Of a stretch of DNA of 64,000 nucleotides, positions 1-64,000 are shown piece by piece. The position numbers and the translations under genes are program-made. The stretch is from Polychytrium aggregatum. Its lineage: Eukaryota > Chytridiomycota > Chytridiomycetes > Polychytriales. The DNA lies in contig NW_026516217.1 in the NCBI RefSeq assembly GCF_025602895.1, positions 806,001-870,000 of the forward strand. Reading direction: 5' to 3'. How positions within the stretch are numbered: position 1 is the stretch's first letter; each line of letters starts with the position of its first letter. The notes beneath the pieces were generated by a model. It did not search any database, was not told the origin of the DNA, and was given only the letters and a program-made list of their open reading frames with translations.

Positions 1-14
1 AGCCACTCGGGATT

Positions 15-3000
15 CTAGAGACAGTCAATGGCCGTCAGCCGCGGTGGCGGTGCAGATAGTGCTAGAAGTCGAATTGTCCATATGCATGCCAGGCTGCACC
101 AGATACTTTCATGCGGAAGCTTACGCAAGTCGGTGTCCATGGGATCGGTCATGGTGCCAACATGTTTGCCAGAGGCCGGGGTCGAGTACTGGCGAGAGAG
201 ACCAAGAGGGCTCTGCTTATACCGCTTGGCTTGCTTCTGGACGTCCTGGCGGAACTGGATGATGCTGTTGCGGAGAACACTATTCTCTTCCCACGCCTGG
301 AGATATACGCAACGATGTGGTTGGTCAGGCTTCGGACAAGAACTCGCTGGGCGACATCGACGATCCGCACGGCCGACCAGGGTACCCTCTGTGGCGATAT
401 TCAGCCACCAAGGCGGCGCGAATATTCTTGGGCCATTCACAGTCCGTGTAGATCTCGACTGGCAGCCAAAACTTTGGAGAGTCGGCCAGCAAGTATGAGG
501 GCCCTGTGGCGAGCCTACCTTCTCCATAACAGCCAGACGCTTTGTCAGCGCATCGATTGTCGTCCGGAGCTCGTCGTTTTCGGCCATGAGCTCATCCGCG
601 GTTCGGTTTACTGTTGCGACGCTACGTCAAGAAACACTGCTGTGAGTTTCTTCACCCATGAGCGATTGCAGCTGCCGTGTGTCAGTGGCGCGATAGAGAC
701 CTTACCTTGGCTTGGTAACAGACGAGGCGGATGTGAGAATGCCTGATGAGAAGGAGCCAGTGCTCTCGACCTTGCCTCCAATGGCCTCACTCGCTCGGCC
801 AACGTCGACCTCAGCGGCTGTGTCCGCGTTGGCAGTTCGGGCCTGCCCAAAGTAGTTTGAGTCGATGGACGCGCTGGGATCGCCAAAGACGACATTTTCG
901 CCTCCGAATCGAGCGGCAGGGCTCGCGCCCGCAAAGGTAGACTGGGGACCGGAGCGCTCATGGTCCGACCCGGCGGGGCTGCTGACCGGAAGGACCGACG
1001 AACCGATCTTGTCGCCATTGGGCACCATAAAGTACGAGTTGAGGATGCTTGTGGTCTTCATGGTGTCGGACATATCGCGCGGGTTAGGTTCATGCCGAAC
1101 ACCGTCGGGCGGGTTTCCCCACGATGAGTCTGCGCGGCATTAAACGAAGTGATGTTAAAGCTTGCACTCAAGCAGCTCGCCGGGGGAGGACAGCTCGGGT
1201 GCGAATGGTGAGGAAACAGAGCATCGCGATGAATATGCGATCAAGGGTATCTGCGTGATCATGGCGGGGCTAGAACCAGCATCAATCCTGAAGATGCATG
1301 TGGTGATAGACTCGGCCAGCCAGCCAGCCAGCCAGCCAACCAGCCAACCAGCCAACCAGCCAACCAGCCAACCAGCCAACCAGCCAACCAGCCATGCAGA
1401 CCTACCTTGGTGCGCATACTCGGGGATGGTTTGTTGATACTCGAGCGGTGCAAGGGCAGAGGAAGGAGGAACGGGCGCATTTGCCGACGGAATTGGAGCC
1501 GTGGCAAATGCTATTGGTCCGGTGATCGAGACCTTTTGAACCAAACTCTCGACAACGTCCCAAAACTTGTTGAAGGGATCCTCTGGATCATCGTCCGCGT
1601 CCTGGTGCCATCAACGTATATCGTATCAGACTATCTCGTATCAGACCGTCTCGTATCAGACTGTGCGCAAAGACTAAAGTGAAGACTACTTGATTGCCCT
1701 GGCCAATTCACCCGACGGATTCCACGGGCAGAGATTCGTCCATCGGGGCACACAGCCAATCCGTCCAGCCGGGTTCCCACCCCGTTGGAGATCGTACGTC
1801 TATCCTCCTTTGCAGATTCGCTTGCAACTCACATTCGCCTGGCTATTCATGATAAAGTAGCTTTTCTCAATCGACCGTCGCCCGGCCTCGGAGGCATCCA
1901 GAGACTCGACAGGCACCGTGGCTGACAGCCAAGATTGTCGCAGGCGTCGTGTTTGGTGGTGGTTTGGTCCGTTTGTTGCAGCATGCCCAGAGTTTGTTTG
2001 TTAGTCAAGCGCAAATGGCCGGCAGTTGGAGAATTATCAGGAATACAGATTCAAGCCCAGTTCGGCGTTAGGAAATGAATGTTGAGAAACTGAATGAGAC
2101 CGTATGAGATGGCTCGATGCGATGCCGTCATGAGACGCCATGCGAAGCAATACAATACAATACAGTACAATACAATACAATACAATGCTATGCTATCCTA
2201 TGCTATACAATGCTATGCTATGCTGTCGTGCGCAACGACGCAGAGGCCGATCCTGCCTCGTATCTCACCCCGACGATCGTCACGGCACCGTCGCTGATCA
2301 ATGCAGGGACTCGGGCTTACCAGGAGCTGGATTAGACAGCACGTAGCCTGCTGCGGGACTGCCAGTGCCGACGACGCCCTGTGAGTTGCCGAGGATGCTG
2401 CCGCTTTCCTGGCCCAGGAAGTAGTTTCGGGATCCATAGAGATCGCCATCACTGGGTCCTGAGTTTGCGGGATAGGCTGCCAGCGGCGAGGCTGTCTGAG
2501 GGAGGTGTTGGCTGTGGGATCCGACGGTACCCTTCATGGACGATGGTGTCGTTCGCTGGTTCAAGGATGGAATATGAGGTCGGACGGGAGAGTATTTTGA
2601 CTGAGGATAGTTTGGGGGGAGTCTAGCGCCGGTGGCCGCAGGCTGAGAGAGCGGTCGCGAAGGCCCCTCGGATGAGAAAGAAGCCGGGCTTTGCTTCGTG
2701 GGGGTAATCATTGATGCTGTTCGAGCCTGAAGACGTCGCTGTAACTCCCTCCCTTGCCGGGTATGGTTGGTATACAGTAATTTGAGAGTCTTGATGGCCT
2801 GAAAGATTGAGAGCCGGTCAGAAGCGGAGACAGCGGGGGAAAGTATACTGGGAACTGAGGGAAGGAGCCGCAGCGCAGCTCGCAATGACGAAGCGCTCGA
2901 CGCCGTGCGAGCGGTCGCTCAGCATGAACACTTTGCAGCGGCATGTGCGAAGGCTGTGGATCGGAATGGTCGATCGCAGCGGCTGTGTCGACGGAGGTCA

Positions 3001-3519
3001 AAGTGGGAGCCTGAAGACAACCCCGAAGCAAGCATGCCATGAGAGCTGACCTCCTGGTCGGTGGTGAAGTTGGTGGCGATGAGGAACTGCTCTGTTTGAT
3101 GCGGGGGTAAAGGGCAAGATGGTGAGAAGCCGATCAACGCACCCAGGCAGGCCCGGAGGCTGCATGCGCTCTGCGGGACCGCAGTGCCATACCGGCTGCT
3201 CGAAAATGAGCCTCCATGGCCATGGAGAGGTTGCCTTGTTCAGCATACTCTTCGGCAGCAGTTGCAAAAGCGTTGGCCTGGAGCGAAGAGACGGTCGATG
3301 GCCGATGGATGAGGGGATTAGGATGCAGCTGCAGTGCAGCGTCCCATTTCGGCGACACATGCAGCGGGTCTGGAGGTGATTCACAGCGATCCTGTTGGAC
3401 AGCAAAGCCAGCGATTCCGGGGCCGTCGCGGGCAAGCGGCCCAGCCGGCAAAGGGACGGCAGACGCAGTAAGCCGACGTCCAGGCCGCAACACACCTTAT
3501 TGACGGGGCTCTCGTCCAT
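15..3519 (-). CDS. MIT-domain and coiled-coil protein, NRBF2/Atg38-like (9 exons)
   Basis: Nine exons joined by GT-AG introns give one open frame of 516 aa: 3496-3519, 3193-3277, 3051-3091, 2321-2798, 1406-1582, 706-1129, 519-621, 125-296, 15-61. All phases agree at every junction. Residues about 9-75 form a three-helix MIT domain (ANAFATAAEEYAEQGN, AIKTLKLLYTNHTRQGREL). A Ser/Pro-rich disordered stretch follows, then EDPFNKFWDVVESL near 210, SYFMVP near 300, and a coiled coil at about 417-468 (AENDELRTTIDALTKRL). MIT at the N-terminus with a C-terminal coiled coil is the layout of NRBF2/Atg38, the autophagy PI3-kinase complex subunit, so a role there is inferred only. The last 63-bp intron is a multiple of three and could be retained without a frame change. 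The start is the ATG opening the eight-codon first exon; an exon further upstream cannot be excluded. Confidence 0.7.
1316..1393. repeat. CAGC/CAAC tandem repeat in an intron
   Basis: About 80 bp of alternating 4-bp units CAGC and CAAC sit inside the 276-bp intron 1130-1405 of the MIT-domain gene. Read as protein they give only a Trp-Leu-Ala-Gly periodic string, so the reading frames there are not genes. Confidence 0.9.
2148..2224. repeat. ATACA/ATGCT pentamer microsatellite in an intron
   Basis: Pentanucleotide runs of ATACA type change into ATGCT type within the large intron 1583-2320 of the MIT-domain gene. No coding signal is seen in them. Confidence 0.85.
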
Positions 3520-3946
3520 AGCGGGCTGGCGGCGGGTCTTGTGTACTGGGAGGGAGCGAGCGAGGGAAGCAGGAGGCAGGTTGGGGCAGAGGCTGTCCCT
3601 CTTGCAACGGACATCCTGGTTCAACTCCGATGGTCCGGCGCCGTCACGGGTCGCGAGGGCCTTCTCGGCGACGAGCCCGGACGACGGCGAGGCCGACGGC
3701 TGGAACGAGGCCGACGGACCACAGATCGCAATCCGAATTGCAGTGCCGTAGTCGCAATCTCAATTGCAGTCGCAATCTCAGTTGCAGCCGCAGCCTCAGT
3801 CGCAATTCCAGCGGCGTGCGTCGACCGAGAATGCTGGCTGGCAAGGCTGGGCGACGGCGACGGCGAGGAGGCGGTCTGGCGAGGAGGCAGGTGGGGGACG
3901 ACTAAACCCGATTGCACAATCGCCTTCGTTGGCCGCATCAGCCGCA

Positions 3947-4034
3947 CCATCAACTGCCATCAACTGCCATCAATTGCCATCCATTACCATCAATTGCCAT
4001 CCATTACCATCAATTGCCATCAATTGCCATCAGC
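3947..4034. repeat. CATCAATTGC/CATCCATTAC tandem array
   Basis: Roughly eight 10-11 bp units of the form CCATCAATTG or CCATCCATTA repeat head to tail, followed by a single CAGCTG variant. Confidence 0.85.
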
Positions 4035-4144
4035 TGTGATATCACCGCTTCGACTGCTTGCGACTGCATCACCCCCCCCATCGCCAGCACTCGCAACTGC
4101 AGCATCTCCACCCGCAATGAAGTAGTATAGGGGTATATCGGTAA

Positions 4145-4189
4145 CTATACCGTTTTTGAGAGTTGGCGGGGACGACAGAAACGGTATAG
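4145..4189. repeat. 11-bp perfect inverted repeat
   Basis: CTATACCGTTT at 4145-4155 is matched by AAACGGTATAG at 4179-4189 with a 23-nt gap. It could form a stem-loop or a protein-binding palindrome; no neighbouring gene explains it. Confidence 0.8.
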
Positions 4190-4204
4190 CTGACTAACCT
4201 AAGG

Positions 4205-5150
4205 GAAGTGGAGGGGGTAGGGGTAGACGTGGGGAGGGGGGGCAGAGGACGTAGGGGTAGGGGTAGACGAGGGGAGGGGGGCGCAGAGGACGGTAGGGTT
4301 GGCGGGGTAGGGGTAGATGAGGGGGACGGTAGGGTTGGGGTAGTTGGGGTGGATGTGGTTGTAGTGGTAGTGGTGATATTTGTGGTATATGGTGTTTATT
4401 GTGAGGGTTTAGGTTAGGTTAGGTTAGGTTTAGGTTAAGTGTGGTTGTGGTTGTCGTGGAAGTCGTGGTGGTTGTGGTAGTCGTGATAGTTGTGATCGTC
4501 GTGGTTGCTGTGGTAGTCGTGGTAGTCGTGATAGTCGTGATAGTTGTGGTTGCTGTGATAGTAGTGGTAGTCGTGGTAGTCGTGATAGTCGTGATAGTTG
4601 TGGTTGCTGTGATAGTAGTGGTAGTCGTGATAGTAGTGGTAGTCGTGATAGTTGTGATCGTCGTGGTAGTCGTGGTAGTCATTGGGTTTGGACGTCCATC
4701 GGGTTTGGGGGGGAATTCGTCCTCTTTTATATTTCTGTCGTCTGCTTGCGTGTGGCTTGGGTTTGTGTGGTCCGTGTGACTTGTGTTATCGGGAGGGGGG
4801 ACAGTGTGGTAGATACCGTATCTGTTGGGTTCGTTGGAATTCAGTGTGGGATGTCGTCGAATGTGGAGTATTGATATATCGTTGTTATTGTGGTTTGTTG
4901 ATGGTTCCGTGGTATCCGTGCGCAGTTGTGTTTCATGTCTGTTTGTGTGGTGTCCGTTGGGGTTGTGAGAATGGTGTTATCGGTGTGTATGTTCTGGGAT
5001 GGTGGGTATTGTGGTTCGTGGTGTTGTTTGGTGCTGCGCTATCATCGTGGGCACTCGTCGGTGGCCAGATCTTTCTGCTTGGTCGAACATGGTGGTGCGT
5101 GAGGCTTTCAGGTCGCGTCTACATGGTCGTTGTGGGTTCATGTTGACGCT
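4205..5150. repeat. G/T-biased low-complexity tract
   Basis: About 950 bp in which the plus strand is almost entirely G, T and some A. It starts with G-rich units (GGGGTAGGGGTAGACG type, 4208-4345) with G-quadruplex potential. A GTGGTAGTCGTGATAGT microsatellite runs about 4440-4680, and the tail is a less regular GT-rich sequence. The Val/Thr-only reading frames here are artefacts of the repeat. The composition recalls subtelomeric DNA, but no chromosome end is visible. Confidence 0.75.
4405..4439 (+). repeat. Telomere-like TTAGGT run
   Basis: About five copies of TTAGGT or TTTAGGT in tandem lie inside the G/T-biased tract. This may be a degenerate interstitial telomere repeat; the run is too short to be sure. 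Confidence 0.45.
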
Positions 5151-5522
5151 TGAGGAATAGCATAATGGTCGTACTGTAAAATGATGGTCCGGGGTATCGA
5201 CGTCATGTGGGGGCTGGCCCTGGCACCATGGCGGGAAGAGCACATCCTACAGGAGTGATTGGTGGCGGGTTTTGGCGGGTTGGCTTTGGCGCCCTGGGTT
5301 TTGGCGGGCTGGGTTTTGGCGGGATTCCTGGCCCATAAATTCGGCTCGTTCTGATGGTGCTGATTGCTCTCCAGGCAGTTGGGCAGCAGCAACACTCAAG
5401 ACCGTAACGTAAGTGCATTTCCTTCCGTGATGATACTCCATGCATGTCCGTGTGTCATGCTGTGCGATGGCTAACATGACTCGGCACCTCCAGTCTGCAC
5501 GTTCCATTCGCAGAAACCAAAA

Positions 5523-5861
5523 ATGACAATCGCAATCATGCTCATCCTGGCCTTCGTCCTCTGGCCCATTGCCCACTGCCTACTCCATACTGCCTCTTCT
5601 ACGGCCTATACTATCATTACCTACATTGCCTATATTACCTATATTACCTGCTATCATCCGGCACAAACCATCCTATCCATCGCATTCCGCGATTACTACG
5701 CGTCGCACGTCACTATCGACGCCTCAAGACATCCTTGCCCATCCATGGCACATCCGAGACCATTCCTGTCTCTATCGATCCACTCGAGCATCGCTCGCGA
5801 CACCAAGACCACCAAGCCCGATACTCTCCCGACTCAAATGGGAACCACTCCTGGAACATGA
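5523..5861 (+). CDS. Small hydrophobic hypothetical protein, left-arm copy
   Basis: A 112-codon frame opens with MTIAIMLILAFVLWPIAH, a strongly hydrophobic stretch like a signal peptide or membrane anchor, and continues with a second Ile/Tyr/Thr-rich hydrophobic run. It ends MGTTPGT. It lies convergent to NLR1, about 340 bp past its stop. A same-length partner with the same ending lies beyond NLR2 on the other arm (23716-24054), so the frame survived the divergence of the two arms. However, the differences I see are mostly amino-acid changing, so selection on the protein is unproven. No domain is recognised. An upstream exon with a donor near 5409 is possible. It may simply be part of the NLR 3' flank. 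Confidence 0.35.
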   Translation: MTIAIMLILAFVLWPIAHCLLHTASSTAYTIITYIAYITYITCYHPAQTILSIAFRDYYASHVTIDASRHPCPSMAHPRPFLSLSIHSSIARDTKTTKPDTLPTQMGTTPGT

Positions 5862-6198
5862 CTCTGTTGATTTGATATGATTTGATAAGCCCTCTGCCGC
5901 CGCCCATCACCAACTGGCACTTCAGTTGAGACCTCCAGCTCTGTCTGGAACCACCGTGGCTCCGGCCACATGCGAGACTGGTTCATTGGTCTTCGCTTCA
6001 ACGACCATCGCGGTCGGGTTTGAACGAAAATCTGGCGGCGGCAGAGGCGGACCTATGCCCAAATTCACACGGCATACGGACACTGTATTCGATATTTCGC
6101 ATGCAATACATTCCAATTGCACTTGCGTTCTTCCCACACTACTTGCGGGACCACTTGAACAGACCCTTCGGTTTGGCTTGTTCTTCGGTGACTCAAGC

Positions 6199-9100
6199 TT
6201 ACTCATCGACTGCTGTTCTTGCCACTTCGAAAGCGGGAGTGATGGCTGGTCGAGCTTCGATGTATCTGGCAACCTCGGCTTGAATCTCTGGGGTGTTGAG
6301 GTAGATTGGCTGTGGTGGTAGGAGTGTTAGTTGAGGGACTGGAGGAGTGGTGACAAGTGGCTGGACTTACCAGGATGATGACTGGACGGGATGGGAAGAT
6401 ATTGCTCATCACGAAATGTACTCCAGATGGGAGAGTGAACTTCCAATCACCGACGAGGGCGTGTGGGACCTTGGTGATGTGGCTGCCATGACGGATCCAC
6501 TGAGGTGCGTTGGTGATTTCGTTCCACTGGGACGATGCATGTGGGTTGGATGCGGCGGTAAAGCTGGAGGGATCCTCGTCGGATTGAACCCACTCGTCAC
6601 CACGACGGACCCAGAGGATTTGATTGCCACCCGATTGGCGAGACAGAATTGAGTTGCCATCAGGTGAGATCGCCACGGAGGTCACCCAGTCTGTGTGTCC
6701 CTCGAGGGTGTGCTTCAACTGGCCGGTGGTGGCATCCCACACCTTGATGGTATTGTCCATAGAGCCAGAGACAATCCACTTGCCATCGGGCGAGATCGCC
6801 ACGGAGTTCACACCACCTGTGTGTCCCTCGAGGGTGTGCTTCACCTGGCCAGTGGTGGCATCCCACACCTTGATGGTACTGTCACCAGAACCAGATACAA
6901 TCCAATTACCATCGGGCGAGATCGCCACGGAGTTCACCCAGTGTGTGTATCCCTCGAGGGTGTGCTTCAACTGGCCGGTGGTGGCATCCCACACCTTGAT
7001 GGTCTTGTCATGAGAGCCAGAGACAATCCACTTGCCATCAGGTGAGATCGCCACAGAGTTCACACTTCTTGTGTGTCCCTCGAGGGTGTGCTTCACCTGG
7101 CCTGTGGTGGCATCCCACACCTTGATGGTCTTGTCATGAGAGCCAGAGACAATCCACTTGCCATCAGGTGAGATCGCCACGGAGTTCACCCAGTGTGTGT
7201 GTCCCTTGAGGGTGTGCTTCACCTGGCCTGTGGTGGCATCCCACACCTTGATGGTATTGTCACCAGAACCAGATACAATCCAATTACCATCGGGCGAGAT
7301 CGCCACGGAGCGCACAATGTTTGTGTGTCCCTCGAGGGTGTGCTTCACCTGGCCTGTGGTGGCATCCCACACCTTGATGGTATTGTCACCAGAGCCAGAG
7401 ACAATCCACTTGCCATCGGGTGAGATCGCCACGGAGGTCACCCAGTCTGTGTGTCCCTCGAGGGTGTGCTTCAACTGGCCGGTGGTGGCATCCCACACCT
7501 TGATGGTATTGTCCATAGAGCCAGAGACAATCCACTTGCCATCGGGCGAGATCACCACGGAGGTCACACCCAGTGTGTGTCCCTCGAGGGTGTGCTTCAC
7601 CTGGCCAGTGGTGGCATCCCACACCTTGATGGTCTTGTCCTCAGAGCCAGAGACAATCCACTTGCCATCGGGTGAGATCGCCACGGAGGTCACCCTGCTT
7701 GTGTGTCCCTCGAGGGTGTGCTTCAACTGGCCAGTGGTGGCATCCCACACCTTGATGGTATTGTCCATAGAGCCAGAGACAATCCACTTGCCATCGGGTG
7801 AGATCGCCACAGACCAAGCAGAGTCTGTGTGTCCCTCGAGGGTGTGCTTCAGCTGACCTGTGGTGGCATCCCACACTTTGATGGTTTTGTCCTTTGACCC
7901 CGAGACAACAATCTTGCCATTGGGTGAGATCGCTACGGAGGACACCCAATTCGTGTGTCCAGTAATTGTCATCACACACGGATCCCAGGTGGGTGCTGGA
8001 CCGGCTGTGACCAGGAACGGGATCTTGTCCTCGAGTCGGTCGGCATATGCCCTGTAGATCGCCGTCTCCTTCGGTGTGAATGCATACCCCGAGTTGTACA
8101 CCTGTGGTGCACTCTTGATGATCGGGTCGGCAAACTCGCGGATAAATCGATACGTGTCCTTGACCAGTTCCTTCGTGGTGTCGTCGACGATGGTGCTGGG
8201 TGCTTTGGTGATCACTCCTCGGAGCACAGACAGTTGCTCGGCAATCTCCTGAATACGATGTGTGAGCGACCCACACTCGAGCCAGTAGAACACATGGGTC
8301 GACATGAATTGTCTGAAGAACGGGGCCAATTCTTCGAAGGATTGTGTCTCAAAGGGACCATCCAACTCAACACCATTGACCTTGGTACCCTCAATCAGAT
8401 GGGTGACCCAGTGGGCGACGCTGTATCGCAGCGACGGTGTGATCTTGTCTGCGACCCTGTCCTCGAGGTCAGGGATCTTGTCGTGAAAGTCGAAGATCTC
8501 GCAGATGTTGATCACCGGCTCGTGCGAGAGGATCACACCGAGACATCCCTTGGCAAACATCGTGTGGAACGAGCTCGACACATGCCACGGGTGGCCAGTC
8601 GATGCATCGCCGAGGAGATAGTCCGCCACCGACTTGTGGTTGAACTTGACCTCGCCATCGTCGGTGGAGCCATTTGCACCAGGAGCGAGAACCAAGTTGA
8701 GACTCCTCAGGCATTCGTGAACTATGCGGAGTGCATATCCCTCGGCCACGTTGCGGAAGAAGATCCCGGCAATCATATTGGGTGTGAGGATGGTCTGCGA
8801 TGTGGCGATGGCCGAGATCACGGTGATCAGTTCGCCCTTACGGCTCGACCCGGAGTGGATCTTGGTGAATGTGATCCCGTAGAGCTGCTTGACATCAGTG
8901 GCGCTGTCGTTGATCTCCCTGATCTTGTCGAGTGTGATGGCTTCGCTCTTGGCCTGCTCCTTGAGCGTGTTAAGGATCAGGTTGATCCACACGAATGTCT
9001 TGGACTGGTCCAGCAGGATGGCAACTGCCTCGGTTCGGTCCGAGTTAGTGAGAGTGCCGTGCACTAGCAGTCGGTGTCTGATGAATACCCTCAAGTCGGC

Positions 9101-11839
9101 GATATTCTCATCGCTCGAGGGCTCGATTGTTTTGGCATTCACTCCATGGAATGCTGCCTTGATGTCGTCCTCGGGACGGGATGTCAGCAGCAACTTGAGC
9201 CACGGACGGGTCTTGTTCAGCTCGACGAACCGCCAGGCAAGCAGACTGAGCAGCTGGTCGCGTGGAGAGCACTCGTCGAGTGCATCCACCAGGATCATCA
9301 CCGATCCCTTGGGTCTGTATTTGCCGATGGCTTCGAGTGGATCGGCAATCACGGCCTTGAACAACTCGGGGATGGACATCTTGTCGAGACTGTCCTTGGA
9401 GTGGCCAGCATCGAGCAGCTTGCGGCCGATCGGTGCGTACCACTGGCACAGGCCGTATGCGATCGTGCTCAGCACGGCCCGCGGATCGCTCTTGCGGGTG
9501 TCGTTGTACTTGAGGAACAGCGCCGACACCAGCTGGTTCTTGCCCCGGAGGAAGCTGGCCAGCTTGGCTGCGGCAACAGACTTGCCCACACCAGCAACGG
9601 CATTCACCCACAGGACAGTGTCTTTGGTGTCTTCGTTGACCCAGTGAGTGACTTGGTCGAACAGCCACTGGCGGGTACCCTCGACATACAGATCCTCAAG
9701 GTCGTGCTGGTCCTGGGTCGAGTCGACGGGATCGAGGAGGGATCGCAGGAGCGAGTCTTGTTCGGCGGTGAGGACGACACTGCCGCCTTGTGTGTACACG
9801 TCGCCCTCCTTGGCGGCAGTGGAAGTCTTTGTTATGAGCTCGTGAATATTGGGCACTAGTCTGTCGAATATCAAGAGTGTGAGATTGTATCGATAACATG
9901 ATATACAACAGTGATACGCTTACCTCCGCAGTGCGTTTCCGTCCGAGGCATCAAGAGCCTGTAGCTTCATCAGCTCGGCAAAAGTTTCACGGATCGACAT
10001 TGGCTTCCCATCGAACAACGGGCTCTTCTCGTGGATCGGAGGGTAGTCAGGGAGCTCTTTGATGGGCGGGAAGTACTTCTTCTGGAATGTCTCGCCATCG
10101 ATCTCTTTTGAATACCACATGAAAATTGGCTGGATGGTAACGGGGTTGCCACTCTTCTCGCCATCCTTCATTCTCTTGAGAGCGTGCTGGATCTATAGAC
10201 ACAATGGATGTGAGACTGCGAGTTTGAGGGTAAAGAGGGAGAAGTGAAGATACGTACCTCGAGAAATTGATTGTCTTTCTCATTGTGCGCGTTGTAGGTT
10301 TGATCGAGTCCAGCCTCGGAGAGAACTAGGACAATCACGTCCGATTGGTAGAGACCATTGATGAAACCTTGTTCCCAGGGCATGCCGTCACAGAGACAGA
10401 GACTGTCGAGATAGGGATGAAGTGCCATTTGGCCTCGCGGAGTGACAGCGAGGGTTCCATGCAGGGCAGTCGCATTGCTGGCGTCACTACGGACTCGGTA
10501 ACTGTGGGGGCACATGTTAGCTGGGTGAAATGACGTGGTTGCGAACGAATCGCCGCTTACCTGATGAAGACGTCGTGCTTCACATAGTGTGTTTTGCACT
10601 TCCAATTCTGGGTCGGTTCTGCCGGAGTGTACTCGCTTGGATCCAGGAGACGTTTGGGCGGAACAATAGTGGGTTTGGAAGGTTTTGGTGGCTCCTTTGG
10701 TTTATCGAGTCTGGGTGAACCATGCTTTTGTTGTGCAATTTTGAGTTTCATGATGGCACCATCATTCAGGCCGACCTTGGCAATCTGGATATCATCGAGA
10801 GCAAGGAGCTGTGGAGTGCAAGGGTCAGTAACGCACTTGGTTGATTCTATGGATGGTAAAGGATACCTACCACATCGACGGTGTCGTAATCGCGTTCCTC
10901 AAAACGGCCTTTGAATTTAGTGAGTCCGTTGTCCTCAAGGAATTTATGGAACGTATTCGAAGTATTGCGTAGTGGCTCCTCGTCTGAGGCGGTTGCTTCG
11001 ATAGGCTCTGTCTGAATGATATCGTTGACACTGGTTTGGTAATCTGGTGGTGGAGATGTCAGAATGTTGTCCAGGGGCGTTTCATCACCCTCCACTTTGA
11101 TATCCGATTTGGGTTGGGGAGTGGCTTCTTTGTCTTCAGTAACATTTGTTTGCTGGATAGTGGAAGTGGATGCTGGTGCCGGATTGGAACTGGAGGGGGA
11201 GGCAAGAGCTTGACGATGCCTTTCCTGCGCATTCTTGAGGGTTTTGATATGACCAATCTTCAAGCCAATATCCTTCATCTCTTTGCCATCTAAGGTGAGG
11301 AGCTATGGTGCACACGTTAGCAATGCGGGTCAAAGTACCGAGGATTGGAGCCGAGATCAAGCTTACTAATTCGATAGAATTCAATCCGTTTTCGATGAAG
11401 CAATCTCTTTGCTCATTGAGGCCATATTTCTTAAGGAATTCATCAAATTCTTTAGACTCCTCTGTCACTTCAGTTTCTTCGTCTTCATTAGAGGTCCTAA
11501 CGGTTTTGGATTGAATGTCGCCGGGTTCCTTGGTGTTAACTTGGTGGTTGTCATCTTTGGATCGAATGAGCGAGAGTCAGATCACATGACAAACCAATCC
11601 AATTCGAACCACACTGGATCCGTGGCTCGATCCAAGATCACTCCGATGACGGGGGTTCGATTCCCGACATCGCCATTTTACCGAGAAGTCGTCCTGGTTT
11701 ATCTCCAATCCACGACCATTATTGTTCAGAATCGATTCAGCAATCAACGACACTGACCTGGTGCTTGTTTCTTCTGGTGCAGCCACCAGAGGGACAGCAG
11801 TCCAACGAGGGCTGATATGACGATGATCCTTTGGAGCAT
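6199..11839 (-). CDS. NLR1: membrane-anchor/SAM-SAM-TIR-NACHT-WD40 receptor
   Basis: Eight exons (11758-11839, 11367-11554, 10871-11302, 10561-10808, 10258-10501, 9924-10192, 6371-9860, 6199-6309) join in phase to 1687 aa. Residues 1-27 are a membrane anchor (MLQRIIVISALVGLLSLWWL). Two SAM domains lie at about 63-121 and 206-264. TIR starts near 309 with DVFISYR, then LDSLCLCDGMPWEQGF. Glu398 in KDNQFLEIQHAL matches the SARM1 NADase glutamate. NACHT has Walker A NAVAGVGKS (574-582) and Walker B MILVDALDE (about 676-684). Eleven 42-residue WD40 repeats run about 1122-1570, the last degenerate. By family knowledge, WD40 ligand binding would drive NACHT oligomerisation and TIR NAD cleavage, giving cell death; this is inference. 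The protein ends early at TAA, losing a tail kept in NLR2. A TATAAA lies 54 nt before the ATG. Confidence 0.88.
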
Positions 11840-11893
11840 CGTGGATGAGATCAGGGCGATGGGGGAAATGGAGCGCGGGGGTTGGGTGGATGC

Positions 11894-11899
11894 TTTATA
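11894..11899 (-). promoter_or_regulatory. TATA box of NLR1
   Basis: TATAAA on the minus strand lies 54 nt upstream of the NLR1 start codon. The rest of 11840-12187 is GC-rich promoter DNA without other recognisable elements. Confidence 0.6.
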
Positions 11900-12187
11900 C
11901 TCCCCATCCCCGGGTGGATTGGGGACCCGAGCCCCCAAACTCGGCCAGAGTCGCGCGATGCGAAAGGGGAAGGACGGACGCCATCGACAAAGCAAAATGT
12001 AAAACACCTCGTCAAGTCGGATACAACGGTAAATGTCTGTGGATGGCGATAAGCTATCGAGCCGCACAGCACGAACCTGCTGCGCTGACAGGCGGTGCCA
12101 CAGGCATGGCACAAGCTGCGCGCGAACCCGATTGGATAGAATGGCCGACTTGGGCTCGGAGAGGGAGCGAGGGAAGCAAAGATCCGT

Positions 12188-12652
12188 TCAAGATAAGACT
12201 TGTCTCGAAATGAGACGTGAGGAACACTCAGAGAATAACGTAGAAGGCACTTTATTTAGTCCTATTTTGAACGCTGAGGTTCGACTACACATCGCGGGGG
12301 TCAGGCTATTTACAGGCAAGCCCGGACTAGGCAGCGATGGGCAGCCAAGGGAGGGAAAAGTGGGCGATCGAGCAGGGCGGTGCTTCTCAAGCCAGAGCCG
12401 GAATCGGTTCACTTTGGTGTCCAAAATGAAGTTTGCCTGCTTGCATACCAGTCGCAGATTCCCGATATCTGTGAGTGGAAGGGAGAACTGGAAGCTGTCG
12501 TTGCAGCATATGATGGTGAAGATGTCGGGGACAAAGCCCCGATGAGCCGACTGGACAGGGTTGAGGTTCGCGGGGCTTGTACCCGCACCGGCTAGGGCGA
12601 GGGCTCGGCGGGTCTGCGAGCGGGTCACTCGGCGCTCAGGAGGGCTCGCCAT
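12188..12652 (-). CDS. F-box-like hypothetical protein
   Basis: A single-exon frame of 154 aa starts MASPPERRVTRSQTRRALA and includes FVPDIFTIICC followed by LPLTDIGNLRLVCKQANFIL. The spacing of hydrophobics and the LRLVCK motif resemble an F-box helix bundle, though the usual LP-x-E start is missing. The C-terminal part is low in hydrophobics and may be non-coding. It lies upstream of NLR1 in the same orientation, about 240 bp past the end of the LINE-split gene. F-box proteins recruit substrates to SCF ubiquitin ligases; that role is not shown here. It could also be a decayed fragment of a longer gene. Confidence 0.4.
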   Translation of the reverse strand: MASPPERRVTRSQTRRALALAGAGTSPANLNPVQSAHRGFVPDIFTIICCNDSFQFSLPLTDIGNLRLVCKQANFILDTKVNRFRLWLEKHRPARSPTFPSLGCPSLPSPGLPVNSLTPAMCSRTSAFKIGLNKVPSTLFSECSSRLISRQVLS

Positions 12653-12889
12653 ATTGGCTGGATGGGAGATGGGAGATTGTCGCTGGAGCTGGGGAGGTAG
12701 GGGGAATCCGCATCCAACCCGAGACGAAGATCACCGAGCCTGTCCGAACCGCGGATCGAATCGGATCCAGCCGGTTCACGTGGTTGCCGGCAAGGATTCG
12801 ACCTGTCACTCGTCCTACAAGGACCGCCAAACACAAAGACTCCATGTCCCATCACCCAGAGTACATGTACACGGATCAAAGCAGTGTCT

Positions 12890-13207
12890 TTATTCAATGA
12901 ACACATCCTCAGAGTCAGAAGTCAAGTCAAAGATCGCACCATTGAGCTCGGAGGGAATGGAAACAGAATCATCCAGCACAAAAACATCACCATCATCGTC
13001 AATGTCCATCGATTCACTGCAGAAATCCGCCAATTCATCATCCGACATGGAGTATTCGTCTTTTTCAAATTCGGCCTCGTAAAAGTCGTTCGCCCGGTAC
13101 CATTTGTACAAACGTCGGCTCTCCCTGCCACTCAGAGGCTTGAAATCCGGGTGATCCCTGAAGCACTTGACGTTGTGGGCGATGAGGTCGACGATGGCTT
13201 GGGGAAT
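12890..13207 (-). pseudogene. 3' part of a small gene split by the LINE
   Basis: From the joint at 13207 the frame reads IPQAIVDLIAHNVKC, then LYKWYRANDFYEAEFEKDEY and an acidic tail ending SEDVFIE at 12890. The first bases are the 7-bp duplication ATTCCCC (minus strand). With the LINE and one copy of the duplication removed, this part continues in frame from the 5' part at 18552-18747 as a 168-codon frame (507 bp including the stop). No domain is recognised. The Asp/Glu-rich C-terminus is the most distinctive feature. Confidence 0.55.
13201..13207. repeat. LINE target-site duplication, left copy
   Basis: GGGGAAT directly borders the A-rich 3' end of the LINE and is repeated at 18552-18558. 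Confidence 0.85.
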
Positions 13208-13227
13208 TTTTTTTTTCTTTCTTTATT

Positions 13228-13249
13228 GTGCGCCGCCGTGGCGGCGCAC
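13228..13249 (-). promoter_or_regulatory. LINE 3'-terminal stem-loop
   Basis: GTGCGCCGCC and GGCGGCGCAC form a perfect 10-bp palindrome with only AC between (about 9 pairs and a 4-nt loop in practice). It lies immediately before AATAAAG and the A-tail. In stem-loop-type LINEs such a 3' structure is what the reverse transcriptase recognises for target-primed copying; applying that here is inference. Confidence 0.75.
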
Positions 13250-13307
13250 TAGCCATCAGGACCCCGTGGTCCCCGGCATCTCGCTCTTCATGGAGTACAT
13301 CGAGTGT

Positions 13308-16300
13308 TTAAATGTCCCACTCAGGAATGTCGCCGGGCCTGGCTTGCCATCCAGCGAGTCTCCACATCAGGGTATGGAATATCTGTTCCAGATCAGTCCA
13401 CAGACCGTTGAAGGCCTGTCCCACGATGGGTTCTTCGTTTTCCAGCTTGCCAACCTCTCCCAGCATATCCAGCAATTTATCAATAGGCCCGACACCTTCG
13501 GTCTCGGGCTCGGTCCATCCAGTGAAAATATCCTTATAGCCCTGTACCAGGGCGTCCAAGGCGTCTTCCTCATCCACACACGTCTGTGCGTGGGATCTGC
13601 TCAGTTCGATTCGGCCTTCGCCGTTGCGTTTGCACTTTTTGCAGAGGCGGTACTTGCCGTGTGGGTGCCCGGAGAAGGCACCCAGTCTCCACCACACCAT
13701 TACTACGTGTAGTCTTCGTGGGATGCTTGGTCCAAGTTGGGTCCAGACTCCCGACATCTTTGTTCTTGGTGTGCACGCAGCCGTCAGCTGCTGTCCTCGC
13801 TTGAACGATGTGTGGGCATCGTGGGTCAGCATGAGTGTTTTGACCGACAGAATCTGTGTGCGATCCGTGGTCGAGTCGTCGTCCTTGGCAAAGGCCATGG
13901 ACATCGAGAACGTGGCGTTCTTCTCCTTGCGGGTGCAGGTCAGGTTCCATTGGATGCTTTCGTAGAAGGGCTTGCCAAGGTATGGCTGGTCCTTCATCGC
14001 CGTGGATCGGATAAAGCGGGTGATGAGGGCGATCATCTTGTCGTCGTGTGTGGCGACGTCTTCCCATCGTGCTCGGCATTGGATGCCGAGGACCTTTGCT
14101 CTTGTCGCCATCGTGGGTAATCCGCAATTGAGGTGCAGTGCTCCGTGTGAAGTCGTGCGAGCGGTGCGGAACAGTAAGTTCAGGCAGAGGGTTTGTGTCC
14201 GGTGGAGCCGCTTCTGTTCGTTCTTTGGGATGGCGTCGAGGGCGAGGCCGTATTCCATCATCGGCCGCAGGAACGTGCGGTATGCAATCGTTAGGGTCTT
14301 AGCCGTGAGGTTCCCAAGGGTCAGGCCCATCTTGGCCATGTTGGATGCTGCTTCTCTTGTCCTGGTCACCATTCGGTCGACTTGTTTGTCGATGCGGAAT
14401 CCATTGACGTCGATCATGGCGCCGAGGTACTTGAAGATCTTGGTCTCAGGGAGGTTTTGGCCATAGAGGCGCAAACCCGTTTGTTTGTCGGTGCAGTGGT
14501 CTGAGAAGATGACCTCGCACTTTGGGGGTGAGAACCTGTATCGGTTTCTCCGGCTGTGGGCCTCGCACAGATTGAGGAGTGGTTGTGCTTGTCCAGGTTT
14601 GCAGATCAGGACACCGTCATCGGCGAACCACAGTGAGTTCACTTTGATGGTGGCCCCGTTGCGTCCCTGGAGGGGAGTGCCTCCCATATCTCGGAGACGT
14701 CTTGGTAGATCGTCGATGAAGGCGCTGAACATGAGTGGGCTCAGCACCGATCCTTGGATCAGTCCTTTCTGGAGCCATACTGGCTTGGATCTTCTGCCCT
14801 TGCTGACCATTTGGATGGATACCCGGTCAAACATGGCTTTGAGGAAGCCGAGGGCGATGCCGTTCATTCTTCGCTGCTTGAGCTTGGTCCAGAGTCTCTC
14901 GCGCCATACTGTGTCATAGGCGGCTTTGATGTCGAGGAAGATCAGAGAGTACTCCTCACCGTTCATCTTGTGGTGCTTGATCAGGGTGTCCAGGGCGACG
15001 ATCTGGTCAAGGGCTCCTCGTCTGGCTCGAAATCCACCTTGGGCGACGTCCATGTCTCCTGCCTGTTCTGCCAGGAAGGGAAGCATGATCCTTTCCACGA
15101 TCTTCCTGCAGGTCTGAGTGAGACCGATCGGGCGATACATGGCCGGGTCCAGGGTCGATCTCTTCTGTTTGTACACTGGGTGGATCAGCACGCTGTTCCA
15201 TTCGCTTGGCACCACACTGGCCTTGAGCGCCGCCATGATGATCAGGCGGAGCCACTCGGCTATCACTGGTGCGACTGGTATGAGCATTTCGCTCTTGATC
15301 TTGTCGGATCCCGTTGCCTTGCGGCGTGGTGCCTTCTCGATGGTCACTTGGATGTGCTCCAGCGATACTTCTGGGAGCCGCTTGTCGGGCGGCAGGAGGG
15401 TCGCCTCCGTGCTCAGGGGTGGCGGGGTTATACTTCTGTCGTACTCTGTCCCGCTGTCCTGCGAGGCAGAGGATACCTTGCCAAAGTGCACCACGAGTTT
15501 CTCGAGAGTCGGATCCGAGTTGTCAAAGAGATGAGATCCTTCCCTCTCCTTCCTCGTGCGCATCGCTCCGATGGTCTTGGTCATCTCGGAGCACTTCTGG
15601 GTGTCCATGGTGGCCATGGATTCCTTCCATGACCGTATGCCGTTCTTGCGCTTGAGCTGGGTGATGGCCTTTCTCGTGGACCGAAGCTGACGACGCAGGT
15701 CGTCCAGCTCTTCCGTGTCGTACTCGGGGGTCTGGGCGAGCATTCTGCTCAGGCATCGCCGTTCTCGTTCCAGGCGTCGAATTTCGGGCCCCTGTGTGCC
15801 CTCGATCCGACCAGGGCTGATGCTGGCGCTTCCGATGGTCTCGCTGGCGATCAGGTCGATCGTGGTCTTGAAGATGCTCCACGCGTCGTCCATGGACTTC
15901 TGGGCTGCGGCTTCGCTGATGGCAATCTGGCTGCCCTGTTGAATGGGCGTGAGAGCCTGTTCCATCAGCTCGGTGCATCCGAGTTTGGCGGCGTTGAATG
16001 CGCGTATGTACTTTCCCTTGACTTTGGGGTATCGAATCATGCCGATCCGCCATCTCCAACAGTCCGTTTTGGTATATCGCTCGGGTTCAATGTTGATCTT
16101 GGTCCAGATCGGTTTGTGGTCTGATTCACCGTATCCTCGCTTCGAGTCCACCTGGAGGACGGGCGGGGGTCGGGCCAGGTTCCTGGATACCAGGATGTAG
16201 TCTATTGTGGAGACTTGGTTGCCGTTCGTCCATGTGTGCGTTGGGACGGCTATGGGGGCGACGACTCGCATGTTGGCTGTTCGTATTGTGTCTTCCATGA

Positions 16301-16814
16301 TGATAGCTGGTCTCTTCCGCCGTTTCTGCTGAGGGTTCAGCATGCTGAGGCGGGTGTTAAAGTCGCCCATGACAATGACCTGGGCGTGGGGTTTGCGACA
16401 TTGTTCCTTGATGGACTGCATCGCTCGCTTGAACTTGACTGTGTCCAGTCCCGGAGGCAGGTAGAAGCATCCGATGTATGTTCGGCTGCCGTACCTGATC
16501 CAGGTGAACAGGCCGTCCGGGTCTATCCCTTCGACGTTTAGATCGTTGGGATCGATGGTTTTGCTGTTGTATAGGATGGCGATGCCGCCACCCTTTCGGT
16601 CTGTTCGACGGTGTTCGACGACCGTCAGCTGCTTCCACGGGTTGGTCGCTCCGGGGTAGAGGAGCGTTTCCTGGGTGGCCAGGATGTCGACCTTGAGGTC
16701 TTCTATGAGGTTCTTGACAGCGGTTTGCCTCGCATGGAGGCCACGGACGTTGAAGGATGCGACGGTCAGCTCTGTCCGTAGAGCGCCGCCTCCTGTTGGG
16801 TTCTCACTTATCAT
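13308..16814 (-). CDS. LINE ORF2: APE endonuclease-reverse transcriptase
   Basis: Encodes the enzyme that nicks target DNA and reverse-transcribes the LINE RNA. The N-terminal AP-endonuclease-like domain shows SFNVRG, ATQET, MGDFNTR, STIDYIL and ESDHKPI. The reverse transcriptase shows YRPIGLTQTCRKIVE, FLDIKAAYDTVW, QGSVLSPLMFSAFIDDL and the catalytic WFADDGVLI. Near the C-terminus CKKCK and HAQTC make a CCHC knuckle. I place the start at ATG 16814, since ATGATAAGTGA overlaps the ORF1 stop and suits stop-restart translation; the frame is open further upstream, to 16874. No RNase H domain was recognised. The frame is uninterrupted at about 1168 aa from this start. Confidence 0.93.
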   Translation of the reverse strand: MISENPTGGGALRTELTVASFNVRGLHARQTAVKNLIEDLKVDILATQETLLYPGATNPWKQLTVVEHRRTDRKGGGIAILYNSKTIDPNDLNVEGIDPDGLFTWIRYGSRTYIGCFYLPPGLDTVKFKRAMQSIKEQCRKPHAQVIVMGDFNTRLSMLNPQQKRRKRPAIIMEDTIRTANMRVVAPIAVPTHTWTNGNQVSTIDYILVSRNLARPPPVLQVDSKRGYGESDHKPIWTKINIEPERYTKTDCWRWRIGMIRYPKVKGKYIRAFNAAKLGCTELMEQALTPIQQGSQIAISEAAAQKSMDDAWSIFKTTIDLIASETIGSASISPGRIEGTQGPEIRRLERERRCLSRMLAQTPEYDTEELDDLRRQLRSTRKAITQLKRKNGIRSWKESMATMDTQKCSEMTKTIGAMRTRKEREGSHLFDNSDPTLEKLVVHFGKVSSASQDSGTEYDRSITPPPLSTEATLLPPDKRLPEVSLEHIQVTIEKAPRRKATGSDKIKSEMLIPVAPVIAEWLRLIIMAALKASVVPSEWNSVLIHPVYKQKRSTLDPAMYRPIGLTQTCRKIVERIMLPFLAEQAGDMDVAQGGFRARRGALDQIVALDTLIKHHKMNGEEYSLIFLDIKAAYDTVWRERLWTKLKQRRMNGIALGFLKAMFDRVSIQMVSKGRRSKPVWLQKGLIQGSVLSPLMFSAFIDDLPRRLRDMGGTPLQGRNGATIKVNSLWFADDGVLICKPGQAQPLLNLCEAHSRRNRYRFSPPKCEVIFSDHCTDKQTGLRLYGQNLPETKIFKYLGAMIDVNGFRIDKQVDRMVTRTREAASNMAKMGLTLGNLTAKTLTIAYRTFLRPMMEYGLALDAIPKNEQKRLHRTQTLCLNLLFRTARTTSHGALHLNCGLPTMATRAKVLGIQCRARWEDVATHDDKMIALITRFIRSTAMKDQPYLGKPFYESIQWNLTCTRKEKNATFSMSMAFAKDDDSTTDRTQILSVKTLMLTHDAHTSFKRGQQLTAACTPRTKMSGVWTQLGPSIPRRLHVVMVWWRLGAFSGHPHGKYRLCKKCKRNGEGRIELSRSHAQTCVDEEDALDALVQGYKDIFTGWTEPETEGVGPIDKLLDMLGEVGKLENEEPIVGQAFNGLWTDLEQIFHTLMWRLAGWQARPGDIPEWDI

Positions 16815-18426
16815 TGGGGGTGATGGTTTCTGCGTCGCTGACGTCACCATTCTCGTTGTTTTCGTCTGCACCACTCAGGTCCATGAGTTCCGCGCAGTCG
16901 TTTGGGGTTTGGGGCCTATCCAGTTGGGTGGCCTCGATGCGGATGTCGCGGCGGTTGACCGTCTCTCCGTCAAGGATGGATCTGGCCAAGCGGTCAAACT
17001 CCTGGCGGTATGCCAGGGGAATCTGCATCTGGAGGCTCCTCTTGACCGTGAAGTCTTTGGTCCTCTTAACGCGGTTGAGGGACTGCAGCATGTGTGTCTT
17101 GAGCTGCTCTTTCTCATTCTCCTTAGTTTGGGACTTTTGGAGCTTCTTCTTGATGGGATCGTAGCCGGTCAGGAGACTCAGCTTCTTTCCCTTGTCGGTG
17201 GGGAGGTTGAGGATTTTGGAGAGGATCTCCTCCTTCTTTGCCGCGTCACGGATCAGGATCTCGATGACGTTATTCTCCGGGAACGAGATATCGGCGATCT
17301 CGCGGCTGGGGATGCCGATGCTCTGGAACGTCTTTCTGACGAGTCCGTAGGGGAGTCGCTGGATCCCTTTGACGTAGACCCACTCCATTCGGTTCACCTT
17401 CTCGCGGAGGGGCTCGTTGGTGATGCTGCTGTTGTTGATGTGGCCCGAGATCCAGGCCGGTCGCTTGGTGGCGCTGGGGACGATCTTCAACTCTATGTTG
17501 GGGACTCGTCCGGTGGTGAGGATACGGCCACACTCGGCCATCTTCTCGTTTCCAGAGAGGCTCTGGACGTGCTCTGTGGCCTTGGCGATGTTGGCCTTGA
17601 GAGCCTCGCTGTAGCTCATCATGGGCGGTTTGGACGCCGAGTCCTTCTTCTGGGTAGCCCTTTGGGGGGCTTTTTGTGCCTGTTCGGCTTTGATCTTCTC
17701 GATGACGTCTTCAACCGATTTGAGGGTGTCTTGGATGATCTCGATAGCGCCGGTAGACAGCTTGGCTTTGTCGGCGCTCTTGGCGAGCTTGGTTTGGAGG
17801 GCCTTGAGGGTTTCAAGGGCCGACAGATCTTCGTCGTCGCTTTCGCCGCAGCTGTCGCTCATGCTGCTGGTAAGGTCAATCTCGGGAGCGCCTGGTGTCA
17901 AGTCAGGCTTGATCCGTGCATAGGCAGCGGCGCATTTTCTGTTGAACCCCTCGATGATGGCTTGATCTGTGCTGTGGAGGAGCTCTTCCGCCCTGGCGGC
18001 GGTGCCTCTGGACATAGCGGCCCAGGCGTGGAAGCAGGTCATCTTGAAGTGTCCGTACTTCTCTTCGCATCCTCTGCTGCAGATGCGGTGGCCTTTCTCG
18101 TCGATTGTTGACGGTGCACCGCAGTACACGCACTCGGGGGTGACGAGGAGGTGTCGGGTGGCCCAGAAGAAGAGCTCTGCAGGGACTTGTTCGAGGGGGA
18201 TCTGCTCGAGCACCTCTCTCTGTTCTTCTTCATTTCTGCTTGTCCAAAGAGCAGCAGCGATGGTTCCTATGTCGATCTGGCCTTGGGGAGGGGGGGTGGA
18301 GGGGAGGGGGGCTGGAGGGGGAGAGGGAGATTGGGGGGGCCGGAACTTGACAGAGGTGTTCGCTATGCGTCCTCGTTTGAGCTGGATTACAGTTGGCTTG
18401 GCATTCTTGGAGGTCCTGCCCGCCAT
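16804..18426 (-). CDS. LINE ORF1: putative nucleic-acid-binding protein
   Basis: A 540-aa frame beginning MAGRTSKNAKPTVIQLKRG, with a Pro-rich stretch and then a Cys/His cluster (CVYCG, ICSRGCEEKYGHFKMTC, about residues 98-130) that could bind zinc. The central part is Lys/Glu-rich and probably helical. A C-terminal half with ISFPENNVIEILI could be an RRM- or transposase-22-like fold, which I cannot confirm. It precedes ORF2 in a different frame and its stop TGA lies inside ATGATAAGTGA. ORF1 proteins coat the LINE RNA and escort it to the target. Confidence 0.88.
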   Translation of the reverse strand: MAGRTSKNAKPTVIQLKRGRIANTSVKFRPPQSPSPPPAPLPSTPPPQGQIDIGTIAAALWTSRNEEEQREVLEQIPLEQVPAELFFWATRHLLVTPECVYCGAPSTIDEKGHRICSRGCEEKYGHFKMTCFHAWAAMSRGTAARAEELLHSTDQAIIEGFNRKCAAAYARIKPDLTPGAPEIDLTSSMSDSCGESDDEDLSALETLKALQTKLAKSADKAKLSTGAIEIIQDTLKSVEDVIEKIKAEQAQKAPQRATQKKDSASKPPMMSYSEALKANIAKATEHVQSLSGNEKMAECGRILTTGRVPNIELKIVPSATKRPAWISGHINNSSITNEPLREKVNRMEWVYVKGIQRLPYGLVRKTFQSIGIPSREIADISFPENNVIEILIRDAAKKEEILSKILNLPTDKGKKLSLLTGYDPIKKKLQKSQTKENEKEQLKTHMLQSLNRVKRTKDFTVKRSLQMQIPLAYRQEFDRLARSILDGETVNRRDIRIEATQLDRPQTPNDCAELMDLSGADENNENGDVSDAETITPNDK

Positions 18427-18551
18427 CTCTGGCTTTGAGCTTAGCGGTGTGGTTTATCTGTTGGTGTGTGTATTCTCTCTCGCTCAGAATCCCGCAAAAT
18501 CGAGATCAGGTGAGAGTCCTGTGGAGTGGGATGCAATCATCGACGGGAAGC

Positions 18552-18558
18552 GGGGAAT
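18552..18558. repeat. LINE target-site duplication, right copy
   Basis: GGGGAAT, matching 13201-13207, borders the 5' end of the LINE. Confidence 0.85.
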
Positions 18559-18747
18559 CCGACTGTGAATGATGTCCCTGTGTGAAGCCCAAGCACAAGG
18601 ACCCCGTGACTCATTCAGGTTATACATTGGTTCAAATGATCCATTCCATCCGATTGGAGCCATGCGCAGCTGTAAAATGAATGAATCGCTCTGTTTCAAA
18701 GTGACTTGGCCATCCAACAAAACCAACCGCTCGTCTGTCTCCCGCAT
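18552..18747 (-). pseudogene. 5' part of the small gene split by the LINE
   Basis: Starts at ATG 18747 (MRETDERLVLLDGQV) and runs to HSRIP at the 7-bp duplication. The 3' part is at 12890-13207 and the joined frame is 507 bp with no internal stop. The ATG lies only 65 bp from the NLR2 start on the other strand, so the two would have shared a promoter. The N-terminal half could be a chance frame; the in-frame join is the main support. Confidence 0.5.
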
Positions 18748-18812
18748 TGTCTCCCTTTCGTCCCCTTCTCACCAGCCACACCAAGAGCACTTTCGAACTT
18801 TCCCTCGCGGCC

Positions 18813-21800
18813 ATGGAAGTACCAGACTCGCCGCCGTCGCACGATCAAGCCATGGTCGCACTAGGTGAGGGTCGCTACATGCGAAACACAAAGGTCTCGA
18901 ACTGGAGCTTGGGTTGTTACCTGGGGACCGTTGTGTGCTAGGAGGTGTCGCTGGACGAGGGGAAACGGCATTGGGATGTTGGGATAGCTGTGGCTTGGGC
19001 AAGTTGGTGTAACGGTTATTCCGCCCGGTTTGTCATGTGATCTTGTACTCACCATGTGATCCATTCACACGTGATGGTATCCACAGAACAAGGTGATTCA
19101 CACGGAACCAGTGAGAAATTACACACCAATGAGATGAACGAGGACCTCTTGGCCTTTGCAGAGTTTCTTCAAAAATACTACTTGGTCAAATACAAGCAGC
19201 TCCTCATAGACAATGACTACGACACCATCGACTCGGTATGTACCCCTGATATTGAGGATGCGGTTGTTGGCCATATTCTAATTCAATTTACAAGACAGAT
19301 TCTGCGGATGTCCGAGGATGAGATGAAGGGGATTGACCTCAAGCCTGGTGCAATCAACAAGATCAAGAATGCCAAGGCGGATTATGAGAACTCTCGAGGC
19401 AAAGACGAGAAGAAGCCAAACGCAACAAAACGCGAGATCCAACAGCCCCAGCGAGTCTTGCAGCCAGAGGAGTACTATCCGGCAGTACCCACACAACATT
19501 GGGAGTGTCAAAGCCATTTTGAAGAGCACCATGTTTTCATCAGGTTCGTGGTTTCTCGGCCCAAACTGTGCGATTCAATTCCATCCAATTAACGCCTGTT
19601 CCCACAGTTACCGAGCCCGAAGTGATGCCGGTAATGCCACGACTCTGCATGGAACCCTCGCTGTCACTCCGCGTGGCCAAATGGCACTTCATCCCTATCT
19701 CGACAGTCTCTGTCTCTGTGACGGCATGCCCTGGGAACAAGGTTTCATCAACGGTCTCTATCGATCCAACGTGATTGTCCTGATCCTCTCTGAGGCTGGA
19801 CTAGAGCAGACCTACAACGCTCAGAACTTCAAGGACAACCAGTTTCTCGAGGTAAGTGCGTCTGAATGCATATAACTGGATTGTATTTGGAAACTCACCT
19901 ATCCTGTGAATGCAGATCCAACATGCTCTCAAGAGAATGAAGGATGGTGAGAAGAGTGGACAATCTGTCATCATCCAGCCCATCTTCATGTGGTCCACCA
20001 GAGAGATTGATGGCGAGACATTCCAGAAGAAGTATTTCCCGTCGGTCAAAGAGTTCCCTGACTTCACCCCGATCCATGAAAAGAGTCCGTTGTTCAACAA
20101 CAAACCAATGTCGATCCGTGAAACCTTTACTGAGTTGATGAAGCTACAGGCCCTCGATGCTGCGGATGGAAACGCTCTCAAGAGGTGAGATCATCAAATC
20201 CACAAGTGAAACGGTTGATACAATCTCACACTATTGATATTCCACAGACTGGTCCCCAATATTCGTGAGCTCATAACAAAGACTTCCATTGCCGACAAGC
20301 AAGGCGATGTGTACACACAAGGCGGTAGTGTCGTCCTCACCGCCGAACAAGACCACGCCTTGCGATCCCTCCTCGACCCTGTCGACTCCTCTTCCGACAG
20401 AAGGGCACTCGAGGATCTGTATGTCGAGGGTACTCGCCAGTGGCTATTCGACCAAACGACTGAGTGGGTCAACCAGGACACCACCGACACTGTCCTGTGG
20501 GTCAATGCCGTTGCTGGTGTCGGCAAGTCTGTCGCTGCCGCTCAGGTCGCCAACATCCTCACAGCCACCAACCAGCTGGTGTCGGCGCTGTTCCTCAAGT
20601 ACAACGACACCCGCAAGAGCGATCCACGAGTGGTGCTGAACACCATCGCATACGGTCTGTGCAAGTGGCACTCGCCGATCGGCCGCAAGCTGCTCGATGC
20701 TGGTCACTCCAAGGACAGTCTCGACAAGATGAGCATCCCCGAGCTGTTCAAGGCCGTGATTGCCGATCCACTCGAAGCCATCGGCAATTACAGACCCAAG
20801 GGATCAGTGATGATCCTGGTGGATGCACTCGACGAGTGCTCTCCGCGCGACCAGCTGCTCAGTCTGCTTGCCTGGCGGTTCGTCGAACTGAACAAGACCC
20901 GTCCGTGGCTCAAGCTGCTGCTGACATCCCGTCCCGAGGAGGACATCAAGGCAGCATTCGATGGAGTCCCGACCAAGACGATCGAGCCCTCGAGCGAGGA
21001 GAACATCCGTGACCTCGAGGTGTACATCCGCCACCGACTGCGAGTGTATGACACTCTCAGTGACTCGGACCGCACCGAGGCAGTCGCCATCCTGCTGGAC
21101 CAGTCCAAGACATTCGTGTGGATCAACCTGATCCTCAACACCGTCGACGCAGCATCCAAGGACGGCCCAGTGACACTCGCCACGATCAAGGACATCAACG
21201 ACAGCGCCGCCGATGTCGGGCAGTTGTACAACAAGACATTCGCCAAGATCCACTCGCAGTCGAGCCACCCGGCCGAGTTGGTCACGGTGGTGTCGGCCAT
21301 CGCCACGGCCCAGTCGATCCTGACACCGCAGATCATCGCCGATGTGTTTGGACTCGAGATCGGCGTCGTTCGCGAGTGTCTCACGAGCCTCAGCCTGGTC
21401 CTCGATCCTGGCGCCAATGGATTGGGTCCCCGAGGCAGCCAGTCCACCAACACCGAGGTCAAGTTCAACCACAAGTCGGTGGCGGACTATCTCCTCGGCG
21501 ATGCATCGGCTGGCCATCCGTGGCATGTGTCGAGCTCGTTCCACACGGTGTTTGCCAAGGGATGTCTCGGTGTGATCCTCTCGCACGGGCCAGTGGTCAA
21601 CATCTGCGATATCTACGACTTTCACGACAAGATCCCTGACCTCGAGGACAGGGTCGCAGACAAGATCACACCGTCGCTGCGATACAGCGTCGCCCACTGG
21701 ATCACACACTTTGTGTGGTGTGTGGAAGAAGTGGCCGAGTCGAGTCCGGTGTGGCAGTCGGCCGAGACTGTCGATGTGGCTGTGGTGCTCACTCGGTTCG

Positions 21801-23438
21801 TCAAGACGCATGTGTTCTTCTGGCTCGAGTGTGGATCGCTCACACATGTGGTCAAGCCGATCATCGAGCAACTGGCTGTGCTGCGAGGAGTGGTCGTCAA
21901 GGCACCCAGCACCATCATCGACGACACCACGAAGGAACTGGTCAAGGACACGTATCGATTCATCCGCGAGTTTGCCGACCCGATCATCGCGAGTGCACCA
22001 CAGGTGTACAACTCGGGGTATGCATTCACACCGAAGGAGACGGTGATCTACAAGACATATGCCGACCAGCTCGAGGACAAGATCCCGTTCCTGGTCACTT
22101 GCGGTCCAGCACCCACCTGGGATCCGTGTGTGATGACAATTACTGGACACACGAATTGGGTGTCCTCCGTAGCGATCTCACCCAATGGCAAGATTGTTGT
22201 CTCGGGGTCAAAGGACAATACCATCAAGGTGTGGGATTCCACCACTGGCCAGCTGAAGCACACCCTCGAGGGACATACAAACCTTGTGAACTCTGTGGCG
22301 ATCTCACCCGATGGCAAGTGGATTGTCTCTGGCTCAGGAGACAATACCATCAAGGCGTGGGATGCCACCACTGGCCTGTTGAAACACACCCTTTGGGGGG
22401 GGGGACGCACAAGAAGTGTGAACTCCGTGGCGATCTCACCCGATGGCAAGTGGATTGTCTCTGGCTCTGAGGACAAGACCATCAAGGCGTGGGATGCCAC
22501 CACTGGCCAGCTGAAGCACACCCTCGAGGGACACACAGACAGGGTGTTCTCCGTGGCGATCTCACCCGATGGCAAGTGGATTGTCTCTGGCTCCAGTGAC
22601 AATACCATCAAGGTGTGGGATTCCACCACTGGCCAGCTGAAGCACACCCTCGAGGGACACACAGACAGGGTGTTCTCCGTGGCGATCTCACCCGATGGCA
22701 AGTGGATTGTCTCTGGCTCCAGTGACAATACCATCAAGGTGTGGGATGTCGTCACAGGCCAGGTGAAGCACACCCTCAGGGGACACGCAAACTATGTGAC
22801 CTCCGTGGCGATCTCACCTGATGGCAACTCAATTCTGTCTCGCCAATCGGGTGGCAATCAAATCCTCTGGGTCCGTCGCGGTGACGAGTGGGTTCGCTCC
22901 GACGAAGATCCCTCCAACTTTACCACCGCATCCAACCCACATGCATCGTCCCAGTGGACCCAAATCGACCGACGCAGCGCTCGCCAATGGATCCGCCATG
23001 ACATCCACACCACCAAGGTCCCACACTCCCTCTTTGGTGATTGGAAGTTCACTCCATCCGGCGGGGTTGTGTTTTGGTCCCATGAAACACCCCACCACCC
23101 AGTCATCATCCTGGTAAGTCCAGCCACCTGTCACCACTCCTCCAGTCCCTCAACTAACCCTCCTACCACCACAGCCAATCTACCTCAACACCCCAGAGAT
23201 CCGAGCCGAGGTTGCCAGATACATCAAAGCCAAACCAGCCGTCGCAGCAGGGTTTGAAGAGGCGAGAGTAAGAGCCGAAGAGCAAGCACGAATCGCCGAA
23301 GAAGCACGACTCGCCGAGGAACAAGCACTAATTGCAGAACAAGCACGAATTGCAGAACAAGCACGACTCGCCGAGGATGCCCGAATCGCGACAGTAATAG
23401 CCAAATGGATGGGTCTGTTCAAGTGGTCCCGCAAGTAG
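18813..23438 (+). CDS. NLR2: SAM-TIR-NACHT-WD40 receptor with coiled-coil tail
   Basis: Seven exons (18813-18864, 19087-19235, 19299-19543, 19608-19851, 19916-20184, 20248-23113, 23175-23438) join in phase to 1362 aa. One SAM domain lies at about 40-97. TIR starts near 141 (HVFISYR) with Glu230 in KDNQFLEIQHAL at the SARM1 catalytic position. NACHT Walker A ends GVGKS (410-414) and Walker B is MILVDALDE. Six WD40 repeats follow, one preceded by a G10 tract (22395-22404) that turns the usual LEGHT linker into LWGGGRT. The last exon encodes an Ala/Glu-rich coiled coil with IAEQAR-type repeats ending WMGLFKWSRK. Exons 4 and 5 match NLR1 exons 5 and 6 exactly in length (244 and 269 bp). There is no membrane anchor. 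Predicted role as for NLR1: a cytosolic NADase-type immune or incompatibility receptor. Confidence 0.88.
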
Positions 23439-23715
23439 TGTGGGAAGAACGCAAGTGCAATTGGAATGTATTGCATGCGAAATATCGAATACAGTGTCCG
23501 TATGCCGTGTGAATTTGGGCATAGGTCCGCCTCTGCCGCCGCCAGATTTGCGTTCAAACCCGACCACAATGGTCGTTGAAGCGAAGACTAATGAACCAGT
23601 CTCGCGTGTGGCCGGAGCCACGGTGGTTCCAGACAGAGCTGGAGGTCTCAACTGAAGTGCCAGTTGGTGATGGGCGGCGGCAGAGGGCTTATCAAATCAT
23701 ATCAAATCAACAGAG

Positions 23716-24054
23716 TCATGTTCCAGGAGTGGTTCCCATTTGAGACGGGAGAGTATCGAGCTTGGTGGTCTTGGTGTCGCGAGCGAGGCTCGGATGGATC
23801 GGATGTGCCATGGATGGTCTCGGATGTGCCATGGATGGGCAAGGATGTCTTGAGGCGTCGATAGTGACGTGCGACGCGTAGTAATCGCGGAATGCGATGG
23901 ATAGGATGGTTTGTGCCGGAAGATAGCAGGCAATATAGGTAATATAGGCAATGTAGGTAATGATAGTATAGGCCGTAGAAGAGGCAGTATGAAGTAGGCA
24001 GTGGGCAATGGGCCAGAGGACGAAGGCCAGGAGGAGCATGATTGCGTTTGTCAT
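23716..24054 (-). CDS. Small hydrophobic hypothetical protein, right-arm copy
   Basis: A 112-codon frame that is the counterpart of 5523-5861. It starts MTNAIMLLLAFVLWPIAH and ends MGTTPGT. It is convergent with NLR2 and separated from its stop by about 280 bp of shared flank. A run of residues in the second half differs (SMAHPI against FLSLSI), from a local repeat of CCATGGATG-type units. No domain is recognised. The frame can be opened further upstream (MPVCTFHSQKPK), which may be an upstream exon boundary. Confidence 0.35.
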   Translation of the reverse strand: MTNAIMLLLAFVLWPIAHCLLHTASSTAYTIITYIAYITYIACYLPAQTILSIAFRDYYASHVTIDASRHPCPSMAHPRPSMAHPIHPSLARDTKTTKLDTLPSQMGTTPGT

Positions 24055-25052
24055 TTTTGGTTTCTGCGAATGGAACGTGCAGACTGGCAATGCCGAGTCA
24101 TCATGTTAGTCATCGCACAGCATGACACACGGACATGCATAGAGTATCATCACGGAAGGAAATGCACTTACGTTACGGTCTTGAGTGTTGCTGCTGCCCA
24201 ACTGCCTGGAGGACAAACAGCACCCTCAGAACGAGCCGAATTTATGGGCCAGGAATCCCGCCAAAATCGACGCGCCAAATCCCAGGGCGCCAACACCCAC
24301 CAACACGAATCACTCCTGTAGGGTGTGCTCTTCCCGCCACTGGTCCTGCCAATCATGCCCGGCACTGCGGCGAATGGGGTGGATGCCATACCAGTGATTT
24401 CCATCTCTGCCCTGATCTCAACCTCCACCCGCGCTCCATAGTAGGATATTGATCCGGAGATGCTCGGGTATATCCATTTTCCCTCCACAATCCGTGAGTT
24501 GTACGCTCTTGTGTATTAGATTCCTGGATTCATGGAGAGGGTGTGTCGGGGTTGTGTATTAGTTTTTGAATGGAGTGAGTGTTATTTGTACCTTCTTTGG
24601 TGCTCAAGGAGTGATGTTGTCGAGTGAGGGTGTGGTTGTGTCAGTGCTGTGTATTAAAAATGAGTTTCGTGGAGTGGGAACTTGTCGTCGTTGCCAGCTA
24701 CCCTCAAAATACAGAAAATTCAAAAAATTTCATTGTCGATCCTGGCCAGAGGTTTCAGCCAGATCATCCAGGACCCATGGAGTGAGACGGGTTTCAGAGC
24801 GATCGGGGTCACTCCATGAACCATGGAGACGTTTCGGGTCGTGTGTATTAGAGTGGATCAGCCGTGCATTAGGTCTCGAGTGGGCGTGCATCAGGACGAC
24901 GGATTTCTGCATTAGATATGGAGTGGGCTGTATATTAGATACCCAATATCTCTGTCAAGACTGGACAACGGGGCAAGCAGGGAAGTGCGCAAGAGTCCTA
25001 ATGCAAGACTCGAACGTAGGGAGAGGAGCGGGGACTGGACTGGGACACAGAG
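24055..25052. other. Intergenic region up to the first retrotransposon
   Basis: Up to about 24330 this matches the outer flank of the left arm (5232-5500). Beyond that it is unique sequence with eight scattered GTGTATTAG/GTGCATTAG-type motifs between 24511 and 24940. No convincing gene was found; a 176-codon plus-strand frame at 24566 lacks an ATG start and any domain. Confidence 0.5.
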
Positions 25053-25096
25053 TGTCAAGTGTGAAGCCAAAGTTTTATTCTAGATCCAAGGCTTAG
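25053..25096 (-). mobile_element. Gy2 3' LTR, outer piece
   Basis: Starts TGTCAAGTGTGAAGCC (plus strand), contains the reverse of an AATAAA signal, and ends at CTTAG, the 5-bp duplication made by Gy1-a. The rest of this LTR is at 41538-41974. Only one Gy2 LTR is in the window, so the outer boundary is inferred from the TG...CA rule. Confidence 0.6.
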
Positions 25097-25146
25097 TGTA
25101 ACGTCCACTACTGGGACGTTGGGGCAAGACGGGGAGGGAGGGGGTA
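25097..25146 (-). repeat. Gy1-a 3' LTR, distal 50 bp
   Basis: Reverse complement of the last 50 bp of the 309-bp Gy1 LTR, ending in GGGTA where Gy1-b begins. Confidence 0.93.
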
Positions 25147-25455
25147 TGTAGGAGATGGTATCTCCGACGCTGTGCTGCGCGTACTGCGCGTACTGCGCGG
25201 CGCAGTGGGTCGTGACCTGTGCTGCGCTTTGCGTTTTCACGCACCGCAGGCAGGCCACCGCAGGGTATACCTGCGGGTTGCCCCCGTTCCCCCCGTTTGT
25301 CTGGAGTTCGGTTTTATCGTGAATAAACGTAAGTGCTCCCCGAGCTCACCCGTCCGCTAGAGTAGCCTAGCACCGCCCTGTTCTGCCCCGTCCTGTCTTG
25401 TCTTGTACCCCCTCCCTCCCCGTCTTGCCCCAACGTCCCAGTAGTGGACGTTACA
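25147..25455 (+). repeat. Gy1-b 5' LTR
   Basis: 309 bp, TGTAGGAG...GTTACA. It carries a TGCGCGTACTGCGCGTAC tandem near its start, an AATAAA near 25321, and AACGTCC...GGACGTT as a terminal inverted repeat. Confidence 0.95.
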
Positions 25456-25467
25456 TGGTAGCATCGG
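25456..25467 (+). promoter_or_regulatory. Primer-binding site of Gy1-b
   Basis: TGGTAGCATCGG directly follows the LTR. TGGTAGC matches the complement of an initiator-Met tRNA 3' end; the rest would need the host tRNA to confirm. Identical sites follow the other Gy1 5' LTRs (27105-27116, 49644-49655 and, minus strand, 41212-41223). Confidence 0.7.
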
Positions 25468-25577
25468 AAATCCTCGTCTTGTTTTCGTCCTGTTTGTCCT
25501 CTTTCTAGATCCTCAAGCTGGATCCCGCCTCTCTTGCCGACCGACTCTCCTCTCTGTCCCTGGAGCCTGCCCCTGCC

Positions 25578-26399
25578 ATGAGCAACCCCCGCCCACTTCC
25601 GGAAGCCTTCCTCAAGACCTTCCGTGCCCCAGTGTTTACTGGGAAGAGCCGCTCCTCCTCGGTGGAGGACTGGCTGCAGCAACTCGAGGACTACCTCGAT
25701 GCTGCCCAAGTCGCCCCCACCCACCACATCGTCGCCGCCAAGCTCTGCTTAAAGGACCAGGCGTACCGTTGGTACCGCCGCCAAGGGTTCGACGAGCAGA
25801 GCGAAGGTGTGTTTGACGACTTCAAGGACCGCCTCCGTCGCCGCTTCGGCAGCCCCAATGCTGAACTCATTGCCCGTGACAAGCTATACTCTCTCGTGCA
25901 GCGTGGTTCTGTGACCCGCTACATCGAGGAGTTTGAAGACCTCTCCTCCCAGATTGAGGAGCTGGGCTCTGCTGATGCGATGTACCTCTTCCAGAAGGGC
26001 CTCAAGCCCAAGATCAGAGAGTACATCGCCAGCAACCCTGATGCCCGCAAGTCCCTGGACGTGATGATGGACGTTGCCGAGAACCTCGACAACGTCCAGT
26101 ACCATGGCCGCCAGTTCTACCCGCAGCTGGCAGGCGGCCATCGGTCTCATCACGTCCCAGCCCGTCCGCCTCGCCCGGCCCCGCCCGCAAGACCCATGCC
26201 TGAGCCCATGGACGTTGACGTCAACGCCATGGAGGCTCGTGGCCCTCCCCGCTCCCGGTTCCAGCAAGCTGCCACTGTCTCCCCCAAGGACAGACAGAAG
26301 CAGGAGGACCTCCGCCATGGTTCCTGCTTCTTCTGTCACCGACCGGGACACCAGGCCAAGGAGTGCCCCATGAAGTCGGGAAACGGCCGACCCTACTAG
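25578..26399 (+). CDS. Gy1-b Gag
   Basis: A 273-aa capsid/nucleocapsid protein starting [15 protein letters not shown]. Residues about 20-160 match the retrotransposon gag fold ([31 protein letters not shown]). The C-terminus carries a CCHC knuckle, [14 protein letters not shown]. It packages the element RNA into virus-like particles. The stop TAG lies in the frameshift hairpin that gives access to pol. Its translation is the same as the other three Gy1 copies; the copy itself cannot make full Gag-Pol because pol is interrupted. Confidence 0.93.
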   Translation: MSNPRPLPEAFLKTFRAPVFTGKSRSSSVEDWLQQLEDYLDAAQVAPTHHIVAAKLCLKDQAYRWYRRQGFDEQSEGVFDDFKDRLRRRFGSPNAELIARDKLYSLVQRGSVTRYIEEFEDLSSQIEELGSADAMYLFQKGLKPKIREYIASNPDARKSLDVMMDVAENLDNVQYHGRQFYPQLAGGHRSHHVPARPPRPAPPARPMPEPMDVDVNAMEARGPPRSRFQQAATVSPKDRQKQEDLRHGSCFFCHRPGHQAKECPMKSGNGRPY

Positions 26400-26421
26400 G
26401 TGGCTCTGGAGCCCTAGTAGG
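26378..26421 (+). promoter_or_regulatory. Gag-pol minus-1 frameshift signal, Gy1-b
   Basis: GGGAAAC (26378-26384), a 7-nt spacer, then CCTACTAG pairing with CTAGTAGG. Same layout as in Gy1-c. Confidence 0.75.
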
Positions 26422-26795
26422 AGACCAACGCCGTGGATTGCTCAATGCAGTCCACGCGTCTCCAGAGGAAGTTCACCTCGCCCCCTCCCCCGAAGGAGAA
26501 ACAAACCAAGTGTTGTGCGTCGTGCGAGAGGTGCATGGTGGCGCAAGCCGCCTGCCTCTCCACGAACGTGAAGAGAAAACCAAAATTGAAAACCAAAACA
26601 AAAAAGAAAATCAAGAACCCTTGAGGGACAGGACCGCCTGTGCCCTCACCCCTGTCAAGTCGTGTGTGTCGGATGCTTCCGACATGTGTCCGCAAGCCGT
26701 GGACGTCGTGTGCAATGGCGTGCTGACGCCGCAGGCCCCCGCAATGGCCGAACCCTATCCAAAATGTCCGAGTGGCCGTGATGAAGCCAACCAAG
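26384..26795 (+). pseudogene. Gy1-b pol, 5' fragment
   Basis: The minus-1 frame after Gag runs to the Gy1-c insertion at 26795, before the protease. It encodes only the linker region ([16 protein letters not shown] onward). The 3' fragment resumes at 32293. Confidence 0.9.
26766..26795 (+). repeat. 30-bp duplication flanking Gy1-c, left copy
   Basis: The 30 bp of pol just before Gy1-c (starts GTCCGAGTGG, ends GCCAACCAAG) are repeated exactly at 32263-32292 after it. Other Gy1 insertions here make 5-bp duplications. Confidence 0.95.
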
Positions 26796-27104
26796 TGTAG
26801 GAGATGGTATCTCCGACGCTGTGCTGCGCGTACTGCGCGTACTGCGCGGCGCAGTGGGTCGTGACCTGTGCTGCGCTTTGCGTTTTCACGCACCGCAGGC
26901 AGGCCACCGCAGGGTATACCTGCGGGTTGCCCCCGTTCCCCCCGTTTGTCTGGAGTTCGGTTTTATCGTGAATAAACGTAAGTGCTCCCCGAGCTCACCC
27001 GTCCGCTAGAGTAGCCTAGCACCGCCCTGTTCTGCCCCGTCCTGTCTTGTCTTGTACCCCCTCCCTCCCCGTCTTGCCCCAACGTCCCAGTAGTGGACGT
27101 TGCA
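26796..27104 (+). repeat. Gy1-c 5' LTR
   Basis: 309 bp, TGTAGGAG...GTTGCA; the penultimate bases differ from the GTTACA end of the other copies. Confidence 0.95.
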
Positions 27105-27116
27105 TGGTAGCATCGG
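27105..27116 (+). promoter_or_regulatory. Primer-binding site of Gy1-c
   Basis: TGGTAGCATCGG immediately after the 5' LTR. Confidence 0.7.
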
Positions 27117-27226
27117 AAATCCTCGTCTTGTTTTCGTCCTGTTTGTCCTCTTTCTAGATCCTCAAGCTGGATCCCGCCTCTCTTGCCGACCGACTCTCCT
27201 CTCTGTCCCTGGAGCCTGCCCCTGCC

Positions 27227-28048
27227 ATGAGCAACCCCCGCCCACTTCCGGAAGCCTTCCTCAAGACCTTCCGTGCCCCAGTGTTTACTGGGAAGAGCCG
27301 CTCCTCCTCGGTGGAGGACTGGCTGCAGCAACTCGAGGACTACCTCGATGCTGCCCAAGTCGCCCCCACCCACCACATCGTCGCCGCCAAGCTCTGCTTA
27401 AAGGACCAGGCGTACCGTTGGTACCGCCGCCAAGGGTTCGACGAGCAGAGCGAAGGTGTGTTTGACGACTTCAAGGACCGCCTCCGTCGCCGCTTCGGCA
27501 GCCCCAATGCTGAACTCATTGCCCGTGACAAGCTATACTCTCTCGTGCAGCGTGGTTCTGTGACCCGCTACATCGAGGAGTTTGAAGACCTCTCCTCCCA
27601 GATTGAGGAGCTGGGCTCTGCTGATGCGATGTACCTCTTCCAGAAGGGCCTCAAGCCCAAGATCAGAGAGTACATCGCCAGCAACCCTGATGCCCGCAAG
27701 TCCCTGGACGTGATGATGGACGTTGCCGAGAACCTCGACAACGTCCAGTACCATGGCCGCCAGTTCTACCCGCAGCTGGCAGGCGGCCATCGGTCTCATC
27801 ACGTCCCAGCCCGTCCGCCTCGCCCGGCCCCGCCCGCAAGACCCATGCCTGAGCCCATGGACGTTGACGTCAACGCCATGGAGGCTCGTGGCCCTCCCCG
27901 CTCCCGGTTCCAGCAAGCTGCCACTGTCTCCCCCAAGGACAGACAGAAGCAGGAGGACCTCCGCCATGGTTCCTGCTTCTTCTGTCACCGACCGGGACAC
28001 CAGGCCAAGGAGTGCCCCATGAAGTCGGGAAACGGCCGACCCTACTAG
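27227..28048 (+). CDS. Gy1-c Gag
   Basis: A 273-aa Gag with the same product as 25578-26399: a gag capsid region, a Pro-rich linker, and the CCHC knuckle [14 protein letters not shown] at about residues 250-263. The ATG lies 122 nt after the LTR. This copy is uninterrupted and is followed by an intact pol in the minus-1 frame, so it should support particle formation if transcribed. Expression from the LTR is assumed, not shown. Confidence 0.94.
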
Positions 28049-28070
28049 GTGGCTCTGGAGCCCTAGTAGG
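28027..28070 (+). promoter_or_regulatory. Gag-pol minus-1 frameshift signal, Gy1-c
   Basis: The slippery heptamer GGGAAAC is in the correct phase (TCG GGA AAC). A 7-nt spacer follows, then an 8-bp perfect stem CCTACTAG/CTAGTAGG enclosing an inner GGCT/AGCC stem. The gag TAG stop is inside the 5' arm. Slipping by minus 1 at AAC leads straight into the open pol frame. Confidence 0.8.
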
Positions 28071-31000
28071 AGACCAACGCCGTGGATTGCTCAATGCAGT
28101 CCACGCGTCTCCAGAGGAAGTTCACCTCGCCCCCTCCCCCGAAGGAGAAACAAACCAAGTGTTGTGCGTCGTGCGAGAGGTGCATGGTGGCGCAAGCCGC
28201 CTGCCTCTCCACGAACGTGAAGAGAAAACCAAAATTGAAAACCAAAACAAAAAAGAAAATCAAGAACCCTTGAGGGACAGGACCGCCTGTGCCCTCACCC
28301 CTGTCAAGTCGTGTGTGTCGGATGCTTCCGACATGTGTCCGCAAGCCGTGGACGTCGTGTGCAATGGCGTGCTGACGCCGCAGGCCCCCGCAATGGCCGA
28401 ACCCTATCCAAAATGTCCGAGTGGCCGTGATGAAGCCAACCAAGACCAAGTGTCGCCCGTTCCCCCAAGTCAAGTCATGGTGCAGGAGGCTGTGCAGGAG
28501 GACCATGAAGAGTCCCTGCTGTACCTCCCTGCCACCGTCCAAGGTCACACCGTCCGAATGATGGTGGACTCTGGAGCAAGCTGCAACTTTGTCAGCAGAC
28601 GCTTGCTCCAGGAGCTCAACATACATGCAACCAAGAAGAAGTCGCCGATGAGTGTGGCGCTTGCAGACGATCGTGTGCAGCAGTGCACACACCAAGTGGT
28701 CCTGCGAGTGGCCCTCCATCCCAAGTACCATCCTGTCCTGTTGTTCCAAGTGATCGACACCAAGTTCGATGCCATCCTCGGCATGAGCTGGCTTGCTCGT
28801 GCCGAGCCGACTCCAGTCGTCGACTGGAAAGGCCGCACTGTCCGTGTTGGCCCTGACATTGTCCTGCAGGGCATGGCCTCACCCAACATGCCACCTCTCC
28901 TCTCAGCCATGCAATTCAAGAGGCTGATCAAGAAGGACACGTCGTTCCTCTGTGTCGTGCGTGAGGTCGACGACACCGACCAAGCCGGTCCCGGTCCCCC
29001 GCCTGTGGTGACCAAGCTGCTCGACGAGTACAAGGACGTATTCCCCGACCAGTTGCCACAATGCCTGCCACCCCAACGCACCGTCGATCATCGCATCGAC
29101 ATCGAACCAGGCTCGTCGCCTCCGTCAAGACCGACGTACCAACTGTCGCTGACGGAGATGGACGAACTCAAGCGCCAGTTGGATGACCTCCTCGCCCATG
29201 GGTTCATCCGCCCGAGCCAGTCACCGTATGGTGCACCAGTGCTCTTTGTCAAGAAGAAAGAAGGTGATCTCAGGATGTGCGTCGACTATCGCGCACTAAA
29301 CAAACAGACCATCAAGAACACCTACCCGTTGCCCAGGATCGACGAGTTGATGGATCGTCTGAGTGGAGCAAAGGTCTTTAGCAAGATAGACCTCCGCTCA
29401 GGCTACCATCAGATCCGCATCCACGAGGATGATGTCCACAAGACCGCCTTCAGGACTCGCTACGGACTGTACGAGTTCCTAGTGCTGCCGTTCGGATTGA
29501 CGAACGCACCTGCCACGTTCATGCAGCTGATGAACGATGTGTTCCGCCAAGAGCTCGACAACTCTGTCATCGTGTACCTGGATGATATCCTTGTGTACAG
29601 CAAGGATGAAGCGACCCATGAAGGTCATGTCGCCCGCGTGCTGGCCAAGCTACGCGAGCACAAGTTGTATGCCAAACTGTCCAAGTGTGAGTTCTTCAAG
29701 AATCAAGTCCCGTTCCTGGGACACGTTGTCTCAGGAAGAGGAATCGAAGTCGACCCCGCCAAGGTCAAGTCTGTGGTCGAGTGGCCGCCGCTCGCATGCG
29801 TCTCTGACGTGCAGTCGTTTCTCGGTCTCGTCAACTACTACCGCCGATTCATCCCCGATCTGGCGCGCACTGCCGGTCCACTCACAGACCTACTCCGCAA
29901 AGAGTGCCCCTTCGTGTGGGACCACCCACAACGCCAAGCGTTCGAGACCCTCAAGCACGCCTTGACGAACGCTCCTGTCCTCGCTGTGTTCGACCCGAAC
30001 ACGGATGTCTCCGTGCACACCGACGCCTCCGACTTTGCGGTGGGAGCTGTTTTGATGCAGGAGGGAAGGCCCGTTGCCTTCGAGTCGCGCAAACTGTCCC
30101 AACACGAGATCAACTATCCCGTGCACGAGAAGGAGCAGCTTGCGATCATCTACGCGCTGCAGAAGTTCCGAGTGTACCTCCACGGTACCGCCAAGCCCTT
30201 CAAGATTGTGACGGACCACCAGTCACTGCGTTACCTCGACACCAAGAAGAACCTGAGCCGACGCCAAGCGCGATGGATGGAGTTCCTCGCCGAGTACAAC
30301 TACGAGGTTGTATACCAGAAAGGCAAACTCAATGTGGTGCCTGACGCACTGTCCCGACGCCCCGACTACCAATTGGCGTCACTGTACGAGTCGACTGTCA
30401 GTGTCGACAACACGATGCTGGATGTTGTCCGAGACAACATCGCCAACGACAAACAGTTCGGAGAACTGTTCCGAAAGGTGTCTAAGCTCCCCAAGGACGA
30501 CGAATCATCCGAGTACACAGTGCGTGATGGCCTGCTCCTCCTGAAGAAGGACAGCCGTGTCTGTGTGCCGGACATTCCGTCGTTGAAGACCAAGTTGCTC
30601 CAAGAGGTCCACGACTCGCCCCTCGCTGGACACTTTGGAGTCGAGAAGACATACGACCGACTGGCCAAAGTCGCATACTGGCCTGGAATGAAGCGCACCG
30701 TCGAGAAGTACATCGAGTCCTGCCATACCTGCAAGATGGTCAAGTCACGCACGACCCGAGAGCAAGGATTGCTGCAACCCCTGCCTGTTCCCGACCGCCC
30801 CTGGACCAGCATGTCCATGGATCTCATCACGCATCTACCGACGACCAAGTTGGACCACGATGCAATCGCTGTCTTTGTCGACAGGTTCAGCAAGATGGCA
30901 CACTTTGTGCCGTGCCAGACGACATGCTCCGCGCCTGACCTTGCACTGCTGTTCTTCAAGCATGTGTTCAAGCACCACGGCCTCCCAAAGTCCATCGTCA

Positions 31001-31944
31001 GTGATCGAGACCCCCGATTCACCTCCTTGTTTTGGACAAGTCTGTTCGACCATCTCGGCACCAAGCTGAACATGTCAACCTCGCACCACCAACAAACGGA
31101 TGGACAGTCCGAGCGGACGATCCGCACCCTCGAGCAATACCTGAGGACATACGCCTCGACCAGCCAAGACGACTGGGACATACAGCTGAGTCATGCAGAG
31201 TTTGCATACAACACCGCCAAGTCGAGCACAACTGGCTTGAGCCCCTTTGAGGCGCTCTACGGATTCCAGCCTGATGTTCCCACCTCCTTGACACTGACCG
31301 AGTCCACGGCTGGATTGCCTCCCAAACCAAGTGCCTTTGTCAAAGATCATCAAGTCCGACACAAGATGATCGCCGACGCGCTCACGGATGCGCAACAAGT
31401 GATGGCGAAGTACTACGACCGCCGACACCAGGATGTCTCCTTTGAAGTTGGAGACCTTGTCTACCTGGACGCCGACAACATCAAGGTCCCCGAAGCCCAG
31501 TCAAAGAAGTTGTTGCCCAAGTACCGAGGACCGTTCAAGATAGCGGCCCGACCCAGTCCCCTCAACTACCTGTTGGACTTGCCACCTGGAAGCAAGCTCC
31601 ATCCTGTCTTCCATGTGTCCAAGCTGCGTCGCCACACGACCCGCAGTCCAGCACAGTTCCCCGACGCCGACGAAGGTGTCCCGGACGACGCACCACTGGA
31701 AGACGACCTCGGACAATACTATACTCAAGAATATGAAGTCGAAAGGATCGTGAGGCACAAGAAAGTGGCTGATGGGTCACTTCGGTTTTATGTCAAGTGG
31801 GTTGGTTACCCACACTCGGGCAACACATGGCAAACACTGGAGGACTTGTCCCATGCACCCGAGGAGCTGAGTAAATACGGTAAACACCTCGAGGAGCCCC
31901 AAATAAAGAGCACACGCAGGGCTCCTCGCAGGAAGCCTTCTTAA
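28033..31944 (+). CDS. Gy1-c Pol: protease-RT-RNase H-integrase-chromodomain
   Basis: A 1303-aa Pol made as a Gag-Pol fusion by frameshift. Aspartic protease VDSGASCNF lies near 179. Reverse transcriptase has the catalytic [10 protein letters not shown] near 515. RNase H shows [12 protein letters not shown] near 663. Integrase has an HHCC finger ([15 protein letters not shown]) from about 859 and DDE residues in MDLITHL, SDRDPRF and [10 protein letters not shown] chromodomain, [11 protein letters not shown]...[15 protein letters not shown], lies at about 1232-1275. Chromodomains steer integration to histone-marked chromatin, which fits the self-nesting seen here, although that link is inference. 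All domains are intact. Confidence 0.96.
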
Positions 31945-31953
31945 GTGTGGGAG

Positions 31954-32262
31954 TGTAGGAGATGGTATCTCCGACGCTGTGCTGCGCGTACTGCGCGTAC
32001 TGCGCGGCGCAGTGGGTCGTGACCTGTGCTGCGCTTTGCGTTTTCACGCACCGCAGGCAGGCCACCGCAGGGTATACCTGCGGGTTGCCCCCGTTCCCCC
32101 CGTTTGTCTGGAGTTCGGTTTTATCGTGAATAAACGTAAGTGCTCCCCGAGCTCACCCGTCCGCTAGAGTAGCCTAGCACCGCCCTGTTCTGCCCCGTCC
32201 TGTCTTGTCTTGTACCCCCTCCCTCCCCGTCTTGCCCCAACGTCCCAGTAGTGGACGTTACA
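31954..32262 (+). repeat. Gy1-c 3' LTR
   Basis: 309 bp, TGTAGGAG...GTTACA, preceded by the purine-rich AAGTGTGGGAG that would prime plus-strand synthesis. Confidence 0.95.
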
Positions 32263-32292
32263 GTCCGAGTGGCCGTGATGAAGCCAACCAAG
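32263..32292 (+). repeat. 30-bp duplication flanking Gy1-c, right copy
   Basis: Exact repeat of 26766-26795; Gy1-b pol resumes at 32293. Confidence 0.95.
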
Positions 32293-35200
32293 ACCAAGTG
32301 TCGCCCGTTCCCCCAAGTCAAGTCATGGTGCAGGAGGCTGTGCAGGAGGACCATGAAGAGTCCCTGCTGTACCTCCCTGCCACCGTCCAAGGTCACACCG
32401 TCCGAATGATGGTGGACTCTGGAGCAAGCTGCAACTTTGTCAGCAGACGCTTGCTCCAGGAGCTCAACATACATGCAACCAAGAAGAAGTCGCCGATGAG
32501 TGTGGCGCTTGCAGACGATCGTGTGCAGCAGTGCACACACCAAGTGGTCCTGCGAGTGGCCCTCCATCCCAAGTACCATCCTGTCCTGTTGTTCCAAGTG
32601 ATCGACACCAAGTTCGATGCCATCCTCGGCATGAGCTGGCTTGCTCGTGCCGAGCCGACTCCAGTCGTCGACTGGAAAGGCCGCACTGTCCGTGTTGGCC
32701 CTGACATTGTCCTGCAGGGCATGGCCTCACCCAACATGCCACCTCTCCTCTCAGCCATGCAATTCAAGAGGCTGATCAAGAAGGACACGTCGTTCCTCTG
32801 TGTCGTGCGTGAGGTCGACGACACCGACCAAGCCGGTCCCGGTCCCCCGCCTGTGGTGACCAAGCTGCTCGACGAGTACAAGGACGTATTCCCCGACCAG
32901 TTGCCACAATGCCTGCCACCCCAACGCACCGTCGATCATCGCATCGACATCGAACCAGGCTCGTCGCCTCCGTCAAGACCGACGTACCAACTGTCGCTGA
33001 CGGAGATGGACGAACTCAAGCGCCAGTTGGATGACCTCCTCGCCCATGGGTTCATCCGCCCGAGCCAGTCACCGTATGGTGCACCAGTGCTCTTTGTCAA
33101 GAAGAAAGAAGGTGATCTCAGGATGTGCGTCGACTATCGCGCACTAAACAAACAGACCATCAAGAACACCTACCCGTTGCCCAGGATCGACGAGTTGATG
33201 GATCGTCTGAGTGGAGCAAAGGTCTTTAGCAAGATAGACCTCCGCTCAGGCTACCATCAGATCCGCATCCACGAGGATGATGTCCACAAGACCGCCTTCA
33301 GGACTCGCTACGGACTGTACGAGTTCCTAGTGCTGCCGTTCGGATTGACGAACGCACCTGCCACGTTCATGCAGCTGATGAACGATGTGTTCCGCCAAGA
33401 GCTCGACAACTCTGTCATCGTGTACCTGGATGATATCCTTGTGTACAGCAAGGATGAAGCGACCCATGAAGGTCATGTCGCCCGCGTGCTGGCCAAGCTA
33501 CGCGAGCACAAGTTGTATGCCAAACTGTCCAAGTGTGAGTTCTTCAAGAATCAAGTCCCGTTCCTGGGACACGTTGTCTCAGGAAGAGGAATCGAAGTCG
33601 ACCCCGCCAAGGTCAAGTCTGTGGTCGAGTGGCCGCCGCTCGCATGCGTCTCTGACGTGCAGTCGTTTCTCGGTCTCGTCAACTACTACCGCCGATTCAT
33701 CCCCGATCTGGCGCGCACTGCCGGTCCACTCACAGACCTACTCCGCAAAGAGTGCCCCTTCGTGTGGGACCACCCACAACGCCAAGCGTTCGAGACCCTC
33801 AAGCACGCCTTGACGAACGCTCCTGTCCTCGCTGTGTTCGACCCGAACACGGATGTCTCCGTGCACACCGACGCCTCCGACTTTGCGGTGGGAGCTGTTT
33901 TGATGCAGGAGGGAAGGCCCGTTGCCTTCGAGTCGCGCAAACTGTCCCAACACGAGATCAACTATCCCGTGCACGAGAAGGAGCAGCTTGCGATCATCTA
34001 CGCGCTGCAGAAGTTCCGAGTGTACCTCCACGGTACCGCCAAGCCCTTCAAGATTGTGACGGACCACCAGTCACTGCGTTACCTCGACACCAAGAAGAAC
34101 CTGAGCCGACGCCAAGCGCGATGGATGGAGTTCCTCGCCGAGTACAACTACGAGGTTGTATACCAGAAAGGCAAACTCAATGTGGTGCCTGACGCACTGT
34201 CCCGACGCCCCGACTACCAATTGGCGTCACTGTACGAGTCGACTGTCAGTGTCGACAACACGATGCTGGATGTTGTCCGAGACAACATCGCCAACGACAA
34301 ACAGTTCGGAGAACTGTTCCGAAAGGTGTCTAAGCTCCCCAAGGACGACGAATCATCCGAGTACACAGTGCGTGATGGCCTGCTCCTCCTGAAGAAGGAC
34401 AGCCGTGTCTGTGTGCCGGACATTCCGTCGTTGAAGACCAAGTTGCTCCAAGAGGTCCACGACTCGCCCCTCGCTGGACACTTTGGAGTCGAGAAGACAT
34501 ACGACCGACTGGCCAAAGTCGCATACTGGCCTGGAATGAAGCGCACCGTCGAGAAGTACATCGAGTCCTGCCATACCTGCAAGATGGTCAAGTCACGCAC
34601 GACCCGAGAGCAAGGATTGCTGCAACCCCTGCCTGTTCCCGACCGCCCCTGGACCAGCATGTCCATGGATCTCATCACGCATCTACCGACGACCAAGTTG
34701 GACCACGATGCAATCGCTGTCTTTGTCGACAGGTTCAGCAAGATGGCACACTTTGTGCCGTGCCAGACGACATGCTCCGCGCCTGACCTTGCACTGCTGT
34801 TCTTCAAGCATGTGTTCAAGCACCACGGCCTCCCAAAGTCCATCGTCAGTGATCGAGACCCCCGATTCACCTCCTTGTTTTGGACAAGTCTGTTCGACCA
34901 TCTCGGCACCAAGCTGAACATGTCAACCTCGCACCACCAACAAACGGATGGACAGTCCGAGCGGACGATCCGCACCCTCGAGCAATACCTGAGGACATAC
35001 GCCTCGACCAGCCAAGACGACTGGGACATACAGCTGAGTCATGCAGAGTTTGCATACAACACCGCCAAGTCGAGCACAACTGGCTTGAGCCCCTTTGAGG
35101 CGCTCTACGGATTCCAGCCTGATGTTCCCACCTCCTTGACACTGACCGAGTCCACGGCTGGATTGCCTCCCAAACCAAGTGCCTTTGTCAAAGATCATCA

Positions 35201-35792
35201 AGTCCGACACAAGATGATCGCCGACGCGCTCACGGATGCGCAACAAGTGATGGCGAAGTACTACGACCGCCGACACCAGGATGTCTCCTTTGAAGTTGGA
35301 GACCTTGTCTACCTGGACGCCGACAACATCAAGGTCCCCGAAGCCCAGTCAAAGAAGTTGTTGCCCAAGTACCGAGGACCGTTCAAGATAGCGGCCCGAC
35401 CCAGTCCCCTCAACTACCTGTTGGACTTGCCACCTGGAAGCAAGCTCCATCCTGTCTTCCATGTGTCCAAGCTGCGTCGCCACACGACCCGCAGTCCAGC
35501 ACAGTTCCCCGACGCCGACGAAGGTGTCCCGGACGACGCACCACTGGAAGACGACCTCGGACAATACTATACTCAAGAATATGAAGTCGAAAGGATCGTG
35601 AGGCACAAGAAAGTGGCTGATGGGTCACTTCGGTTTTATGTCAAGTGGGTTGGTTACCCACACTCGGGCAACACATGGCAAACACTGGAGGACTTGTCCC
35701 ATGCACCCGAGGAGCTGAGTAAATACGGTAAACACCTCGAGGAGCCCCAAATAAAGAGCACACGCAGGGCTCCTCGCAGGAAGCCTTCTTAA
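32293..35792 (+). pseudogene. Gy1-b pol, 3' fragment
   Basis: From [13 protein letters not shown] to the chromodomain and RRAPRRKPS stop, all catalytic motifs are present (DSGAS, YLDD, TDASDF, integrase DDE). It is separated from gag only by Gy1-c. The frame is also open back into the Gy1-c LTR, which could give a fortuitous N-terminus but no proper Gag fusion. Confidence 0.93.
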
Positions 35793-35801
35793 GTGTGGGA
35801 G

Positions 35802-36110
35802 TGTAGGAGATGGTATCTCCGACGCTGTGCTGCGCGTACTGCGCGTACTGCGCGGCGCAGTGGGTCGTGACCTGTGCTGCGCTTTGCGTTTTCACGCACC
35901 GCAGGCAGGCCACCGCAGGGTATACCTGCGGGTTGCCCCCGTTCCCCCCGTTTGTCTGGAGTTCGGTTTTATCGTGAATAAACGTAAGTGCTCCCCGAGC
36001 TCACCCGTCCGCTAGAGTAGCCTAGCACCGCCCTGTTCTGCCCCGTCCTGTCTTGTCTTGTACCCCCTCCCTCCCCGTCTTGCCCCAACGTCCCAGTAGT
36101 GGACGTTACA
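35802..36110 (+). repeat. Gy1-b 3' LTR
   Basis: 309 bp, TGTAGGAG...GTTACA, followed by the GGGTA duplication at 36111-36115. Confidence 0.95.
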
Positions 36111-36115
36111 GGGTA

Positions 36116-36374
36116 CAAGACAAGACAGGACGGGGCAGAACAGGGCGGTGCTAGGCTACTCTAGCGGACGGGTGAGCTCGGGGAGCACTTACGTTTATTC
36201 ACGATAAAACCGAACTCCAGACAAACGGGGGGAACGGGGGCAACCCGCAGGTATACCCTGCGGTGGCCTGCCTGCGGTGCGTGAAAACGCAAAGCGCAGC
36301 ACAGGTCACGACCCACTGCGCCGCGCAGTACGCGCAGTACGCGCAGCACAGCGTCGGAGATACCATCTCCTACA
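36116..36374 (-). repeat. Gy1-a 3' LTR, main piece
   Basis: Reverse complement of the first 259 bp of the Gy1 LTR. Together with 25097-25146 it makes 309 bp. The GGGTA at 36111-36115 is the second copy of the duplicated target. Confidence 0.94.
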
Positions 36375-36383
36375 CTCCCACAC

Positions 36384-39300
36384 TTAAGAAGGCTTCCTGC
36401 GAGGAGCCCTGCGTGTGCTCTTTATTTGGGGCTCCTCGAGGTGTTTACCGTATTTACTCAGCTCCTCGGGTGCATGGGACAAGTCCTCCAGTGTTTGCCA
36501 TGTGTTGCCCGAGTGTGGGTAACCAACCCACTTGACATAAAACCGAAGTGACCCATCAGCCACTTTCTTGTGCCTCACGATCCTTTCGACTTCATATTCT
36601 TGAGTATAGTATTGTCCGAGGTCGTCTTCCAGTGGTGCGTCGTCCGGGACACCTTCGTCGGCGTCGGGGAACTGTGCTGGACTGCGGGTCGTGTGGCGAC
36701 GCAGCTTGGACACATGGAAGACAGGATGGAGCTTGCTTCCAGGTGGCAAGTCCAACAGGTAGTTGAGGGGACTGGGTCGGGCCGCTATCTTGAACGGTCC
36801 TCGGTACTTGGGCAACAACTTCTTTGACTGGGCTTCGGGGACCTTGATGTTGTCGGCGTCCAGGTAGACAAGGTCTCCAACTTCAAAGGAGACATCCTGG
36901 TGTCGGCGGTCGTAGTACTTCGCCATCACTTGTTGCGCATCCGTGAGCGCGTCGGCGATCATCTTGTGTCGGACTTGATGATCTTTGACAAAGGCACTTG
37001 GTTTGGGAGGCAATCCAGCCGTGGACTCGGTCAGTGTCAAGGAGGTGGGAACATCAGGCTGGAATCCGTAGAGCGCCTCAAAGGGGCTCAAGCCAGTTGT
37101 GCTCGACTTGGCGGTGTTGTATGCAAACTCTGCATGACTCAGCTGTATGTCCCAGTCGTCTTGGCTGGTCGAGGCGTATGTCCTCAGGTATTGCTCGAGG
37201 GTGCGGATCGTCCGCTCGGACTGTCCATCCGTTTGTTGGTGGTGCGAGGTTGACATGTTCAGCTTGGTGCCGAGATGGTCGAACAGACTTGTCCAAAACA
37301 AGGAGGTGAATCGGGGGTCTCGATCACTGACGATGGACTTTGGGAGGCCGTGGTGCTTGAACACATGCTTGAAGAACAGCAGTGCAAGGTCAGGCGCGGA
37401 GCATGTCGTCTGGCACGGCACAAAGTGTGCCATCTTGCTGAACCTGTCGACAAAGACAGCGATTGCATCGTGGTCCAACTTGGTCGTCGGTAGATGCGTG
37501 ATGAGATCCATGGACATGCTGGTCCAGGGGCGGTCGGGAACAGGCAGGGGTTGCAGCAATCCTTGCTCTCGGGTCGTGCGTGACTTGACCATCTTGCAGG
37601 TATGGCAGGACTCGATGTACTTCTCGACGGTGCGCTTCATTCCAGGCCAGTATGCGACTTTGGCCAGTCGGTCGTATGTCTTCTCGACTCCAAAGTGTCC
37701 AGCGAGGGGCGAGTCGTGGACCTCTTGGAGCAACTTGGTCTTCAACGACGGAATGTCCGGCACACAGACACGGCTGTCCTTCTTCAGGAGGAGCAGGCCA
37801 TCACGCACTGTGTACTCGGATGATTCGTCGTCCTTGGGGAGCTTAGACACCTTTCGGAACAGTTCTCCGAACTGTTTGTCGTTGGCGATGTTGTCTCGGA
37901 CAACATCCAGCATCGTGTTGTCGACACTGACAGTCGACTCGTACAGTGACGCCAATTGGTAGTCGGGGCGTCGGGACAGTGCGTCAGGCACCACATTGAG
38001 TTTGCCTTTCTGGTATACAACCTCGTAGTTGTACTCGGCGAGGAACTCCATCCATCGCGCTTGGCGTCGGCTCAGGTTCTTCTTGGTGTCGAGGTAACGC
38101 AGTGACTGGTGGTCCGTCACAATCTTGAAGGGCTTGGCGGTACCGTGGAGGTACACTCGGAACTTCTGCAGCGCGTAGATGATCGCAAGCTGCTCCTTCT
38201 CGTGCACGGGATAGTTGATCTCGTGTTGGGACAGTTTGCGCGACTCGAAGGCAACGGGCCTTCCCTCCTGCATCAAAACAGCTCCCACCGCAAAGTCGGA
38301 GGCGTCGGTGTGCACGGAGACATCCGTGTTCGGGTCGAACACAGCGAGGACAGGAGCGTTCGTCAAGGCGTGCTTGAGGGTCTCGAACGCTTGGCGTTGT
38401 GGGTGGTCCCACACGAAGGGGCACTCTTTGCGGAGTAGGTCTGTGAGTGGACCGGCAGTGCGCGCCAGATCGGGGATGAATCGGCGGTAGTAGTTGACGA
38501 GACCGAGAAACGACTGCACGTCAGAGACGCATGCGAGCGGCGGCCACTCGACCACAGACTTGACCTTGGCGGGGTCGACTTCGATTCCTCTTCCTGAGAC
38601 AACGTGTCCCAGGAACGGGACTTGATTCTTGAAGAACTCACACTTGGACAGTTTGGCATACAACTTGTGCTCGCGTAGCTTGGCCAGCACGCGGGCGACA
38701 TGACCTTCATGGGTCGCTTCATCCTTGCTGTACACAAGGATATCATCCAGGTACACGATGACAGAGTTGTCGAGCTCTTGGCGGAACACATCGTTCATCA
38801 GCTGCATGAACGTGGCAGGTGCGTTCGTCAATCCGAACGGCAGCACTAGGAACTCGTACAGTCCGTAGCGAGTCCTGAAGGCGGTCTTGTGGACATCATC
38901 CTCGTGGATGCGGATCTGATGGTAGCCTGAGCGGAGGTCTATCTTGCTAAAGACCTTTGCTCCACTCAGACGATCCATCAACTCGTCGATCCTGGGCAAC
39001 GGGTAGGTGTTCTTGATGGTCTGTTTGTTTAGTGCGCGATAGTCGACGCACATCCTGAGATCACCTTCTTTCTTCTTGACAAAGAGCACTGGTGCACCAT
39101 ACGGTGACTGGCTCGGGCGGATGAACCCATGGGCGAGGAGGTCATCCAACTGGCGCTTGAGTTCGTCCATCTCCGTCAGCGACAGTTGGTACGTCGGTCT
39201 TGACGGAGGCGACGAGCCTGGTTCGATGTCGATGCGATGATCGACGGTGCGTTGGGGTGGCAGGCATTGTGGCAACTGGTCGGGGAATACGTCCTTGTAC

Positions 39301-40295
39301 TCGTCGAGCAGCTTGGTCACCACAGGCGGGGGACCGGGACCGGCTTGGTCGGTGTCGTCGACCTCACGCACGACACAGAGGAACGACGTGTCCTTCTTGA
39401 TCAGCCTCTTGAATTGCATGGCTGAGAGGAGAGGTGGCATGTTGGGTGAGGCCATGCCCTGCAGGACAATGTCAGGGCCAACACGGACAGTGCGGCCTTT
39501 CCAGTCGACGACTGGAGTCGGCTCGGCACGAGCAAGCCAGCTCATGCCGAGGATGGCATCGAACTTGGTGTCGATCACTTGGAACAACAGGACAGGATGG
39601 TACTTGGGATGGAGGGCCACTCGCAGGACCACTTGGTGTGTGCACTGCTGCACACGATCGTCTGCAAGCGCCACACTCATCGGCGACTTCTTCTTGGTTG
39701 CATGTATGTTGAGCTCCTGGAGCAAGCGTCTGCTGACAAAGTTGCAGCTTGCTCCAGAGTCCACCATCATTCGGACGGTGTGACCTTGGACGGTGGCAGG
39801 GAGGTACAGCAGGGACTCTTCATGGTCCTCCTGCACAGCCTCCTGCACCATGACTTGACTTGGGGGAACGGGCGACACTTGGTCTTGGTTGGCTTCATCA
39901 CGGCCACTCGGACATTTTGGATAGGGTTCGGCCATTGCGGGGGCCTGCGGCGTCAGCACGCCATTGCACACGACGTCCACGGCTTGCGGACACATGTCGG
40001 AAGCATCCGACACACACGACTTGACAGGGGTGAGGGCACAGGCGGTCCTGTCCCTCAAGGGTTCTTGATTTTCTTTTTTGTTTTGGTTTTCAATTTTGGT
40101 TTTCTCTTCACGTTCGTGGAGAGGCAGGCGGCTTGCGCCACCATGCACCTCTCGCACGACGCACAACACTTGGTTTGTTTCTCCTTCGGGGGAGGGGGCG
40201 AGGTGAACTTCCTCTGGAGACGCGTGGACTGCATTGAGCAATCCACGGCGTTGGTCTCCTACTAGGGCTCCAGAGCCACCTAGTAGGGTCGGCCG
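36384..40295 (-). CDS. Gy1-a Pol: protease-RT-RNase H-integrase-chromodomain
   Basis: A 1303-aa Pol in the minus-1 frame after Gag. Its domain set and residues are the same as Gy1-c: DSGAS protease, YLDD reverse transcriptase, TDASDF RNase H, HHCC plus DDE integrase, and a C-terminal chromodomain. The frame is uninterrupted. Only the 3' LTR of this copy is damaged (by Gy1-b), so transcription from the intact 5' LTR at 41224-41532 could still occur, but 3' processing would run through Gy1-b. Confidence 0.95.
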
Positions 40296-40301
40296 TTTCC
40301 C
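40258..40301 (-). promoter_or_regulatory. Gag-pol minus-1 frameshift signal, Gy1-a
   Basis: GGGAAAC at 40295-40301 (minus strand) followed by the same 7-nt spacer and hairpin as the other Gy1 copies. Confidence 0.78.
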
Positions 40302-41101
40302 GACTTCATGGGGCACTCCTTGGCCTGGTGTCCCGGTCGGTGACAGAAGAAGCAGGAACCATGGCGGAGGTCCTCCTGCTTCTGTCTGTCCTTGGGGGAG
40401 ACAGTGGCAGCTTGCTGGAACCGGGAGCGGGGAGGGCCACGAGCCTCCATGGCGTTGACGTCAACGTCCATGGGCTCAGGCATGGGTCTTGCGGGCGGGG
40501 CCGGGCGAGGCGGACGGGCTGGGACGTGATGAGACCGATGGCCGCCTGCCAGCTGCGGGTAGAACTGGCGGCCATGGTACTGGACGTTGTCGAGGTTCTC
40601 GGCAACGTCCATCATCACGTCCAGGGACTTGCGGGCATCAGGGTTGCTGGCGATGTACTCTCTGATCTTGGGCTTGAGGCCCTTCTGGAAGAGGTACATC
40701 GCATCAGCAGAGCCCAGCTCCTCAATCTGGGAGGAGAGGTCTTCAAACTCCTCGATGTAGCGGGTCACAGAACCACGCTGCACGAGAGAGTATAGCTTGT
40801 CACGGGCAATGAGTTCAGCATTGGGGCTGCCGAAGCGGCGACGGAGGCGGTCCTTGAAGTCGTCAAACACACCTTCGCTCTGCTCGTCGAACCCTTGGCG
40901 GCGGTACCAACGGTACGCCTGGTCCTTTAAGCAGAGCTTGGCGGCGACGATGTGGTGGGTGGGGGCGACTTGGGCAGCATCGAGGTAGTCCTCGAGTTGC
41001 TGCAGCCAGTCCTCCACCGAGGAGGAGCGGCTCTTCCCAGTAAACACTGGGGCACGGAAGGTCTTGAGGAAGGCTTCCGGAAGTGGGCGGGGGTTGCTCA
41101 T
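40280..41101 (-). CDS. Gy1-a Gag
   Basis: A 273-aa Gag, [15 protein letters not shown] at the start and the CCHC knuckle [14 protein letters not shown] near the end, with no difference in translation from the other copies. It forms the particle shell and binds RNA. It is followed by an intact frameshift signal and pol, and preceded by an intact 5' LTR and primer-binding site. Confidence 0.94.
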
Positions 41102-41211
41102 GGCAGGGGCAGGCTCCAGGGACAGAGAGGAGAGTCGGTCGGCAAGAGAGGCGGGATCCAGCTTGAGGATCTAGAAAGAGGACAAACAGGACGAAAACAA
41201 GACGAGGATTT

Positions 41212-41223
41212 CCGATGCTACCA
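41212..41223 (-). promoter_or_regulatory. Primer-binding site of Gy1-a
   Basis: TGGTAGCATCGG on the minus strand, immediately after the 5' LTR. Confidence 0.7.
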
Positions 41224-41532
41224 TGTAACGTCCACTACTGGGACGTTGGGGCAAGACGGGGAGGGAGGGGGTACAAGACAAGACAGGACGGGGCAGAACA
41301 GGGCGGTGCTAGGCTACTCTAGCGGACGGGTGAGCTCGGGGAGCACTTACGTTTATTCACGATAAAACCGAACTCCAGACAAACGGGGGGAACGGGGGCA
41401 ACCCGCAGGTATACCCTGCGGTGGCCTGCCTGCGGTGCGTGAAAACGCAAAGCGCAGCACAGGTCACGACCCACTGCGCCGCGCAGTACGCGCAGTACGC
41501 GCAGCACAGCGTCGGAGATACCATCTCCTACA
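41224..41532 (-). repeat. Gy1-a 5' LTR
   Basis: 309-bp intact LTR on the minus strand, followed on the plus strand by the CTTAG duplication (41533-41537). Confidence 0.95.
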
Positions 41533-41537
41533 CTTAG

Positions 41538-41974
41538 GATACTAAAAATACAAAGTGGCAAGACGAAGGCAAAAGACAGAGGCTGGTCGGAGGGCTATTT
41601 ATGCGAGCGCCAAGGATCGACGCTGCAGAGCGAGGGGGCAGGAGCGAAGCAGCGGCGGGGAGGGCGAAGCAGCGAGCGAAGCAGGTGGCGGCCGTGACTC
41701 GGGATCCGTGAGTCAGCGGGCGTCAGTGGCGGCGGCATGGCGGCGCCAAGGCGTCAGGCGGCGTCGAGGCGGCGTCGTGGGCGTAACCCGTGACCAACAG
41801 CAAGGGAGCGGGAACGGAACACAGGCAGCGCGCGTGCTGGCGGGAAGACAACAAGGCAGCACAGCGCGGGAAACAAACAAACAGAAGGAAGGGAAAGCAC
41901 TAAGACGGGCAAACAGAAAGGAAAGGGCAAAGGCAAAGGAAGGAAGAGGGCAAAGGCAGAGGGTGTTCATGACA
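41538..41974 (-). repeat. Gy2 3' LTR, main piece
   Basis: Continues 25053-25096 to give an LTR of about 481 bp. On the minus strand it starts TGTCATGAAC and contains a TATA-like GCATAAATAGCC near 41595. The adjoining internal sequence (GTAGAGATAG, minus strand) resembles the Gy4 purine tract. The pol stop codon TGA lies inside the first eight bases of this LTR. Confidence 0.65.
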
Positions 41975-42385
41975 CTATCTCTACAGGAGGGGGAGGTGGC
42001 GCAGTCTGTCCCGCAATGGTGCTCGCATGGTACGCGTCCAACATGCTAACATGAAACACAGGGTGGATGGACATCGAGTCTGGGAGTTCGAGTCGGTAGG
42101 TGACCGGATTGATCTGCTCGATGACTTTGAAGGGTCCAAGCTTCACGTGGTCGAGCTTGCTGCTGGGGCGTCGTGTCTTGATGTTTCTTCGCAACAGCCA
42201 CACCTTCTGGCCAACCTTGAAGGAGTGGTCCTGTCGGTGCTTGTTGGCGAACCGGCGCGCATCTTCCTGCGCTTGCTTCAGGGTTCGGTCGAGGAAGGTG
42301 TTGACATCTTGTAGTCGATCCAGGTGCGTCTTGACCGAGGGGAGGTTACTGTCGTCCCGGACGGGTAGCTCGAAGTCTCCTCTTG
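41967..42385 (-). pseudogene. Gy2 pol piece 4: integrase C-terminus
   Basis: Minus-strand frame from GDFELPVRDDSNLPSV through the KVGQKVWLLRRNI and HPVFHVSMLDAYH motifs of gypsy integrase C-termini, ending PPPPPVEIVS with a stop inside the LTR. It follows piece 3 in frame once the solo LTR is removed. There is no chromodomain after the PPPPP linker, unlike Gy1, Gy3 and Gy4. Confidence 0.85.
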
Positions 42386-42794
42386 TGTTATGAACGCGTA
42401 CCATGATTGGCGTTGTGGCGCAGCGCATTGTCATGGCACTCATGAGCATCCGGGACTGGCGACGGTCTAGAACCTTCCTGCACCATGCATTAGATTAGTT
42501 CATTCATTTACTTTATTTGATCACAGAGTGGCTTATCCTGTGGCTGAGCTCGATGACATGTTAGATTAGATGGTCGAGGTATAAATAGAGGAGCTCAGGG
42601 GCCAGAAGGAAATCACACCCAGTGAATTATCTTATCACCTTTCTGAATATAAGATCATCACTCTCTCGTACCTTGCCCTTGCTCCCTGCCCCTGCTCCTT
42701 GTTCTTGCCCTCGTTCCGATTCCCACGCCTTGTCTGCACCGTCAAGAACCCACTCGGTCTGCTGACACCTGTTTCCCACGCCTCGTTCCTGACA
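42386..42794 (+). mobile_element. Solo LTR of an unrelated element
   Basis: 409 bp beginning TGTTATGAACGCG and ending CGTTCCTGACA, flanked by the 5-bp direct repeat TCTTG (42381-42385 and 42795-42799). It contains GGTATAAATAGAGG near 42580, placing its promoter on the plus strand. No internal region is present, so it is the product of LTR-LTR recombination. It interrupts Gy2 integrase. Superfamily cannot be told from the LTR alone. Confidence 0.85.
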
Positions 42795-42799
42795 TCTTG

Positions 42800-43955
42800 G
42801 GTTGAAACCGTAGTTGCTGAAAAAGGGGCTCAACTGGGTACTACTGTTAGTAGCATTGTTGTGTGCAAACTCGGCGAGCGGCAGCAACTCAAACCAGTTG
42901 TCTTGCTGATAGGAAACGAAACACCGCAAGTACTGTTCGAGCGTTTGATTGGTCCGCTCGGTTTGCCCATCCGTTTGCGGATGGTACGCGGTCGACAATT
43001 TGAGCTTGATTCCCAGGGAAGTAGTAACCGCCTTCCAGAACGAGGAACGGAATTGCGGACCTCGATCCGACACGATGTCGGTTGGGAGACCATGGAGTCG
43101 GAACACATGATGCAGGAAGAGGTTAGCAGTACCTTGTGCGTCGATAGTTTCATTGCATGGGACAAAGTGCGCCTGTTTGGTGCGACGGCAAACGAAGACC
43201 AGGATCGAGTCGTGACCGTGTGAGGGGGGTAGTTTGACGATGAAATCCATCCCCACCGACGTCCATGGTGTCAGTGAAATGGGTAGTGGCTCGAGCAGTC
43301 CCAGTGGCTTGTGCCTTGCTGCCTTGTTGCGTTGACATGTTTCACACGCCTTGACATACTCCTTGACGTAGCGCCTCATCCCCGGCCAGTAAAAGTCCCT
43401 TTGGACGAGCTCCAATGTTCTGGCCTGGCCGGGGTGTCCTGCCGTTGGTGAGTCGTGTCGAGCCCGGAGTATCTCGAGCTTTCGATCGTCGCTCTCGACA
43501 AGTACTTGGTGTGAAAGCTTGGTCGTGAGGCTTCGCATCCAGCGTTCGTCCGGTAAGAGGGTGATCGTTGTCGGGTCGTTGTCGAAACCATCTCCCCCCT
43601 CCGGAGCGAGGTCCAGGCGCCTCGACAGTGCGTCTGCCACGGTGTTGAGGTGCCCGGGGGTGTAGGTGAGCTTGAAGTCGTACTCGGAAAGTAGTTCGGC
43701 CCATCGGGCGTGTCGTTGCTTGAGCGTGCGACGGGTGCGGAAGAAGGTGAGATTCTTGTGGTCGGACCTGACAGAGATGTCTCGAGCACCGACAAGGTAG
43801 TGACGCCAGAAACGGAAAGCCTCCACGATCGCTAGGAGCTCCTTGTCATGCACCGAGTAGTTGCGCTCGGCGTCATTGAGCTTCCTAGAGAAGAATGCGA
43901 CTGGGTGGTAAGCTGACGCGGTGTCGTGTGACATGGGCTGTGAAAGCACAGCACC
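42800..43955 (-). pseudogene. Gy2 pol piece 3: RNase H to integrase core
   Basis: Reads from GAVLSQPMSHDTAS (RNase H) through DALSRRLD, the integrase zinc finger (HDSPTAGHPG, CETCQRNK) and core residues in MDFIVKLPP, SDRGPQF and TDGQTERTN to NYGFNPR, where the solo LTR interrupts. Its upstream end is cut by Gy3, with GCACC duplicated at 43951-43955 and 49226-49230. The frame is open throughout. Confidence 0.92.
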
Positions 43956-44280
43956 TGTCACGGACGGGCAGGGCTGGAGAGGACGGAACGGCGGGCGAGG
44001 CTCGAGCGAAGGCAGGACGGAAGCGAGGCGACGGCAGGGCGGAAGCAGGACGGGATCGGGGGGACGGGGACTGGAGACGGTCGTTTATTTGGCGAACGAC
44101 GCAGGGCAAGGCGGAGAATACAGGTGATTCCTCTTGCTGGGCCTCTCGGGCGACGGGGATGGCGCCTTTATATAGTTTGGGCCCAGCAAGAGTCGGTGCG
44201 GGGAACCGGGTCGAGGTTCTCACGCTGCGTCGCTCAGTCTGCGTGCACGCGCTATGTGACGAACACGCCGGTTCGTCACA
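43956..44280 (-). repeat. Gy3 3' LTR
   Basis: 325 bp. On the minus strand it starts with the 26-bp palindrome TGTGACGAAC-6 nt-GTTCGTCACA, has CTATATAAAGG as TATA box and AATAAACG as poly(A) signal, and ends CCGTGACA. Confidence 0.94.
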
Positions 44281-47200
44281 TCACACCCTTCTCAACCCTT
44301 GCGCTTGCTTGTTGGGGGGAACTGGCTTCTCTGGGAAGCGCTGGTGGAACTCCTTGACAATCAGTGGTGCGTGGGCAAGATTCGAAGCGGGTTCCCAAGT
44401 GGCTTCGGTGATGTGATAGCCTCTCCAGGCGACCAAGTATTGGATTCCCCTCCCTTGCCTTCTCGAGTCCAGAATCTCTTCAACTTCGTATTCGAGTTGG
44501 TCTTCCACCTCGATTGGAGGTGGAGGAGGGATATCCCGGTTGGGGATCGTTGACTTGTGGTACGGCTCCAGGAGTGCGGTGTGGAACACCGGGTGCACTC
44601 GGAAGTGTGCTGGGAGGTCCAGCTCGAACGCTACCTCGTTCACCTTCCTCTTGATCTTGTAAGGGCCAATTCGCCTATAATCGAGCTTCTCCGACGGGCG
44701 TGTGGTCTTGATGTTGACCCGCCGGAGCCACACCTTGTCGCCCGGCGCATACGGCGGTGGTTCTGCCCGGTGATGGTCGGCAAATCGTTTGTGTCGTTCT
44801 TGCGCCTCTGTCAAGACCTTTGTCAGACGCTGACGAACATCTTCAAGGAGCTTTGCGTGCCCCTCCGCGGCGGGATTGACCGTTGCTTGTGGCTGGAGGA
44901 CTGAGAAACGAGGGTGCAAGCCATAATTAGCGTAGAATGGGGACACTCCTGTCGACTCGTGAGTTGCGTTGTTGTACGCAAACTCTGCAAGTGGCAGGAG
45001 TTCCAACCAGTCATCCTGCTGGTATGACACATAACAGCGGAGATACTGTTCCAGGATCTGGTTCACCCGCTCGGTTTGCCCGTTGGTCTGCGGGTGAAAC
45101 GCAGATGAGAGATTGACCGTGGCACCGAGCAGTTCCATGAGTCGCCTCCAGAAGCGGGAGACAAATTGTGGGCCCCGGTCGGACACGATCGTGTCTGGCA
45201 TCCCATGCAGTCGAGCAACCTCACGGATGAACAGCGAGGCGGCCTGTGGAGCAGTGGTTGTTTTGGTACATGGTACGAAGTGAGCCATCTTGGTCAGGCG
45301 ACACACGACGACCATGACCGAGTCCATTCCCTTTGCTGGCGGTAGGTCCGTTATGAAGTCGACTGATGTTGAGCCCCAAGGCCGATTTGGGACTGGGAGT
45401 GGTACCAGGAGGCCACTTGGAGGGTGTCTTGGAGTCTTGGCCCGTGCACACGTATCACATGTGCGCACGTAATCGGCAACATCACGCTTCATTCCGGGCC
45501 ATCTGTGGTCACGACTGAGCAGCTTGTACGTCTTGGAGATCCCGAAATGTCCTGCGAGCGGACTGTCGTGATACTGACGCAGTAACTCAAGCTGGCGTTC
45601 CGGGCTTGGGGGGTGGTGCTGGTCGTCCTGACTTGGGAGAGGGTCGGCATCTTCTGTACCATCCGGATGCGTATCGTCCAGGTCATTTGGGCAAGCGTGC
45701 GCATCCTCCTTGTCGAGGTCGCTCTCGTCGTCGTCGGCCTCGTCTTGATGGATGGCGCTGGCTAGGACTTGTTCGGGTCGTATGAGCGGCTGTTCGACCC
45801 GGGCGGAGCCTTCTCCCTCCTCAAAGCCATGCTCCGCCCTGCGAGACAAGGCGTCGGCCTTGGTGTGGAGCTTGCCAGGTCGGAAAGTAATGACAAAGTC
45901 AAAGTTTGCCAGGGTCATGGCCCATCGTGCTTGGCGTCCGTTGAGCGCCCGTGCGGTCATGAAATACTGCAGATTTCTGTGGTCGGTGTGGACCGTGACT
46001 CGATGTGCCGATCCGACCAGGAAGTGCCGCCATCTCTTGAATGCATCCACGATGGCGAGCAACTCCTTGTCATGCACATCGTAGCGACTCTCGTTGGGCA
46101 GCAGCTTTCGGGAGTGGAAGGCTACGGGGCGTAGCACATCCTCCCCGTCCGGCTGCGAGAGTACTGCTCCGATGGCAAAGTCGGACGCATCAGTCTCGAC
46201 CACAAATGGGGCATCCATCCTGGGATGTGCAAGGACGGGTGCGGACGTAAAGGCTTGTTTGAGTGAGTCGAATGCATGCTGTGCCTTGGGTGTCCACGCA
46301 AAGGGGATGTCCTTGCGAGTAAGTTCGTTGAGCGGGATTGCCACGGAGGAGTATGCGTTGATGAATTGTCGGTAGAAATTTGCAAATCCCAGGAACCGTT
46401 GCACTCCCTTGACCGAGTGGGGAGGCTTCCATTCGATAACAGACTGGACTTTGGCCGGGTCCATGCTGATACAGCCTGTAGATACGACATAACCAAGGAA
46501 TTCGACCTCTTGGCAATCGAAGAGACACTTTTCGAGCTTGCCGAAGAGCCCGTGGCTTCTGAGGCGAGAGAGGACTTCCCGGACGTGTTGATCGTGTGTC
46601 TCCTGTGATGGCGAGAACACCAAAATGTCATCCAAATAGACGACCACATAGGTGTCTAGGAGGTCACGGAACACATCGTTAAGGAAATGCTGAAACACGG
46701 CGGGTGCATTCGTGAGCCCAAAGGGCATCACTAAGTACTCGAAGAGGCCGAGCGGGGTGCGGAAGGCTGTTTTCCATTCGTCGCCTGCACGGATGCGTAC
46801 AAGGTTGTACGCACCGCGCAGGTCGATTTTCGAAAACACCTTTGCCCCGCTCAGGCGCTCGAGCAGTGCGGGAATCAGTGGAAGCGGATACCGGTTCCGA
46901 ACTGTGATCTTGTTCAGGCTTCTGTAGTCAACACACAAGCGCAGTGTGCCGTCTTTCTTCCGAACGAATAGGACAGGGGAAGCCGCGGGAGACTTGGACG
47001 GGCGAATGAATCCCTTCGCAAGATTCTCGTCCAAGTACTCCCGTAGTGCTTTCGTTTCTTCCACCGACAGATTGTAAATGGGACCGAAAGGGGGGGACTT
47101 GTCGGGGACGAGGTCGATGCTGCAATCGTATGGGCGGTGGTCGGGCAGTCGGTCTGCCTTTCCCTTACTGAACACATCGGCAAAGTCACCGTACTTCTCC

Positions 47201-48126
47201 GGCAATGTAGCTGGAGGATTGCTTCCTCCAGTTGGGTGAGAGGCGGCAACAACGATGGGAGCCGTCGGGATATCGACGGTCCCGGCCGCCCAGTCGACTG
47301 TGGGATTGTGCTGGTGAAGCCAAGGCAAGCCAAGCACAACTGGCGCGTGCGGGCTGGGCATGAGGTCGAGCACGAGGGGCTGCTCGTGGCCGCCGACCGC
47401 AATCGTCAGCGGCTCGGTCTCTTCGGTGATCGTGAGAAGGGCGTGTCCGTCGATGCCTTCCGCAGCCAGTGGCTTGTCTTTGGTGTGGATGGCAAGTCCC
47501 ACTTCCTTGGCAAACGTGGGATCGATCAAGCATGCGGAGCATCCGCTGTCGACCATGGCGAGCGTTGGGGCCACGAGGTCACCTTGTTGGAGCTGGATGG
47601 GGATAAGGAACAGCTTGGAGTCTTGGCGGCGTGCAATCATTGACAAAGCGGCAACCATATGCACGCAGTCGGGGTCGGGCGTGTCGCCACCACCATGCGG
47701 GGGGCATGTGGTGGGGGCGGTGTTGGCTGTGAGGGGCGTGCTGCCAGGTGGGGGAGCATGTGGGGGGACTGGGGCATGGGAAGTCTGCTTTGGGAAGTGG
47801 ATGGGCAGGTTGCTGGACTCGAGGATGGGTGGGTGCATGAGGTAACGGAGGTCCACCTTGGCCCGAGGGCAAGTGGTAGCGGCGGTGGTCGAGGTGTTTG
47901 AGAGCGGCGCATGCTCTTGGACGGGTCGAATGGTCTGGGGCTGGGGGGCGGCCTGGAAGAACGAGGCGGGGCTGGGTTGCGGGATGGGTACGGGTCGGGG
48001 AGTTAGGGCAGGTTGGGCCTTGGGATGGGCGGTAGCAATTGGTCTTTGAGGTTTGGAAAAGACTTTATTGCTGACATTGTCGGTCAGCGCCAGAGCAGCG
48101 GCCCTTAGAGGCTCTGGCGCATGTCG
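44281..48126 (-). CDS. Gy3 Pol: protease-RT-RNase H-integrase-chromodomain
   Basis: A 1281-aa Pol read in the minus-1 frame after Gag. A Pro-rich linker comes first, then aspartic protease AMVDSGCSACL, reverse transcriptase with [12 protein letters not shown], RNase H ETDASDFAIGAVL, integrase finger ([18 protein letters not shown]) and core residues (VDFITDLPP, SDRGPQFVS, TNGQTERVN). It ends in a chromodomain YEVEEILDSRRQGRGIQYLV...WEPASNL. The stop TGA abuts the LTR directly, so the last codons double as the polypurine region (AGAAGGGTGTGA). All motifs are intact; this copy may be autonomous. Confidence 0.95.
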   Translation of the reverse strand, partial: RHAPEPLRAAALALTDNVSNKVFSKPQRPIATAHPKAQPALTPRPVPIPQPSPASFFQAAPQPQTIRPVQEHAPLSNTSTTAATTCPRAKVDLRYLMHPPILESSNLPIHFPKQTSHAPVPPHAPPPGSTPLTANTAPTTCPPHGGGDTPDPDCVHMVAALSMIARRQDSKLFLIPIQLQQGDLVAPTLAMVDSGCSACLIDPTFAKEVGLAIHTKDKPLAAEGIDGHALLTITEETEPLTIAVGGHEQPLVLDLMPSPHAPVVLGLPWLHQHNPTVDWAAGTVDIPTAPIVVAASHPTGGSNPPATLPEKYGDFADVFSKGKADRLPDHRPYDCSIDLVPDKSPPFGPIYNLSVEETKALREYLDENLAKGFIRPSKSPAASPVLFVRKKDGTLRLCVDYRSLNKITVRNRYPLPLIPALLERLSGAKVFSKIDLRGAYNLVRIRAGDEWKTAFRTPLGLFEYLVMPFGLTNAPAVFQHFLNDVFRDLLDTYVVVYLDDILVFSPSQETHDQHVREVLSRLRSHGLFGKLEKCLFDCQEVEFLGYVVSTGCISMDPAKVQSVIEWKPPHSVKGVQRFLGFANFYRQFINAYSSVAIPLNELTRKDIPFAWTPKAQHAFDSLKQAFTSAPVLAHPRMDAPFVVETDASDFAIGAVLSQPDGEDVLRPVAFHSRKLLPNESRYDVHDKELLAIVDAFKRWRHFLVGSAHRVTVHTDHRNLQYFMTARALNGRQARWAMTLANFDFVITFRPGKLHTKADALSRRAEHGFEEGEGSARVEQPLIRPEQVLASAIHQDEADDDESDLDKEDAHACPNDLDDTHPDGTEDADPLPSQDDQHHPPSPERQLELLRQYHDSPLAGHFGISKTYKLLSRDHRWPGMKRDVADYVRTCDTCARAKTPRHPPSGLLVPLPVPNRPWGSTSVDFITDLPPAKGMDSVMVVVCRLTKMAHFVPCTKTTTAPQAASLFIREVARLHGMPDTIVSDRGPQFVSRFWRRLMELLGATVNLSSAFHPQTNGQTERVNQILEQYLRCYVSYQQDDWLELLPLAEFAYNNATHESTGVSPFYANYGLHPRFSVLQPQATVNPAAEGHAKLLEDVRQRLTKVLTEAQERHKRFADHHRAEPPPYAPGDKVWLRRVNIKTTRPSEKLDYRRIGPYKIKRKVNEVAFELDLPAHFRVHPVFHTALLEPYHKSTIPNRDIPPPPPIEVEDQLEYEVEEILDSRRQGRGIQYLVAWRGYHITEATWEPASNLAHAPLIVKEFHQRFPEKPVPPNKQAQGLRRV

Positions 48127-48132
48127 TTTCCC
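48088..48132 (-). promoter_or_regulatory. Gag-pol minus-1 frameshift signal, Gy3
   Basis: GGGAAAC (48126-48132) in phase as TCG GGA AAC, a 6-nt spacer, then a perfect 9-bp stem CGCCAGAGC/GCTCTGGCG (48111-48119 and 48088-48096). The gag stop TAA is in the loop. Confidence 0.8.
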
Positions 48133-48872
48133 GACTCGGTGTTGGTTCGGCGGTTGGGGCAGGCCTTGACAAAGTGTCCGGCCTCCCCGCAGTACAGGCA
48201 GAGATTATTGGCTCTGCGATGTCTGCGTTCGGCTTCGCGGGAGGCCGAACCGGAGCCGGGGACTTGAGCCACCAAGGGGTCGTCTTGGGCTTCCTTGAAT
48301 CCTGCGGGTGGAGGCAGCTCGAGGTTGGGACGGCGAGGGCGGCGGTCCTCCTCGAGACGGCGCTGGTAGATGCGGGCGTCGAGGCGAGTCGCCACTTCGA
48401 TGAGCTCTTCAAGCGTGGCAGGCAGCTCGCCTCGAATCGCGAGCATGTCTTTGACGTCGGTGTTGAGCCCGCGGTAAAACTGGGCGATCAGAGCCTGTTC
48501 GTCCCAGTGGATCTCCGCTTGGAGGAGCTGGAACTCAGAGGCGAAGATCGCAACAGACCGCTTGCCTTGGGTGAGGCGCATGATAGCGCCTTCAGACCGG
48601 ACGACGGAGTGCGGGTCGCCAAAACGAGCTTCGAGCTGGCGAACGAAGGTGGCAAAATCTTGGATGGCGGGGCTCTCCGTTGCAACGAGGCTGGCGAACC
48701 AGTCTGCGGGTGGTCCGGCGAGCAATGTGCCCACAAGGCCCACCCGGTGACGGTCCGTGGGGTAGCGGGCCTCGTGGATGGACAGGATGATCTTGACTTG
48801 GGTCAGGAAGGAACGGAAGCGACGACGGTTGCCGTCAAATGGGTCAGGGAGGCGGAGAGGAGCGTCGGCCAT
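48105..48872 (-). CDS. Gy3 Gag
   Basis: A 255-aa Gag from ATG 48872 (MADAPLRLPDPFDGNRR), chosen because it is the first ATG, only 28 nt past the LTR. The capsid region includes FRSFLTQVKIIL, DWFASLVATE and FYRGLNTDVKDML. The C-terminal CCHC knuckle is CLYCGEAGHFVKACP. It ends a few codons past the slippery site. It shares little sequence with Gy1 Gag, so Gy3 is a separate family. It forms the particle and packages RNA. Confidence 0.93.
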   Translation of the reverse strand: MADAPLRLPDPFDGNRRRFRSFLTQVKIILSIHEARYPTDRHRVGLVGTLLAGPPADWFASLVATESPAIQDFATFVRQLEARFGDPHSVVRSEGAIMRLTQGKRSVAIFASEFQLLQAEIHWDEQALIAQFYRGLNTDVKDMLAIRGELPATLEELIEVATRLDARIYQRRLEEDRRPRRPNLELPPPAGFKEAQDDPLVAQVPGSGSASREAERRHRRANNLCLYCGEAGHFVKACPNRRTNTESGNDMRQSL

Positions 48873-48900
48873 GGCAGGCAGGGTAAGAAGAGGAATCAAA

Positions 48901-49225
48901 TGTCACGGACGGGCAGGGCTGGAGAGGACGGAACGGCGGGCGAGGCTCGAGCGAAGGCAGGACGGAAGCGAGGCGACGGCAGGGCGGAAGCAGGACGGGA
49001 TCGGGGGGACGGGGACTGGAGACGGTCGTTTATTTGGCGAACGACGCAGGGCAAGGCGGAGAATACAGGTGATTCCTCTTGCTGGGCCTCTCGGGCGACG
49101 GGGATGGCGCCTTTATATAGTTTGGGCCCAGCAAGAGTCGGTGCGGGGAACCGGGTCGAGGTTCTCACGCTGCGTCGCTCAGTCTGCGTGCACGCGCTAT
49201 GTGACGAACACGCCGGTTCGTCACA
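48901..49225 (-). repeat. Gy3 5' LTR
   Basis: 325 bp, same as 43956-44280. On the minus strand the internal region begins TTTGATTCCTC with no TGG primer-binding site, followed on the other side by GCACC (49226-49230). Confidence 0.94.
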
Positions 49226-49230
49226 GCACC

Positions 49231-49334
49231 CAGCGCAAAGTCAGAAGCATCTGTCTCGAGCAGGAAAGGGAGGCTCGAGTCGACATGCTTGAGCACCGGA
49301 GCTGAGGTAACGGCATTCTTGAGAGCCGTGAAGG
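49231..49334 (-). pseudogene. Gy2 pol piece 2: start of RNase H
   Basis: About 35 codons, FTALKNAVTSAPVLKH to ETDASDFALGAV, stranded between Gy3 and Gy1-d. It joins piece 1 and piece 3 in frame after removing the inserts and one copy of each duplication. GAAGG at 49330-49334 is the Gy1-d duplication. Confidence 0.92.
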
Positions 49335-49643
49335 TGTAGGAGATGGTATCTCCGACGCTGTGCTGCGCGTACTGCGCGTACTGCGCGGCGCAGTGGGTCG
49401 TGACCTGTGCTGCGCTTTGCGTTTTCACGCACCGCAGGCAGGCCACCGCAGGGTATACCTGCGGGTTGCCCCCGTTCCCCCCGTTTGTCTGGAGTTCGGT
49501 TTTATCGTGAATAAACGTAAGTGCTCCCCGAGCTCACCCGTCCGCTAGAGTAGCCTAGCACCGCCCTGTTCTGCCCCGTCCTGTCTTGTCTTGTACCCCC
49601 TCCCTCCCCGTCTTGCCCCAACGTCCCAGTAGTGGACGTTACA
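49335..49643 (+). repeat. Gy1-d 5' LTR
   Basis: 309 bp, TGTAGGAG...GTTACA. Confidence 0.96.
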
Positions 49644-49655
49644 TGGTAGCATCGG
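49644..49655 (+). promoter_or_regulatory. Primer-binding site of Gy1-d
   Basis: TGGTAGCATCGG immediately after the 5' LTR. Confidence 0.7.
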
Positions 49656-49765
49656 AAATCCTCGTCTTGTTTTCGTCCTGTTTGTCCTCTTTCTAGATCC
49701 TCAAGCTGGATCCCGCCTCTCTTGCCGACCGACTCTCCTCTCTGTCCCTGGAGCCTGCCCCTGCC

Positions 49766-50587
49766 ATGAGCAACCCCCGCCCACTTCCGGAAGCCTTCCT
49801 CAAGACCTTCCGTGCCCCAGTGTTTACTGGGAAGAGCCGCTCCTCCTCGGTGGAGGACTGGCTGCAGCAACTCGAGGACTACCTCGATGCTGCCCAAGTC
49901 GCCCCCACCCACCACATCGTCGCCGCCAAGCTCTGCTTAAAGGACCAGGCGTACCGTTGGTACCGCCGCCAAGGGTTCGACGAGCAGAGCGAAGGTGTGT
50001 TTGACGACTTCAAGGACCGCCTCCGTCGCCGCTTCGGCAGCCCCAATGCTGAACTCATTGCCCGTGACAAGCTATACTCTCTCGTGCAGCGTGGTTCTGT
50101 GACCCGCTACATCGAGGAGTTTGAAGACCTCTCCTCCCAGATTGAGGAGCTGGGCTCTGCTGATGCGATGTACCTCTTCCAGAAGGGCCTCAAGCCCAAG
50201 ATCAGAGAGTACATCGCCAGCAACCCTGATGCCCGCAAGTCCCTGGACGTGATGATGGACGTTGCCGAGAACCTCGACAACGTCCAGTACCATGGCCGCC
50301 AGTTCTACCCGCAGCTGGCAGGCGGCCATCGGTCTCATCACGTCCCAGCCCGTCCGCCTCGCCCGGCCCCGCCCGCAAGACCCATGCCTGAGCCCATGGA
50401 CGTTGACGTCAACGCCATGGAGGCTCGTGGCCCTCCCCGCTCCCGGTTCCAGCAAGCTGCCACTGTCTCCCCCAAGGACAGACAGAAGCAGGAGGACCTC
50501 CGCCATGGTTCCTGCTTCTTCTGTCACCGACCGGGACACCAGGCCAAGGAGTGCCCCATGAAGTCGGGAAACGGCCGACCCTACTAG
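49766..50587 (+). CDS. Gy1-d Gag
   Basis: A 273-aa Gag with the same translation as the other three copies. The gag capsid region comes first, then a Pro-rich linker and the CCHC knuckle [17 protein letters not shown] 49766 is 122 nt after the LTR. It terminates at TAG inside the frameshift hairpin. With an intact LTR pair, primer site and pol, this copy is the best candidate for the active source of the Gy1 burst in this window. Confidence 0.95.
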
Positions 50588-50609
50588 GTGGCTCTGGAGC
50601 CCTAGTAGG
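50566..50609 (+). promoter_or_regulatory. Gag-pol minus-1 frameshift signal, Gy1-d
   Basis: GGGAAAC 50566-50572, 7-nt spacer, stem CCTACTAG 50580-50587 with CTAGTAGG 50602-50609. Codon phase TCG GGA AAC was checked against the gag ATG. Confidence 0.8.
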
Positions 50610-53600
50610 AGACCAACGCCGTGGATTGCTCAATGCAGTCCACGCGTCTCCAGAGGAAGTTCACCTCGCCCCCTCCCCCGAAGGAGAAACAAACCAAGTG
50701 TTGTGCGTCGTGCGAGAGGTGCATGGTGGCGCAAGCCGCCTGCCTCTCCACGAACGTGAAGAGAAAACCAAAATTGAAAACCAAAACAAAAAAGAAAATC
50801 AAGAACCCTTGAGGGACAGGACCGCCTGTGCCCTCACCCCTGTCAAGTCGTGTGTGTCGGATGCTTCCGACATGTGTCCGCAAGCCGTGGACGTCGTGTG
50901 CAATGGCGTGCTGACGCCGCAGGCCCCCGCAATGGCCGAACCCTATCCAAAATGTCCGAGTGGCCGTGATGAAGCCAACCAAGACCAAGTGTCGCCCGTT
51001 CCCCCAAGTCAAGTCATGGTGCAGGAGGCTGTGCAGGAGGACCATGAAGAGTCCCTGCTGTACCTCCCTGCCACCGTCCAAGGTCACACCGTCCGAATGA
51101 TGGTGGACTCTGGAGCAAGCTGCAACTTTGTCAGCAGACGCTTGCTCCAGGAGCTCAACATACATGCAACCAAGAAGAAGTCGCCGATGAGTGTGGCGCT
51201 TGCAGACGATCGTGTGCAGCAGTGCACACACCAAGTGGTCCTGCGAGTGGCCCTCCATCCCAAGTACCATCCTGTCCTGTTGTTCCAAGTGATCGACACC
51301 AAGTTCGATGCCATCCTCGGCATGAGCTGGCTTGCTCGTGCCGAGCCGACTCCAGTCGTCGACTGGAAAGGCCGCACTGTCCGTGTTGGCCCTGACATTG
51401 TCCTGCAGGGCATGGCCTCACCCAACATGCCACCTCTCCTCTCAGCCATGCAATTCAAGAGGCTGATCAAGAAGGACACGTCGTTCCTCTGTGTCGTGCG
51501 TGAGGTCGACGACACCGACCAAGCCGGTCCCGGTCCCCCGCCTGTGGTGACCAAGCTGCTCGACGAGTACAAGGACGTATTCCCCGACCAGTTGCCACAA
51601 TGCCTGCCACCCCAACGCACCGTCGATCATCGCATCGACATCGAACCAGGCTCGTCGCCTCCGTCAAGACCGACGTACCAACTGTCGCTGACGGAGATGG
51701 ACGAACTCAAGCGCCAGTTGGATGACCTCCTCGCCCATGGGTTCATCCGCCCGAGCCAGTCACCGTATGGTGCACCAGTGCTCTTTGTCAAGAAGAAAGA
51801 AGGTGATCTCAGGATGTGCGTCGACTATCGCGCACTAAACAAACAGACCATCAAGAACACCTACCCGTTGCCCAGGATCGACGAGTTGATGGATCGTCTG
51901 AGTGGAGCAAAGGTCTTTAGCAAGATAGACCTCCGCTCAGGCTACCATCAGATCCGCATCCACGAGGATGATGTCCACAAGACCGCCTTCAGGACTCGCT
52001 ACGGACTGTACGAGTTCCTAGTGCTGCCGTTCGGATTGACGAACGCACCTGCCACGTTCATGCAGCTGATGAACGATGTGTTCCGCCAAGAGCTCGACAA
52101 CTCTGTCATCGTGTACCTGGATGATATCCTTGTGTACAGCAAGGATGAAGCGACCCATGAAGGTCATGTCGCCCGCGTGCTGGCCAAGCTACGCGAGCAC
52201 AAGTTGTATGCCAAACTGTCCAAGTGTGAGTTCTTCAAGAATCAAGTCCCGTTCCTGGGACACGTTGTCTCAGGAAGAGGAATCGAAGTCGACCCCGCCA
52301 AGGTCAAGTCTGTGGTCGAGTGGCCGCCGCTCGCATGCGTCTCTGACGTGCAGTCGTTTCTCGGTCTCGTCAACTACTACCGCCGATTCATCCCCGATCT
52401 GGCGCGCACTGCCGGTCCACTCACAGACCTACTCCGCAAAGAGTGCCCCTTCGTGTGGGACCACCCACAACGCCAAGCGTTCGAGACCCTCAAGCACGCC
52501 TTGACGAACGCTCCTGTCCTCGCTGTGTTCGACCCGAACACGGATGTCTCCGTGCACACCGACGCCTCCGACTTTGCGGTGGGAGCTGTTTTGATGCAGG
52601 AGGGAAGGCCCGTTGCCTTCGAGTCGCGCAAACTGTCCCAACACGAGATCAACTATCCCGTGCACGAGAAGGAGCAGCTTGCGATCATCTACGCGCTGCA
52701 GAAGTTCCGAGTGTACCTCCACGGTACCGCCAAGCCCTTCAAGATTGTGACGGACCACCAGTCACTGCGTTACCTCGACACCAAGAAGAACCTGAGCCGA
52801 CGCCAAGCGCGATGGATGGAGTTCCTCGCCGAGTACAACTACGAGGTTGTATACCAGAAAGGCAAACTCAATGTGGTGCCTGACGCACTGTCCCGACGCC
52901 CCGACTACCAATTGGCGTCACTGTACGAGTCGACTGTCAGTGTCGACAACACGATGCTGGATGTTGTCCGAGACAACATCGCCAACGACAAACAGTTCGG
53001 AGAACTGTTCCGAAAGGTGTCTAAGCTCCCCAAGGACGACGAATCATCCGAGTACACAGTGCGTGATGGCCTGCTCCTCCTGAAGAAGGACAGCCGTGTC
53101 TGTGTGCCGGACATTCCGTCGTTGAAGACCAAGTTGCTCCAAGAGGTCCACGACTCGCCCCTCGCTGGACACTTTGGAGTCGAGAAGACATACGACCGAC
53201 TGGCCAAAGTCGCATACTGGCCTGGAATGAAGCGCACCGTCGAGAAGTACATCGAGTCCTGCCATACCTGCAAGATGGTCAAGTCACGCACGACCCGAGA
53301 GCAAGGATTGCTGCAACCCCTGCCTGTTCCCGACCGCCCCTGGACCAGCATGTCCATGGATCTCATCACGCATCTACCGACGACCAAGTTGGACCACGAT
53401 GCAATCGCTGTCTTTGTCGACAGGTTCAGCAAGATGGCACACTTTGTGCCGTGCCAGACGACATGCTCCGCGCCTGACCTTGCACTGCTGTTCTTCAAGC
53501 ATGTGTTCAAGCACCACGGCCTCCCAAAGTCCATCGTCAGTGATCGAGACCCCCGATTCACCTCCTTGTTTTGGACAAGTCTGTTCGACCATCTCGGCAC

Positions 53601-54483
53601 CAAGCTGAACATGTCAACCTCGCACCACCAACAAACGGATGGACAGTCCGAGCGGACGATCCGCACCCTCGAGCAATACCTGAGGACATACGCCTCGACC
53701 AGCCAAGACGACTGGGACATACAGCTGAGTCATGCAGAGTTTGCATACAACACCGCCAAGTCGAGCACAACTGGCTTGAGCCCCTTTGAGGCGCTCTACG
53801 GATTCCAGCCTGATGTTCCCACCTCCTTGACACTGACCGAGTCCACGGCTGGATTGCCTCCCAAACCAAGTGCCTTTGTCAAAGATCATCAAGTCCGACA
53901 CAAGATGATCGCCGACGCGCTCACGGATGCGCAACAAGTGATGGCGAAGTACTACGACCGCCGACACCAGGATGTCTCCTTTGAAGTTGGAGACCTTGTC
54001 TACCTGGACGCCGACAACATCAAGGTCCCCGAAGCCCAGTCAAAGAAGTTGTTGCCCAAGTACCGAGGACCGTTCAAGATAGCGGCCCGACCCAGTCCCC
54101 TCAACTACCTGTTGGACTTGCCACCTGGAAGCAAGCTCCATCCTGTCTTCCATGTGTCCAAGCTGCGTCGCCACACGACCCGCAGTCCAGCACAGTTCCC
54201 CGACGCCGACGAAGGTGTCCCGGACGACGCACCACTGGAAGACGACCTCGGACAATACTATACTCAAGAATATGAAGTCGAAAGGATCGTGAGGCACAAG
54301 AAAGTGGCTGATGGGTCACTTCGGTTTTATGTCAAGTGGGTTGGTTACCCACACTCGGGCAACACATGGCAAACACTGGAGGACTTGTCCCATGCACCCG
54401 AGGAGCTGAGTAAATACGGTAAACACCTCGAGGAGCCCCAAATAAAGAGCACACGCAGGGCTCCTCGCAGGAAGCCTTCTTAA
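50572..54483 (+). CDS. Gy1-d Pol: protease-RT-RNase H-integrase-chromodomain
   Basis: A 1303-aa Pol fused to Gag by frameshift, with no stop or frame break. Protease VDSGASCNF, reverse transcriptase YLDD, RNase [10 protein letters not shown], integrase HHCC finger and DDE core, and a chromodomain (YEVERIV...KWVGYPHSG) appear in the same order as in Gy1-c. The product is unchanged from Gy1-a and Gy1-c, pointing to very recent spread of one master copy. Confidence 0.96.
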
Positions 54484-54492
54484 GTGTGGGAG

Positions 54493-54801
54493 TGTAGGAG
54501 ATGGTATCTCCGACGCTGTGCTGCGCGTACTGCGCGTACTGCGCGGCGCAGTGGGTCGTGACCTGTGCTGCGCTTTGCGTTTTCACGCACCGCAGGCAGG
54601 CCACCGCAGGGTATACCTGCGGGTTGCCCCCGTTCCCCCCGTTTGTCTGGAGTTCGGTTTTATCGTGAATAAACGTAAGTGCTCCCCGAGCTCACCCGTC
54701 CGCTAGAGTAGCCTAGCACCGCCCTGTTCTGCCCCGTCCTGTCTTGTCTTGTACCCCCTCCCTCCCCGTCTTGCCCCAACGTCCCAGTAGTGGACGTTAC
54801 A
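54493..54801 (+). repeat. Gy1-d 3' LTR
   Basis: 309 bp, followed by GAAGG at 54802-54806. Confidence 0.96.
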
Positions 54802-54806
54802 GAAGG

Positions 54807-56004
54807 CTTGTTCGGCTTCTGGGGTCCACTGGAAGCTGGTGGTCTTCCTGGTGAGGTCGGACATGGGCTTGGCGTGCTCGGAGTAGTGCTCGATAAACTT
54901 GCGGTAGAAGTTGCAGAAACCCAGGAAGCTTTGTACACCCTTGAGGGATGTTGGGGACTTCCACTCCATGATGGTTTGAACCTTGTCGGGCGCCATGGCG
55001 ACGCCCTTGGTCGACACTATGAAACCCAGGAACTCGATTGAGTGCTTGTGGAACTCGCACTTCTCGAGCTTGGCATACAGCTTGTTGTCCCTGAGGCGCT
55101 GCAGGACTGTCCTGACATGGGCGGTGTGGGACTCCGGATCGGGTGAGAATACTAAAATGTCATCAAGGTACACTACCACGAACTGGTCTAGAACGTCTCG
55201 GAAGATGTCGTTCATCATCGATTGGAAGATTGCGGGAGCATTGGTAAGCCCAAAGGGCATTACCAAGTACTCGAAGTGACCGAACTTACAGCGGAACGCA
55301 GTCTTCCACTGGTCACTCGGCTTCATCCTGACCAAGTTGTACGCGCCCCTCAGATCAATTTTCGAAAAGATCTTGGCGCTGCCCAGTCGGTCCATGAGCT
55401 CCGAGATGAGTGGGAGCGGGTACCTGTTCTTCACGGTCATTTCGTTGAGGTCGCGGTAGTCAACACAAGGCCTCAAACCACCGTCCTTCTTCTTCACAAA
55501 GAAGATGGGTGCGCCGGCGGGGGATTTCGAGGGCTGTATAAAGCCCTTGGCCAGCATGTCGTTGATGTAGTCCTCTAGCGCCTTGGACTCGGATGGGGAC
55601 AGGTTGTACAGCTGCTTGAAAGGTGGCGCAGCGCCTTCATCCTTCAATGGGATGTCGCAGTCGAAGCGGCGCTGAGCGGGCAGCAACTCCGCTTCGATTT
55701 TCGAGAAGACATCTGCGAAGTCATGGTAGGTGCTCGGAAGCATCTCAGGTATCTCCTCGCTCGGGGTAGTGCCCGTGGGAATCGAAGGCGTGCCCAATCC
55801 CATGGGGTTTCCATCTACTGACGCGTCGCGCACCGAGTTGACCCCGTGGGAAACTATGGAACCAAGCTGCCAATCCACGGCAGGGTTACACTCCTGAAGC
55901 CATGGGAAACCCAAAATAATGGCAAAGTGGGGGGAGTTACAAGGGAAAATATCAAAGACCATAGCGTGGGAACGGGGGAGAGGATGGACGTCAAGATCAC
56001 AGGG
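54807..56004 (-). pseudogene. Gy2 pol piece 1: end of protease region and reverse transcriptase
   Basis: Minus-strand frame running from a protease C-terminal motif (ILGFPWLQECNPAVDW) through reverse transcriptase: [44 protein letters not shown] and catalytic [12 protein letters not shown]. It ends FQWTPEAEQAF at Gy1-d. It is cut upstream at 56005 by Gy4-a; the protease active site and gag must lie beyond the window. The codon register is continuous with pieces 2-4, so Gy2 pol was intact before it was hit. Confidence 0.92.
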
Positions 56005-56423
56005 TGTAAGGAGTGAACAAGCGCAAGGACGAAGACCAAGTGCTTGGTATGAGCTTTATTAGCTTTTAGCCCCGAACACCAAAGAACAAGTTTTGTTCGA
56101 ACTGGTGTTCAACATAGGCTCAGACATGCAGGGCTATTTATAGACCGGGAGAAGGTCGAGGGGCAAAAGTGGGCGAGAAGGGTGGAGCATCACAGAGAAG
56201 CGAGAAGGGGGTGCGAGAGTGGCTGGTGTGCAAGCGAGAGAGGCTTGGCACAGCCCGGGGACATGTGCCGAGCGGTGGGGGAGGCAGGAAACCAGTAGAC
56301 GCGGGTGGCAACGGCGCGTGCTCATGCATGGGGGCAAACAAACACGTGGGGACTCATGATTGGTGCGGAGGGCGAGAGCATGCGGGACAATCTCATTGGT
56401 CCGTTGTGATACTGGTCATCACA
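56005..56423 (-). repeat. Gy4-a 3' LTR
   Basis: 419 bp. On the minus strand it starts TGTGATGACCAG and ends TTCACTCCTTACA. It has TATAAATAGCCC near 56145, a hairpin-forming AACACCA...TGGTGTT, and an adjoining purine tract AAGGAGGAGATAG. Confidence 0.93.
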
Positions 56424-59400
56424 CTATCTCCTCCTTAAACTACGGCGTGTTCCATCTTGAGTTCTCCTGGGGCCAGGCTTGTCTGGGTAGCGTCGGTGGT
56501 ACTCCGCGGCCACCGTTGGGGCAAAGACAATGTCGGCGGGCTCCCAACTTCGATCGGTGACCGGGTAGCCTTTCCAATCGATGAGATAGTGCAGCTTTCC
56601 GCGCACGAACTTGGAGTCTAAGATCTCTTCGACCTCCCACTCCAAGTTCCCATCGATGACCACCGCAGGGGGCGGCGCTTGCACCCGACCCGGAAGCGAG
56701 TTCTTCTTGTAGGGCTCAAGAAGAGACACATGGAACACCGGGTGCACCTTTATGTCCTTTGGCAAGTCCAGGCGGAAAGCCAATGTCCCGACGGCCTCGA
56801 GGATGGTGAATGGTCCAATCCTCTGGTAATCCAGCTTCTTGCTTGGGCGAGTGGTGCTGATGTTACGAGTCAGCACCCAGACTTGATCGCCCGGACGCAA
56901 GTCGGGAGCCTGGGACCTCCGGAGATCTGAGAAGTGCTTGTAGTCAGACTTTGCCTTCTCAAGATTCTCCTTCAACAGTGCCAGGTTCCGCTGGAGATGT
57001 TCAACCCTCTCCGTGGCAGAGGGAACATCAGGGCCGCCAGCGACAACGGGGACTTCGAACCTTGGGTGGAACCCATAGGTTGCCAAGAATGGCGAGGCAT
57101 GTGTTGACGAGTTCTCGAGGTTATTGTAAGAGAACTCGGCCAACGGCAGCAGCTCGGACCAGTCATCTTGCTGATACGACGTGTAACAGCGCAGGTATTG
57201 GTTGATGACCTGGTTGACCCTCTCAGTCTGTCCATCGGTCTGGGGATGGAAGGCCGTGGACAGACTGGTTTGGATCCCGAGCTGCGTGCAGAGTGCCTTC
57301 CAGAACCGAGAGGTGAACTGACTTCCTCGGTCTGAAACCACTGTGTCGGGGAGGCCATGGAGACGAAAGACATTGTCGAGGAACAGTGACGCAGTCTCCT
57401 CCGCCGACGGCAGTGAACGCCAGGACATAAAGTGTGCCATCTTTGTGAGGCTGCATACCACCACAAAGATGCAGGTGTGACCCTTGGACTTTGGCAGATC
57501 AGTGATAAAGTCCATGGTCAGTGTCCCCCAGGGTCGATCGGCTGTCTGGAGTGGCAACAGGAACCCAAACGGCTTGTGTCGCGGAGCTTTCGAGCGTGCA
57601 CAGGTGTCGCACGTCGAGACGTACTCTTTGACATCTTTCCGATAGGTTTGCCACCAAAACTGTCGCGATACCAGAGCCAGAGTCCGTCGGATGCCTGGAT
57701 GACCCACAGCGACTGGGTCATGGCACGACTTGAGCGCCGGAACTCGGCACGACTCTGGGACCACAATCCTGTTCTGGAAGGTGAGGTACTGGCCATTCCA
57801 GACGAACTTCGGGTCACGACGGTATTTGTCTAGACCGGGATCCCGAGCCTGCTCTTCGGCTATGAGCTGCAGCAAATCCACAGGGTCACTGCGACTTGCA
57901 ACCGAAGAGCGGGCGTCTCTGCTTCGGAGCACGCGTATCACCGCGGCAGGATCGAGAAGCAGAGGCGGATCCCTCGACACGGAGGCCGACGAAGGGATGT
58001 AGTCCGAGCGACGAGACAGGGCATCGGCCTTGCCGTTCCTCGCACCAGGACGGTACTGGATGCGGATGTCGAACCGAGACAAGAACTGGGACCACCGTGC
58101 ATGACGCTGGTTTAGGATGCGAGCCGTTGCCAGGTACTCCAAGTTCTTGTGATCGGTCAGAACGGCAACGGGATGCTGGGCGCCTTCGAGGTAGTGTCGC
58201 CACGCCTCGAAAGCCTCCTTGATCGCCAACAGCTCTTTCTCGTATATGCTGTAGTTACGTTCAGCATTCGAGAGTGTCCGCGAATGGAACGAGCAAGGAT
58301 GAAGGCGATCATCAGCACCCCGCTGGGAGAGCACGCATCCAAGCGCAAAGTCCGACGCATCTGACTCTACGACGAACGGCTTGGATGGGTCCGGATGCAC
58401 CAGAACGGGCTCCGAAACGAAGGCATCCTTCAAGGATCTGAATGCTTTATCGGCTTCGCGGGACCACTGGAAGCCATGCGTCTTCCGGAAGAGCCGAGTC
58501 ATGGGCCCCGCGATCTTTGCGTATCCATCGATGAAGCGTCGATAGAAGTTCGCAAACCCGACAAAGGATCGAAGATCCGAGATGTTGCGCGGTATGGGCC
58601 AATCCAAGATCGCAGAGAGCTTGGATCGCTCCATACCGATGCCCTCGGGCGAGACCATGAAACCAAGGAACGAGACCGAGGTTTTGGAGAACTCGCACTT
58701 CTCCAGCTTGCAATACAGCTTTGCAGCTCGGAGCTTCGAGAGGACCTGCTTGACGTGCTCTACATGCTGCGACGGATCAGCACTGTAGATCAAGATATCG
58801 TCAAGATACGCAATTGCGAACTGGTCCAACTCGGTGCGCAGGACGTCGTTGATGAAGTGCTGGAACGTCGCTGGCGCGTTGGTGAGCCCAAAGGGCATCA
58901 CCAAGTACTCGAAGTGCCCATATCGAGTACGGAAAGCTGTCTTCCACTCGTCCCCGGAGCGGATGCGCAGCAGATTGTAGGCTCCACGAAGGTCCAGCTT
59001 AGTGAACACCTTCGCGCCTCGAAGTCGGTCCAGCAGCTCGCCGATCAGCGGTAAAGGGTAACGGTTCTTTACCGTGATACCGTTCAGTGCGCGGTAGTCA
59101 ACGCAAAGACGAAGTGAGCCGTCCTTCTTCTTGACGAAGAGGATTGGTGAGCCTGCTGGGGACGACGAAGGACGAACGAATCCCTTGGCAAGATTCTCGT
59201 CGAGATAGTCACGCAGAGCGTGAAGTTCGGGCTCGGACAGTGAGTACAGAGGCCCGAACTTTGGCGACTTGCCCGGCTCCAAGTCAATGGGGCAGTCGTA
59301 AGGGCGATGCGGAGGCAAGGAGTCAGCTTCCTGTTTAGAGAAAACAGACAGGAAGTCCTTGTACTCCGCAGGCACTTCGACAGTCGCAGTGCTCGGCTCG

Positions 59401-60524
59401 TCAGTGGGCAGGACATGGACCTGAAAGATGGTCAGGGGTTGCGTTCCATGCCTGCATGCATCCAAAGACTCGCGCATCGAGCGGTAATCAATGCTGCAGA
59501 CGCGGAGAGGAGCGTCCGAGCTGAGAGGAGGGGCGTGGACAAGGTCAGAATAATGTTCGACGGTTACTTTATTCTGAACAATGTCCGAAGAACAAACAAC
59601 AGGAGGAGGTACATCAAGGAGGGAAAGAGAACTGACAACAGAAGAAGGGGTTTGGGAAGAGCGAAGGGGTTCGGGAGGAACAAGACAAGAAGGGGAAGAC
59701 GAAGGTGGGAGCGTAGGAGAGGAGCTTAGATCAATCAAAGGAGTGGAATCATCAAGAAGGGGAGTGACATTGGAGGAAGTGGAGCAAGACGAAAGAGAAG
59801 TAGTGCATGGAGAGGGGTCGGAATCAACAGAAGGAGGGAGACAAAGAAGACCGCGAGACCAGACAATCTTGGGCTCGGCGGTGCGCAACCAAGGAAAGCC
59901 AAGGATAAGTGGTTGATGTGGAGACCTGATCACATCGAACCGAAGGCGTTGCGAGACGTCCCCGAGAACCACCTCGAGTGGAGCAGTCTCGCGGAGGATG
60001 GGGCCAGACGACAGCGGCTTACCATCCACGCCTTCCACTGCCAAGGGCGAAGCCTTGGAGCAGGTGGGGACAGAGTGTCGAGCAACAAAGTCCTCGTCGA
60101 TAAAGTTGCCAGAGGCACCAGAATCGACAAGTCCTTCGCACGACAGAGAATCACCAGAAGGAAGACGAACAGCGACGGGAACAACCAACGAGCAACGACG
60201 AACAGACGAAACACAAGACTTTGGTTCGGTACCAGCTTCGGCACCAGGGTTGCGGCTAGCACAGACAGTTAACTTTGCCGAGGGTTGGCAGGACAGCTCA
60301 GGTATTTGCACCTGTGGATGAGGTGCAGTTCCCAGTGACACCAGAGGTGCCACGGGTACTATGCCAGAGCTGAGAGTGTCCGCCGGTCCAGAGGCAAGGC
60401 GAAGCTGTCCGCACATCACTGCTTCCCCAGTACTTACCAAAGGCACCTTACCAATGTCTTCACTTTCGGAAGGCGGTGGGCACGGCTCCGGTTCAAGGCC
60501 TTCACTTAGAACCGGGCCTGGTCG
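56424..60524 (-). CDS. Gy4-a Pol: protease-RT-RNase H-integrase-chromodomain
   Basis: A 1366-aa Pol in the minus-1 frame after Gag. Protease VDSGASGNFI is followed by a long Ser/Pro-rich stretch (SSPTLPPSSSPSC). Reverse transcriptase has AYLDDILIYSAD, RNase H has ESDASDFALGCVL. Integrase has a zinc finger (HDPVAVGHPG, CDTCARSK) and core MDFITDLPKS, SDRGSQFTS, TDGQTERVN. The chromodomain is WEVEEILDSKFVRGKLHYL followed by WEPADIV. It ends RRSLRRR at the purine tract. The frame is intact. Confidence 0.94.
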   Translation of the reverse strand, partial: RPGPVLSEGLEPEPCPPPSESEDIGKVPLVSTGEAVMCGQLRLASGPADTLSSGIVPVAPLVSLGTAPHPQVQIPELSCQPSAKLTVCASRNPGAEAGTEPKSCVSSVRRCSLVVPVAVRLPSGDSLSCEGLVDSGASGNFIDEDFVARHSVPTCSKASPLAVEGVDGKPLSSGPILRETAPLEVVLGDVSQRLRFDVIRSPHQPLILGFPWLRTAEPKIVWSRGLLCLPPSVDSDPSPCTTSLSSCSTSSNVTPLLDDSTPLIDLSSSPTLPPSSSPSCLVPPEPLRSSQTPSSVVSSLSLLDVPPPVVCSSDIVQNKVTVEHYSDLVHAPPLSSDAPLRVCSIDYRSMRESLDACRHGTQPLTIFQVHVLPTDEPSTATVEVPAEYKDFLSVFSKQEADSLPPHRPYDCPIDLEPGKSPKFGPLYSLSEPELHALRDYLDENLAKGFVRPSSSPAGSPILFVKKKDGSLRLCVDYRALNGITVKNRYPLPLIGELLDRLRGAKVFTKLDLRGAYNLLRIRSGDEWKTAFRTRYGHFEYLVMPFGLTNAPATFQHFINDVLRTELDQFAIAYLDDILIYSADPSQHVEHVKQVLSKLRAAKLYCKLEKCEFSKTSVSFLGFMVSPEGIGMERSKLSAILDWPIPRNISDLRSFVGFANFYRRFIDGYAKIAGPMTRLFRKTHGFQWSREADKAFRSLKDAFVSEPVLVHPDPSKPFVVESDASDFALGCVLSQRGADDRLHPCSFHSRTLSNAERNYSIYEKELLAIKEAFEAWRHYLEGAQHPVAVLTDHKNLEYLATARILNQRHARWSQFLSRFDIRIQYRPGARNGKADALSRRSDYIPSSASVSRDPPLLLDPAAVIRVLRSRDARSSVASRSDPVDLLQLIAEEQARDPGLDKYRRDPKFVWNGQYLTFQNRIVVPESCRVPALKSCHDPVAVGHPGIRRTLALVSRQFWWQTYRKDVKEYVSTCDTCARSKAPRHKPFGFLLPLQTADRPWGTLTMDFITDLPKSKGHTCIFVVVCSLTKMAHFMSWRSLPSAEETASLFLDNVFRLHGLPDTVVSDRGSQFTSRFWKALCTQLGIQTSLSTAFHPQTDGQTERVNQVINQYLRCYTSYQQDDWSELLPLAEFSYNNLENSSTHASPFLATYGFHPRFEVPVVAGGPDVPSATERVEHLQRNLALLKENLEKAKSDYKHFSDLRRSQAPDLRPGDQVWVLTRNISTTRPSKKLDYQRIGPFTILEAVGTLAFRLDLPKDIKVHPVFHVSLLEPYKKNSLPGRVQAPPPAVVIDGNLEWEVEEILDSKFVRGKLHYLIDWKGYPVTDRSWEPADIVFAPTVAAEYHRRYPDKPGPRRTQDGTRRSLRRR

Positions 60525-60530
60525 TTTCCC
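60488..60530 (-). promoter_or_regulatory. Gag-pol minus-1 frameshift signal, Gy4-a
   Basis: GGGAAAC (60524-60530) in phase as TCG GGA AAC. A stem CCGGTTC/GAACCGG (60509-60515 and 60488-60494) follows, extendable by GGC/GCC across a one-base bulge. The gag stop TAA directly follows the 5' arm. Confidence 0.75.
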
Positions 60531-61483
60531 GAACTGAAGTCTTGCACTTCTCCATCTTCGTAAACGATGGTGCGGATGATCCTCGGGCCGGGAGGTCCAG
60601 GGGGCGGTCCGGTAGCTCTGGTAGATCCAAACTTGACGGGGCAGTTTCGTACCAAGTGGCCCTTCTTGCCACAGTACAGGCAGAGTCCAAAGCGGCGGCG
60701 GCGTTGTTTCTCCTCGGCGGTCAGGGGTCCAGAGACGGCAGAGTCCACTTGCATGGGCTCGGAAACAATGTAGGAGGGGTGCGGCGGAGCGAGGACGGGC
60801 GCGGGAGCGATGGCGGGAACGGCAGCGGAGGCGGAACCAAAGGCGAACTGGGAAGACCGGTAGCGGGCAGGCGTGCTTCGGCGCTCTTGACGGCGCTCGC
60901 GGATTCGTGCATCGAGCTCGTTACAAAGCTCGATGTACTCCTCCAGATCTCGTGGCAGAGGGCGAACTCGCGAAAGTTCGTCTCTGACATCATCCGACAA
61001 GCCAAGTCGGAAGAACGAGATCTTTGCACCGTCGTTCCAAGTCGTATCGGCGGCAATACGAAGGAACTCGGATGCATAGACTGCGCACGGGCGGTTGCCC
61101 TGAGACAGTGTGGTGATCACTGACTCGGCAGTCCTGGCCCGATCAGGGTCGTCAAACACTTTGGAAAAGCGTTCTAGGAAATCGCCAAAAGAGTTGAGTC
61201 GGGGATCACCCATCTCAAGCATCGGAGTCGCCCACTGGAGAGCCGGTCCAGTGAGCAGACTAATGACGAATCCGACCTTAATCGGGTCAGCAGGGAACCG
61301 GTGGGGCTGCATTCGTATATACAGTTTGCACTGATTTACGAATGCCCGGAACCCTTGCCGGTTACCGTCGTAACGGTCCGGCATCTGCACGCTGTACCCA
61401 GCGGCAGGAGCATCGCGAGCTGTCCGGAGCTCGGCGAGCTCGGCCTCCAAGGCACGGAGGCGGTCCACGAGGGCAGGATCCAT
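60506..61483 (-). CDS. Gy4-a Gag
   Basis: A 325-aa Gag from ATG 61483 (MDPALVDRLRALEAELAEL). An upstream open frame without an obvious start is ignored. A short N-terminal coiled coil leads into the capsid region (YDGNRQGFRAFVNQCKLYI, LLTGPALQWATPML, FFRLGLSDDVRDEL). The CCHC knuckle is CLYCGKKGHLVRNCP. The C-terminus overlaps the frameshift site. It shares a general plan with Gy3 Gag but is clearly a different family. Confidence 0.92.
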   Translation of the reverse strand: MDPALVDRLRALEAELAELRTARDAPAAGYSVQMPDRYDGNRQGFRAFVNQCKLYIRMQPHRFPADPIKVGFVISLLTGPALQWATPMLEMGDPRLNSFGDFLERFSKVFDDPDRARTAESVITTLSQGNRPCAVYASEFLRIAADTTWNDGAKISFFRLGLSDDVRDELSRVRPLPRDLEEYIELCNELDARIRERRQERRSTPARYRSSQFAFGSASAAVPAIAPAPVLAPPHPSYIVSEPMQVDSAVSGPLTAEEKQRRRRFGLCLYCGKKGHLVRNCPVKFGSTRATGPPPGPPGPRIIRTIVYEDGEVQDFSSGNDQARF

Positions 61484-61656
61484 GGCGGGACTGGGACTGG
61501 GACTGGGAAAAAAAAAACGAGGAGGTTCAAGAACAGGAGAGCGAAGAGGGCTCAGGCACAAGTGTGCTTGAGGTTCGGACAGGACTAGGAAAGGGGCGGG
61601 GCTAGGAACGGAAGATACCAAGCAGGTGGTATCAGTAGAAGAGAGTTCGAACAAAG

Positions 61657-62075
61657 TGTGAGGAGTGAACAAGCGCAAGGACGAAGACCAAGTGCTTGGT
61701 ATGAGCTTTATTAGCTTTTAGCCCCGAACACCAAAGAACAAGTTTTGTTCGAACTGGTGTTCAACATAGGCTCAGACATGCAGGGCTATTTATAGACCGG
61801 GAGAAGGTCGAGGGGCAAAAGTGGGCGAGAAGGGTGGAGCATCACAGAGAAGCGAGAAGGGGGTGCGAGAGTGGCTGGTGTGCAAGCGAGAGAGGCTTGG
61901 CACAGCCCGGGGACATGTGCCGAGCGGTGGGGGAGGCAGGAAACCAGTAGACGCGGGTGGCAACGGCGCGTGCTCATGCATGGGGGCAAACAAACACGTG
62001 GGGACTCATGATTGGTGCGGAGAGCGAGAGCATGCGGGACAATCTCATTGGTCCGTTGTGATGCTGGTCATCACA
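61657..62075 (-). repeat. LTR shared by Gy4-a (5') and Gy4-b (3')
   Basis: 419 bp with a few substitutions from 56005-56423, for example TGTGAGGAG against TGTAAGGAG at the plus-strand left end. On the minus strand no TGG primer site follows; the internal region starts CTTTGTTCGAAC. Confidence 0.9.
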
Positions 62076-62427
62076 CTATCTCCTCCTTAAACTACGGCGT
62101 GTTCCATCTTGAGTTCTCCTGGGGCCAGGCTTGTCTGGGTAGCGTCGGTGGTACTCCGCGGCCACCGTTGGGGCAAAGACAATGTCGGCGGGCTCCCAAC
62201 TTCGATCGGTGACCGGGTAGCCTTTCCAATTGATGAGATAGTGCAGCTTTCCGCGCACGAACTTGGAGTCTAAGATCTCTTCGACCTCCCACTCCAAGTT
62301 CCCATCGATGACCACCGCAGGGGGCGGCGCTTGCACCCGACCCGGAAACGAGTTCTTCTTGTAGGGCTCAAGAAGAGACACATGGAACACCGGGTGAACC
62401 TTTATGTCCTTTGGCAAGTCCAGGCGG
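62076..62427 (-). pseudogene. Gy4-b pol 3' end fragment
   Basis: About 117 codons, RLDLPKDIKVHPVFHVSLLE through the chromodomain to RRSLRRR, nearly identical to the end of Gy4-a pol with scattered substitutions. It is truncated by the Gy5 LTR at 62428; GGCGG (62423-62427) would be the duplicated target. The rest of this copy lies outside the window. Confidence 0.92.
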
Positions 62428-62812
62428 TGTGAGGACCACGACAAGCAACGACACTGGACGACCAGGTGCTTGGCGAACAACGATAAGCTATATTACGACT
62501 TATCAGATAACAACAAGAGTTGTTCGAACTGAAGATACAAAATGGGTGCAAGAAAGGAGGGGCTTTATAGCCAAGAGGGAAACCGAAGGGCGAAAGTGGG
62601 CGAGAAGGGTGGAGCGACAAACGAGGGACGAGAAGGGGGTGCGAGGGAGGCGGAGCATCCAGCGAGAGGGGCGAAGCACAGCGCAGTCGGAGGCGAAGTA
62701 AGAGTCATCGGCGCCAGCCAATCAGGGAATACACGCCAAGACAAACAAACATGACTCACGGTGCATCACGCGCAGCAGTCCACACGTGTTCCCAACGTGC
62801 ATGATCATCACA
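62428..62812 (-). repeat. Gy5 3' LTR
   Basis: 385 bp. On the minus strand it starts TGTGATGATCATGC and ends GTCCTCACA, with AATATAGC and a TATAAAGCCCC-type TATA box. The purine tract GGGGAGGGGATGA adjoins it. Its partner LTR is beyond the window. Confidence 0.85.
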
Positions 62813-64000
62813 TCATCCCCTCCCCAAACTACGGCCACTCCTACGAACAATAAGTCCAGGCTTGTCGGGGTACCGGCGGTGGAAGTCGGCTATCTTGTCG
62901 GGAGCGTTAACGTAGTTGGCGGGCTCCCAGCTGCGATGATCAGTCGAGTAGCCCTTCCAATCAACGAAATAGCTCAACTTACCGCGGACCAGCTTGGAGT
63001 CGAGGATCTCCTGAACTTCATACTCCAAGTGGTCGTCGACGCGGACTGGCGGAGGAGGGTCTTGGATGCGGCCGGGGAGGGTGTTCGACTTGTGGGGCTC
63101 GAGGAGGGAGACATGGAACACCGGATGGATCTTGAGATCCTTGGGAAGGTCGAGGCGGAAGGCGAGGGAACCGATGGCTTCGACGATCTTGTAGGGTCCG
63201 ATGCGCTGGTAGTCCAACTTCTTGCTTGGACGGGTGGTCTTGATGTTGCGTGTTAGGACCCAGACTTGATCGCCAGGAGCGAACTTGGGAGCGTCGGACT
63301 TGTGGGCATCCGCAAAGCGCTTGTAGTCCGCCTTGGCCTTCTCGAGGTTCTCCTTCAGCAACGCCAAGTTGTGCTGAAGGTGTTCGACTCGGTCGGTCGC
63401 GGAGGGGACATCGAGACTGGAAGGAAGGACCGGAGACTCGAATCGAGGGTTGAAGCCGTAAGTCGCCAGGAACGGGGAGGCCTTGGTCGAGGTGTGCTCG
63501 AGGTTGTTGTATGAGAACTCGGCGAGCGGGAGCAGCATCGCCCAGTCATCCTGCTGGTACGAGGTGTAGCAGCGGAGATGCTGGTTGATGACTTGGTTGA
63601 CCCGCTCAGTCTGTCCATCGGTTTGGGGATGGAACGCCGTGGACAGACTGGTCTTGATGCCGAGTTCCGAGCACAGGGCCTGCCAGAACCGCGAGGTGAA
63701 CTGGCTTCCTCGGTCCGAGACGATGTTGTCCGGGAGACCGTGGAGGCGGAAGATGTTGTCGAGGAACAGCGACGCTGTTTCCTCGGCACTTGGGAGGGAC
63801 CGACAGGGAAGGAAGTGGGCCATCTTGGTCAGGCTATCGACGACGACAAAGATGCAAGTCTTGCCGTTGGACTCGGGGAGGTCGGTGATAAAGTCCATCG
63901 TCACCAGAGACCAGGGTCGCGATGCCGTCGGGAGGGGCTGCAAGTATCCAAACGGCTTATGTCGAGGGACTTTCGAGCGTGCACAAGTGTCGCACGTCGA
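62813..64000 (-). CDS. Gy5 Pol, C-terminal part (integrase-chromodomain), runs off the window
   Basis: The frame is open from the window edge (CARSKVPRHKPFG, after the integrase finger) through core motifs MDFITDLPES, SDRGSQFTS and TDGQTERVN. The integrase C-terminal GDQVWVLTRNIKTTRPS and HPVFHVSLLEPHK come next, then a chromodomain YEVQEILDSKLVRGKLSYF with WEPANYV, and the end RRSGRSLGRG. It is closest in layout and wording to Gy4 but has its own LTR and many substitutions, so it is a related family. N-terminal domains and gag are outside the window. Confidence 0.93.
   Translation of the reverse strand, partial: STCDTCARSKVPRHKPFGYLQPLPTASRPWSLVTMDFITDLPESNGKTCIFVVVDSLTKMAHFLPCRSLPSAEETASLFLDNIFRLHGLPDNIVSDRGSQFTSRFWQALCSELGIKTSLSTAFHPQTDGQTERVNQVINQHLRCYTSYQQDDWAMLLPLAEFSYNNLEHTSTKASPFLATYGFNPRFESPVLPSSLDVPSATDRVEHLQHNLALLKENLEKAKADYKRFADAHKSDAPKFAPGDQVWVLTRNIKTTRPSKKLDYQRIGPYKIVEAIGSLAFRLDLPKDLKIHPVFHVSLLEPHKSNTLPGRIQDPPPPVRVDDHLEYEVQEILDSKLVRGKLSYFVDWKGYSTDHRSWEPANYVNAPDKIADFHRRYPDKPGLIVRRSGRSLGRG

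Follow-up and report, generated by a model that had tools for sequence, protein, structure and literature searches.

Can one fungal gene join the effector core of SARM1, a protein by which animals destroy injured nerve fibres, to the sensor of a fungal self/non-self receptor? The question is raised by a locus of the aquatic chytrid Polychytrium aggregatum (Chytridiomycota), located in a window of 64,000 nucleotides (contig NW_026516217.1, positions 806,001 to 870,000). On the minus strand, from 11839 to 6199, splicing of eight exons by hand yields one open frame. It encodes a hydrophobic leader followed by two SAM domains and a TIR domain, then an NPHP3_N/NACHT ATPase and finally 11 WD40 repeats. 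A preliminary description of the locus, from which the strand was missing, had given these coordinates, the exon number and a single joined frame, all of which were borne out. The best reading that the sequence allows is a fungal non-self receptor with a probably NAD-cleaving TIR domain.

Six of the seven introns measure 59-65 nt, with GT..AG ends, while intron 1 is longer (203 nt in the model described previously). The ATG lies in exon 1 (11758..11839), together with a short hydrophobic leader (MLQRIIVISALVGLLSLWWLHQKKQAP), whose hydropathy reaches a maximum of 2.1 over 17 residues and which possibly anchors the protein in a membrane. We retained this exon in the model because it is conserved among the copies of the gene: all eight aligned copies, which represent three sequence groups, share an identical intron 1 donor (CAG|GTCAGTG) and, some 60 nt before the ATG, an identical TATA-like box. 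Its dN/dS amounts to 0.18, 0.08 and 0.13 against copies C24, C46 and C101, respectively, and to 0.47 against C20, a partial match of 19 codons; the exon looks coding. The acceptor of intron 1 had to be revised. The one chosen in the preliminary description (CCAAAG|ATGAC, 11554) has no AG in the four copies of the C24 group, whereas an alternative acceptor (AG|TTAACACC), from which the exon starts at 11539, is present in eight of eight aligned copies and in frame in the six that were translated. With it, the protein measures 1682 aa instead of the previously described 1687 aa, and the residue numbered Glu398 becomes Glu393. Intron 1 also holds a T-arm-like stretch that led us to suspect a tRNA gene; ARAGORN and Rfam (gathering threshold) found none, and what remained was a single 13-base match at chance level.

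The first half of SAM domain 1 is encoded by exon 2 (11367..11554, or from 11539 with the conserved acceptor), and exon 3 (10871..11302) comprises the end of this domain, a linker and the start of SAM domain 2. Tandem SAM domains, as proposed previously, were confirmed by Pfam HMM search and by a relative. SAM domain 1 (11228..11459, interrupted by an intron at 11303-11366) matches SAM_2 above the cut-off (1.7e-5, 25.4 bits, cut-off 20.5), SAM domain 2 (10740..10963, intron at 10809-10870) matches SAM_1 below it (4e-4, 21.1 bits, cut-off 23), and both SAM domains of the relative P0063 exceed their cut-offs. A six-frame search with SAM_2 did not recover the family, probably owing to the introns that interrupt these domains. 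The tandem SAM fold is modelled in P0063, a sister protein, and in a fold search this pair was nearest to the SAM pair of Caskin1, while the SAM pair of SARM1 itself matched the model only at a Foldseek E of approximately 0.2-0.5. Caskin1 is a scaffold protein.

Exon 4 (10561..10808) contains the end of SAM domain 2, a linker and the start of the TIR domain (HDVFIS), and exon 6 (9924..10192) its second half. The TIR region as a whole spans 9860..10598 (exons 4-6, residues 305-488 of the 1687-aa model), with a core TIR_2 match at 10130-10571 that remains below the Pfam cut-off in the window's own sequence (9.3e-5, 23.3 bits, cut-off 28). The sub-threshold calls of SAM domain 2 and TIR are backed by the relatives P0063 and P0009, the latter with a TIR_2 match above cut-off, and by a profile of the family TIR. 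Compared with the PDB, this profile of 12 sequences retrieved SARM1 or TIR-1 exclusively, with 19 distinct sequences at E<=10 (best E 1.1e-4), and aligned the family glutamate with the catalytic glutamate of SARM1; on the basis of this match, the TIR domain is of the SARM1 type. A phmmer search of the PDB with the window's single TIR gave two matches with E values of 1 and 1.3, neither of them SARM1. The AlphaFold model of P0063 does not build the TIR domain with confidence, and fold searches with models of relatives returned no plain TIR domain among the matches listed.

The codon of the putative catalytic glutamate (10258..10260) is the last of exon 5. The residue is kept in 19 of 20 spliced family TIRs, copy C57b having Gln instead. 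The earlier assignment of both the TIR domain and its SARM1-aligned glutamate holds. As the codon ends the exon (GAG|GT), part of its conservation within the Polychytrium genome may reflect the splice donor; the Chytriomyces and Entophlyctis proteins also keep the glutamate. The TIR exons show dN/dS values of 0.07-0.25 wherever both rates were computable and above zero. Conservation of the glutamate is no proof of activity, and the available text of one study indicates that its frequency in TIR domains is not always paired with reported activity (PMC7075850). For the domain studied here, cleavage of NAD+ is probable.

But, does the TIR domain have to be an enzyme? It could instead be an assembly domain, clustered by NACHT oligomerisation and recruiting TIR or SAM proteins, with a separate effector responsible for killing. 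TLR-type TIR domains act by such assembly, the 12 family TIRs that were aligned all have Asn in place of the tryptophan of the SARM1 WxxxE pocket, and the modelled SAM pair resembles that of the scaffold Caskin1. Nevertheless, the nearest solved TIR is that of an enzyme, SARM1, with no other TIR family at E<=10, and the glutamate is almost invariably kept. We consider a purely assembling TIR domain unlikely, and NAD-cleaving remains our preferred reading. Even so, the protein is SARM1-like and not a SARM1, given the exchange of Trp for Asn and the absence of the ARM lock (only 59 residues precede SAM domain 1). It shares with SARM1/TIR-1 the tandem SAM domains before the TIR, the nearest solved TIR and the aligned glutamate. 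The TIR domain, C-terminal in SARM1, is internal here and followed by NACHT-WD40, and the many Polychytrium copies differ from the typically single SARM1 gene per genome, as stated in the accessible part of PMC7075850.

Exon 7 (6371..9860) encodes the NACHT module, a helical region and the WD40 array. The ATPase (9176..9679) matches NPHP3_N above the Pfam cut-off (1.5e-28) and NACHT below it (0.0047). Its Walker A (9578-9601, GVGKS) and Walker B motifs (9272-9301, VMILVDALDE) identify a NACHT/STAND ATPase as found in fungal NLRs, which corroborates the previous domain call, and the NACHT fold is modelled in P0009. At the level of the gene model, the N-terminal effector and C-terminal repeat sensor of a fungal NLR are united in one protein. 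The WD40 array (6635..7957) was likewise confirmed by 11 Pfam stretches and consists of 10 near-identical repeats of 42 aa and a degenerate 11th; exon 8 (6199..6309) adds the C-terminal tail and the stop codon. Within the repeats, positions 3, 4, 6, 22 and 24 account for 182 nonsynonymous versus 5 synonymous pairwise codon differences, compared to 104 versus 202 at the remaining positions. Hypervariable positions 4, 6, 22 and 24 have the same spacing as codons 7, 9, 25 and 27 in the WD40 repeats of Podospora HET-D/E, which the consulted portion of PMC1805685 describes as being under positive selection. Hence, highly conserved repeats with diversifying contact positions are shared with HET-E, HET-D and HET-R (HNWD) of Podospora anserina, which also combine NACHT with near-identical WD40 repeats. 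The effector differs, being SAM-TIR here and HET there, and HET resembles TIR only remotely according to the available text of PMC4986451. Pfam found no N-terminal HET domain in the SAM and TIR fragments (25 of 66 families were listed for the whole protein). The previous interpretation as ‘SARM1-like’ and ‘HET-E type’ is partly supported. SAM-SAM-TIR, the glutamate and NACHT-WD40 are confirmed; the pocket Trp and the ARM lock of SARM1 are absent.

The arrangement is not confined to one locus. Counting near-identical copies separately, the genome holds 62 loci with the TIR of this family, 61 of which are followed within 2 kb, on the same strand, by an NPHP3_N domain, at a gap of 244-278 nt in 40 of the 61. 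As the domain order recurs at many loci and in Chytriomyces, it did not arise by chance. Could most of these copies be remnants of a repeat family that was duplicated, rather than expressed receptors? Near-identical copies, an inverted duplication within the window and stops in a TIR exon of some copies (e.g. C57:39187-39459) would fit such relics, as would the fact that none of the 62 rows of a protein search with the NACHT exon names Polychytrium, so that these genes may be missing from public annotation. Against this speak open frames, conserved splice sites and the TATA-like box, exon 1 and TIR evolving under purifying selection, and a diversifying pattern concentrated at the WD40 contact positions, which together make the relic explanation improbable. 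That two neighbouring genes, one for SAM/TIR and one for NACHT/WD40, were fused artificially by our manual splicing, as the end of public model P0063 inside the TIR domain might suggest, is very improbable in view of the canonical intron 9861-9923, the NACHT domain downstream at all but one locus, paralog C112, in which the second half of the TIR runs into NACHT in one unspliced open frame, and protein models of Chytriomyces and Entophlyctis in which the two parts are likewise fused.

Beyond Polychytrium, the same order of two SAM domains, TIR, NPHP3_N and WD40 is found in Chytriomyces sp. MP71 (P0006, BC830DRAFT_1141173, 1513 aa; SAM and TIR read from the alignment), and a precomputed Pfam row lists SAM_2, TIR_2, NPHP3_N and WD40 for C. 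hyalinus HDU78_009105 (P0004). Both are named only as hypothetical proteins, with 45% and 49% identity, respectively, to the Polychytrium protein in the NACHT region. P0006 starts without the hydrophobic leader, and in P0004 the WD40 array is followed by another SAM-TIR, both unlike the Polychytrium protein. A search of 5.8 billion proteins with the SAM-SAM-TIR region gave nothing at E<=0.01, which means little, as P0006 has this region and sits in that database; an alignment-based search matched three short proteins. The preliminary description knew of no described fungal receptor with the full set. The domain set is not unique to P. aggregatum, as the unnamed Chytriomyces sp. MP71 protein has it, and TIR-NLRs of Chytridiomycota are mentioned in print. 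Accessible parts of two studies report TIR-containing fungal NLRs from Chytridiomycota and TIR-like effectors from Pezizomycotina (PMC9815663, PMC10197012). They share the TIR effector on a fungal NLR; compared by description, these parts link it to no SAM pair, SARM1 affinity or sensor hypervariability.

The gene is best explained as one of the NACHT-WD40 receptors (fungal NLRs) with a SAM-TIR effector whose family expanded in chytrids. It may well work as follows, and we rate this explanation as fairly probable. The WD40 propeller would bind a non-self or altered-self ligand via its hypervariable contact residues, upon which the NACHT ATPase would switch and oligomerise. With SAM domains helping the chains to stack, clustered TIR domains would form active sites and cleave NAD+, and the cell, in which the gene is presumably expressed, would be killed or arrested, or a nucleotide signal would be made. 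Attachment to a membrane is probably provided by the leader. From an evolutionary perspective, we tentatively suggest that chytrids built a class of membrane-anchored NLRs, present at tens of loci in this one species, whose built-in killer is a TIR of the SARM1 type that destroys NAD and is stacked through SAM domains, and whose sensor is a rapidly renewed WD40 array of the HET-E type. If true, the effector core of animal axon death would be united in one protein with a fungal sensor of self and non-self, and this would have expanded in a lineage in which a 2014 survey, in its available text, found no NLRs (PMC4986451). The genome studied here holds 90 full NPHP3_N places, 56 of them with the SARM1-like family TIR upstream (near-identical copies counted separately). 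If the TIR cleaves NAD+, fungal receptors would have a SARM1-type step that acts directly, and NAD-based killing by fungal NLRs would become testable with a small, expressible domain. The WD40 pattern would also place HET-E-style sensor turnover outside Dikarya.

The array is a different one in sister copy C68. Its DNA is 98.5% identical over 9368-12794, the 5' half, and its array has 10 repeats, two of which carry insertions, and largely other residues at the variable sites. The window itself contains a second family member (19041..23438, plus strand, 19041 marking the start of the open frame), inverted relative to the first and identified by tblastn, open reading frames and repeats. It comprises one SAM domain, TIR, NACHT and six WD40 repeats, the sixth of which is degenerate, and its TIR splices without stops.

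The gene occupies 11839-6199 of the minus strand and is real and well formed. Exons 2-8 read without a stop across six GT..AG introns, each 59-65 nt long; exon 1, which encodes a hydrophobic leader, is followed by a longer intron. In an alignment of eight same-genome copies from three sequence groups, the TATA-like box, the ATG and the intron-1 donor were all conserved; the acceptor at 11554 given in the preliminary description is absent from the C24 group (copies are named after their contigs). The other candidate weighed, AG|TTAACACC at 11539, is present in all eight copies and gives an in-frame junction in all six that were translated. The protein measures 1687 aa with the former acceptor and 1682 aa with the revised one. 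Exon 1 gave dN/dS values of 0.18, 0.08 and 0.13 against C24, C46 and C101, respectively, and, judging from these ratios, is under purifying selection relative to them; the value against C20 was 0.47 for a partial match of 19 codons. Leader and tandem SAM are further supported because the public P. aggregatum model P0063 reads leader-SAM-SAM-TIR. Intron 1 also contains, on the plus strand (11653-11665), the T-arm-like 13-mer GGGTTCGATTCCC, at which the tools used found no tRNA gene.

Pfam matches of the protein comprised SAM_2 (1.7e-5) for the first SAM and SAM_1 (4e-4, slightly below cut-off) for the second, TIR_2 (9.3e-5, below cut-off), NPHP3_N (1.5e-28), NACHT (0.0047, below cut-off) and 11 WD40 stretches. 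The SAM-SAM-TIR-NACHT-WD40 order assigned earlier is right; the motifs GVGKS, VMILVDALDE, DVFISYR and DNQFLE are present. TIR_2 was matched by all 12 members of the TIR family alignment at E<=1 (best 5.7e-9). The affinity of the TIR domain to SARM1 was correctly recognised, equivalence with SARM1 was overstated, and so was uniqueness: Chytriomyces sp. MP71 protein P0006 carries two SAMs and a TIR, read from alignment, together with NACHT and WD40, and the architecture is therefore not restricted to the window. In Chytriomyces hyalinus protein P0004, a second SAM-TIR module lies downstream of the WD40 array and is perhaps a fused neighbour gene. The NACHT exon matched 62 of 7996 scored proteins at E<=0.001, the closest named ones coming from Chytriomyces and more distant ones from Chytridium and Entophlyctis. 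None of the 62 was named Polychytrium, despite 90 full-length NPHP3_N places in the genome; the public annotation may lack these genes. P. aggregatum is a chytrid, and a 2014 paper describes chytrids as without NLRs (PMC4986451). A 2022 paper, citing others, knows TIR from Chytridiomycota NLRs, lists the SAM_Ste50p family among NLR N-termini and mentions SARM1 (PMC9815663). In the open literature searched, no title or abstract opening on SAM with TIR and NACHT in fungi, or on Chytridiomycota TIR-domain NLRs, describes this architecture.

The window lies on a 941247-base contig (C57) of a 64.7-Mb genome of 418 contigs, in which the SAM-SAM-TIR query had at least 143 matches (a lower bound, with 92 of 303 candidates scored), sorted by hand into 62 loci; distinct genes are fewer, since near-identical copies entered separately. 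An NPHP3_N follows within 2 kb on the same strand in 61 of the 62, at 244-278 nt in 40 of these, the sole exception being C114:56798-57106; conversely, a family TIR precedes 56 of the 90 NPHP3_N places. Two SAMs occur in C57, C301 and C68 (one sequence group) and in C24, C161, C125 and C374 (a second). C46 shows SAM2 along with a partial SAM1; a single SAM is seen in C72, C366, C59 and the window's second family gene, and C112 has no convincing one. Among ten additional loci, nine showed one SAM-like match each upstream of the TIR, some weak; C407 showed none. It follows that 15 of 23 inspected loci show at most one SAM. C112 carries the second TIR half and the NACHT in one unspliced open frame, which makes the fusion visible at the DNA level. 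The intron at the TIR glutamate measures 138 nt there and 132 nt in C407; the C112 intron (L028:1369-1503) contains a microsatellite that would translate as His-Ser repeats. In another copy on C57 (L049, 275100-277300), Gln replaces the putative catalytic Glu (DSLLLQ), and this TIR is possibly inactive.

The WD40 array has eleven repeats, ten of 42 aa each and an eleventh that is degenerate. Counted from the His of GH, variation falls mainly on positions 3, 4, 6, 22 and 24, and to a lesser degree on 36. Across the 45 pairs of the ten repeats, which are not independent events, codons 3, 4, 6, 22 and 24 carried 182 nonsynonymous against 5 synonymous differences, and the remaining 37 codons 104 against 202. 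In Podospora WD40 repeats of the same type, strong positive selection acts on codons 7, 9, 25 and 27, which lie on either side of consensus codons 8 and 26 (PMC1805685); positions 4, 6, 22 and 24 here are spaced in exactly this way around Val5 and Asp23. Copy C68 shares 98.5% identity with the window over 9368-12794 and 89-90% farther downstream; its array has ten repeats, with insertions in the first two and a degenerate last one, and mostly different residues at the variable sites.

We suggest that ligand contact on the variable face of the propeller would switch and oligomerise the NACHT, that the SAM domains would assist stacking, and that the TIR domains would then cluster, with NAD+ cleaved at the conserved glutamate. 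The first two steps are patterned on the fungal NLR model and the last ones on the SARM1 model. The whole receptor reading, including NAD cleavage by a putative TIR NADase, appears somewhat probable; that the TIR acts as a scaffold is rather unlikely. One paper regards a transmembrane helix at the N-terminus as essential to the domestication of an amoeba TIR NADase.

The gene and its downstream flank form an inverted duplication (5225-10634 and 19470-24344), with identities of 93.9% in the flank and 83-85% in the gene. A 549-aa open frame with a Cys/His-rich stretch (16804-18453, minus strand) possibly derives from a mobile element. Positions 25147-54802 hold nested direct and inverted repeats of 99.7-100% identity, which may reflect assembly or a mobile element; they comprise a tandem unit of 1649 bases at 25147, a palindrome of 7.65 kb spanning 32263-39913, and a 5.4-kb unit that occurs at 26795 and 49334 and, inverted, at 36111.
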